DNA from: a virus
Length of the DNA stretch: 37,776 nucleotides
Strand: one strand, 5' to 3'
Virus record (IMG/VR): IMGVR_UViG_3300033148_009348
Span: 1-37,776 of that record
Part shown: piece by piece, positions 1 to 37,776 of the stretch
Layout of the letters: the number at the start of each line of letters is the position of its first letter
How positions within the stretch are numbered: the first letter of the stretch is position 1
Notes under the pieces: model-generated
What the model saw: only the letters and a program-made list of their open reading frames with translations
Told to the model about the DNA's origin: nothing
Databases searched by the model: none
Made by a program: the position numbers and the translations under genes

Positions 1-1
1 A

Positions 2-142
2 TACCGGCTTGCGGTCAACGTGAAGGTCACCGGCGGTGACCACATCGTGGACTTCGGCAGGTATCGGTCCCGCTGCAGGATCGAGTTTGTCGGTGACGGT
101 GAACCGAGCACCTTCACCGGTGGATGGATCTACCACTCCTAA
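2..142 (+). CDS. C-terminal end of a protein of unknown function (partial)
   Basis: An open frame runs in from the left edge of the window and stops at TAA (140-142), giving the last 46 residues of a protein. The visible part is rich in beta-prone residues and glycine (VNVKVTGGDHIVDFG near its start, TGGWIYHS at the end), like the last strands of a small beta-barrel or beta-sandwich. The family cannot be named from this fragment. The stop codon lies only one base before the 5' arm of the first hammerhead ribozyme, the same layout as in the next two genes. That repeated arrangement supports this being a real gene end. Confidence 0.6.
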   Translation, partial: YRLAVNVKVTGGDHIVDFGRYRSRCRIEFVGDGEPSTFTGGWIYHS

Positions 143-143
143 A

Positions 144-207
144 GCCGAAACCAGCCGAAAGGCTGGTCTGCTGGAGATAACCTCCCAGCACTGATGATGG
201 CAGGTTA
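144..207 (+). ncRNA. Type II hammerhead ribozyme, copy 1
   Basis: All core elements of a hammerhead with open stem II are present in order. GCC (144-146) is the 5' strand of stem II, followed by GAAA (147-150). Stem III is CCAGCC-GAAA-GGCTGG (151-166), followed by the UC cleavage dinucleotide (167-168). Stem I is TGCTGG/CCAGCA (169-174 with 185-190), then CTGATGA (191-197), then GGC (199-201) to close stem II. One extra U (198) lies between CTGATGA and stem II. The stem I loop TAACCT (178-183) is complementary to AGGTTA (202-207), a possible pseudoknot. Predicted cleavage is after C168, between the upstream stop codon and the ribosome binding site of the gene at 228. Confidence 0.9.
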
Positions 208-227
208 CCATCGAGGAGGTTTTTACC

Positions 228-500
228 ATGGAATGCCCACTTTGCGGTTCCCGCGGTTCTCGTTTCCTTAAGCCCCATCCGAGCGTTTTCGGCGTTTACG
301 AATGCCGAAAATGCCGAGCATTGTTCGGCGAATGCTACCTGGGAGATAGCTATTCGCTAGTGTCTCCCATGTGGTCCCGGCAGGACGTCGAGGATACCGA
401 ATGCCGGTACTTCGATTTCATCTGTGTGGGATCCGGTGGGATCACACGCAGGCATGGTTGGTTCAATCCGGCTGACGGTCGGATCGTTCAAACCGGTTGA
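228..500 (+). CDS. Small zinc-ribbon-like protein (90 aa)
   Basis: The start is set by a strong GAGGAGG ribosome binding site about 8 bases upstream. The N-terminal third carries two Cys pairs, CPLC (residues 3-6) and CRKC (26-29), the knuckle pattern of a zinc ribbon. Further Cys residues occur at about 37, 58 and 66. The C-terminal half has no recognised motif. Small zinc-ribbon proteins in phage early or accessory regions often bind nucleic acid or protein, but no specific role is visible. The gene sits between two hammerhead ribozymes, so its mRNA would be released as a separate unit with a 5'-hydroxyl end. Zinc binding is inferred from the Cys spacing only. Confidence 0.75.
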   Translation: MECPLCGSRGSRFLKPHPSVFGVYECRKCRALFGECYLGDSYSLVSPMWSRQDVEDTECRYFDFICVGSGGITRRHGWFNPADGRIVQTG

Positions 501-504
501 GTAA

Positions 505-570
505 GCCGAAACCGGCTAGAGATAGCCGGTCTAGCCGGGATGACCTCCGGCTACTGATGATGGTAGGTCA
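505..570 (+). ncRNA. Type II hammerhead ribozyme, copy 2
   Basis: The core comprises GCC (505-507), GAAA (508-511), stem III CCGGCTA-GAGA-TAGCCGG (512-529) capped by a GNRA tetraloop, UC (530-531), stem I TAGCCGG/CCGGCTA (532-538 with 547-553), CTGATGA (554-560) and TGG (561-563). As in copy 1, there is an extra U after CTGATGA. The stem I loop TGACCT (541-546) is complementary to AGGTCA (565-570). Predicted cleavage is after C531. The element begins four bases after the TGA of the zinc-ribbon gene and ends 35 bases before the next start codon. Stems I and III have nearly the same sequence, so alternative pairing between them is possible. Confidence 0.92.
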
Positions 571-605
571 CTCTAACGTTAAAAGAAAATAAAAGGAGAA
601 ACACG

Positions 606-1013
606 ATGAACAACGAGGTAATCGAAATCCAAGTCGCTTGCACTGACAACATCACGGCTAAATGGGCCGTGATTAAACTGATGGTTAAGACGTCGGTCAT
701 CGACGTCTTAAGCAGATGCGATAACGGCGTCTACAAACCGCAGGTCAAGACCGGAGAGGAGATGTTCGCAATCCGTCCGGTAGTGGATGCGGTCGACATC
801 GAGATGATCTGCCCCACCGGGGTGGTCAAGTGGGTCGCCAAACCCGGGGAGGAGATGTTCGCATTGGTCCGCCCGATAGTGGAGGCGATCGACATCGAGC
901 TGGGTTGCCCCACCGGGCAGATCAAGTGGGTCGTCAAAACCGACGGGATCGTCTCCATCCACGCCGTCGATGACCAGGGAATGGAGACGGTATCAATCAT
1001 CAACCTGTGCTGA
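606..1013 (+). CDS. Small protein with internal tandem repeat (135 aa), function unknown
   Basis: The start is supported by AAGGAG about 7 bases upstream. Two adjacent homologous blocks fill residues ~49-111. Each contains GEEMFA, then RP-V-D/E-A-DIE, then CPTG and KWV (for example VDIEMICPTG and IDIELGCPTG). The N-terminal 45 residues (AKWAVIKLMVKT) look like a more decayed third copy. Each unit is about 31-32 residues and has one Cys in CPTG. No enzyme motif is seen. The repeated beta-rich unit suggests a small repeat or beta-barrel protein. It lies between hammerhead copies 2 and 3. I do not recognise the family. Confidence 0.75.
   Translation: MNNEVIEIQVACTDNITAKWAVIKLMVKTSVIDVLSRCDNGVYKPQVKTGEEMFAIRPVVDAVDIEMICPTGVVKWVAKPGEEMFALVRPIVEAIDIELGCPTGQIKWVVKTDGIVSIHAVDDQGMETVSIINLC
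750..938 (+). repeat. Diverged 93-bp in-frame tandem duplication
   Basis: Two copies (750-842 and 843-938) share long identical stretches, such as gaggagatgttcgca, tcgacatcgag, tgccccaccggg and tcaagtgggtcg. The second copy has one extra codon. The reading frame is kept, so the duplication is expressed as two protein repeats and has had time to diverge. Confidence 0.85.
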
Positions 1014-1015
1014 CA

Positions 1016-1084
1016 GCCGAAATGCCGGGGGACCTCCCCCGGCATCTGCCGGAGATGACCTCCCGGCACTGATGAGGCAGGTCA
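1016..1084 (+). ncRNA. Type II hammerhead ribozyme, copy 3
   Basis: This copy has GCC (1016-1018), GAAA (1019-1022), a 9-bp stem III TGCCGGGGG/CCCCCGGCA (1023-1031 with 1036-1044, loop ACCT) and UC (1045-1046). Stem I is TGCCGG/CCGGCA (1047-1052 with 1063-1068), followed by CTGATGA (1069-1075) and GGC (1076-1078). Here stem II pairs directly, without the extra U seen in copies 1 and 2. TGACCT (1056-1061) in the stem I loop is complementary to AGGTCA (1079-1084). TGAC at 1011-1014, which includes the stop codon of the upstream gene, could alternatively pair with GTCA (1081-1084). Predicted cleavage is after C1046, upstream of the gene at 1115. Confidence 0.92.
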
Positions 1085-1114
1085 AATAATTCACCATCAG
1101 AAAGGAGAAAACAG

Positions 1115-1318
1115 ATGAAGGAAACGGGGGAAACGGGCATAGACGGAAACTGCCCCACCTGGCCTGGTGCCAGTAAAGTGTACTCCAAGGCATACCGCTA
1201 TATGGAGAAACATGGAGCAGACCACGCATTAATCAAAGCCCTGGAAAAGGGTAATGAAGAGGAGGTCAAAGCAAATATGCTCAGGATAAACACCGAATCG
1301 CTCCTGAGCATGGAATGA
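1115..1318 (+). CDS. Small charged protein (67 aa), function unknown
   Basis: The start is supported by AAGGAG about 8 bases upstream. After a flexible N-terminus containing CPTWPG, the protein becomes mostly helical and charged (SKAYRYMEKHG, then ALEKGNEEEVKANM). The length and composition suit a small phage regulatory or host-interaction protein, but no family is recognised. It is the first gene after the third ribozyme and precedes the AAA+ ATPase gene by 90 bases. CPTWPG resembles the CPTG of the preceding gene, but this is too short to mean homology. Confidence 0.65.
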   Translation: MKETGETGIDGNCPTWPGASKVYSKAYRYMEKHGADHALIKALEKGNEEEVKANMLRINTESLLSME

Positions 1319-1353
1319 AAGCCAATTAATAATCGTGAATCTGTTACCTATTA

Positions 1354-1379
1354 GTGCGCCGGGGGTGCCCCCGGCGCAC
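1354..1379 (+). other. GC-rich intergenic hairpin (12-bp perfect stem)
   Basis: GTGCGCCGGGGG pairs with CCCCCGGCGCAC around a minimal loop, directly upstream of the ribosome binding site of the ATPase gene. No T-run follows it, so it is not a standard intrinsic terminator. It may stabilise a 5' end or block exonuclease. Its GCCGGGGG/CCCCCGGC core matches stem III of ribozyme copy 3, but no CTGATGA or GAAA core surrounds it. Confidence 0.7.
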
Positions 1380-1408
1380 AGGAGAAACGCACACACAGGA
1401 GGAACACG

Positions 1409-2527
1409 ATGGACACCAGACAGAAAATTAAAAAGATATACACCACCCTTAACGATCAACTGGTAGAGAGGTCCGAAGTCCTACAAGGGTCGATAATAGC
1501 GATCCTTGCTCGGAAACACCTCTTCATGATCGGGCCTCCGGGTACGGCCAAATCACTCGGAATCGAGAAGTTCTGCGAGTCAATCTCCGGCATGACATAC
1601 TTCGAGGAACTGATGACCCAGCAGACAAAGCCCGAGGACCTCTTCGGTCCGATCAAAGTCTCAGCGTATAGAGAAGATCGATATGAGCGGAACGTCGAAG
1701 GATTCCTACCGACTGCCGACATCGCCTTTCTCGACGAGATCTTTAAGGCCGGTGGACCAAATCTTAATCCGCTGCTGAGGCTGACGGATGAAACGCGCAA
1801 ATTCCGGAACGGCAAACCCCAGATGGAGCGATGTCCGCTGAACAGCCTGTTTGCCGCCAGTAATGAATTCCCCGAGAACGCAGCCGAACTCAGCGCTCTT
1901 TGGGACCGGCTGCTACTCCGATATGTGGTGGACGACATCGTCGATGATTCCAACTTCGAAGCCATGATGGCCTTGGAGGAAATCAAAATCGAGCACACCA
2001 TCACCAAGGAGGAGCTCCGGCAAGCCCAGGAGGAGGTCGACCGGGTAAAGATCACACCAGAAATCATCCATGTGCTGACCGAACTCCGCTCGAAGCTCCG
2101 GAAGGAAGGATATATATTTTCTCCCCGGAGATGGCGGGAGTCAAAGCAGGTCCTCAGGGCTCATGCCTGGTTCCACGGCCGGGACGAGGTCTCCGAGGAT
2201 GATCTTGAAATCCTGGCCGCGGTCCTCTGGGACAGGCCCGAGCAACGGCGCGAGGTACTTCGCATCTTGATGTCCACCACCAATCCCGACACTGCCACAG
2301 CCCTAGCGTTGTTCGACGACATCCAAGAGATCATTGATGACATCGAAAAGCAGCCGGACGAATCGGCCAAACTCGCTGCCAGTCAGGAGGCCGTAGTCAA
2401 ACTCCGGGATATGATCCCGCTGTTTGACAACTTCCGGCCCCACGCTAAGATTTTTGAATTAAAAAATCAGGCCATAGAGATGCAACGTGCCGTTGTCCGG
2501 AGGTATTTCGGAATTAACATTAACTGA
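1409..2527 (+). CDS. MoxR/RavA-type AAA+ ATPase
   Basis: Start ATG at 1409 follows an AGGAGG site. The 372-residue protein shows an AAA+ core with Walker A GPPGTAKS (residues 42-49), Walker B IAFLDE (105-110) and a sensor-1 region FAASNE (148-153). A C-terminal helical lid region follows (SPRRWRESKQVLRAHAW). The downstream helical tail (EDIQ/DDIEKQ-like, 290-372) fits the MoxR family. MoxR ATPases act with vWA-domain partners as chaperone-like remodelling complexes. Here the next gene, starting 10 bases after the stop, encodes exactly such a partner, as in RavA-ViaA pairs. The substrate is unknown. Family assignment is strong; any function in infection is inference. Confidence 0.9.
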   Translation: MDTRQKIKKIYTTLNDQLVERSEVLQGSIIAILARKHLFMIGPPGTAKSLGIEKFCESISGMTYFEELMTQQTKPEDLFGPIKVSAYREDRYERNVEGFLPTADIAFLDEIFKAGGPNLNPLLRLTDETRKFRNGKPQMERCPLNSLFAASNEFPENAAELSALWDRLLLRYVVDDIVDDSNFEAMMALEEIKIEHTITKEELRQAQEEVDRVKITPEIIHVLTELRSKLRKEGYIFSPRRWRESKQVLRAHAWFHGRDEVSEDDLEILAAVLWDRPEQRREVLRILMSTTNPDTATALALFDDIQEIIDDIEKQPDESAKLAASQEAVVKLRDMIPLFDNFRPHAKIFELKNQAIEMQRAVVRRYFGININ

Positions 2528-2537
2528 GGAGGCAGTC

Positions 2538-3974
2538 ATGTTCGTAACCAATGTTGACGCATTCGACCGGAGGACATTCGAGGACATCGCTCCCCGGTCC
2601 AGCAAGGTGGAGGACATCCGGTCCTCCGCCGAATATTCCGAATACGGAGACCTGCTAGAGGATCTCATGGTTGACGGCTTCGGGTCCCTGTACAAATACG
2701 CCCCCCGGGTTCTGGAAGACGTCCCACCGGAACGGATTCTCTCCAAGCGGGTCATTGAACAGTGGCAACAGTTACCGGAATGGCAGCAGTTCCGGAAGTT
2801 CACCGTAGGTGACGAGATCGTCAGTATGGGAGCCGTAGACGCCGTGTACCGGGTGTTCAAGGAGATGCCGGTCGAGGTTAAACGACGCCAACGGGAACTC
2901 CAGGACTTCTCGGATCGGCTGACCGAAATGTTGAATTCCGACGATACTGATTTTGGTAGTGACGAATTCAAGGATGCGGTAACCGACATGGTCGAAGCCG
3001 GTAATAGGGTGGATCAAGCCCTGGATGCCGACGAGGACCGGATACGAAAATTGTGCCGGGTGGCACTTCGAGAGGCCGCGGATGAGGCAGAGATCGAGGG
3101 AAAGGCAATGCTGGCACTCGGTTTTGATGACTCTACCGGGGAACTTAACGGTTCCCACAAGGACGATCGAATCAAAATAGCCAGCATGCTGCAGAACAAT
3201 CCCAAGCTTCGAGAAATCGTTAAACTCGCCGGTCGATTCTGCTATGTGGCGGATAAAAAGCAGCGGGAGAAATCCGAATACGCCCGGTCCCAGGTATCCG
3301 GTATTGAATTCGGAGACGACCTGCAGCGGGTAACCCCCTCCGATATGGCCCTCCTGTCCGACGAGGAGTTGGAGGAATTGTTCTGGCTGAAATATGTCGA
3401 ATCAGGACTCCAGCTCTACAAGATCACCGGCACCGAGACCCTAGGTAAAGGACCCGTCGTGATAATGGTCGACTGTTCCGGTAGTATGGCGGGTCAGAAG
3501 GATATATGGGCAAAAGCCATGGCCCTAGCGGGTTATTCCATAGCCCGGAAGCAAAACCGGGACTTCGCCTTTCTGTTGTACAACACCGAGGTCAGGAAAC
3601 AGATCTACCTTAAATCCGGCACCGGCAAACGGAACATGACCGGTCTGGCCGAGATTCTATCATCCGGCGTCGGCGGTGGTACCGATTTCGAAGTTCCCAT
3701 CACATACGCCATGCGGGAGGTCCTAACCAGGTCCGAATTTACCAAGGCCGACATCATCTTCATCTCGGACGGTTACTACATGATCGGTGACGACTGGTTC
3801 CGGGATTATCAAACCCGAAAGGACGGTATGGAATTCGCGTTCTGGGGAATTCAAATCGGCCCCAGGCTGAGAGGTATGGACGCGTTGGATAGACTGAGCG
3901 ACGACGTGGTTTACCTGGACGGTGACATCCTGGCCAATCAGGACCGGGCTTTTGACATGGCCTTTACCATCTAA
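2538..3974 (+). CDS. vWA-domain protein (ViaA-like MoxR partner)
   Basis: I place the start at 2538 because GAGGAGG lies immediately upstream. An in-frame ATG at 2487 falls inside the ATPase gene and has no such site. The 478-residue product has a helical N-terminal half and a C-terminal von Willebrand A domain with a complete metal-ion-dependent adhesion site. This site is DCSGS (residues 312-316), the threonine in GGGTDF (about 382) and the aspartate in FISDG (about 411). The architecture, helical region followed by C-terminal vWA, matches ViaA/CoxE-type proteins that work with MoxR ATPases. It is almost certainly co-translated with the upstream ATPase. Its role in the phage is unknown. Confidence 0.88.
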   Translation: MFVTNVDAFDRRTFEDIAPRSSKVEDIRSSAEYSEYGDLLEDLMVDGFGSLYKYAPRVLEDVPPERILSKRVIEQWQQLPEWQQFRKFTVGDEIVSMGAVDAVYRVFKEMPVEVKRRQRELQDFSDRLTEMLNSDDTDFGSDEFKDAVTDMVEAGNRVDQALDADEDRIRKLCRVALREAADEAEIEGKAMLALGFDDSTGELNGSHKDDRIKIASMLQNNPKLREIVKLAGRFCYVADKKQREKSEYARSQVSGIEFGDDLQRVTPSDMALLSDEELEELFWLKYVESGLQLYKITGTETLGKGPVVIMVDCSGSMAGQKDIWAKAMALAGYSIARKQNRDFAFLLYNTEVRKQIYLKSGTGKRNMTGLAEILSSGVGGGTDFEVPITYAMREVLTRSEFTKADIIFISDGYYMIGDDWFRDYQTRKDGMEFAFWGIQIGPRLRGMDALDRLSDDVVYLDGDILANQDRAFDMAFTI

Positions 3975-4018
3975 CCCGTCAATGAAAACAAATCTCAACC
4001 ATGGAATCCGTTAATGAA

Positions 4019-4040
4019 GCCGGGGAAGGATGTCCCCGGC
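4019..4040 (+). other. GC-rich intergenic hairpin (8-bp stem)
   Basis: GCCGGGGA pairs with TCCCCGGC around AGGATG, 45 bases after the vWA stop codon and just before the ribosome binding site of the next gene. There is no T-run, so it is probably not a terminator. It resembles the hairpins at 1354 and 5330 in position. Confidence 0.6.
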
Positions 4041-4066
4041 AAAGCCCATCATCGAGGAGAAAGACG

Positions 4067-5299
4067 ATGAAACAAAAAGAGGAAATCAAGCGAACAATCG
4101 CAGAACAGGCGAACGGCCTCCCCATACTGGGCCACCTGGTCTGGTGGACCGTCCACAAGGTGGAAATCCCCAGACTGGACCTGGAAGACCTGCTCGCGAA
4201 GACCGTCGGCATTCAATACATGCCCACCGAGCACCGGAAGGCTAAAGCTCTCAAGAGGGGCTTAGAATCGATGAGGGAAGCTGGCCTGCTGGACCTCATC
4301 CGTGATGACAAGGTCATGACGGCTTATCAGATCACCGATAAGATGATCGACGTCAAGGAGGTCAAGGCCGACTACCGCCGCAAGGCCGCGGTCCAATTCG
4401 TGAAGCGGGGAGACGGGGTCCCGATGGGTGGGGAAATCCGGGTATACGGTGATGTGGACAGGAAGGAGGTCCAAGAACGGTTGGACCACTACCTGCAGGT
4501 ATACACCGCCGATGACATCCGAATGATCCTCAAGGCATATGTCAGAGACAATGCCGGGATCAACCTGAATGAGAACGGCCTCCTCTACTTCGTCCCCGAG
4601 CCTGAGGTAGTTGACGTCATGAAGGTTTTCCTGGAAGCCGTCGGTGGTGATCTTGGGCTCTCCCCGGTTACCGACACCGAATACGTCAAGACCAACATGG
4701 TCACTCGGATTCGTGATGAACTGGAGGCCGAAATCGAATCGGCCGCCGAGGAGGTCAAGAGGATGAGCAGCAGCAAGTTCACCAGAGGACTGACCTTCAA
4801 AGCCCGGTTAAAGGAATTCGCCGCTCTCAAGAACAGATGTGAGACGTACAGCGAGCTACTGAAGTTGGATGCCGAGACCATGATTCAGAAGGTGTCCGAG
4901 CTCCAGGAATCGGTAGAGGATTCCCTAATGGGAATCCACGTGGATTACCCCCAGATGAAAGAGTTCCCCTATGGCACCCGGGTCAGATACACCGGCGACG
5001 CCCCTAAACTGCTCATCAACCTTAACGGCAGCACTACCGGAACGGTAATCGGGTATCTCAATTCCAAGACCGGGAAACAATACGTCAAAGTTCGGTTCGA
5101 TACTAAAGATATCAAGGTCATCCGGCCGATTGCACCGGGCAACCTGGAGATCACCGAACGCGCCGTGGAAACCGATCTGACGGAGATGGATGAGGATCAA
5201 TTGCTGGCCAGGTTCGAAGTCTCCCCCGGCTGGTACCAGATCCCCGGTCACACCAAAAAAGTCCGGAAGGCGGAAGCCGTTCAATTACTGAAAGCGTAA
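4067..5299 (+). CDS. Third protein of the MoxR-vWA cluster, function unknown (410 aa)
   Basis: The start at 4067 is preferred because GAGGAG lies 7 bases upstream. The longer in-frame ATG at 4001 has no binding site and would place the hairpin inside the gene. Visible regions are an N-terminal helical segment with a possible winged-helix-like stretch (residues ~1-85), a mixed alpha/beta middle, and a charged helical or coiled-coil region (~215-285). A compact beta-rich segment follows at ~300-350 (YGTRVRYTGD, TTGTVIGYLN, YVKVRFDT), like an SH3/KOW-type barrel. The C-terminus is a short helix. No catalytic motif is recognised. Its position directly after an ATPase/vWA pair suggests it is the adaptor, target or effector of that complex. 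Confidence 0.75.
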   Translation: MKQKEEIKRTIAEQANGLPILGHLVWWTVHKVEIPRLDLEDLLAKTVGIQYMPTEHRKAKALKRGLESMREAGLLDLIRDDKVMTAYQITDKMIDVKEVKADYRRKAAVQFVKRGDGVPMGGEIRVYGDVDRKEVQERLDHYLQVYTADDIRMILKAYVRDNAGINLNENGLLYFVPEPEVVDVMKVFLEAVGGDLGLSPVTDTEYVKTNMVTRIRDELEAEIESAAEEVKRMSSSKFTRGLTFKARLKEFAALKNRCETYSELLKLDAETMIQKVSELQESVEDSLMGIHVDYPQMKEFPYGTRVRYTGDAPKLLINLNGSTTGTVIGYLNSKTGKQYVKVRFDTKDIKVIRPIAPGNLEITERAVETDLTEMDEDQLLARFEVSPGWYQIPGHTKKVRKAEAVQLLKA

Positions 5300-5329
5300 A
5301 AGGGATGTGTTTCTTCCTGGTAATGCGGA

Positions 5330-5363
5330 GGAAGGTCGGTCGTCCAAGAGCGGCCGACCTTCC
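5330..5363 (+). other. Intergenic hairpin (13-bp stem)
   Basis: GGAAGGTCGGTCG pairs with CGGCCGACCTTCC (one G-U pair) around TCCAAGAG, 31 bases after the stop of the preceding gene. It is not followed by a T-run on the + strand. It could be a factor-dependent terminator, an RNA processing site or a stabilising element. The rest of the 130-base spacer holds only the ribosome binding site of the next small gene. Confidence 0.65.
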
Positions 5364-5431
5364 GAATTCGTGGGAGCACAACGAAGAATCAAGGCCGCCT
5401 TTCCCTCCCAAGAGAAATCAAGGAGATCGAA

Positions 5432-5533
5432 ATGGAAATCGTAATCGCTACGTTAATAGCAACTGCAGTGGTAATACCGATCTGGGCATCGGTAAGCAAG
5501 ATCAGAGACATTATGGAGGACATTAAACGTTAA
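5432..5533 (+). CDS. 33-residue single-pass membrane peptide
   Basis: ATG at 5432 follows AAGGAG at good spacing and the frame stops at TAA 5531-5533. The product has a hydrophobic N-terminal segment of about 20 residues (VIATLIATAVVIPIWA at 4-19) and a charged C-terminal tail (SKIRDIMEDIKR). This is typical of a short inner-membrane phage peptide with its C-terminus in the cytoplasm. It is the last gene of the + block and ends 7 bases before the terminator. Its ribosome binding site and clean hydrophobic/charged division argue against chance. Function is unknown; membrane modulation or a lysis accessory role are possible. Confidence 0.6.
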   Translation: MEIVIATLIATAVVIPIWASVSKIRDIMEDIKR

Positions 5534-5539
5534 AAGAGA

Positions 5540-5567
5540 AAGAGGGGGGCGTCATGGCCCCCCTCTT
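5540..5567. terminator. Convergent (possibly bidirectional) intrinsic terminator
   Basis: An 11-bp perfect inverted repeat, AAGAGGGGGGC / GCCCCCCTCTT with loop GTCATG, lies between the converging + and - blocks. Read on the - strand it is followed by TTTCTCTTTT, a good U-rich tail. On the + strand the tail is weaker (ACTAAAA). It separates the MoxR block from the lysis end of the late operon. Confidence 0.8.
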
Positions 5568-5568
5568 A

Positions 5569-6444
5569 CTAAAACAGCAGCTTTTTGATTAATCCCAAGT
5601 CCCAGCCGATCATGACGGTCACACCCGGTCCAAGCTTCCCGTCCCCCCCTAACACCATACCTCCACCGACCATGACGTCCGGCACTACCCGCTCCCAGAA
5701 TAGTTTCCTTTCATAGGATGAAATAAGCTCAGCCTGAATCCTGCTCTCAATCCGACCGGCCATAAACGCGTCTTCCCAACCCCGGCTGGAGCTCTTCCAC
5801 CGATCCTTCAATTTGACCATGTCCTTGAAGCTTCGATCCTTCAAAATCATCTCACGGGTTTGATTCTCAACGATCAGGTTGAGATCGGCTATCCTCCCCT
5901 GAAATAGACCGACCTGGTCACGGAGGTTGGTCGTTTCCTCCAACGAGAAGACGAAACCACGCATGGCCGGTTCATTCGCCCTATAGACGTCGTCGGTCAC
6001 AGAATAGTTAACTTCGGACCCGGCCTGCTGTGGATACAGTTGAACTACCAAGGTTTCAGCCGTCCGGGCGAGGTCGTCCGGCATCATCTCCTCAACTTTT
6101 CCCACGGCATCTGCCAAGGCGGTCTGCAACCGGTTGACGTCCGTCTGTAGCCGTCGAATCCGGTCCAAGGCCCCCCTCCTTTCGGCCCGAAGACCGGCTA
6201 TCACCTCCTCACGCGCAGCCAGATCAAGTATAAATCTCCTCTCGGCCTCCCCGGCTGCCCGCTTCTGCCGATCGGCCTCCTCTACCGCCGATCGGACCGC
6301 CTCCCGCTGCGCCTTCAATCTATCTTTCAGATCTGCTATCTGTCTGTCGGTGAAATATCTGACGGAGAAATAAGTCCCGGCCACGGCCAGGACCGCTCCC
6401 AGTATAAAGACCGACAGATAACCCCGAAATTGCTTGCTTACCAT
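5569..6444 (-). CDS. Membrane-anchored coiled-coil protein, i-spanin-like (lysis cassette)
   Basis: The 291-residue product has an N-terminal transmembrane anchor (VFILGAVLAVAGTYFSV at about 12-28). A long charged coiled coil follows (~34-115, rich in Arg, Glu, Ala), then a further helical region and a glycine-rich C-terminus (MVGGGMVLGGDGKLG). It directly follows the lytic transglycosylase gene and overlaps it by 7 bases. That position and topology suit an Rz-like inner-membrane spanin, which joins inner and outer membranes in the last step of lysis of Gram-negative hosts. It is longer than typical Rz (about 150 residues) and no o-spanin lipobox was found. The role is an inference from context. 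Confidence 0.55.
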   Translation of the reverse strand: MVSKQFRGYLSVFILGAVLAVAGTYFSVRYFTDRQIADLKDRLKAQREAVRSAVEEADRQKRAAGEAERRFILDLAAREEVIAGLRAERRGALDRIRRLQTDVNRLQTALADAVGKVEEMMPDDLARTAETLVVQLYPQQAGSEVNYSVTDDVYRANEPAMRGFVFSLEETTNLRDQVGLFQGRIADLNLIVENQTREMILKDRSFKDMVKLKDRWKSSSRGWEDAFMAGRIESRIQAELISSYERKLFWERVVPDVMVGGGMVLGGDGKLGPGVTVMIGWDLGLIKKLLF

Positions 6445-7103
6445 TTAACCGTCTTCCAAAGCTTAAAGATCTTATGGACGTAATCCCGGTTTTCCCGGAA
6501 CGCCTCCTCACCCCGGTTCGAGCACTCCTCCACACAGCCGAACCACATATCCCTTTCACAATGCCTCAGCCCGGGTTCATGACGTTTCCTCCCATCGAGC
6601 AACTGCTGATCCTTCCGAACCCAACCCAAACCCCCGTTGTAAGAGGAATAGACGAATGCCCAATGGTGATCTGTATCTGCCCCCACGGTTCTCTCCCATA
6701 ACCACCTGTCATAGAGGATAATCGCCCGGATGGACCAGACCGGATTGAACCTCGGATCCGGATCTTCGAATCCCTGAAGGGAGGGGAACAGTTCGATGAT
6801 CCAGTCCCGGGTCTTCGGCATAAACTGACCCAGGCCCGCTGCGCCGATACGGTTCTCGGCATCCGACTTAAACCAGGATTCCTGTTGGATCTGAGGAGGA
6901 AATCTCGTGGTATCCACCTGCAAGCCCCAGTTGGTGTAGGCCTCGGCCTTAATGATCCGGGCATACTTCCAATAATCTCTCGGAGGCTCTTCCTTGGCCT
7001 CAGGTTGCCCTATGGCTATTATATTCGCCACCCATGCGCTCAAGGCCAAGGAGAGTACCGTCCTGCGTCCGGATGATATATGTGAGATCGTAGATGTGAT
7101 CAT
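6438..7103 (-). CDS. Endolysin: lytic transglycosylase/lysozyme-fold (SLT) domain
   Basis: The 221-residue protein carries the SLT signature. This comprises QQESWF with the catalytic Glu (about residue 74), GAAGLGQFMP (about 87-96) and YNGGLGWV (about 154-161). It would cleave the glycan strands of peptidoglycan. A basic, hydrophobic N-terminus (RRTVLSLALSAWVANIIAIG, about 13-32) looks like a signal or signal-anchor sequence, so export may be independent of the holin. Four late Cys residues could form disulfides. No good ribosome binding site precedes the ATG at 7103. An overlapping open frame at 7000-7176 leaves the N-terminus open to doubt (see findings). Lysis cassette context is clear. 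Confidence 0.8.
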   Translation of the reverse strand: MITSTISHISSGRRTVLSLALSAWVANIIAIGQPEAKEEPPRDYWKYARIIKAEAYTNWGLQVDTTRFPPQIQQESWFKSDAENRIGAAGLGQFMPKTRDWIIELFPSLQGFEDPDPRFNPVWSIRAIILYDRWLWERTVGADTDHHWAFVYSSYNGGLGWVRKDQQLLDGRKRHEPGLRHCERDMWFGCVEECSNRGEEAFRENRDYVHKIFKLWKTVKW

Positions 7104-7191
7104 CTTGTACCGTCCAAGACTCTACCGATACGCCTTCTACCCACTCCGGATGTTTCAGCGTCGGGTTTTGCGTGTTTTATGGTCCTATGTG

Positions 7192-7515
7192 TTAAGGTCC
7201 ACCGATATTGGCCATAACTCCGAGGATTAAAGCCCCATAGATAAACGCCCTCAGTACACATACCCCGGCAATGATGACCGCATCCGGAAGGCTGTTATCG
7301 TCCCGTTCAATCATCGCCTTGACGTCTATATACCCGAATGCTGATTTCCACAGTATGTGTGCCAGCACAAACGCCAACGTGCCGAGAAACAGCCTCCAGC
7401 CCCCGGCTAAAACCAGTCTGAAGTCGAAAAAGAAAATCGACGCAGCCAGGATCAGCCATACCGGCCAAAGCCTAATCAGTTCACGCTTTACCCTGTCAAG
7501 TAACTCCTTCACCAT
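7192..7515 (-). CDS. Holin candidate (107 aa, multi-pass membrane protein)
   Basis: The start at 7515 follows AGGAG, and the upstream gene stops one base earlier. Longer in-frame starts would overlap that gene heavily. The protein has a short basic N-terminal helix, two hydrophobic segments in tandem (about 15-32 and 37-55) and a third near the C-terminus (about 80-102, VIIAGVCVLRAFIYGALILG). Size, three probable membrane spans and position just upstream of the endolysin fit a class I holin that opens the inner membrane at lysis time. Holins share little sequence, so the call rests on topology and context. A phage-encoded membrane anchor of another kind cannot be excluded. Confidence 0.6.
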   Translation of the reverse strand: MVKELLDRVKRELIRLWPVWLILAASIFFFDFRLVLAGGWRLFLGTLAFVLAHILWKSAFGYIDVKAMIERDDNSLPDAVIIAGVCVLRAFIYGALILGVMANIGGP

Positions 7516-7516
7516 C

Positions 7517-7855
7517 CTACTCTCCTTTTTCATGTCGAATAATGATTTCAATCCGCTGGCAGGATGCTGGAACGCTGACCACCACCTCTCGACATCCGTC
7601 GTCCGGCGGTGACGGTTTTGATCCTTTAGGTTTTTTCGGCCGTTTTGGCTTCTTGGGTGGTTCCGGCATACCCAGAATCCCCCTGGCTTCGGCCATGGTA
7701 CCTCCGAATTCATACCACTCCGGCTTAGCCACACCCCCGGTGCCGAGCCCGATCGGCATTCCTACTTTAAATTTAAACCGGTCATCATCCTTCAGGATGT
7801 CACCGTTACCCTCATAGACGATGTCTCCGTCGGAGCATCTGATCTTATACTTCAT
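7517..7855 (-). CDS. Small protein with proline-lysine-rich linker (112 aa), function unknown
   Basis: A GGAGG site precedes the ATG. The N-terminal ~60 residues form a compact beta-rich segment (YKIRCSDGDIVYEGNGD, FKFKVGMPIGLG). A basic, low-complexity linker follows (PPKKPKRPKKPKGSKPSPP at about 66-84), then a short C-terminal beta segment with two Cys. It lies between the LamG adhesin and the holin candidate, so it could be a small fibre accessory, a chaperone or a lysis regulator. The family is not recognised. Confidence 0.6.
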   Translation of the reverse strand: MKYKIRCSDGDIVYEGNGDILKDDDRFKFKVGMPIGLGTGGVAKPEWYEFGGTMAEARGILGMPEPPKKPKRPKKPKGSKPSPPDDGCREVVVSVPASCQRIEIIIRHEKGE

Positions 7856-7906
7856 CTCCTTCTACCTCCTTGAGGCCTATTCGACCACAACATATAAAAG
7901 TTCAAA

Positions 7907-10900
7907 TCAGTCACCCCCCGTTACAATCGGTGTGGGTGGCGTTTTCCGTACCATGTTCTCAATCATAAACGCCATGCGACGTCTTCTGACTTCCCCATCC
8001 GGCGTATCGATGAACGGTTCCTCATCCCCCTGCAGCAACAGTACCGTCGTACCGCCGGAGCCGGGGCACGGACCCGCTTCATTCGTTATTCCACACCTTA
8101 CCGACACCGACGTCGACGGTGTAAAATTACCTGTAATGCCACCGTCTCCGCCGTTTATAATGTGGACTTCGTCAACCTCTCCGATGAGAAAATTCCCTGG
8201 ATCGTCAGCATCCTCGGCCCCCACCAGTACAGCGTTTGCACCCGTGTTGTTCGTCGTCCCTGCAAAGGTTCCGCTGTCCTCCGCTATACCGTCGATGTAT
8301 AGCGTTACCGTATTATCGCCGGTCCGCACAACCGCGACATGGTGCCATTCACCGTCTGCTATGTTCGTCGTCCCTGTAAGTTCAAACGCTGTCGTCGTTC
8401 CATCCGTCGAGGCTCTAAATACGGCCACGCCGTCTTCAATCACCAGTTCCCAGCCGAGATCACCTGCCGTCCAATTCGTAATCAGTGCTCCGTCACCTTC
8501 GGTCTTACACCACAGCATGATCACAAAATCGCCGTCAAACTGAAAATCGGTTGACGGCGACGGCGTTACCTCTATATAGCTGGCACCGTCGAACACAATC
8601 GAACCGTCACCCGTCTTCGGCGTCGACGTGTTCTGGCTGACGGAGCCTGCCGAAGTATCGATCTCTTCCGGGGTAAACGAATCCGACGTATACCTCGCCG
8701 TTCCGTTTATGATCCGTGCCTGCGTTATCCATCCATCGATACCATAGTCACCACCGGCACCGTCGAGATGGAACAGTCGAAGTAGCCCTGAGTAATCCCC
8801 GATAGACTGCGCACTTACTACCTCCGCTACTTTGTTCCCATCTATGTACATCCGCCATGTATTCACGGATCTGGTCACCGCGAAGTGATACCATGTGTCC
8901 AGCGATACACCGGCTGACGTTTTACTTATTATCGACACCCCATCAACATAAAAATGCCACGCATCAGCCGAACTGTCATACATGCACCCCCACCAGTTGC
9001 CGGAGTCCTGCCGCTGGGTCCAGAAATAATTCTCATCATTACCGTTCCAGGCATTGAACCTCACGTAACATTCAATCGTGAAATCGCCGGATCCTCCGCC
9101 CAACTGCCAGTCATCCTGATCGGCCCAAGCTAACCCCGGTCCCAACGTATCGCTGCTGTAAAAAGAATCGTGGCCCAACACCTGTTCAGAGGATTTACTC
9201 ACCTCTCCAGACTGTTCTTCCGCTTCGTAATTCAAGTCTCCATGTATTAACACCTGCGTGTTGGGATCCATCTCGAACGGTTCAGTGGGTGGCGTGAAGT
9301 TAGACGTATAACGAGCATTACTGCTTATCCTTATCTCATCAAAACTACCTACTCCCGGAGATCCGCTCACAATCCCTCTAGCCCAAAACGTCTGCGACTT
9401 TTGAGGTAGATCCACTGAATTCGTTGAGGTAGAGCCGACTTGATTTCCATTAACAAACATACGGGTCGATCCACCGCTTCTACATACCGCCAGGTGATAC
9501 CAGGTATCGGTTGCCGGAGTCCAGTTAACCTCTATCAACCAATTGTACGAACCTTCATACCGCCCGACCCTGAGAACCGGACTCGCCCCCGATCTATCGA
9601 AGAACCAATGCCACCTGCTTGACGTAGAATTCGCATGGGTGAAAATCGGAAACTTATTGATGCCTGCAGCCAGACCGCTGAACGACGTCGGCGTCTTCCA
9701 CCAGCACTCCCATGTGAAATCCCCGGTGCCGGGTGCAGTATAACCGTCTATTTCGAGACCGGCAGTAGACGGCGGTGCCTCGCTTCCCCTCGTCCAAAAC
9801 AGAGCGCCCGATCCAAATTTTTCTTCGAGTCCGTCATGGTCCGTCGCCCTCACACGCTGATTAAGAGTCACCGTATACGGAGACCCTCCGTTTTGAACCT
9901 CATCGGTAACTGTACTTCCATCTCCGTGTATCAAACTCAACGTATCTTCGTCGACGGTAAATGCAGCATCAGGCGGTGTAAACTCTGACGTATACCTGGC
10001 TACGTTGCTGATTCTTATCTCATCGAATTCACCTACAAGAGCGTCGATCTGTGTCCCATCCGATAGGTTTCCCTCCCTGCCGAACCACATCGTGTTGTAA
10101 TCCGCCAGGGATATGGAGTTCGTTGCCGTCCCCTTCGACACACCGTCTACAAAAAACTCCCACGCGTTGCCGTTCCTAACCAGCGCTATGTGATACCAGG
10201 TATTATCTTCCGGCTGCCATGCCTTGTTGATGACGTTCGTCCAGTTCCCAGAACTCACCTCTACACGGAAGTCAAGAGCCGGTCCATCGTGTGCCGGTCC
10301 CCGCCACGCCATTATCCATCTGTGATCGTTGTCGGTATGGTAACTGAGGAACGTTTGGATCTTCTTCGAATCCATATCGTTACCGGTCTTCCACCAGAAC
10401 TCTACCGTGAAATCGCCGGTTCCGAGCGCAAATCCGGGCCTGTCCTGCAGAGTCAGATATCCGTCGTCACTTGCCGATCCGGTATACTGGTCTCCATAAA
10501 AATGTATCGCACCCGTCCCAAACTTTTTCGTCGTCAATGCCTGTATCTTCGTCGGTGTCAACGTTACGGCAGTCCCGCCCTCAATGGCCTCCGACTTCCG
10601 GGCATTTACGCTGCTCTCCGTCACCTTGTCTTCAGCATCAATCTCCTCGTCGCCCGTAAGTACAAAGTCTCCGATCTGAACGCCTTTCGAAGATACGGTC
10701 TTCTGTGACCCAGGTTCCTGCGGCTGCGTCTGGTCACCGACCTCCATGACGATTTCAAGACTCGGGGTAAACAGATTGTCCCCATCGGTTATCTCGACGG
10801 CATAACGACGCCCGTCCTCCATAGGCGTCGTCCCGTTCAATGCTGACGACAGCTGCACGTCACCACGGTTCTCCGATCCGACGGCAGGTGTAACCTCTGC

Positions 10901-11989
10901 AGTAGCCTTGAACCACACGTTCCCACCGGAATCCATGTCATTCCAGCCGTTATCTACTCTAACGGCTACCTTGTATTTCCCGGTCCCGGCATTCTTATAT
11001 CCGATGGAGCGGAGATACGCCACTTGATCCGCGGCTACCCCGTCTCCCCATCTGCTTGCCGTATATAGAAATCTCCCGTCAGTTACGTCAGGTTGCTCAA
11101 CGGCAGGCGGTTGACGGAACGGAATCGGTATCCTGACGCCTTCGACCAGCGAAAGCCGCATCCACAATCGCGCCGAGTACAGCGCCATATCGGCCGCCCC
11201 ACCGTTCCAATACTTCACCTCGAACGATTCACCGTCGGTGAAGTTTTCTGCATCATCGGCGAAGTCTGCCTGGAACGCCTGCACATCAGTCCCGGTATTC
11301 GTAGTGGGTCCTACTTCGCTGCCCGCAACCTTGCCCCCATTTGAATTGAACAATGCCGCCCGCGTCCCACCGGGATCCACATCACCGCCCAGATTACAAT
11401 CCAGCGTCCATCCGTCAATGACGGCGTTCCCATGCCAGAAATCCTTGTCCTTCTTCCATAGTACGAAGTTCCCCGCCGATACTTGGCTCGGCGATGTACT
11501 GCCGGGCGATGAAATCAGTTCGGGTGTCTGCCCCCAATCGGCCGTGTGATTCGATGGGGCACTGTAAAAATCCATCAGGTTGAACGGGATAGCAAGCTTC
11601 GTGGCATTCGTCAGCACCACCACAACAAAGCACTGCAGGCACGGCCCGAGCACATCACCTTCGTCGGCTGGCATACTGAGATAATAGTTACGCGCCGTCA
11701 CCATATCCAGCGACAGACCGGTCGCCCGCTGCCTCCCGTAACTGCGGTTACCGGCAGGTAGCGACACCGTGTCCTGCTGCGTTCCGTCATCCCTATATAT
11801 CCTAATCGTGTGGCTGTTTTGAGCGGTCTTATCGATCGAAAAAAACTCAAGCTCCATCGATATACTGTCCGCTTCAAACCAGCTCGGGTTGAAATGGAAC
11901 ATGTTCCGTTTAAACCGCTTCGTTGTGAGCGAGTCGGCCTTGAACGAACCATTCCCAACGGGTATGTAAACCTCGCAATTGACGCCCAT
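7907..11989 (-). CDS. Giant tail fibre/adhesin with four LamG (concanavalin-like) domains
   Basis: The start at 11989 follows GAGGT. The 1360-residue protein begins with beta-rich structural domains (about 1-290 and 295-425). Four LamG/laminin-G-like jelly rolls follow at roughly 490-690, 720-900, 945-1100 and 1120-1320. Each has the hallmark strands: GTGDFTVEFWWKT, WYHIALVRNGNAWEFFVDG and GEFDEIRISNVARYTSEFTP, or close variants. LamG folds bind carbohydrate, and in tail proteins they serve as receptor-binding modules. Its place between the tail-tip genes and the lysis cassette fits the main host-recognition protein. The four domains are clearly related but well diverged. No peptidase or lyase motif was seen. 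Confidence 0.88.
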   Translation of the reverse strand: MGVNCEVYIPVGNGSFKADSLTTKRFKRNMFHFNPSWFEADSISMELEFFSIDKTAQNSHTIRIYRDDGTQQDTVSLPAGNRSYGRQRATGLSLDMVTARNYYLSMPADEGDVLGPCLQCFVVVVLTNATKLAIPFNLMDFYSAPSNHTADWGQTPELISSPGSTSPSQVSAGNFVLWKKDKDFWHGNAVIDGWTLDCNLGGDVDPGGTRAALFNSNGGKVAGSEVGPTTNTGTDVQAFQADFADDAENFTDGESFEVKYWNGGAADMALYSARLWMRLSLVEGVRIPIPFRQPPAVEQPDVTDGRFLYTASRWGDGVAADQVAYLRSIGYKNAGTGKYKVAVRVDNGWNDMDSGGNVWFKATAEVTPAVGSENRGDVQLSSALNGTTPMEDGRRYAVEITDGDNLFTPSLEIVMEVGDQTQPQEPGSQKTVSSKGVQIGDFVLTGDEEIDAEDKVTESSVNARKSEAIEGGTAVTLTPTKIQALTTKKFGTGAIHFYGDQYTGSASDDGYLTLQDRPGFALGTGDFTVEFWWKTGNDMDSKKIQTFLSYHTDNDHRWIMAWRGPAHDGPALDFRVEVSSGNWTNVINKAWQPEDNTWYHIALVRNGNAWEFFVDGVSKGTATNSISLADYNTMWFGREGNLSDGTQIDALVGEFDEIRISNVARYTSEFTPPDAAFTVDEDTLSLIHGDGSTVTDEVQNGGSPYTVTLNQRVRATDHDGLEEKFGSGALFWTRGSEAPPSTAGLEIDGYTAPGTGDFTWECWWKTPTSFSGLAAGINKFPIFTHANSTSSRWHWFFDRSGASPVLRVGRYEGSYNWLIEVNWTPATDTWYHLAVCRSGGSTRMFVNGNQVGSTSTNSVDLPQKSQTFWARGIVSGSPGVGSFDEIRISSNARYTSNFTPPTEPFEMDPNTQVLIHGDLNYEAEEQSGEVSKSSEQVLGHDSFYSSDTLGPGLAWADQDDWQLGGGSGDFTIECYVRFNAWNGNDENYFWTQRQDSGNWWGCMYDSSADAWHFYVDGVSIISKTSAGVSLDTWYHFAVTRSVNTWRMYIDGNKVAEVVSAQSIGDYSGLLRLFHLDGAGGDYGIDGWITQARIINGTARYTSDSFTPEEIDTSAGSVSQNTSTPKTGDGSIVFDGASYIEVTPSPSTDFQFDGDFVIMLWCKTEGDGALITNWTAGDLGWELVIEDGVAVFRASTDGTTTAFELTGTTNIADGEWHHVAVVRTGDNTVTLYIDGIAEDSGTFAGTTNNTGANAVLVGAEDADDPGNFLIGEVDEVHIINGGDGGITGNFTPSTSVSVRCGITNEAGPCPGSGGTTVLLLQGDEEPFIDTPDGEVRRRRMAFMIENMVRKTPPTPIVTGGD

Positions 11990-11999
11990 TGCCGCGACC

Positions 12000-12305
12000 T
12001 CATTTCACAGGATGGATATACAGGGATCCGTCATCCTCTCCGGTATCCTTAATCGCAGCAATCCGTGCCCCCTTACTGACCGGGAATCTGTAAGTCGCAT
12101 TCGCCACCATGAAATAGCTAGTGCCGACTACCGCTGTAGGAGTACCGGTACTGGCGATCCGGATCCATACATTGACGGTGGATACCAGATCCACAAATAC
12201 GTCCTCCGCATCGGCAGCCAGGAGTTCGGTGTTAGCCGAAGTTCCGGTTACCGACAAAACCTTCCCGGTCAAATCCTCCGGGGTCTTGAAGCCTTTCTCA
12301 ATCAT
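12000..12305 (-). CDS. Small beta-rich virion-associated protein (101 aa)
   Basis: The ATG at 12305 follows GAGAGG. The protein is predicted beta-rich, with phrases typical of small phage decoration or fibre-base proteins (VFVDLVSTVNVWIRIAST, FMVANATYRFPVSKGARIAAI). Such proteins often contain a strand that gives a resonable barrel edge near an ASNTT-like segment; here TGTSANTELLAA is the equivalent. It sits between two fibre genes and is coupled to both. The original stop of the upstream gene (before the 35-bp duplication) would be TAG two bases before this ATG. Structural role inferred from context; family not identified. Confidence 0.6.
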   Translation of the reverse strand: MIEKGFKTPEDLTGKVLSVTGTSANTELLAADAEDVFVDLVSTVNVWIRIASTGTPTAVVGTSYFMVANATYRFPVSKGARIAAIKDTGEDDGSLYIHPVK

Positions 12306-12386
12306 CCTACAACCTCTCTAAGAGTAGATTCATGTTATAAACGGTCAGATTCTGTACAGGTCCCGAAGCGTCTTGGACCTGCAACG

Positions 12387-13367
12387 TCAGTATATCGCCG
12401 GAGTCCAGGTCAACGAAGCTGACGTGGGTGGCGACTCCGGTGTCGGAACTGCCCGTAGTCCTCCGCATCCTCCGGTGTCGGAACTGCCCGTAGTCCTCCG
12501 CATCTGGGTCTTATAGGCCGGTGCCGCCCCGTTGATGCTCAACCCGAATATATAGTCACCACCGGAACCGCCGGAAAAGCTGACATGATAAGTTAAGCGG
12601 TAATTGCCGCCTACCTCTACTAACAGCGAATAGTTGCCGGATTTCTGCATACCGGCAGTCGGACCCAACGACAGCTGACCGCCGTTGCCGGTGATGTCGG
12701 TCCAGACACCGGCACCGGGGGGAGACACCGTAAAGCTGCTGGAATCCTCATACAGTTCACCGTAGACCTTATCGACGAGGGTACAACGGATGTTGTCATC
12801 CACGTCCACCACGGCCAGGAAGATGATCCGCCTTCCGGGATAGATGGTATCCGGCTCATTGTCAAAGATCCACTTAGACTCAAAGTCGATGCTGTGGGCA
12901 CTGTCAGTACCGGCCACGCCCGTTACATCGATCATGAACATGACGCCCCGTGGCAGTACTGACGGATCCTTCATCGTAATCGTATCGATCACGGCTATCC
13001 GGTGATAGAGGCCCTGCCCGAGATCTATGGTGAAATCGCCGGACTGGTTCCCCCAGTCCTTAAAGCCCTGTATCGGAGCGTCCACCAGACCGGCTCCGGC
13101 CTGTCTGGCTTTCCATACCTGGTCGGCATTGTCCCATCGCAACCTTGGTTTTTCCCCGGCTCCGTCGGCGGTCTGAGCCTCGATCGTTTTATCGCTGTCG
13201 GTGCCGTCCCCAAGATGGATGGTATCCTCATGATGTCCGGTTGATGGATCGTGGTCGACTTCATGCTGCTGCTTATTATACTCCGTGTTCTCGATCAGAT
13301 CGTTGACGTCCTGATAGAATAGAGGATCCCCCAAAGTCTTATCCGTTATCGCGTTCCAATCTGCCAT
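12387..13367 (-). CDS. Tail fibre protein with C-terminus altered by a frameshifting duplication
   Basis: The start at 13367 follows GGAGG. The 326-residue product opens with MADWNAITDKTLGDPLFYQD, a common start of phage fibre proteins in which a short helical N-terminus attaches to the tail. A His/Asp-rich loop follows (HEVDHDPSTGHHEDTIHLGDG). The C-terminal half, from about residue 190, is a beta-sandwich like the C1q/TNF-type heads of many fibres (GNYSLLVEVGGNYRLTYHVSF). After RRTTGSSDTG (about 290-298) the sequence becomes unrelated, proline-rich residues and stops. An exact 35-bp tandem duplication causes this. Removing one copy continues the beta-sandwich (VATHVSFVDLDSGDILTL) to a stop at 12307. 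As read, the last strand of the domain is lost. Confidence 0.8.
   Translation of the reverse strand: MADWNAITDKTLGDPLFYQDVNDLIENTEYNKQQHEVDHDPSTGHHEDTIHLGDGTDSDKTIEAQTADGAGEKPRLRWDNADQVWKARQAGAGLVDAPIQGFKDWGNQSGDFTIDLGQGLYHRIAVIDTITMKDPSVLPRGVMFMIDVTGVAGTDSAHSIDFESKWIFDNEPDTIYPGRRIIFLAVVDVDDNIRCTLVDKVYGELYEDSSSFTVSPPGAGVWTDITGNGGQLSLGPTAGMQKSGNYSLLVEVGGNYRLTYHVSFSGGSGGDYIFGLSINGAAPAYKTQMRRTTGSSDTGGCGGLRAVPTPESPPTSASLTWTPAIY
12435..12504. repeat. Exact 35-bp tandem duplication (two copies)
   Basis: Copies at 12435-12469 and 12470-12504 are identical at all 35 positions. Because 35 is not a multiple of three, the second copy shifts the - strand reading frame of the fibre gene near its 3' end. 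The absence of any divergence means the duplication is recent, or is an assembly or sequencing artefact. Confidence 0.97.
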
Positions 13368-13384
13368 GATAGTCTACCTCCGTT

Positions 13385-15151
13385 TTACGAGCAAAATGTA
13401 TGAGGATCGGAACCGTCTCCGAACTTTCCGGTGATCTCATCGGCCAGATACCACCACGTTTCCTTTTCAGCATCGGTAGCAGACGGGTAGTCGGATGGCG
13501 GGTTATCCCGATCAGCCAAAACGTGGCATTCCACCAGATTGGTCCTGATCCCCGTGACGCTGTATTTCAGTTTGTCAAAGTCGAACTTGAGCCCGGAAAT
13601 CCAGATCGGCTCTTCCGTCGGACCGGCTCGCTGGTAATGGGTCACATTGATGTACTCACCGATTTCCAGGTTCGACATCGTCTCCGGTGCCGGTACCTCA
13701 AATTCGACTATATCGGATACCGTCCTCCGTAGGAACAACCGCTTCTGCGCCACGTCCAACGCAGTAGTGGCGTCACCCACAAACCAGAAGAACGGTGAAT
13801 CCTCGTACACCCGCCCCAGCACGGACAGGCCCTGGGCATCTTCAACCGACCCGAAACCGCGCCAGTTCTTCGCCAACCAGTCCCGGTCGTACTGGTAGCT
13901 TACCTTATTCTTAACGTTCCCCTGTTCGGCCTGGGAGAACGTGTTCATCAGGATTAGTTGGGTCTCGTCATACGTCTCCGGGTCCGCCGCGATCGCCTCG
14001 GCGGTGTCAAAGATCTTGATGTCCAGCCTACCTCTGATATTGACGAACATGAACATGTTGAATGAACTCAGGAACCGTGCTATCACGTCCTCGATGCTGG
14101 TCAATTCCAGTATGGCCCCGTTACACAGCCAGCCCCGGCTGAGGACGAATTGGTTAGCCGTGTTCCACGATGATTTTTCGAACTTGGAGAAGGTTATGCC
14201 CACATGATTGACCAGGAAATCGCGCAGGCATTCGATCGGGGAGGTCGCCAAGGCCCCCCCGGCTCCGCCGGACAGGGTAGCGCCCCTAACGTTGGCCGTA
14301 ACCGCCAGGACCCCGGGCCGATCCGGGTCTACCTGATCGGTATCAAACCGGATGAAGGTGTGGTCTACCCCGTCCACCGTCGTGGTGTCGATGAAATAAT
14401 CCGTGTTAAGGACCATCCCGAGGTCATCCTCCACGTGCTGTCCGTACAGGTAGACGTCGTCCACCGAATGAACCGCGGTCTGTGCCACCAGATGTCGATG
14501 TGCCACGGTATCCACGTATGGGCAGGGAACCGCCCCTCCGGTCGCACTCAGGTTACCGTAGATGATCGGTTTGAAGGTCCACGGCTCCCGCTTCTCCGGC
14601 AGGTTCGGGAACTGCTCCTCGGTAATGATCCCGGAGACGTCCCGGTTAAAGAGGTCATAGGTATAATCCCGGAGGGTAATGAGGAAGGACTGGTCCTCCA
14701 TGATCCTGCCGGTGTACACCGTCCCCTCGAATATCTTCGAGAAATCGTTGGAGAAGGATCCGCCCTCCGGACCGATGTACAGGGTCCCGGTTCCGCCCCG
14801 GATCGTGTCCGTCGTCTTCCAGGTCGTGAAGTGGCCGTCCGCGTTACTGAGCTTAATGCTGACGTTACCTACGATCGGCATGCCGGGCGGATTAGGAATC
14901 GATCTGACGCCTATACCGTATGAAAGGATTCGAGGGTCATACCACCTGGTAGGATGCTTGACGGCCACGCTGGAGTAATACCGAGTCTCGTTATTACTGG
15001 AGAGTTCCAGCAACAGCAATTTCCCCTGCAGGCTCGGCAGTTCGTCGCTGGGACCCGGCCACCAGTTGATGTGCCAGTACGAGGGGTCACCGCTCCCTAT
15101 CTGACCGGCAAACCAACTGGCATCAAAATATCCCTCTCCGCCTTCAGGCAT
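13385..15151 (-). CDS. Tail tip/hub structural protein (588 aa)
   Basis: The ATG at 15151 is preceded by GAGAGG. A transcription start is plausible just upstream (promoter at 15213-15241). The protein has a beta-rich N-terminal region with aromatic-rich segments (YWHINWWPGP) and a central region resembling siphophage tail hub or tip proteins. Recognisable stretches include FSKIFEGTVYTGRI, RDYTYDLFNRDVSG, the alpha/beta part around ECLRDFLVNHVGI, and the C-terminal FEVPAPETMSNLEIGEYINVTHY, typical of the hub barrel that closes the tail tube. It probably forms the trimeric tip to which the downstream fibres attach. Assignment is by pattern and position. Confidence 0.65.
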   Translation of the reverse strand: MPEGGEGYFDASWFAGQIGSGDPSYWHINWWPGPSDELPSLQGKLLLLELSSNNETRYYSSVAVKHPTRWYDPRILSYGIGVRSIPNPPGMPIVGNVSIKLSNADGHFTTWKTTDTIRGGTGTLYIGPEGGSFSNDFSKIFEGTVYTGRIMEDQSFLITLRDYTYDLFNRDVSGIITEEQFPNLPEKREPWTFKPIIYGNLSATGGAVPCPYVDTVAHRHLVAQTAVHSVDDVYLYGQHVEDDLGMVLNTDYFIDTTTVDGVDHTFIRFDTDQVDPDRPGVLAVTANVRGATLSGGAGGALATSPIECLRDFLVNHVGITFSKFEKSSWNTANQFVLSRGWLCNGAILELTSIEDVIARFLSSFNMFMFVNIRGRLDIKIFDTAEAIAADPETYDETQLILMNTFSQAEQGNVKNKVSYQYDRDWLAKNWRGFGSVEDAQGLSVLGRVYEDSPFFWFVGDATTALDVAQKRLFLRRTVSDIVEFEVPAPETMSNLEIGEYINVTHYQRAGPTEEPIWISGLKFDFDKLKYSVTGIRTNLVECHVLADRDNPPSDYPSATDAEKETWWYLADEITGKFGDGSDPHTFCS

Positions 15152-15212
15152 CTTATCTCATCCCTCTCATATATCGTCCTGCGTCTCCTCTACGCAGAAA
15201 GGCCATGGTGGT

Positions 15213-15241
15213 TATATATGTATATAGCCACCCCATATCAA
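15213..15241 (-). promoter_or_regulatory. Sigma70-like promoter candidate before the tail-tip/fibre/lysis genes
   Basis: Read on the - strand, TTGATA (15236-15241) is followed after exactly 17 bases by TATATA (15213-15218). These match the bacterial housekeeping consensus at 5/6 and 4/6 positions. The site starts at the T-run of the terminator at 15243-15268, so it could restart transcription of the downstream block. Alternating TATATA sequence around it also forms a weak inverted repeat, which lowers certainty. No other good site is in this 115-base spacer. Confidence 0.45.
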
Positions 15242-15242
15242 A

Positions 15243-15268
15243 AGCCGAGGAAGATACCTTCCTCGGCT
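15243..15268 (-). terminator. Intrinsic terminator inside the tail operon
   Basis: The perfect 11-bp stem AGCCGAGGAAG/CTTCCTCGGCT has a 4-base loop and is followed by TTTTGATA on the - strand. The 5' side of the stem overlaps the TAG stop codon of the gene at 15267-15848. Rho-independent form is complete, though the T-run is short. Confidence 0.8.
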
Positions 15269-15848
15269 AAGATGAAGGTGACAGCGTTATGGCCGTCCTC
15301 TCATCGAACGCGTTTACAACACCGATGATGCGGACCGCGTTTCCGTTCGGGGTCTTAAAAGTCGATCCCTGATCCGTGGTTACCCCGGCCAAGGCTGCCA
15401 GGATGATCGACTCGGCCTGCTGCCGGGTGATGCTCCCCTCCGATTCGATCACCGAATCATCCACTCCCGCCGTCACCAGTGAGACGAACGCGTCATCCGT
15501 GATGTTCCGGTTTCGGGCGTGCTGCCCGTCACTGTTACCGTAGAAGGTTATGTTTATCTGTTGATCCTCCCACGCCTTGGGATCGGTCTGGTCTATGATC
15601 AGGACGGTTAACCTCTTACATTGAGTCTCGGCATCGGTGAGCACCAATCGAAACGTCCCCTTCTCCACATGGGACGGTAAATTTGTCGCATCCCCGGTCG
15701 TGGGACCCCCGGTCTCATTCGTATATTTATGCAGGCGGACGTCCCCCGTGACGAATGAAGGAGGGTCATCGTTAAAATTCATCTCACCCGTCCGGAGGAG
15801 GGGGAATTCAACCTGCGTGCTCACTCCATATTGACGTTCAAACTCCAT
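15267..15848 (-). CDS. Minor tail protein (193 aa), baseplate/fibre-associated
   Basis: The N-terminal half is beta-rich and has the phrase TGEMNFNDDPPSF followed by VRLHKYTNE, a pattern seen in small siphophage tail-tip-associated proteins. The middle has VLIIDQTDPKAWEDQQINITFYG, again typical of a tail beta-sandwich. The C-terminus from about 135 is helical (ITRQQAESIILAALAG) and ends in a short beta hairpin. It would lie at the distal tail with its neighbours. The gene ends inside an intrinsic terminator, so it is the last gene of the upstream transcription unit. Function is inferred from position and style. Confidence 0.6.
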   Translation of the reverse strand: MEFERQYGVSTQVEFPLLRTGEMNFNDDPPSFVTGDVRLHKYTNETGGPTTGDATNLPSHVEKGTFRLVLTDAETQCKRLTVLIIDQTDPKAWEDQQINITFYGNSDGQHARNRNITDDAFVSLVTAGVDDSVIESEGSITRQQAESIILAALAGVTTDQGSTFKTPNGNAVRIIGVVNAFDERTAITLSPSS

Positions 15849-15860
15849 ACCTTACATCTC

Positions 15861-17006
15861 CTAAAAGCCACGGCTTATACCCCGGTTGCCCCCCCTGAAT
15901 ATCCCACGCTCCCTAACCCCGACACCGGTCGGTATCTCGATCAGTACTTCGACCGGCAGCTGGGTCAATCTCGCCGGGTTTACATTTGAATTAAGCACCG
16001 CTTCTAGCGCCACCTGCGTCACCCGGACCTGTGCATCCGTCGGGGTAACCAGGACCTCGGCCCCGGCCTGGGTCACCTGCGCCTCGTCGTCGAGCGAATC
16101 GGTGCCGAAGCAGAAATAATGATAGGTGTCCCCGCTTCGATTTACATTCGAGCTGTTCCCCAGCGAAAAGCCGGTGGCGGAAAGCGTGATGCCGTTACTG
16201 AATCCGCTACCGGTCTCCACCGTCCTTCCCTGGGTGGTTGAGGTACCCGATTGATAGGTGTCGTAGTAGGACATCTCGACCCGGTCCCGGAAAGAGAAGC
16301 TGCCACCTATGGTCGAATTCCCCTTAATGAAAACCATCATCGGGGCAAATCCGACGTCGACGCTCTGACTCGATCCGTTCCCGGTATAGCTGCCCTCCGC
16401 GAAGTTCCCGGTAAAGGTATCCAATATACCCCAGTAATAATAGGTCTGATCGATCTGATTGACGTTGTTCGCGTTTCCTATCTGGAACCCGTTCGTGATG
16501 AAGGCCTGGATGTGGTTGGCAGCCAGGCCGGAACTCATGTCGTAATAAGAATTGTCACCGGCAATCGTGGCGATCCTCCAGACGCATTCATAACTGGAAC
16601 TGGCCGGTATGATCATCAGCATTTGAGGGTCGGACGACAGCCCGACGATGTTCCGGTTGTCCGTGCCGTCCCCGACATAGCTACCGGTGAAAAAATCCGT
16701 CCCCCACATCGCACACCAACCGTAGGCAGACGGAATCGATTGTGCAGAGGTTATAGTGGGTGCGGCGTTAAAGTTATCGCTGTCCCCGATGGTGAAGCCC
16801 TGGCTGTCCAGGCTGATGATACGGTCCGCCCCGCCGAGCCTGGCGTCGTAGTAATGGGTGTCAAGCAGCATCTCGGGAGTTTTGACGGCCAGGCCCCGGC
16901 CTGAAAACCAGTAATGCAGGATAACCGGTTGGCCCCCGATCCTCCTGATCTGCTTCGTGGCCGATCCGTCCCCGAGATGGACGCCGTTAACGCAGTATAG
17001 GCTCAT
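15861..17006 (-). CDS. Tail fibre-type protein with three ~95-residue repeats
   Basis: The start at 17006 overlaps the previous stop (ATGA), showing translational coupling. The 381-residue protein contains three related beta-rich units. Each unit begins with GDG or GNG plus a short strand (VHLGDGSATKQI, GSYVGDGTDNRNI, GSYTGNGSSQSV), passes a Pro before a hydrophobic strand, and ends with GF-IG-s-N-N then Y-W/F (GFTIGDSDNFN, GFQIGNANNVN, GFSLGNSSNVN). Such repeats occur in phage fibre and surface proteins. The C-terminal ~80 residues hold strand-like TQ-V repeats (DDEAQVTQAGAEVLVTP, VRVTQVALEAVLN), then a basic, glycine-rich tail. Structural role is likely; no enzyme motif. Confidence 0.7.
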   Translation of the reverse strand: MSLYCVNGVHLGDGSATKQIRRIGGQPVILHYWFSGRGLAVKTPEMLLDTHYYDARLGGADRIISLDSQGFTIGDSDNFNAAPTITSAQSIPSAYGWCAMWGTDFFTGSYVGDGTDNRNIVGLSSDPQMLMIIPASSSYECVWRIATIAGDNSYYDMSSGLAANHIQAFITNGFQIGNANNVNQIDQTYYYWGILDTFTGNFAEGSYTGNGSSQSVDVGFAPMMVFIKGNSTIGGSFSFRDRVEMSYYDTYQSGTSTTQGRTVETGSGFSNGITLSATGFSLGNSSNVNRSGDTYHYFCFGTDSLDDEAQVTQAGAEVLVTPTDAQVRVTQVALEAVLNSNVNPARLTQLPVEVLIEIPTGVGVRERGIFRGGNRGISRGF

Positions 17007-18046
17007 ATCCTGACCTCACACCCGAATTCACAATTGTTCACCTTATCTATAGTCCAGGCCGCCGAATTCGGATCTACGTCTTCGAACAGCTGGTCGTACA
17101 TCCAATCGGCATTAATCGCCTTAACGTCCGTGGTCTGGCCTTCCCCGGAGTATGGACCGGTCAGGACCGCGTATCCCCCCAACTTCCGGACCCCTGGGTG
17201 CTCCTTCATCCCCCTTATATTCCAAGCTACGGTATGTACATCCCCCACCGTGCTGACCAGATCGGCATATGTATATGTATCCTTGTTACCCACGGCCGTG
17301 GTATGGACGTAGCTCGTGGCGTCGTCCGGGTCTGCCTCATCGACGGCCTGATAATTGCTGGCCGCCCCGGAGACCGACCAGGTCGTGTAGGTCCCGGCTC
17401 CGATCGGAAGGATCGATTCCACCCGGCAGTTACCCTTCGGCGTGTTACCGTCCAGGATGTAGACGTCATCCCAGTGAAAATTGACTCCAACCGTACCGCC
17501 GAAGCCCTCGAAGCTACCCAGTATACTCATGTCGATGAAGGCGTTGGCCGAATTCTGGGTATCCTGCCCGGTTAGATTAAACTCCTGGACCCTGTTGCCA
17601 GCGCTGTCGGTCAGCCACATGTTGAACACACCGGCCGTGTTGTCGATGGTGACCGCAATCTCTATGTAGTACCATTCGTTAGCGTTTATCACCGAACTGG
17701 TACCCAGCAGGATCCCGCCGTGCCTATATGCCCTCAACGATCGATCGGTATGGATGGTTAGGTATACCTGCCGGGTATAGTTCTCCCGGCATTCCCAGAT
17801 CGTCCTAGCCGCGGACGGGGTCCCGGTGACCTCAAATCCGAATCCGACTACATGTGTGGTCAGCTGGGGAAGCGCAACTCCGGCCCCCTGGTTTTCCCGA
17901 CTGTCGGAATAAAGATGCTGATTGCCGGTCCTCGGGTTCGTGGTCCTGATCTCAAAGGTGTTGCTGAACACCCTCTCCACCCGGTCATACTTATCCGTGA
18001 TTTCGCTGTAATGATCAAAGCTGTCGATAAACTTGAAATCAGACAT
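17003..18046 (-). CDS. Fibre-type lectin-fold protein, paralog 3 of 3 (347 aa)
   Basis: This protein begins FKFIDSFDHYSEITDKYDRV, a pattern shared with the gene at 19102-20139. It contains a jelly-roll-like region with WYYIEIAVTIDNTAG and FNLTGQDTQNSANAF, then WDDVYILDG, LPIGAGTYTTW, NYQAVDEADPDDATSYV, and a C-terminal VNNCEFGCEVRI. These segments align in order with the two neighbouring genes, so the three form a tandem paralog set. The concanavalin-like half and conserved C-terminal half suggest a virion appendage subunit or carbohydrate-binding protein. The gene overlaps its downstream neighbour by four bases. Confidence 0.75.
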   Translation of the reverse strand: MSDFKFIDSFDHYSEITDKYDRVERVFSNTFEIRTTNPRTGNQHLYSDSRENQGAGVALPQLTTHVVGFGFEVTGTPSAARTIWECRENYTRQVYLTIHTDRSLRAYRHGGILLGTSSVINANEWYYIEIAVTIDNTAGVFNMWLTDSAGNRVQEFNLTGQDTQNSANAFIDMSILGSFEGFGGTVGVNFHWDDVYILDGNTPKGNCRVESILPIGAGTYTTWSVSGAASNYQAVDEADPDDATSYVHTTAVGNKDTYTYADLVSTVGDVHTVAWNIRGMKEHPGVRKLGGYAVLTGPYSGEGQTTDVKAINADWMYDQLFEDVDPNSAAWTIDKVNNCEFGCEVRI

Positions 18047-18055
18047 ATCTAAAGT

Positions 18056-19102
18056 CTAGGCCGTCAGGATGTATCCGGCCTCCATCGCGTTAACCCCGGC
18101 TACGGTCCACGCCGTCGCCGTGTCGGGATCGGTCTCCCAGATATGCCAGTAATGCTTATAATACGGATCCAGGTTCTCATCGTTGCCGGATGCCTCGGCA
18201 GTACCGGATCTTATCCTTAAAGCGATGGTCCTCGTGGCGTCCAACGCGTTCCTATCCCGAGCCCAGATCCAAGGTTTAACCGCGTGTACCGTCCCGGCCG
18301 TGGTAGACAGGTTCTGTTGGGCAAACGTATCCTGATCGGTAACCGTAGCTGAGTAATTGAACGTCCCATCCTGGTCTATCTGATCGGTCTCATCTACTTC
18401 GAGGTAATTCGATCCCCCACCGATGCCGGTCCAATCGGCGTTCGTCCCGGCCCCGCTGGGTCTGATCGTCTCCACGAGCGGGTCACCCAGTTTAGTCCCT
18501 GCGCCGGTCATGATATACAGATCGTCAATGCGCCACGGGTCCCAGTTGCTCTGTAGGGTCTGGGATCCACCTATATAGACGGTATCGACCCCGTCGAGAG
18601 AGGCATGAGCGTTAAAGTCGATGCCGGTTCGGTCAATCTTCTGTACCCCGTTGATCCAAACCTGAATCTCCCCGTTCGGCGACTCCCGGCAAACCGCCCT
18701 TAACTCTACATAATTCCAAGTTCCGATCTTGAGCGCCCCGCCGGTAAACCGGTCCACCTCTCCGGCGGTCTGCCAGATCTGCAGGCCCCCTCCACGAATT
18801 AAGCGTAGTGAGAATTGAAGGGTAGTATTCCGGTAGCATTGTGCCAGGATCTGTTCCTGGCCGGTCCCCGAACCGTCACGATCGTTCTCAAGCCAGACGG
18901 CGAACCCGAATATGACCGTTTGATCCGCCGTGAAGGTATATTTATGGTACGCCCGGGAGTTCTCGTGCCGTTTGGAATATCCGCCGAATCTGCCGGTGGC
19001 CCGGCGGAATTGAGCGGCCGCGATACCGTCGGTGGTTAAGTTCTGGGCCTTGTGCCACCACCAGCTCGAAAAATCGTACCCCTCCATCGCTTCGAGCGCC
19101 AT
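18056..19102 (-). CDS. Fibre-type lectin-fold protein, paralog 2 of 3 (348 aa)
   Basis: This is the most diverged member of the tandem set. It starts MALEAMEGYDFSSWWWHKAQ rather than with the FDHY motif. It keeps WNYVELRAVCRES (strand before the loop), WRIDDLYIMTGAG, RPSGAGTNADW, NYLEVDETDQIDQDGTFNYSAT and a C-terminal VNAMEAGYILTA. The first half is an evident jelly roll (VIFGFAVWLEND, LQIWQTAG, IQVWINGVQKID). Its ATG overlaps the upstream stop as TAATG. Divergence in the N-terminal half, against conservation of the C-terminal half, would fit change in the ligand-binding part with a constant attachment part. Confidence 0.75.
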   Translation of the reverse strand: MALEAMEGYDFSSWWWHKAQNLTTDGIAAAQFRRATGRFGGYSKRHENSRAYHKYTFTADQTVIFGFAVWLENDRDGSGTGQEQILAQCYRNTTLQFSLRLIRGGGLQIWQTAGEVDRFTGGALKIGTWNYVELRAVCRESPNGEIQVWINGVQKIDRTGIDFNAHASLDGVDTVYIGGSQTLQSNWDPWRIDDLYIMTGAGTKLGDPLVETIRPSGAGTNADWTGIGGGSNYLEVDETDQIDQDGTFNYSATVTDQDTFAQQNLSTTAGTVHAVKPWIWARDRNALDATRTIALRIRSGTAEASGNDENLDPYYKHYWHIWETDPDTATAWTVAGVNAMEAGYILTA

Positions 19103-20139
19103 TATGCGTCCATCTCCATCCCGAATTCGGTATTAAGTAGATTGGCCAGCGTCCAACCTGCCCCGGTGGGGTCAAGTTCGAAGATGTGCTGTAGGTTGTT
19201 GTACTCGTCGCTGAACACCGGCAGTTGGTCGCTTAAATCGTCCGTAGCGGCCCTCCTCTGGAGTGCTTTTAGATACCTATGACCGCCGCTGTCCTTCTTC
19301 GACATCAGGTTGACAGCCGCGGCAAACACCGCACCACCGGTCGGCGTCGGATTGTCAAAGGTGTAGGAGTCCAGCTGCCCGGCCGTGGCGCTATATACAT
19401 AGCTGGTATCGTCGTCCGGAGGATTTTCATCTACCATCTCATAGTTATTCGATCCTCCGGATCGACTCCACTGACTGTAATTCCCGGCCCCGTTCGGTAG
19501 CAGGCCCTCCACCCGGACGTCGGCCAACCGGGTAACATTCCCAACAGCGTCGTTCGGGTCCATGATGTAGACGTCGTCCACCCACTGCTTATCCAAATTC
19601 GTAGTGAGTGCAGACCACCTGTCGGAGAAGGCTAAAACGCAGATATTCGAACTATCGGATCCACCCTTGGTATCCTGCCCGGTCAGGTTCAAGACCTGTA
19701 CGTCGTCCACCCAGACGATGGAGGTACCGACCGTATTATCAACCTTAATCCGCCATTCAATATAGCACCAACCACCGGCTTTACAGATCGGGGTCCCGGT
19801 TCCTCCGATCTTGGTACCGGGCGATCCACCATAAGCGTTAATGTGCATGGCCGGAGTAATTTTCAGTGAGGCGTGGAAATCAAACGACCCCCAGACCTGA
19901 CAGATGGTCTGTTCCAACATCGGTGCCTGATCAATCTTCCAGGCAAATCCGATGATCAGATCGTTACTGTCCTCGATCCTCATCTCCCAGTAGTCACGCG
20001 GCGTGTCCCAACTGACCGCTCCTCCCCCCCATCTGCCCTCACCGTTGATCACGGGAGGACCGCTGAGACTATAATAGTCATCCAGTTTATCCAGGATGAC
20101 CGTGTAATGATCGAATCCGTCTACCCTAATCAGGCTCAC
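19102..20139 (-). CDS. Fibre-type lectin-fold protein, paralog 1 of 3 (345 aa)
   Basis: The start codon is GTG, overlapping the upstream stop as GTGA. The protein begins MSLIRVDGFDHYTVILDKLD. It contains WCYIEWRIKVDNTVG, VLNLTGQDTKGG, WVDDVYIMDPND, LPNGAGNYSQWSRSGG, NYEMVDENPPDDDTSYVYSAT and LLNTEFGMEMDA at the C-terminus. Each has its counterpart in the next two genes. The shared order of features over the whole length shows duplication of a complete gene. A virion role is inferred from the position between the tail-tip-type protein and the fibres. Confidence 0.75.
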   Translation of the reverse strand: MSLIRVDGFDHYTVILDKLDDYYSLSGPPVINGEGRWGGGAVSWDTPRDYWEMRIEDSNDLIIGFAWKIDQAPMLEQTICQVWGSFDFHASLKITPAMHINAYGGSPGTKIGGTGTPICKAGGWCYIEWRIKVDNTVGTSIVWVDDVQVLNLTGQDTKGGSDSSNICVLAFSDRWSALTTNLDKQWVDDVYIMDPNDAVGNVTRLADVRVEGLLPNGAGNYSQWSRSGGSNNYEMVDENPPDDDTSYVYSATAGQLDSYTFDNPTPTGGAVFAAAVNLMSKKDSGGHRYLKALQRRAATDDLSDQLPVFSDEYNNLQHIFELDPTGAGWTLANLLNTEFGMEMDA

Positions 20140-20903
20140 AGCTCAATCCTTACTCCCTTGCTCTCTTCCACCATGGTGATGTCGGCGCTGAACCGACACG
20201 GCGCTATCGATCTGACGTTCCAATCGGGATTCTTCCTACCGTAGATCAGGAAAGGTCGCGCCAGAATCGGTACGAAGAGAAACGGCCTACCGTCCCCCCT
20301 GACGGCATCATGCATGTTGAATACGTCGTCCCGCTCCGATTCGGTCAACGGTTCAAACCGATACGATCTACTCTCCAGGTTATACATGTCATAGGTGTGT
20401 CTCACCCCGCGCTGCGTCTGATGCCTGACCTTGACCTCCTCCATCGCTTCGCCATGACCGATCTCGAACATCACCGGCAATTCGACCATCAGGCCGACGA
20501 TCAGTTCCCCGATCTCGGTATTTTCACTGTTCGCGTCCGTAATCTGGATGTATATGTCCCTCGATTGCTCCGGCGTGTCCAACCTCCAGTACATGTCCTT
20601 CAACCGATAGGTCGGGCTTCCACCGACCGGAACCGGAGACCCGGTTCCGGCAATGTCGGCCAGCACCACGATCGACACCGAAGGATGGAAGTTATGACCG
20701 ATGAAAGCTATGGTGTCCCACGTCTTAACCTCCCCCATATCGATGTTGATATTTCCCCCGGTGGTCACGGTAAACCTGAACGGTTTCGCCGGATTCCTGT
20801 TATAGAGGTTCTCCTTAGGATAACCGGCGTCCTCGGTGGAAACCGATACCGTGGAATCCTCCAGGTAATTCGTCACTACATAACCGGGGTATTTACTGCC
20901 CAT
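20136..20903 (-). CDS. Distal tail-type protein with galactose-binding/discoidin-like fold (255 aa)
   Basis: The N-terminal ~130 residues resemble a discoidin-like beta-sandwich common in siphophage tail proteins. Features include KENLYNRNPAKPFRFT, GGNINIDMGEVKTWDTIAFIGHNF, and RDIYIQITDANSENTEIGELIVG. The C-terminal half (MEEVKVRHQTQRGVRHTYDM to DGRPFLFVPILARPF) resembles the part of tail proteins that packs on the tube end. It follows the tape-measure gene, the usual site of the distal tail (Dit-like) gene. The ATG overlaps the tape-measure end by 11 bases. I consider it the best candidate for the distal tail adaptor ring, but the family cannot be confirmed by eye. Confidence 0.6.
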   Translation of the reverse strand: MGSKYPGYVVTNYLEDSTVSVSTEDAGYPKENLYNRNPAKPFRFTVTTGGNINIDMGEVKTWDTIAFIGHNFHPSVSIVVLADIAGTGSPVPVGGSPTYRLKDMYWRLDTPEQSRDIYIQITDANSENTEIGELIVGLMVELPVMFEIGHGEAMEEVKVRHQTQRGVRHTYDMYNLESRSYRFEPLTESERDDVFNMHDAVRGDGRPFLFVPILARPFLIYGRKNPDWNVRSIAPCRFSADITMVEESKGVRIEL

Positions 20904-23900
20904 TTAAGGTCCCCTGTATCCTTCTAATGCGTTCGGCCGTCCGTTCCGCAATCTGAGCGGCGTTCCGCTCCATTAACTCGTTAATCCTCATAGCCAACGC
21001 TTCATCATCCTGCACATCACCTTCTACCGTGATGGGAGAATTTACATTTACACTGACGTTAACCGACCGGCCCCCGGCAGGCATCCTGCTGACCGGTTCC
21101 CCGCCACGCCTGGCATTAAAGACGTCGGCGAACGACTGCTGCAGCCGGGACATGGCCGCCGATTGCCTCCTGTTTACTATCTCCTCACCGGCGTGTACAA
21201 AAGCCAGGCCGGATCTCTCAACGAATCCCCCGATTTGACCACCGGGCGGTCTTATTCCGGGTGGAGACCCGATCTGCGCATACCGTGCATCAACATCACC
21301 GAACGGGATACCGGTTATGCTGTTTATCGCGTCCACCGCGCTACCGGTGTCATCCCTGATGTCGGCCAGATCGGAATTGATTGAGGCTGCCGTGTCCGAC
21401 GACGCCGCTTTAACGTTCGCCAAAGCGTCGATCAATCGTTCAATCGCCACCTCAAACCGTTTCGTCATATCCTCGATGGCCGATGCCAGGGTATCCTGCA
21501 GCCCCTCTACCTCGCCCATCACATCCTGCACGACTGCCTGTGCCTTTTCATTGTCGGCAATGAATTCGGCCAACGACAGCCCGGCCGCCTGTGCCTCCTG
21601 AACGATCCGGGTAAAGGCCTCAAACTTAGACACATCCCCGCCGAGTTCATTGATCTTCTTTCGTATCTCGTCGGTGAGCTCTCCGGTCTCCAGGAACTGG
21701 GCAACCCAACCCTGGGTCGCCGGTAACAGTTCTTCCAACTCGTTCCTCAAGGTGCCGAACTCATTCTGCAGTTCCTTGGTGGCTCGGAGTTCTGCGTTCA
21801 GACCCTCCACGGACGCAGCCAGGACCGGATCGACGGCTTCAAACTTAGCCTTCAACTCATCGGTCAGCCGCCCGGTCTCAAGGAAATCGGTCACCAGGTC
21901 TTGAAGCTCCTCATCCAGCCTCTCAAAACTGCTGGCAGCCTGGTCAACCCCTCCGGCCATCTCGATCACCTGGTCTATCAATCCCCGGTAATCGACCCCG
22001 ATGGCCTGTTGGAATCCGGGTCCCGCACTGTCCAGCAGGATCTTCAACTGTCTCCCAAATTCCTCCATATTGCCTTCTTCAACCGCCTGTCTGGCCGCAT
22101 CGCTGAGGTCGAAGAAAACCGATCCGCCCTCCCGGGTGTACTTCAATCCGGCCGCTACCGCCTTGGCCCCCGCCTCCGCACTGAAGGCAATCCGGGACAT
22201 GTTCTTAATAAAGACGTCGGCCGTGGTTTTACCGGTTAAACCCTGCAGGGCTGCAAAGAGGGTGGTGGTCTCCTTCCTGTGATGCTCCAACGCCTTAGCC
22301 GTGGTCTTCAAGGTCTCGGTGATGAATTGATTCACGTTACCTAGACCGGAGAAATCCCGGACGGTTTCTTCATCGAATTTTTCCTCGGCCGTTTTCTTGA
22401 ACAACCCGACGAGCGCACCGACACCCTTGGTGATGAGCCCCGGTAGCATCGCCAGACCACCGCTCACCAGGCCGCTCACCAGGCCGCCCGCCAGGCCGCC
22501 GAACAACCCGCCGAGATTTAGACCGCCGAGCTTCAGACCGCCGAACAGGCCACTGATTCCGCCGCCGATTTTATCGCTCAGCTTACTGAACGCACCCGCT
22601 AACGGCTGCATCAGACCGACGGTTGTGGTCTGGAGCAATGAAGAGCCCAACTGTTTAAACATACCCTTCATCGTCTCGCCGAAGCTCTTACCTTCGAAGA
22701 TGATGTCGGACAGGCCCTGGGCGAAGTTGGATGTTATATTCCCCATGGCCGTACTCCAGACCTTCTCCCACTTTTCGGCCTCCTCCTGATTTCTCTGTAA
22801 CTCCTCGGTGAACTCGATGGCCGCCCTGACCTCGTCGCTGAGTTCGATCCCGAGCTTGTCAGCCTGGTCCTTCATCTTGGCGAGTGCACCGCCGTCCCTG
22901 CCGATCATGACGAGGATGTCCTCCAGGTCGAAACCCCGCTGGGTCAATTCCTGGAAGACCGTGTTGACATCTTCGATTTCCTGAGCCAGTTCTCGCTTTC
23001 TCTTAAAGACGTCCAGCGTAACGTCGGAGAGAACGCCGAATTCGTCGGACAGCTTGACTGTCTGTGGGACCTCGGCCATAATCAACGCCGTACCCTCTCT
23101 AATACTCCTGTTTAACTTTTTCTTTTCGGCCTCGACGATCTTCAATGCGTTCTTGTGGCCCTCGGCCTTCCTGGCTGCCTCCTCAAGACCGGTGATGAAT
23201 TCCGGTAACTCCTTGTTCGATTCACCCAGGGCGGTATTCAATTCACGCTGTTTCTTAGCCACATCGATTATCTGTTTGCCATAGGCCGCTATCAGTTCTT
23301 CCTTACTGAACCCCTCCTTGTTCAGTTTAATCAACATCTCCTCCAGGTTGGCTGCCGGGTTTAACAGGTCCCTGGTCCTGCTCTTCAGAGCCTCAAGTGC
23401 CTTGGCCTCCCTCTCGATCTCATCTGTACTCCTCCCGACGACCTTACCTAGACCGGTCTCGATCTTATCCAACTGTTCGAGAGTCCTACCGGCGTCCTCA
23501 GCCTCGTCCGAAACGGTCCCCAGCTCCTCACCCTGGTCTGCAAGCTCCTCGGTCACGGCCTTGAAACTGTCGGCCGCAGCGTCGGCGTCCTTCCCGGCCA
23601 CACCGAGCCATTCGCCAAATGCCCGTATCCTGTCGGCCACCCAGCCCAGGGTATCCGCGATCTTCTGCAGCCAGAAATTGATCGCCACCTTAAGAATATC
23701 GGCAAACCAACTGAGGATCGGACCTACTACGTCCTTAACCGCCGAAGCGAGGGTCAGGAACGCCGGACCCAACCCCTCCTTGATCCATTTCCAGATGCCC
23801 CGGAACAGGTCCATCAGGGCAGACCCGACATCGGATAGGGCATCCCACACCGCCCCCAACGCCTCAGAGTCCGCGGCCAGGCCTACCAGCAGGCCCGTTA

Positions 23901-25473
23901 AAACCGTGATCCCCGCTATCCATCCAGCCGGACCGCTGATGACCGCCAATACCGACGACGCCGCCGTGCCCAGGGTGCCTAAAAACCCGGTAACCGAGGT
24001 CATGGTTACGCCCAGGGTGCCTAACGCACTACCGATTCCTCCAACTGCCGTAACCAGCTGGCCGACGATTACCAGGATGGGTCCTATCGCCGCCAGTAAA
24101 GCGGCAAAGGCAAGGACGGCGTTCTGCAGGGAGCCCGGCAACCTGCTGAACCATTCGACACCGGTCTTGATCCAATCCACGAGGGTCATTAATGCCGGTA
24201 TGATCTTCTCGTTAACGACCGGTAATAAGGCCTGCCCCATCTGAACGGCTGCCGCCCGCATGGAGGCCACGAATTGGTTCCACATGGCCGTGGTAGTCTT
24301 TTGAGATTCCTCAAACGTCCCATTCACATCCAGTAGGCTTTCGTTCATATCCCGGGAGATCCGGATGAACTCCTCGGCCTGTGATCCGGTAACACCCAGG
24401 ACGCCCGACAAAGCCCGGATGTTGGGAATCAACTTGGCCAACCGTTCCTCGGCCTCAGACTGGCTGGCCGACATCTCGCGCACCCTCCTGACTATGTCAA
24501 CCAAGGCCTGCGCGAATCCCCGCTCCCTGATCTGATCCTTGAATTCCTCGGCAGTGGTGCCCAGAGCAGCGAAGGTCTCCACCGTCTGATTGGCCGGTTT
24601 GATGAGAGTAGCCAGCGTCCCCCGGAGTGCCGTTACCGCTTCAGCCGAGTCCACACCCAATCGGGTAAAGGTGGCCACGAAAGAACCGACCTCCCCGAAG
24701 GATACCCCGACCTGAGAAGCCACACCCAATACCCGGCCGAGAGAACCGGCGAGGTCTGAAGCCTCTAGGTTACCCTCCCGGACGGTCTGGATGAGGACGG
24801 CCGTGGCCTTTTCGGCGTTCAGGTTCTCGGACCCGTACGCCTGCACCGCCGCCGTAACCGACCTGGCAATCTCGGCGGTCTCACCCAGTCCGATGGCCGA
24901 CGCTTTAGCGGCGTTCTCAAGGATCTGCATGGCATCGGCACCGCGAGCACCGGCGGAGGTAACGACGAACAGCGCCTCCGCCAGTTCCTGCGGTCCCTTA
25001 CCGACCTTAGGCCCAAGCTCAAGGATCGCGTCCCCCCATTCATCAACCTGCTCCTGGTTGATCCCGACCAGGGTATTGATGGTCTTCATCTGCTCTTCAA
25101 AATCAGCAGCGAATTTGACGGAGGCAACCCCGGCTGCGGCTAGAGGGAGGGTAAAGGCAGCGGTCATCCGACCGCCGATGGCGGTCATCTCCCCACCTAC
25201 CGTCTTAAGCTTTTCACCCGCAGATTTGAGGTCCCCGGCCGAAGTACCGAGCTTTTTACTGAACTGCTCCCAGGCAGTGGTAGTCTGCTTAACCTCTCTT
25301 TGCTGGTCGTCCAGGGATTTACTTAACTCGTCGGACGCCTTCTTGGTCTTCTTCAGGCTCCCGGCACCCTTCTCCAACTTCTTCATCTCCCTGTCGATCT
25401 CGGCAGAGAGTTTCCTAAAGAGTTTTTTGAGAGCCTTAGGATCGGCTGTTAATTGGAATCTGATCTCCGGCAA
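20893..25473 (-). CDS. Tail tape measure protein (1526 aa)
   Basis: The start codon is TTG at 25473, with GGAG seven bases upstream and the previous stop just before it. The N-terminal ~95 residues are a charged coiled coil. Residues ~100-400 match the minor-tail/tape-measure core domain (GGRMTAAFTLPLAAAG, FEEQMKTINTLVG, VTSAGARGADAMQILE, LGVDSAEAVTALRGTLATL). A very hydrophobic region follows (~449-535), as needed for DNA-channel formation at the membrane. The rest is long helices, with a glycine-rich hydrophobic stretch near 1000, and a C-terminus ending in HAGEEIVNRRQSAA plus basic helices. At roughly 0.15 nm of tail per residue, a tail a little over 200 nm would be expected. Confidence 0.95.
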   Translation of the reverse strand: MPEIRFQLTADPKALKKLFRKLSAEIDREMKKLEKGAGSLKKTKKASDELSKSLDDQQREVKQTTTAWEQFSKKLGTSAGDLKSAGEKLKTVGGEMTAIGGRMTAAFTLPLAAAGVASVKFAADFEEQMKTINTLVGINQEQVDEWGDAILELGPKVGKGPQELAEALFVVTSAGARGADAMQILENAAKASAIGLGETAEIARSVTAAVQAYGSENLNAEKATAVLIQTVREGNLEASDLAGSLGRVLGVASQVGVSFGEVGSFVATFTRLGVDSAEAVTALRGTLATLIKPANQTVETFAALGTTAEEFKDQIRERGFAQALVDIVRRVREMSASQSEAEERLAKLIPNIRALSGVLGVTGSQAEEFIRISRDMNESLLDVNGTFEESQKTTTAMWNQFVASMRAAAVQMGQALLPVVNEKIIPALMTLVDWIKTGVEWFSRLPGSLQNAVLAFAALLAAIGPILVIVGQLVTAVGGIGSALGTLGVTMTSVTGFLGTLGTAASSVLAVISGPAGWIAGITVLTGLLVGLAADSEALGAVWDALSDVGSALMDLFRGIWKWIKEGLGPAFLTLASAVKDVVGPILSWFADILKVAINFWLQKIADTLGWVADRIRAFGEWLGVAGKDADAAADSFKAVTEELADQGEELGTVSDEAEDAGRTLEQLDKIETGLGKVVGRSTDEIEREAKALEALKSRTRDLLNPAANLEEMLIKLNKEGFSKEELIAAYGKQIIDVAKKQRELNTALGESNKELPEFITGLEEAARKAEGHKNALKIVEAEKKKLNRSIREGTALIMAEVPQTVKLSDEFGVLSDVTLDVFKRKRELAQEIEDVNTVFQELTQRGFDLEDILVMIGRDGGALAKMKDQADKLGIELSDEVRAAIEFTEELQRNQEEAEKWEKVWSTAMGNITSNFAQGLSDIIFEGKSFGETMKGMFKQLGSSLLQTTTVGLMQPLAGAFSKLSDKIGGGISGLFGGLKLGGLNLGGLFGGLAGGLVSGLVSGGLAMLPGLITKGVGALVGLFKKTAEEKFDEETVRDFSGLGNVNQFITETLKTTAKALEHHRKETTTLFAALQGLTGKTTADVFIKNMSRIAFSAEAGAKAVAAGLKYTREGGSVFFDLSDAARQAVEEGNMEEFGRQLKILLDSAGPGFQQAIGVDYRGLIDQVIEMAGGVDQAASSFERLDEELQDLVTDFLETGRLTDELKAKFEAVDPVLAASVEGLNAELRATKELQNEFGTLRNELEELLPATQGWVAQFLETGELTDEIRKKINELGGDVSKFEAFTRIVQEAQAAGLSLAEFIADNEKAQAVVQDVMGEVEGLQDTLASAIEDMTKRFEVAIERLIDALANVKAASSDTAASINSDLADIRDDTGSAVDAINSITGIPFGDVDARYAQIGSPPGIRPPGGQIGGFVERSGLAFVHAGEEIVNRRQSAAMSRLQQSFADVFNARRGGEPVSRMPAGGRSVNVSVNVNSPITVEGDVQDDEALAMRINELMERNAAQIAERTAERIRRIQGTLNGQ

Positions 25474-25475
25474 AG

Positions 25476-25988
25476 CTAGTCTCCGGATGGCTTATCCCCA
25501 CCACCAAAAATCATGGCGAGCAGATCCGCGAGGTGATGCTTGAGGATTAGGGCATCACGTTCAGCGTCAAGAGCCCGCTTAAATTCGAAACCCATCCTAC
25601 AAAGGACCGCCTCTTCCGGGTACAGGTCCCTGGGTCCATAACGGACCCCCATCCGTAGGTCATCGACGATGTCGAAGATGTGGGTGGTGGCCTGCTGCCA
25701 CTCTTCTATAAAATCGGGATCTAGCTCTACCCCCTCCCTCCTCAGATTCTTCCACTTCCTATATGGGTTATTCTTGCAACCGTCACATGCCATGGCGGAG
25801 GTCCGGAGCTTAAGGCAATGTACGGCATCCGGATTATCGTCCCGTATCTGCTGCTGCCGGGCTTCATCCCCGAGTGCTTCATACATCTCAAAGAAATCGG
25901 CCTCCTCCGGGCAACCCTCTCGATAATCCTTCTCGGCGAGTCGTCGTAGATTTTGGAGGACGACTTTAAATTCGTCCTCTACTACGCG
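25476..25988 (-). CDS. Tail assembly chaperone, frameshift extension (GT-type C-terminal part, 170 aa)
   Basis: This frame has no ATG, GTG or TTG near the end of the upstream gene, yet it is open and clearly coding. It is entered by a -1 shift at A AAA AAC (25988-25994) from the gene at 25982-26839. This gives a fusion of 284 + 170 = 454 residues. The extension starts RVVEDEFKVVLQNL. It contains a Cys-rich stretch, CPEEAD followed by C-x8-SAMACDGCKNNPY (C...C...CxxC), which recurs in the protein at 26922-27272. The position immediately before the tape measure matches phage lambda G/GT, where the minor fusion product wraps the tape measure during tail assembly. Confidence 0.85.
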   Translation of the reverse strand, partial: RVVEDEFKVVLQNLRRLAEKDYREGCPEEADFFEMYEALGDEARQQQIRDDNPDAVHCLKLRTSAMACDGCKNNPYRKWKNLRREGVELDPDFIEEWQQATTHIFDIVDDLRMGVRYGPRDLYPEEAVLCRMGFEFKRALDAERDALILKHHLADLLAMIFGGGDKPSGD

Positions 25989-25994
25989 TTTTTT
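25956..25994 (-). promoter_or_regulatory. Programmed -1 ribosomal frameshift signal
   Basis: On the - strand the slippery heptamer A AAA AAC (25988-25994) lies in the zero frame, two codons before the TAG stop. After an 8-base spacer (25980-25987) comes an 8-bp perfect hairpin GAGGACGA/TCGTCCTC with an 8-base loop (25956-25979). Heptamer type, frame phase, spacer and stem all match a canonical -1 site, and the new frame stays open for 170 codons up to the tape-measure start. Confidence 0.92.
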
Positions 25995-26839
25995 ATCATC
26001 ACCCCCTTGAACAGCTCGGCAAGGACGAAATGTTTCCACCAGAACGGGATCGACCCCACCCACCTGTCCTTGTTGTCCAGGGTACATTCGACGCCGCCCA
26101 GGGTAACCCCGGTGACCTCCTGTATCATATCGTCATAGATATGTTCCACGACCGTGTAATCCTCGACCCTCATCCATTCGGATTTCCTGGTCTTCATCCT
26201 GCTCTGACCGGTGGCCATGGTGTGCCTCCGGGTATCAAATTCGGTCTCCCTCCGGAACCTGTGAACGATCTCGATTGAATCAATCCTCTCCCTGTCCGGA
26301 TTCCAGAGTTCAAAGGTAGTCCTGATCTTCCGATCCCTGGCCTTCCCGATGATAAACCTGGCCTGGGCCGGAGCCTCCACGGTCTGGATCGCCACGTTAC
26401 CGTACCCGTTCATGACGATCCTCTCCTCGATCTTAAGGCGAGGATTGTCCTTGATCCATTCTACCTGTTCCTCCACCGGCGGATCGTACGGTTCCCCCGA
26501 CTCGTCCACCGCTTCGACTCCCGACATACGGATGAAGTACTTCCAGAAAAACTGATAGGCAGGACTGGCATCCGGTTTAAGTGTGAGCTCGTCCTTCCCC
26601 AGTTTAACCTTGGTGCTCGAGTCCTCAAGGAACTTTTTGATGTCCTTGGCCGTATACGGCCGCATATGGATGAGGATCATATACTCCGTCCCATCGTCGT
26701 CAATGGTTATCGGAAATATGAGCTCCTCGGCTTCGAGCTCGTACTTAGGGTCGTCCTCGATGACCAGCTGGCCTTCTAGGTTGAGTTCGGAAACCGTTCC
26801 GGCCGCCGATTCCTTCTCCGGGGCTTGATTCTTTACCAT
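25982..26839 (-). CDS. Tail assembly chaperone, zero-frame product (G-type, 285 aa)
   Basis: The ATG at 26839 follows AAGGAG. The acidic N-terminus (LEGQLVIEDDPKYELEAEEL) leads to an alpha/beta domain with IFPITIDDDGTEYMILIHMRP and YTAKDIKKFLED. Helical segments with a conserved WKYF region follow. A second beta-rich part ends at FPFWWKHFVLAELFKG-like residues (IPFWWKHFVLAELFKGVM). It lies between the tail-tube region and the tape measure, the place of the lambda G-type chaperone. It ends at TAG just after the slippery heptamer, so most ribosomes make this form. At 285 residues it is longer than lambda G (140). Confidence 0.8.
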   Translation of the reverse strand: MVKNQAPEKESAAGTVSELNLEGQLVIEDDPKYELEAEELIFPITIDDDGTEYMILIHMRPYTAKDIKKFLEDSSTKVKLGKDELTLKPDASPAYQFFWKYFIRMSGVEAVDESGEPYDPPVEEQVEWIKDNPRLKIEERIVMNGYGNVAIQTVEAPAQARFIIGKARDRKIRTTFELWNPDRERIDSIEIVHRFRRETEFDTRRHTMATGQSRMKTRKSEWMRVEDYTVVEHIYDDMIQEVTGVTLGGVECTLDNKDRWVGSIPFWWKHFVLAELFKGVMIKNA

Positions 26840-26921
26840 TTTACCTTACTCCTTTTTCCATCTACCTCGTGATCCAGCTTCAGGGATTAATTTTTGATCA
26901 CGATAACCGCCAGGGTAAAAA

Positions 26922-27272
26922 CTAACTCGGGTTATATGGGCAACCGTCACATGCCATCGATGATGCCTGGAGCATGTTGCAGATTAAACCCAGCTCCCGT
27001 AATGCCTTCATATCTCCTATACGTTTTTGAATTTCCGGATAACGATGGGCCTCGGGGCAATGATCACCCTCAACCACCAGGTTGAAATCCAGCACCGTAA
27101 TTACCACCGCTCCACGTTTCCCCTTCCATTCCAGCCTGATGTCCTCCAGTTCCCCTCCGATCTTACCGATCAGCCGATCTTCGAAATAAAGCCGGGACTG
27201 GTACTTCTGGGTGGTGTCTATAACGACTGTAAGCTTACTGGCCTGTGCTCTGCCGGATCCTCTTTTAACCAT
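26922..27272 (-). CDS. Small tail-region protein with C-terminal Cys motif (116 aa)
   Basis: The N-terminal ~70 residues form an alternating beta-strand pattern (KLTVVIDTTQKYQSRLYFED, GAVVITVLDFNLVVEG). The C-terminal ~45 residues contain CPEA, then C-x8-SSMACDGCPYNP. This is the same four-Cys arrangement found in the frameshift extension of the tail chaperone, and the two even share an 18-base identical DNA stretch. Metal or Fe-S binding is likely from the CxxC plus two further Cys. The ATG at 27272 lies inside the upstream glycosyltransferase gene (55-base overlap) and has no good ribosome binding site, so the true N-terminus is uncertain. The following 82-base spacer holds only the chaperone's AAGGAG site and a weak GTGATC/GATCAC repeat. 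Confidence 0.65.
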   Translation of the reverse strand: MVKRGSGRAQASKLTVVIDTTQKYQSRLYFEDRLIGKIGGELEDIRLEWKGKRGAVVITVLDFNLVVEGDHCPEAHRYPEIQKRIGDMKALRELGLICNMLQASSMACDGCPYNPS

Positions 27273-27796
27273 GCCATCGAAATCCCCGCTTTATATACCT
27301 GCCAACTGAAATAGATGTCGTGCCCCCCATATGGCCTGTCCTCCTCCTGGAGTGTCACCCTCCATGCACCGGCTGAACCGCTGTGAACCAATTTACATCT
27401 AACGTCGGTCTTGAACCACGGATCCTCGATCCGATCAAATACCCCCCGGTGGACCAACGTACAGCCGAGGCCCACCCAGGTGAAATCCAGTACCACCCCC
27501 CCGCAGAGGGTCTTCCCGTCCTTCCGGAGCGGGTATCCGACCCCGACTACCTCGGATGGGCAGCTGAGCATCCTGGCCAGGGTCCCGGGTCGGGGTATTA
27601 CGTCTTCCTCCACGAACCATAGGTGGGTGGCCCCGGAGTCTAACCCCCGCCGGGTTAACCACGTACAGCAGTCTGGAATGGGTCTGTTATGGGAAAACAA
27701 TAATTCGTGGGGGTACTCCCGAACCTCCCGGTATACCGCCTCCAGCGTCCGGGATCTCAGGAGCCCACGTGTAGGGAAAAGGACCGCTACGAGCAT
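27218..27796 (-). CDS. GT-A-type glycosyltransferase-like protein (192 aa)
   Basis: I place the start at 27796, where AGGGG lies 5 bases upstream; in-frame ATGs further upstream lack a site. The product opens with a beta strand (LVAVLFPTRG) and helix. HLWFVEEDVIPRPGTLARML (about 60-79) follows, where EED stands in the place of the metal-binding DxD of nucleotide-sugar-binding GT-A enzymes, as in FVEDDV-type sequences. Later segments VVGVGYPLRKDG and HDIYFSWQVYKAGI also fit this fold, with a short size like phage glycosyltransferases. It stands apart from the main island, between tail tube and chaperone genes, so the tail tube is a possible target. The 98-base spacer upstream holds no clear promoter or terminator. 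Confidence 0.65.
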   Translation of the reverse strand: MLVAVLFPTRGLLRSRTLEAVYREVREYPHELLFSHNRPIPDCCTWLTRRGLDSGATHLWFVEEDVIPRPGTLARMLSCPSEVVGVGYPLRKDGKTLCGGVVLDFTWVGLGCTLVHRGVFDRIEDPWFKTDVRCKLVHSGSAGAWRVTLQEEDRPYGGHDIYFSWQVYKAGISMAWLKEDPAEHRPVSLQSL

Positions 27797-27894
27797 GTAT
27801 CCCCTGTCCTTCCTCATAGTACAATGACTGTATCTATACCTCCAAACTTCGCATCTGAGAGGAGGCAAAGGAAACAACCCACAGCGGTCTCAGC

Positions 27895-28875
27895 TTAAGC
27901 CGCTACCAACAACTCCGAGGTAAAGTCCGTAGTCAGGATTTCGATCTGAAGGTGTTCATCCGACCCGGATTTCAACACTGACTCCTCCGAGAACGTCAGC
28001 GTGTACGAGACGGTTTGACCCTCCTCACCGAACGATTCCTCAGCAATGACCAGATTCGGAATCTTGATCGTCATCGAATGTAGGTTGGTGTTGATCGTAC
28101 TGCCCGGTGCATAGGCAATCAGCCAGAGTTCCGATACGACCTCATCCTGAAATCGGACGGCCTCCGCGGCGTCTACCTTGATGGTGATGCTGCCGGTCAC
28201 CGTCTGATCACCGATCAGGACCTCCGACAGGTAATTGGAATCCGCACAATCGGTTTCGATCAGCCAGAGTTGGTCCGGATTCTGGTTCTTGACCTGTCCA
28301 CAAAGCGTCTTGAAGAACACCGCCGAGCTGATGCCGGGGCTGGTAATTACGGCATCCTCCCTCTTCCGGGCTGCCCCATCGAAGCTCAGGACGACATGGT
28401 CATCCCTAGCACCGGTTAAGGTGAATGAGTTCAGGTAGACGCCGCTTAAACGCTTAGTCCACTCGGCACCCATCTTTTCATACATCGTGGTGTACAGGAC
28501 CTCCTTGTTGACGGACAGATCCTGCCAGGTTATGGTGTACAGGTACTCATCCGGTGCACCGGCTGAATCCGGCTGGGTAGTAACGACGCTCCCCATGACG
28601 TAGGCAGCGGCGTACAGGGTCTCCAGATTGGTAGCCGAACGTTCTTGAGCATCGATGGCATAGAACCGCTGTACCACGTCATAAAACGTCGGATGGCTAT
28701 GTCCTTTACCGTACCACGCCCGGTCAGACACGATGGCTGGCCTCTGCTCCGTGGAGGGGGAGAACCCCCTTAATGACCTCTGCTTGTTAACCTGGCCCAC
28801 GGCCACGGGAGTCTTGATGTCAGCCTGTTTGTTCAAGCTAAATATCTGTTCATATTCTCTCGCGTGAACAGTCAT
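27895..28875 (-). CDS. Major tail (tube) protein (326 aa)
   Basis: GAGGAGG immediately precedes the ATG, one of the strongest sites in the operon, as expected for an abundant structural protein. The sequence is beta-rich throughout: YLYTITWQDLSVNKEVLYTT, LNSFTLTGARDDHVVLSFDG, GSITIKVDAAEAVRFQDEV, MTIKIPNLVIAEESFGEEG. The strand pattern GxxxNSFTLT followed by a DG hairpin, and a final YTLTFSEES strand, are typical of tail tube proteins of the two-sheet hexamer-ring type. It sits between the tail terminator and the chaperones. It is larger than a minimal tube subunit (about 160-200 residues), suggesting an added C-terminal or inserted domain exposed on the tail surface. Confidence 0.8.
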   Translation of the reverse strand: MTVHAREYEQIFSLNKQADIKTPVAVGQVNKQRSLRGFSPSTEQRPAIVSDRAWYGKGHSHPTFYDVVQRFYAIDAQERSATNLETLYAAAYVMGSVVTTQPDSAGAPDEYLYTITWQDLSVNKEVLYTTMYEKMGAEWTKRLSGVYLNSFTLTGARDDHVVLSFDGAARKREDAVITSPGISSAVFFKTLCGQVKNQNPDQLWLIETDCADSNYLSEVLIGDQTVTGSITIKVDAAEAVRFQDEVVSELWLIAYAPGSTINTNLHSMTIKIPNLVIAEESFGEEGQTVSYTLTFSEESVLKSGSDEHLQIEILTTDFTSELLVAA

Positions 28876-28887
28876 CCTGCCTCCTCA

Positions 28888-29286
28888 CTACTTCTTAATT
28901 AATTCGAATAACCCGGTACGCGCCAGATTTGTGTCATACTCCTCTTTAGTCACCGTGATCGGGTTATCGACCTCCATGAATTTTCTACTATAGCCGCTAC
29001 TCCCACTTTTGATCTCCACCCACGGTACTTTAACCATGACTTTAACCGTCGGGTCAGGCTGTAAATCTGGAGTGACTGTCGCCTTTACCATCTCCGGAAC
29101 CGGTTCCATGACTTTATATACTTCTTCAGGCTCGATCTCCTCGATTTCAGGTTGATCATTGTACTGCTCCAGAGCACGGATCAAATCTACCTTAAGAACC
29201 GCTCCGTTTACCCCGGTCCCCTTGACTGTCAGGCCCAGGGAATCCACCATATACTGAAGTTCCGATTTCGTCATCCTGTCATACAT
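28888..29286 (-). CDS. Small protein with SAP/HeH-like N-terminal motif (132 aa)
   Basis: The N-terminal ~38 residues (MTKSELQYMVDSLGLTVKG, then NGAVLKVDLIRALEQY) fit a helix-extended loop-helix motif of the SAP/HeH/Rho-N kind. This motif is frequent in small head-tail junction proteins. An acidic, proline-rich linker follows (EIEEIEPEEVYKVMEPVPEM), then a C-terminal beta segment and helix. Either ATG at 29286 (8-base overlap with the upstream gene) or the one at 29274 may be used. The second gives the motif from its natural beginning. It lies between tail terminator and tail tube. Role unknown; possibly nucleic-acid binding or virion assembly. Confidence 0.65.
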   Translation of the reverse strand: MYDRMTKSELQYMVDSLGLTVKGTGVNGAVLKVDLIRALEQYNDQPEIEEIEPEEVYKVMEPVPEMVKATVTPDLQPDPTVKVMVKVPWVEIKSGSSGYSRKFMEVDNPITVTKEEYDTNLARTGLFELIKK

Positions 29287-29734
29287 AAGCCGTTGCCCTT
29301 AAGACTATCCTTGCGTGTGCATAAGGACTTCCCTCCGAATAGTGGTACCGAGCCTCAGTCATGGTTATCGCAAAGCCAACATCACCGTCATCACAATATA
29401 CGTTGTCCCGGGTATCGATCTTGATTTGACTCCTGATCCTGAGAACCAGCTCTCGGATGTACGTCCTAAGAATCCAACCATCAGGGACTATATCCTCGTG
29501 GATCGTAATAAAGACGGTCAGAAATCCGGTACTTGAGGTCGGATCATCGATCGAAGTCTGCCCGACATACCCATAATCAAACGCCTCGTCGGACACCTCC
29601 ATATAGGTACCGACCCGGCTGAACGGATTATCCGGGATCGGGTTTATAACCCTCCCGTCCCCGTTCTCGAACGGGAGTCCGACTACCTTCTCCAACGTCT
29701 CCGTTACCTTCGTCTCCACCGTGTTTATCGACAT
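29279..29734 (-). CDS. Tail terminator/completion protein candidate (151 aa)
   Basis: The ATG overlaps the upstream stop (TAATG). The protein shows the alpha/beta layout of tail terminator (gpU/gp17-like) proteins. An N-terminal helix (VETKVTETLEKVVG) leads to a variable loop, then central strands (GYVGQTSIDDPTSSTGFLTVFITIH) and a long helix (WILRTYIRELVLRIRSQIKI). Closing strands follow (FAITMTEARYHYSEG, HARIVLRATAYV). The order connector, gp10-like, terminator, tube is standard for siphophages. These proteins form the hexameric ring that ends tail-tube growth and joins tail to head. Assignment is from fold pattern and position. Confidence 0.65.
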   Translation of the reverse strand: MSINTVETKVTETLEKVVGLPFENGDGRVINPIPDNPFSRVGTYMEVSDEAFDYGYVGQTSIDDPTSSTGFLTVFITIHEDIVPDGWILRTYIRELVLRIRSQIKIDTRDNVYCDDGDVGFAITMTEARYHYSEGSPYAHARIVLRATAYV

Positions 29735-30198
29735 TACATCACCCTGACCTTAACCTCTATCCTCGGATTGGCCCTCCTAATCGCGTCCTCTACCTCCTCC
29801 CCGAGCCTATCTACCGCCATCTTCCTGGTATCGTCAAGTGCCTTTCCGATGAAGGACCTGGCCGCGAATCTCTTGGCCGGAATCCTGACCTTCTTCGCGA
29901 AAACCGTCTTACCGCCGACCTTGAAGGCTAACGCCTTCTTATTCTTAGGAACTATCGTGAGTCCCGGCCTAGTGAATCCCTTCTCCCAAGCTATACCGTA
30001 GATGACGTTCGTCCCGACTACGATCGTATCACCGGTAATCCGGGAGAAGGCTCCGGTACGCGCACGCAGTATCCCGGTTTGGACTTTCAGGACTCTGCCG
30101 GTCAGGTTCTCCAGGATTTCATCCTTTAACTCGACGAAATACCAGAGCTGCCACTGCTTGATCCCCTCATCTACCGCCGAGGACAGATCTAACGGCAT
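29734..30198 (-). CDS. HK97 gp10-like head-tail joining protein (154 aa)
   Basis: The ATG at 30198 is followed one base later (in genomic order) by the upstream TAG, giving tight coupling. The protein has an N-terminal helix, then VLKVQTGILRARTG and a glycine-turn strand region. Next comes a stretch with AWEKGFTRPGLTIVPKNKKALAF, and RFAARSFIGKALDDTRKMA at the C-terminus. These are the usual signature of the HK97 gp10/minor tail completion family, where a Y/WE-G-tR motif precedes a KKALaF strand. It acts at the neck between head and tail. The strong positive charge suits contact with acidic partners. Confidence 0.75.
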   Translation of the reverse strand: MPLDLSSAVDEGIKQWQLWYFVELKDEILENLTGRVLKVQTGILRARTGAFSRITGDTIVVGTNVIYGIAWEKGFTRPGLTIVPKNKKALAFKVGGKTVFAKKVRIPAKRFAARSFIGKALDDTRKMAVDRLGEEVEDAIRRANPRIEVKVRVM

Positions 30199-30891
30199 CT
30201 ACCATTCCCCCACGGCACCGGACAGATGGGCCAGCCTGAACGGTCGTAACAACGACCTCTCCTCCATCGTCAACCTGACCCTAAGGGGCAGCTGGACCCC
30301 GAAATCCGTCTGGATGTTTCCCAATTCGAGTTTGTCCTCCTTCATCAACTTATATAGCCTGCCGACGATCATCAAAACCGCCTCAACCAGGTCATCCGGC
30401 ATATCATCCGCCGCATACCCGCCGACATAGCTCAGCATAACCCCGCCGGGCTTATCGGTCAGGTAGGCCGCCGATTCTCCGGATAGATATGCATTCCAGT
30501 CCCTGCCGTAGAAATCCGTCAGGTGAATCCATCCGGTAGCGCTGTCGACAAAATAGGCCTTCCGGTCCACCAGGTACACTCCGTCCTCGTCCGGCGTACC
30601 GTCTTCATTGGTGGTGGTCTCATTCTCCAGCTTGATCCATGTAATGATCGGAGGATTGTTGACCCGCACCTTTAAAGGTTGCTTCTGGATGACTCCACCG
30701 TAGGTGATTAAGCTAGGCAGGGTATGTCGCTCCCGGTCGTAGGTCTGCTGATCAAACCTACGACAACAGTACCTCTCTACGGCCCGCTCTGCCGCCAGAA
30801 TCGCCCTCCTCTCCGTCGTTCCTATGGAACCGATCGAACGGAGATTGGCAATAACCTCCTCATCCGTAACGATTCTACCCGTATCCGCCAT
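30199..30891 (-). CDS. Head-tail connector protein (gp6/adaptor-like, 230 aa)
   Basis: Adaptor-type features are present. There is an N-terminal helical segment with ERRAILAAERAVERYCCRRF. A beta insert follows (PLKVRVNNPPIITWIKLENE, VYLVDRKAYFVDSATGWIHLTDF), then GGVMLSYVGGYAADDMPDDLVEAVLMIVGRLYKLM. The last phrase, with a Gly-Tyr-x-x-x-x-x-P-x-D-L/I, is a hallmark of phage gp6-like adaptors that bind beneath the portal. The gene starts ten bases after the methyltransferase gene that ends the island and is preceded by GGAAGGGG. It marks the return from the accessory island to the structural operon. Confidence 0.75.
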   Translation of the reverse strand: MADTGRIVTDEEVIANLRSIGSIGTTERRAILAAERAVERYCCRRFDQQTYDRERHTLPSLITYGGVIQKQPLKVRVNNPPIITWIKLENETTTNEDGTPDEDGVYLVDRKAYFVDSATGWIHLTDFYGRDWNAYLSGESAAYLTDKPGGVMLSYVGGYAADDMPDDLVEAVLMIVGRLYKLMKEDKLELGNIQTDFGVQLPLRVRLTMEERSLLRPFRLAHLSGAVGEW

Positions 30892-30900
30892 TCCCCTTCC

Positions 30901-31401
30901 TCACTTAATCGGAAACATTTCTACCTCTAGGAAAAACGCGTCCTTTCCCTGTTTTACGCTCCTCCTCGGACCTACTCTCCACGGCCTATACCCGTAGGAT
31001 CTGCCATAATTTTTATATGTGAAATGGTTACCGTCCCAATAGTCAAAGGAACCGTCACAAAAATATCGACGATGGGTAGGGTCCCGGAACGCCCCCCACG
31101 GCCATCTAACCGCGTCCGGAACTCGAATCCAGAATACACCCCCTACACGCATTACCCGGTGCGCCTCATTTAACACGTACATCAGGATGTCCTTACCGTC
31201 GTTCCCCCAGCCGATATGCTCCAGCAGATTGTCCGCCCGGATCGCCGCCACTGAGTTCTCCCGGATCTTCCTGCCGTCGATGCACCACGGCGTATCGGTA
31301 ATGTCCCAGAGTACATCCGGCATGCAGGACTGCCGGTTATCCAGGTTAACCCAGCCCTCCATATGGAACTTTTTAACTCCGCACCCCCAATTGAGCTTCA
31401 T
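30901..31401 (-). CDS. SAM-dependent methyltransferase-like protein (166 aa)
   Basis: The start overlaps the upstream stop (ATGA). The protein opens LNWGCGVKKFHMEGWVNLD, where WGCG is the glycine-rich SAM-binding loop and VNLD is the acidic residue after the second strand of class I methyltransferases. HRVMRVGGVFWIRVPD is the typical post-core helix and strand. Small enzymes of this type (about 160-180 residues) are common in phage and bacterial glycan or lipopolysaccharide clusters. They are presumed to methylate sugars. The acceptor is unknown. Confidence 0.8.
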   Translation of the reverse strand: MKLNWGCGVKKFHMEGWVNLDNRQSCMPDVLWDITDTPWCIDGRKIRENSVAAIRADNLLEHIGWGNDGKDILMYVLNEAHRVMRVGGVFWIRVPDAVRWPWGAFRDPTHRRYFCDGSFDYWDGNHFTYKNYGRSYGYRPWRVGPRRSVKQGKDAFFLEVEMFPIK

Positions 31402-32192
31402 CCGGTCAATATCTCCTTAAAGAAATCCATATGCCTGTCCGCCCACTGTTTCCACGTCGGAGGATGGACCAATTTATACATGACCCCCCGCAGGCTGTCC
31501 CAGTCGTTAATCCTAAACCTGATGACCGGGAAATCCCAGCACCACCCGACGTTCGGCGCTATAACCGGAATCCCACGTGCTATAGCCTCAATCACCGGCA
31601 CAGGCCCGCCCTCGTTGGTGCTGGTAACCAGTAGATAATTAATCTTACTCCAGAAAAACTCTTGGTGGTCCGGATCGTCACCCAATCGATTCTCCTCCGG
31701 GACCGGCCAACCCCTACCCCAGGCCAGGATTTCATACCCCTCTTCAACCGCCTTTTCTATCATCCACTCGCCCTTTCGACCGCTCGGGTAGGTCCTGCCG
31801 CATACGCCGAATCTGACCTTGTGAGGTTCATCCGGCTTGAACGAATGGCCGTATGGGATCTTTCGAATCCGGTGCTCCCCCACACCCATACTCAGCAGTA
31901 TATCCCGTGTTTTGTCACAGGTCACGGTCATATAATCGCAGATTCGAGCGTGGTCGATGAAGACTTGACGCCATGGAGGACCCTCCTCAAGATGGGTGAA
32001 ATGCCCGACCTTGATCCCCGGTCTCCGAGACTGCGACTTGGTCATCACGGCGTAGTTGACGAAATAGGTTAACTCCCGCCGCTCCGGACGATTGATCGTC
32101 ACGCCCGGATAATGATTCTTGATCTCCATCGCAGCCCGGCGTAGGATCCATGGGTTCTGTTTCTCCGTCATTATAGCGATTTTTTCATCCAT
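31398..32192 (-). CDS. GT4-like (GT-B fold) glycosyltransferase (264 aa)
   Basis: The ATG at 32192 has GAGGAG upstream and gives the first beta strand (KIAIMTEKQNPW). The start overlaps the upstream epimerase by 22 bases. The C-terminal Rossmann half is recognisable: VRFGVCGRTYPSGRKGEWMIE, LLVTSTNEGGPVPVIEAIARG (a GPVP-xIEA variant of the EGxGxxxxEA nucleotide-sugar binding motif), and IPVIAPNVGWCWDFP. It is smaller than most GT4 enzymes (about 350 residues) because the N-terminal domain is compact. It transfers sugar from an activated donor to an acceptor. Donor and acceptor are unknown. Confidence 0.8.
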   Translation of the reverse strand: MDEKIAIMTEKQNPWILRRAAMEIKNHYPGVTINRPERRELTYFVNYAVMTKSQSRRPGIKVGHFTHLEEGPPWRQVFIDHARICDYMTVTCDKTRDILLSMGVGEHRIRKIPYGHSFKPDEPHKVRFGVCGRTYPSGRKGEWMIEKAVEEGYEILAWGRGWPVPEENRLGDDPDHQEFFWSKINYLLVTSTNEGGPVPVIEAIARGIPVIAPNVGWCWDFPVIRFRINDWDSLRGVMYKLVHPPTWKQWADRHMDFFKEILTG

Positions 32193-33094
32193 TCGACCGT
32201 TCTCCTCACACCGTCGTACACGCCGACCGTCGGTTCCCAGCCCAGTTCGTTCTTGATGTGACGGAGGTCTGAAATGTAGGTCGGCTGATCGCCCATCCTG
32301 GCGTCACCAAATCTCCAGTTTGCCGTCAGCCCCGTTACATCCTCGATTACCTTGATCATATCCAGTAGATTGATGACCTGTCTTACTCCACCGCCGACGT
32401 TGAACACCCGGCCCCCGACGTCGACGCCTAATATGACCTCCATCAACTCACACCAATCGTCCACATAAAGGACGTCCCGCTGCTGCCTACCGTCGCCGAA
32501 TACGGTCAACATCTCCCGTCCCATGATCCGCTCGATAAACCAGGATACCCAACCCTGGCCCAGCATCGGGCGCTGCCACGGACCGTAGATGCATGACTGC
32601 CTCAGCACCACGGTACTTACACCCAACCTGCTATATAGCTGGGTGTATAGGTCCGCCGCCGTCTTACTGATCCCATACGGGCACTCCGGGCCTACCCTGT
32701 GTTCGATGTCGGTCGGCGTCGTCTGTGGATAACTCGGGTAGACCTTGTTGGTGCTGGCCAGGATAAACTTGACCCCGGTATACTTGATGTCTTGAAGGAT
32801 TCTTAACGTCTGGACGGCATTTTCCTCCAGATCGGTCACCGGGTCATCCAAGCTCCCGGTAACCGTCACCTGACCGGCGAGATGGACGATGGCATCATGA
32901 TCCTTCCAATCTTGATAGGTGCGGACATCGCATTCCAATATCCGGATATCCTGATAGTTCCTCAGAACGTTTCGATTCTTCCTGCTGCCCGGCCTGGACA
33001 GGTTATCTATCAGGGTAATTTCAGCCTTCTCATACATATGCCTGGCCAGGTTCGTCCCGAGAAAACCGCACCCCCCCGTTATAGCTAGTCTCAT
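32171..33094 (-). CDS. NAD-dependent sugar epimerase/dehydratase (307 aa)
   Basis: I use the ATG at 33094, which has GGAAGAG upstream and overlaps the previous stop (ATGA). This makes the Rossmann motif GGCGFLG (residues 7-13) N-terminal, as in the extended short-chain dehydrogenase family. Further family signs are CDVR (about 55-58), LAGQ (72-75), the active-site ASTNKVY (113-119), YGISK with catalytic Tyr140 and Lys144, and RQSCIYGP. The protein would make or modify a nucleotide sugar (4,6-dehydratase, 4-epimerase or similar) for the neighbouring transferases. The exact reaction cannot be told from sequence alone. Confidence 0.88.
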   Translation of the reverse strand: MRLAITGGCGFLGTNLARHMYEKAEITLIDNLSRPGSRKNRNVLRNYQDIRILECDVRTYQDWKDHDAIVHLAGQVTVTGSLDDPVTDLEENAVQTLRILQDIKYTGVKFILASTNKVYPSYPQTTPTDIEHRVGPECPYGISKTAADLYTQLYSRLGVSTVVLRQSCIYGPWQRPMLGQGWVSWFIERIMGREMLTVFGDGRQQRDVLYVDDWCELMEVILGVDVGGRVFNVGGGVRQVINLLDMIKVIEDVTGLTANWRFGDARMGDQPTYISDLRHIKNELGWEPTVGVYDGVRRTVEWMKKSL

Positions 33095-33663
33095 CTCTTC
33101 CTTACCACCTCTACCATATTTATGCTCAACCCGTTTGGAAAACAATCCCTAGGCTCCAGTATCCGCCAGTCCCACCGGTCAGGCAGACTGTGAACCAAGG
33201 TCTTACAGCCGATGTCGTCCCGGTCAAAGTAATAATCATCCAACAGGATCACTCCATCCTCATGTAGGTGCCGGTCAGCCCAGTAGAAATCGTTGTCGAT
33301 GGTCTCAAGGCTGTGTCCGCCGTCGATGAATATAAAGTCGCATTCCGGGCCTGTGTACTGTTCAAGGGTATGCCTGGTATTGCCCACGATCAACATAACC
33401 TCCACATTCCGGCTGATGGAGTCTAATCGATCCGCCACGTTCCGGGCCGACCGTACCCCCTTTTTGGAACCCTCATACTCCGGCGGTTCCTCGAACAGGT
33501 CAAATCCGACATAGACGCGTTTACCGCCGAATTCAGCCATCCTCCGGATCATGACTTCCGCCGTATCCCCCCGAAGGACTCCTATCTCCATCACGACCTC
33601 GGGCCTCAACTCATCGATACAGTTGAGCACGTTGATATACCTGGGTGCCGTCAATCCTTCCAT
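33091..33663 (-). CDS. Class I SAM-dependent methyltransferase (190 aa)
   Basis: The preferred start is ATG at 33663, seven bases after GGAAG; an earlier ATG at 33681 has no site. The product contains VVMEIGVLRGDTAEVM (motif I, with E-G-xx-G), VYVGFDLFEEPP (acidic residue after strand 2) and FIFIDGGHSLETIDNDFYWAD (DGGHSYE-like motif). The strand VILLDDYYFD follows. This pattern is that of the Methyltransf_24/CmcI-like group, often found with glycan or antibiotic biosynthesis. The gene overlaps both neighbours and belongs to the island. Substrate unknown, probably a sugar hydroxyl. Confidence 0.8.
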   Translation of the reverse strand: MEGLTAPRYINVLNCIDELRPEVVMEIGVLRGDTAEVMIRRMAEFGGKRVYVGFDLFEEPPEYEGSKKGVRSARNVADRLDSISRNVEVMLIVGNTRHTLEQYTGPECDFIFIDGGHSLETIDNDFYWADRHLHEDGVILLDDYYFDRDDIGCKTLVHSLPDRWDWRILEPRDCFPNGLSINMVEVVRKR

Positions 33664-34466
33664 ATCCCGTCTTCCATCCAAAGCTTAATCAACCGCCGTA
33701 CCACGCCTCCCCAGCTGAATTCCGCCATCGGGTCTTCAAAGAAATTTCGGAGATCGCGTTCATCCTTGACTACTATACAGCGGTCCAGGAACGGTTCACA
33801 GTTTACACCGTTGGTGACCACGGTTACCCCGGATGCTATGGCCTCGGCCGCCATGTTGCACCAGCCCTGCCGGTGCTCCCAGGTCACGAAATAATTGATC
33901 CGGTTGAACAGGTCCACCACTCCATCGTTATCCAGGTCCCGGAACGGTACCAGCGTTACCCCCTCCAGGCCCTCCAACGCCCTCTCTATGACCTCTTCAC
34001 CCTTCAACCTGCCCCTGCCCTTATAGTACCCCACCAACCGGATGAGACGACCGCATTTGAAATGCTCAGTATTTACCCCGCCCTCAATCAAGGCTGCATC
34101 CGGATAGTCCTGCAGGAAGACCCGGCTATTGACCATCATTCGCGCCTTGCCGGATTCATACATCTTTCGGTATGCCGGTCTATATTCGCCACCGGCGATT
34201 ACCCAGACATATTTAGGACAGGTGAACCGGTCAAGACGTTTGAAGCTGGGTGGATCGCCTATCATTACCACATCCGGTTCATCCTCCACGTCGGTCCAAA
34301 CGTCGATCCTCCCGGTGAAGTCGATCCAATCCGGACGGCAGGCGTGCCGGTGGTCGGTGTAGACGGTGTAGTCATGGCCCCTGGACACGAACTCGTTCCC
34401 TACCTCGATGAATCTGCGTACACCACCGAACTTTAATAGATGCGGTAATACGGCTCCAATCTTCAT
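33651..34466 (-). CDS. GT4-like glycosyltransferase (271 aa)
   Basis: The start is set at ATG 34466 because it overlaps the upstream stop (ATGA) and GAGGG lies just before it. The protein begins MKIGAVLPHLLKFGGVRRF, the N-terminal strand and glycine-rich loop of GT-B enzymes (GGVRRFIE). It continues with YTVYTDHRH and VVMIGDPPSF. The C-terminal domain has ALIEGGVNTEHF, a GRGRLKGEEVIERAL segment and NMAAEAIASGVTVVTNGVNCEPF, a variant of the E-A-(I/M)-A-x-G nucleotide-binding motif. It is compact for a GT4 enzyme. Donor and acceptor unknown. Confidence 0.8.
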   Translation of the reverse strand: MKIGAVLPHLLKFGGVRRFIEVGNEFVSRGHDYTVYTDHRHACRPDWIDFTGRIDVWTDVEDEPDVVMIGDPPSFKRLDRFTCPKYVWVIAGGEYRPAYRKMYESGKARMMVNSRVFLQDYPDAALIEGGVNTEHFKCGRLIRLVGYYKGRGRLKGEEVIERALEGLEGVTLVPFRDLDNDGVVDLFNRINYFVTWEHRQGWCNMAAEAIASGVTVVTNGVNCEPFLDRCIVVKDERDLRNFFEDPMAEFSWGGVVRRLIKLWMEDGIWKD

Positions 34467-35038
34467 CTGTCCCTCATTAGCGGAGTCCTCAGCCGAACCG
34501 GTTCCACCCCTAAAAATTCGGTCAGCCTCCTCATTACCCCCTCCGGGCAAAACTCCACGTCCTTCCCACCGTCGGTTAACTCCTCATAGGTGACGGTCAA
34601 AATCGGCCTACGGTATGTCCTCAGCAATCTGGACATCCGCTTCTGTCTACCTTTAATGTGTGCGGTTCTCCGGTTAACCGTATCCATATCGACCTGAATA
34701 TCGGGCTTAGGATCGCCCCCCCGGATTCGATGTGCGTTATGTCCCGCCCCGGTCCGTTTCCTTAACGCGCTGTTTTTAACGGCGGAGACGGCGGTCATCC
34801 TCGGGTTCCTGATCAGATGGATGAACCTATCCGGGACTTGGCTTTTTAAAAACCCGACTCGATTATACATCAGGATACCGCCCCGGTACTTACAGTCCTG
34901 CATTACACTCCACGGATCGTCGATCCCAATCTCACCCAGGCAGTTAATCTCCGGATGCGAGTCTAGAAACGTCTGCAACAGATGGGACCCCGACCGTTGA
35001 TGACAGACGATCAAAAAATCGAACTCGGCCTCTATCAT
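34463..35038 (-). CDS. Sulfotransferase-like enzyme (191 aa)
   Basis: The ATG at 35038 overlaps the previous stop (TAATG). The N-terminal CHQRSGSHLLQTFLDSHPE (12-30) is the P-loop-like 5'-phosphosulfate loop (R-S-G-S/T), used to bind PAPS. IHLIRNPRMTAVSAV (73-87) has the R...S pair of the 3'-phosphate motif. Together these are the two binding loops of the sulfotransferase family, in correct order and spacing, with a helical C-terminus (VMRRLTEFLGVEP) typical of the fold. The protein would transfer sulfate from PAPS, presumably to a sugar made by the surrounding transferases. At 191 residues it is shorter than usual, so the acceptor side is reduced. Confidence 0.8.
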   Translation of the reverse strand: MIEAEFDFLIVCHQRSGSHLLQTFLDSHPEINCLGEIGIDDPWSVMQDCKYRGGILMYNRVGFLKSQVPDRFIHLIRNPRMTAVSAVKNSALRKRTGAGHNAHRIRGGDPKPDIQVDMDTVNRRTAHIKGRQKRMSRLLRTYRRPILTVTYEELTDGGKDVEFCPEGVMRRLTEFLGVEPVRLRTPLMRDR

Positions 35039-36573
35039 TATAGGAACCCCCAGAAATTATCCCCTCGGTTTAACGATTGTATCATGTTGAGCAGCCGGAA
35101 CGATACGGTATGTCGCGCCTGCTGCAACCTCCAGGCATTCTTTCGAATCCTCTCCAACTCCTCCTCCACCTCTACCCCTCTCCGCCGTATATAGATCTGG
35201 GCATCCCTGGCGCATCGGAACCCTAGATAATGCTTACCCTCCTGAAACATGTCCTGCAGACCTGGAAACCTCCTGATCAACGGTAACCCGCCGTACGCCA
35301 TGACGTTGTACATCCTAAGGCTGTTATAACCATGAACCTCCGGGCTGATGATCGGGCAAAACCGGTATAGCCTGTATAAGAACCGGGAGTTCCTCTCTAT
35401 CCTCATCCTGCTGCTTCGACCGGTGGCGTTAACTATCCTTGACTGGAGGGATTTCAGTATCGGGAGTCTGTCAAAATGCCACTCACTCTGATCCACGGAC
35501 CCGATGAAGATGACATCCCCCTGCGGATATTCACCGTCCTTAGGATTGTACAGCATCGGATTGACGACCGAACCTTGCGGCATGTATTTGACCTCGCTAC
35601 CTACGGTAGCTTTCCAAATGCCGTGGGCATACTTACCCTTCTGGTCTCTCCAACATAGGAAAACCTGATGGAAGATCCCGGCCATGATGCCCTTGTCGTG
35701 GCCGGTCCGAAGATCGTTGAACCATAAAGCCTTCAACCCCGGCAGCCGGTCGATGTACGCCTTCAACCGGCCTACATGGACGTGTTTGTTGGTCACCATT
35801 ATGACGTGGGTCGGATCGTGTTCCAACCAATCCTGCGGCTCATCAATCGGTACATGACGACAATACATCCCCTGTCGTCCGAACTCGACCATGGCCTGAT
35901 CGATTCCGCGCCATAAGGGGAATTCGTTATTGGGGGAACTCCCAATTACGAGCAACCGGGTACCGTGCCAGTCAATCTCCCGATTCTTGAGGTAAACGTC
36001 GGTGTACCCCCGCTCCTCCGCCCTGCCCTCAGCCAGGAGGGACCCCCCGGCTTCATGATGGACGAACACGTCCCGCCTGAGAACCTTCAGATTAAATCGA
36101 TCCATCAGGTTCGATTCCTGACCGTAGAACGGAAAGTCCTCCCGGAAACCGCCTGCACGGTGCCACGACGATCGTCTAATCAATACACAGAACCCCGACA
36201 GGGTAGGGACCGACCTGATCGCCTTGGACTTCGTCACATGCCCCATCTGGAATGCAATCCCGCATTTGTCGGTCATAGGACCCACGGCATCCGCCCCCGT
36301 CTCCTCCGCCGTGGCTATCAGCTTATCCAGCCAGCCCGGTTCCACTACGGTATCCGAGTTCAGCAGCATGACGTAGGTCGTGGTGACTCCGGCGATTAGA
36401 TCGTTCCACAACGCCCCGAGGTTCTTATCCGTCTTGGAGTTATCGGCGACTAAAAATCTGTGAACGTTTAGATCGGTATGTCGTTTAACCGACTCGATGC
36501 ACCGGTTCTCCATCTCCGGCTGCCGGTACCTGACCATGATTATGGTAGCCCTGGGTTCACAGATATCTGTCAC
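35038..36573 (-). CDS. Two-domain glycosyltransferase: GT2 fused to CgeB/GT-B-like domain (511 aa)
   Basis: The start codon is GTG, with GGAGG upstream inside the preceding gene. Residues ~8-200 form a GT-A/GT2 domain (ATIIMVRYRQPEMENRCIES, LVADNSKT, MLLNSDTVVEPGWL with the metal-binding SD, HRAGGFREDFPFYGQES). A Rossmann-rich second part follows from about 205 (RLLVIGSSPNNEFPLWRG). It ends in NSLRMYNVMAYGGLPLIRRF and DMFQEGKHYL, as in CgeB/spore-maturation-like GT-B proteins, where N-x-R-x-(F/Y)-E/N-x-(M/A)-A-x-G-x-L forms the donor site. Two catalytic domains in one chain suggest consecutive sugar transfers. It overlaps the downstream sulfotransferase by one base. Confidence 0.85.
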   Translation of the reverse strand: MTDICEPRATIIMVRYRQPEMENRCIESVKRHTDLNVHRFLVADNSKTDKNLGALWNDLIAGVTTTYVMLLNSDTVVEPGWLDKLIATAEETGADAVGPMTDKCGIAFQMGHVTKSKAIRSVPTLSGFCVLIRRSSWHRAGGFREDFPFYGQESNLMDRFNLKVLRRDVFVHHEAGGSLLAEGRAEERGYTDVYLKNREIDWHGTRLLVIGSSPNNEFPLWRGIDQAMVEFGRQGMYCRHVPIDEPQDWLEHDPTHVIMVTNKHVHVGRLKAYIDRLPGLKALWFNDLRTGHDKGIMAGIFHQVFLCWRDQKGKYAHGIWKATVGSEVKYMPQGSVVNPMLYNPKDGEYPQGDVIFIGSVDQSEWHFDRLPILKSLQSRIVNATGRSSRMRIERNSRFLYRLYRFCPIISPEVHGYNSLRMYNVMAYGGLPLIRRFPGLQDMFQEGKHYLGFRCARDAQIYIRRRGVEVEEELERIRKNAWRLQQARHTVSFRLLNMIQSLNRGDNFWGFL

Positions 36574-37237
36574 CGATCAACTTCCTCCATCGCGCCCAAT
36601 GGTCATGCCCCGCGGTACTGACGTCCCCCCTCCGGTAATGGGCCTTAAACCCCTTCACCGGGACGTGGTGGCCGGAACTCCCATCCTTCATCATCCTCAA
36701 CCAGAGGCTCCAGTCCTGCAGCCGCTCTTCATCCTCCACGAACGGTTTCGCCGGGAGCTTTCCCGTCCGGATCACCGTGTTCATGTCGATGTAATTCATC
36801 CGCTTCAGCCGTTCCGGATTCCAGGGACACGCCATCCACGGTGTATTTATCTCCCCGGTTCGATCGAAATCACAGTAGCAAAAATCGGCTTCCGGGTGCC
36901 CGTCCAACTCCTCCACCAACAGATCCAACCTGCCCGGGTACCATATCTTGTCGGCGTCATTAAACAGGACGAATTCCGGGAGTTCTTCCTCCCGGGAGAT
37001 CCGGCTCCATCCATAGTTCCGGACCCACTGTACACCCATATTCCGATTTAATCGTTGAATCTTCAATCGCCCGTGGGTATTTAAGGCCTGGAGGGACGAT
37101 AGGACGTCCGGTAGATCGGAACAGTCATCGATTAGAAAGATCTCTCTGACCGAATTACTGTTTAGGAGTGCATTGATACATTCCTCTAATGTATCGCCGT
37201 TATAATAGTAAGGTACTACAACCGTTAACCGGCCCAC
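36557..37237 (-). CDS. GT2 family glycosyltransferase (226 aa)
   Basis: The start codon is GTG at 37237, with GAGG about 10 bases upstream. GT-A features are clear. VVVPYYYNGDTLEECINALL is the first strand and helix, and IFLIDDCSDLP is the IDDxSxD nucleotide-binding motif. NRNMGVQWVRNYG corresponds to the N-G-aRN region, and LFNDADKIWYPGRLD has the DxD metal site. The later WSLWLRMMKDG corresponds to the E/D-D-W/x-L region. It lies at the promoter-side end of the island and overlaps the two-domain enzyme by 17 bases. It probably starts or extends the glycan chain. Substrate unknown. Confidence 0.88.
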   Translation of the reverse strand: MGRLTVVVPYYYNGDTLEECINALLNSNSVREIFLIDDCSDLPDVLSSLQALNTHGRLKIQRLNRNMGVQWVRNYGWSRISREEELPEFVLFNDADKIWYPGRLDLLVEELDGHPEADFCYCDFDRTGEINTPWMACPWNPERLKRMNYIDMNTVIRTGKLPAKPFVEDEERLQDWSLWLRMMKDGSSGHHVPVKGFKAHYRRGDVSTAGHDHWARWRKLIGDRYL

Positions 37238-37263
37238 ACCGCTCTACCTCTACAGGTTGTCAC

Positions 37264-37506
37264 CTAGCTGAATTTAGCCACCCTGGTTACGATCTTCTCC
37301 GCCGTCTTCTTCCCGATCCCGTTGACTTTAACCAGGGATTCCACCGTTTCACCGACTAGGCTTTCAACCGTCTCAAATCCGGCGTGCCTGAGTATATTGC
37401 TGACATTGACGGGGAGCTCCAGATCGTCGATCGACACCGGCTCCTCAACCAGATCGTCGATCGACACCGGCTCCTCCTCATCGCCGACAACGTCGGTCTC
37501 CTCCAC
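37264..37506 (-). CDS. Alpha-CTD-like/helix-hairpin-helix protein (80 aa), C-terminal half of a split gene
   Basis: The C-terminal ~50 residues, SIDDLELPVNVSNILRHAGF followed by ETVESLV and VNGIGKKTAEKI, follow the pattern of the bacterial RNA polymerase alpha C-terminal domain. Compare VDDLELTVRSANCL and NLGKKSLTEI in E. coli. Of the alpha-CTD DNA contacts, Asn268 and Lys298 have counterparts, Ser299 is Thr and Arg265 is Asn. The GIGKKTAEKI part is a helix-hairpin-helix. The frame opens with GTG; AGGAG lies six bases before it, created by a 17-bp duplication that separates it from the upstream gene. It could be made by coupled re-initiation. Removing one repeat copy joins the two into one 159-residue protein. 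Confidence 0.7.
   Translation of the reverse strand: MEETDVVGDEEEPVSIDDLVEEPVSIDDLELPVNVSNILRHAGFETVESLVGETVESLVKVNGIGKKTAEKIVTRVAKFS
37419..37476. repeat. 30-bp in-frame tandem repeat
   Basis: Copies 37419-37448 and 37449-37476 match at all 28 comparable positions. They encode EEPVSIDDL twice in tandem in the alpha-CTD-like protein, just before its folded domain. The frame is kept. Confidence 0.95.
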
Positions 37507-37535
37507 CGTTATCTCCTCTCCACCGTTATCTCCTC
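37501..37535. repeat. Exact 17-bp tandem duplication that splits a gene
   Basis: The unit TCCACCGTTATCTCCTC occurs at 37502-37518 and again at 37519-37535 without change. As 17 is not a multiple of three, it shifts the - strand frame and brings a TAA in frame. Without one copy, the reading frames at 37264-37506 and 37509-37760 join. Confidence 0.97.
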
Positions 37536-37760
37536 AACCGGGGGAGCTTCAACGGCCGTGTCGTAAACGATTATCCTCTCCTCTGCCGGAGGAACTTCAA
37601 CGGCATCGACCTCCTCAACCATCCTCATTGCCCGGAGCGCCTTAGCCTCGGATGTCGTGCAGAGGACATAGGGTCTCCCGTCTACGTCAACCTGTACCGA
37701 TCGAATCGGACCACCTGCAACTACCTCTCTGTAATTTTCCTTCAGGAATACCTTCATCAT
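37509..37760 (-). CDS. N-terminal half of the split alpha-CTD-like gene (83 aa)
   Basis: The start is ATG at 37760 (or the adjacent one at 37757), with AGGTAGGG about 10 bases upstream. Residues ~1-45 form a small beta/alpha unit (MKVFLKENYREVVAGG, VQVDVDGRPYVLCTTSEAKAL). A Val/Glu/Pro-rich, acidic linker follows (VEEVDAVEVPPAEERI, AVEAPPVEEITV). As read, it ends ERR then TAA inside the 17-bp duplication. The intact form would run from this linker straight into the acidic repeats and the alpha-CTD-like domain. The position, on the side where capsid genes are expected, suggests a small virion-associated or late regulatory protein. Confidence 0.65.
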   Translation of the reverse strand: MMKVFLKENYREVVAGGPIRSVQVDVDGRPYVLCTTSEAKALRAMRMVEEVDAVEVPPAEERIIVYDTAVEAPPVEEITVERR

Positions 37761-37776
37761 AAGTCTTACCCTACCT

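Follow-up and report, generated by a model that had tools for sequence, protein, structure and literature searches.

Hammerhead ribozymes between small phage genes and a possible role in forming hairpin 3' ends

Why does a phage carry a self-cleaving ribozyme behind each of several successive small genes? We analysed this arrangement in a window of 37,776 bases, which is the whole of an IMG/VR virus record (IMGVR_UViG_3300033148_009348). Matches to endolysin, baseplate wedge and tape measure proteins show that it belongs to a tailed phage.

Type II hammerheads, their pseudoknot between loop I and the 3' tail, and several hammerheads flanking single prophage genes are described in the main text of Perreault et al. 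2011, together with cleavage products in vitro for three tandem arrangements, cleavage in E. coli for a triple array around ardA from Agrobacterium tumefaciens, and the proposal that transcripts are cut into single-gene mRNAs (PMC3088659). A 2017 review (PMC6155905) treats what prokaryotic hammerheads do as an open question, and a 2023 paper (PMC10085705) has it that why they are associated with genes is 'still unknown', as far as the parts of these two sources consulted go.

The array and the genes around it

Using cmscan on the whole window, we detected three plus-strand matches to RF02276 (Hammerhead_II) above its cut-off of 37 bits, each over the full model length and with E-values of 1.3e-6 to 1e-5 over all families, and no other Rfam family at its gathering score. 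Our own structure-rule scanner, which looks for the core and three stems of minimum length and allows an optional extra nucleotide, found the same three hammerheads and no other in the window. A sequence-only reading had proposed three type II hammerheads with the full core at these sites and had named Infernal with the Rfam type II model as the check; all three sites passed it. After 1.03 Mb of viral DNA had been shuffled in blocks of two bases, the scanner matched nothing in it, which together with the low Rfam E-values rules out a chance origin. The features of the window up to position 5299 are as follows.

2-142, + strand, 3' end of ORF0 (5' end off the window)
143-209, + strand, hammerhead type II, copy 1 (RF02276, 43.1 bits; scanner)
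228-500, + strand, ORF1, 90 aa, with two CxxC pairs, zinc-ribbon-like (by eye)
504-572, + strand, hammerhead type II, copy 2 (RF02276, 46.5 bits; scanner)
606-1013, + strand, ORF2, 135 aa, with an internal repeat (by eye)
1015-1086, + strand, hammerhead type II, copy 3 (RF02276, 44.0 bits; scanner)
1115-1318, + strand, ORF3, 67 aa
1354-1379, + strand, 11-bp hairpin between ORF3 and the MoxR gene (fold z -2.97 for 1319-1408)
1409-2527, + strand, MoxR-type AAA ATPase gene, 3' of the array (PF20030, 157.7 bits; phrog_19600)
2487-3974, + strand, VWA-domain protein gene (PF13519, phrog_24053; GTG start at 2487 provisional, 2523-3971 being the stretch searched)
4001-5299, + strand, DUF6744 protein gene (PF20529, 53.4 bits)

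All three copies have the core (CUGAUGA, GAAA and UH at the cut) and three stems, with stem II open. The predicted cuts, read from the sequence and given alike by the scanner, fall after 168 (copy 1), 531 (copy 2) and 1046 (copy 3), the positions named in the sequence-only reading. In copy 1, stem III is formed by 150-156/161-167, stem I by 169-174/185-190 and stem II by 144-146/199-201, with CTGATGA at 191-197, an extra T at 198 and the pseudoknot at 178-183/202-207. The stem III arms (ACCAGCC/GGCTGGT in copy 1, ACCGGCTA/TAGCCGGT in copy 2 and ATGCCGGGGG/CCCCCGGCAT in copy 3) and the stem I arms (TGCTGG/CCAGCA, TAGCCGGG/TCCGGCTA and TGCCGG/CCGGCA, respectively) vary among the copies with pairing kept, so that they covary, and the differing stems with intact pairing noted earlier are real.

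The copies also share a pseudoknot between loop I and the 3' tail (TAACCT/AGGTTA, TGACC/GGTCA and TGACCT/AGGTCA; 6, 5 and 6 Watson-Crick pairs), the strands of which change in step (TAACCT/AGGTTA vs TGACCT/AGGTCA). Such a pseudoknot is common in type II hammerheads but does not occur in all of them. An extra U stands between CUGAUGA and stem II in copy 1 (198) and copy 2 (561), and none is present in copy 3. This one nucleotide sets copies 1 and 2 apart from RF02276 and from the usual type II form, in which stem II directly follows CUGAUGA; it is tolerated by the Rfam model and was not treated as excluding. Neither the extra U nor the pseudoknot appeared in the sequence-only reading. Stem II begins 1, 4 and 2 nt past the stop codons at 140-142, 498-500 and 1011-1013, within the 1-4 bases reported before, and the distance from stop codon to hairpin, read from the sequence, is 7, 10 and 8 nt. 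One ribozyme follows each of ORF0, ORF1 and ORF2, and a ribosome binding site comes after each ribozyme, also as first described.

A longer contig (L005, IMGVR_UViG_3300033149_006612, 80,182 bases) has 98.7% identity to the window over positions 1-1420 and extends further left. It carries the same array with ribozymes that are letter-identical to those of the window, and so adds no evolutionary test of them. We found a fourth hammerhead in it, beyond the left end of the window and thus invisible to the reading that had counted an array of three; the array has four members, one of them type III, in the transcription order III-II-II-II.

L005:9171-9237, hammerhead type III (RF00008 Hammerhead_3, 37.0 bits, full length; scanner)

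RF00008 has a cut-off of 48.5, which this score does not reach (E 5.5e-7 when 151 bases are searched), and the copy is absent from the results of a 5 kb search and of the whole-record Rfam search; we accepted it because nothing in its core or three stems is disrupted. The same model also scores other type III copies of the survey below its cut-off. ORF0 probably starts at L005:9250, after this hammerhead; an in-frame ATG is also present at L005:9169, on the 5' edge of the ribozyme. Further upstream in L005 lies a sigma-70-like, promoter-like site (TTGACA, 18 nt, TATAAT, with TG before the second box) that agrees with the consensus at 12/12 positions, followed by a short leader ORF that ends at L005:9035 or 9097, depending on the frame chosen.

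All genes up to 5299 are on one strand. The predicted transcript would carry, in order, the leader, the type III hammerhead, ORF0, a type II hammerhead, ORF1, a type II hammerhead, ORF2, a type II hammerhead, ORF3, the hairpin, and the MoxR ATPase, VWA protein and DUF6744 protein genes. ORF1, ORF2 and ORF3 have no PHROG or Pfam match at E<=0.001. The hairpin at 1354-1379 has neither a hammerhead core nor a T run. No near relative was found by megablast of positions 1-20000 against named phages, nor by blastn of positions 1-1400 against named plasmids. The closest annotated phage for the MoxR protein is Moorella phage MTATph1 (37.1% over 77%).

The locus is a clustered phage hammerhead array, for which two or more are required: its hammerheads, of which the window holds three and L005 four, share one strand and flank single genes. 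It shares with the clusters of Perreault et al. 2011, as presented in the main text, several hammerheads in one transcript around single small genes and the type II pseudoknot, and differs from them in the phage, the genes and the order III-II-II-II behind a consensus-like promoter (PMC3088659). The window array is ordinary by the standards of 2011, and the mechanism suggested for it in the sequence-only reading was already published. That reading had the ribozymes chop one polycistron into single-gene mRNAs and called this an unusual way for a phage. The first part holds up, in that one coding strand up to 5299, one promoter-like site, and a ribozyme and ribosome binding site for each gene fit an array that very probably cuts one long message into single-gene messages. 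The second part does not, because the same processing was proposed in 2011 (PMC3088659) and runs of several hammerheads recur in the viral sample described below.

Placement of hammerheads in a viral sample

We picked viral contigs with degenerate patterns for type II, type III and type I hammerheads and then with a second type III pattern. The five collection scans, of 119-120 stretches each, are pattern-chosen samples and not prevalences. Ribozymes repeated letter for letter, 20-nt flanks included, were counted once, which removed two of the four L005 copies. Clusters were formed at 70% identity across 80 nt, and some of them occur in both the first and the second scan. In total the scanner gave at least 391 distinct hammerheads in at least 256 clusters, with 113 type I, 106 type II and 172 type III copies among the matches listed. 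Runs with at least two hammerheads made up 62/295 and runs with at least three 19/295, with up to eight in one run (among the matches listed, duplicate contigs kept). For two arrays of eight copies (L012:1-8000 and L091:1-6000), blastn gave no match among named phages.

The peculiarities of the window copies recur in this sample. An extra nucleotide follows CUGAUGA in 30/93 type II copies among the matches listed (28 U, 2 A), and a Watson-Crick run of at least 4 between loop I and the tail is present in 37/93, again among the matches listed, compared with about 9% with swapped or letter-shuffled tails. Rfam matched 21/40 records at E<=0.001 and 8/40 over the cut-off in a whole-record RF02276 search of 40 records only. 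Searched at the cut-offs of Rfam, 12 array loci yielded type II hammerheads only, 14 in all. In seven loci searched by E-value we found 10 RF00008 matches at E<=0.01, covering 9/16 scanner type III copies, and 0/6 scanner type I or II copies in these loci were matched by any hammerhead model at E<=0.01. Many type III scanner hits thus lack confirmation by Rfam, and a large share of what the scanner found is backed by an intact core and stems only.

The three types differ in where they stand relative to the upstream gene. Among the matches listed, a stop codon lies within -10 to +5 nt of the ribozyme start for 73/113 type I and 62/106 type II copies, and for 2/172 type III copies; the same interval holds a stop for 96/6080 random positions, chosen with an upstream-gene rule that is nearly, not exactly, that used for the ribozymes. 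Types I and II are placed at the stop codon and type III farther from it (among the matches listed). The median distance from stop codon to hairpin, among the matches listed, is 8 nt for type II (69 copies), 8 nt for the type III copies with a hairpin (78) and 12 nt for type I (81 copies, the first hairpin being stem II). At about 8 nt past the stop codon one would roughly expect the leading edge of a ribosome that is terminating there. In hammerhead-free gaps with a hairpin, 44/97 also place it 4-12 nt after the stop codon, with about 10 nt favoured, and ribozymes are therefore not alone in this spacing. That the ribozymes are remnants or selfish elements of no consequence to the phage we regard as very improbable, since the compensatory differences between copies and the type-specific placement at stop codons argue for selection.

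Hairpin 3' ends as a candidate function

Hammerheads cut between stem III and stem I. As a consequence of where this point lies, the upstream product of types I and II ends in its own stem III hairpin, and that of type III does not. Hairpins at 3' ends generally slow 3' exonucleases. We suggest that the window array, by self-cleavage in the 5' part of a phage operon, probably gives each small gene a protected hairpin 3' end without ending transcription. As the best explanation of the observed ribozyme structures, their arrangement and the hairpin rule described in the next section, we infer cleavage in the cell, stabilisation of the messages and a benefit to the phage.

Each ribozyme would fold as RNA polymerase passes and then cut itself, so that the small-gene part would be turned into single-gene mRNAs and transcription would run on into the MoxR, VWA and DUF6744 genes. 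Since type II would cut directly 3' of the stem III hairpin, the upstream mRNA would end with its stop codon, 7-10 nt, a hairpin and a 2',3'-cyclic phosphate, much like a 3' end made by a terminator, and the next mRNA would start with a 5'-hydroxyl in the stem I hairpin. The selected job would be one protected 3' end per gene without termination.

A precedent for such ends exists in T7, whose early mRNA is cut between genes by RNase III, leaving hairpins at the mRNA ends. The array would share with T7 the cutting of an early polycistron between genes and the hairpin ends of the mRNAs. It would differ in self-cleavage instead of a host enzyme and in the chemistry of the ends, and the likeness is a functional analogy, not membership of the same system.

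Cleavage could instead be followed by ligation into circular or spliced RNAs, as the ends of an excised type II fragment would be hammerhead halves with matching stem II strands. The stem II strands are indeed interchangeable among the three window copies (6/6 ordered pairs). Across arrays, stem II is kept no more strictly than stems I and III: hybrid pairing of stem II is 0.80 within and 0.50 between arrays, and the identity of stems I and III is raised 4- to 6-fold within arrays (all among the matches listed). Nor did we detect a match to the RtcB ligase in the 80 kb of L005, which is possibly a fragment, and circular or ligated products went undetected by Perreault et al. 2011, according to the main text (PMC3088659). 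We consider ligation highly improbable.

Hairpins upstream of type III hammerheads

Type III, which has no hairpin of its own on the upstream product, is in phages mostly preceded by an accessory hairpin, at a similar distance from the stop codon. In the discovery set, 59/74 spacers between stop codon and type III ribozyme among the matches listed are significantly folded (300 dinucleotide shuffles; 36 clusters, cluster mean 0.77). Before a second scan with another pattern we fixed the prediction that at least 60% of type III spacers and at most 30% of gaps would be folded. In that scan 17/23 type III spacers among the matches listed are folded (300 shuffles; 12 clusters, cluster mean 0.71), and so are 7/10 among the matches listed in clusters absent from the discovery set; of the hammerhead-free gaps on the same contigs, 58/300 are folded (200 shuffles). 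Runs with 60 shuffles gave 79% of 73 at first and then 63/74 and 15/23 (among the matches listed), and gaps gave 44/200 (40 shuffles), the significance of a single spacer wavering with the number of shuffles (63/74 and 15/23 at 60, 59/74 and 17/23 at 300). Stretches of equal length downstream of those type III ribozymes are folded in 11/73 and 3/23 cases among the matches listed (60 shuffles). Taken together, 21/97 type III spacers among the matches listed have no significant fold.

The spacer counts omit 75/172 type III copies that have no called gene end on the same strand 18-200 nt upstream, 49 of which lie inside an ORF called by our own simple gene caller. We therefore also used tests free of gene calls, which keep every ribozyme with enough flank. 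The 40 nt upstream are folded for 93/172 type III, 10/110 type I and 6/106 type II copies among the matches listed, and the second scan alone gives 26/55 for type III, with 11/24 in new clusters (among the matches listed). In 95/172 type III, 5/113 type I and 2/106 type II copies among the matches listed, a perfect hairpin with 6 or more base pairs stops 0-2 nt short of the ribozyme, and the same criterion picks out 38/860 shuffled type III upstream flanks; most members have such a flush hairpin in only 41/78 type III clusters among the matches listed. Flush accessory hairpins stand 4-12 nt after the stop codon in 51/60 cases among the matches listed, a tighter placement than in the hammerhead-free gaps. 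The hairpin sequences vary widely within a cluster, so it is the structure and not the sequence that is kept.

In bacterial genome contigs we detected 30 type III copies in 22/120 stretches among the matches listed: 17/29 are folded upstream vs 3/30 downstream (among the matches listed), but only 4/9 spacers with a called upstream gene are significant (among the matches listed). For the type III hammerhead of L005, the spacer is borderline with the leader stop at 9097 (P 0.056 in one run of 500 shuffles, 0.040 in another) and unremarkable with the stop at 9035 (P 0.44); it lends no clear support, and the accessory-hairpin rule therefore rests on other phages. We ruled out that the accessory hairpins are intrinsic terminators, as the next 8 nt hold 1-4 T in 91/95 and 5 T in 4/95 (among the matches listed).

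An upstream hairpin might instead serve the ribozyme itself. The polycistron would then simply be cut, the new 3' hairpin would have no special role, and the accessory hairpin would be a folding aid that stacks on stem III or a shield from upstream coding RNA. That 60/78 significant spacer hairpins among the matches listed end 0-2 nt before the ribozyme suits coaxial stacking. However, types I and II have open stems that would need equal shielding and, by the counts above, seldom have the hairpin; 18/37 type III spacers that lack a significant flush hairpin have a significant one further up (among the matches listed); and the accessory hairpin lies at the same median distance from the stop codon as the stem III hairpin of type II. 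Plain processing of this kind is, in our view, unlikely.

Somewhat less likely still is a service to the 5' end, in which a triphosphate or leader would be replaced by a 5'-OH and hairpin that shield the downstream gene from 5'-dependent decay. Types II and III do leave the stem I hairpin at the new 5' end, and a halovirus transcript has its 5' end at most 3 nucleotides from a hammerhead site, as stated in the main text of Perreault et al. 2011 (PMC3088659). Yet no accessory hairpin follows type I, even though the 5' end that it leaves is unpaired: by the gene-call-free test, 11/110 type I copies are folded downstream, against 11/170 type III and 4/105 type II (among the matches listed), and the accessory structure is on the upstream side only (among the matches listed). 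A hairpin that goes with type III alone and lies upstream alone, with none downstream of type I, suggests that selection acts on the 3' end of the upstream mRNA.

Beyond this locus, we tentatively put forward, at slightly less than even confidence, that phage hammerheads in general are a 3'-end-forming device that gives early-operon genes terminator-like hairpin ends while the polymerase is not stopped, types I and II using stem III and type III having mostly acquired an accessory hairpin. If so, they would do without protein what the RNase III sites do in T7 early mRNA, and the question of the purpose of prokaryotic hammerheads would have an answer. By word search, 'stop codon' and 'terminator' have 0 occurrences in the main text of Perreault et al. 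2011 (PMC3088659). We found no report of an accessory hairpin of phage type III hammerheads in that main text, in the accessible text of PMC6155905 and PMC10085705, or in literature searches, supplements and most subscription papers being outside their reach.

In mixed arrays, type III comes first in 8/10 array groups among the matches listed (permutation P 0.007). Two loci are counterexamples (L210 and L383), and one that was counted in favour (L236/L175) holds both orders. We take this order as a lead only, one that 3'-end formation does not explain.

The placement rule makes one function of hammerheads testable, and cultured pelagiphages with named hosts carry such ribozymes, among them HTVC031P and Eistla EXVC025P with Candidatus Pelagibacter ubique HTCC1062 as host. 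One surveyed contig (L199) has a locus of five ribozymes in the order III-III-I-II-I and is similar to cultured pelagiphages, T7-like Autographiviridae of SAR11; gene positions in these phages were taken from a subset of each record's annotated gene table. With the scanner we detected no hammerhead in HTVC019P, one type II in HTVC109P and one type III in HTVC142P. In Eistla EXVC025P it found I, II and I before the RNA polymerase gene, without the two type III copies of L199. Ahead of its RNA polymerase gene, HTVC031P has hammerheads of types III, II and I, with ribozymes at 291-341, 1301-1361 and 2070-2154, and a further III lies at the right end; the accessory hairpin of its type III hammerhead at 291-341 starts 9 nt after the annotated stop codon (z -5.0).

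Rows of type II hammerheads

Besides the window, three further contigs hold type II copies in rows or pairs; those in L012 and L091 were located by our structure-rule scanner (core plus three stems), which gave the survey of 391 distinct viral hammerheads on pattern-chosen contigs:

L012, 889-4793: eight type II hammerheads in a row, between small ORFs (scanner)
L091, 96-3335, minus strand: eight type II hammerheads in a row, between small ORFs (scanner)
L325, 5049-5185, minus strand: a pair of type II hammerheads, back to back

Only 3 nt separate both members of the L325 pair, without an intervening gene, and this locus has eight matches to the Rfam Hammerhead_II model (RF02276). Two loop I designs are mixed within the single L091 array.

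Core junction and stop codons

Two ribozymes of the window carry an extra nucleotide:

Window, 198 and 561, plus strand: extra nucleotide at the CUGAUGA/stem II junction (sequence, survey)

Among the survey matches listed, roughly one phage type II copy in three (33/105) and 48 of 172 type III copies have a single nucleotide inserted here, U almost without exception; such an insertion is rare in type I (4/105). The 5' strand of type I stem I is often overlapped by the upstream stop codon (at -10 to -1 nt in 42 of 84, among the matches listed):

L602, 8787-8845 and 10041-10104: type I hammerheads with stop-codon overlap

The stop codon lies at -4 in both type I copies of the cultured pelagiphage Eistla EXVC025P. 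A terminating ribosome would therefore compete with ribozyme folding.

Type III copies and the Rfam cut-off

Ten matches of phage type III hammerheads to Hammerhead_3 (RF00008), from viral and genome contigs, score 34.8-47.6 bits against a cut-off of 48.5, and such copies would therefore be missed when annotating at the cut-off. Type III hammerheads also occur in bacterial genome contigs (L515, L556, L507 and L512), with as many as four in a row in L515 and L556; record titles assign L556 (Candidatus Taylorbacteria), L507 (Levyibacteriota) and L512 (Nomurabacteria) to the Patescibacteria.

Genes around the third ribozyme

By eye, ORF2 (606-1013) contains an internal duplication, CPTGVVKWVAKPGEEMFA / CPTGQIKWVVK, preceded by VKTGEEMFAIRP. 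Downstream of ORF3, a strong 11-bp hairpin (1354-1379), with neither a hammerhead nor a T run, occupies a spot where one more ribozyme might be expected. ORF3 itself differs from its counterpart in the near-identical longer contig IMGVR_UViG_3300033149_006612 by 9 nt in frame near 1119-1130 (67 versus 64 aa); despite this length difference, all three type II ribozymes are identical between the two contigs.
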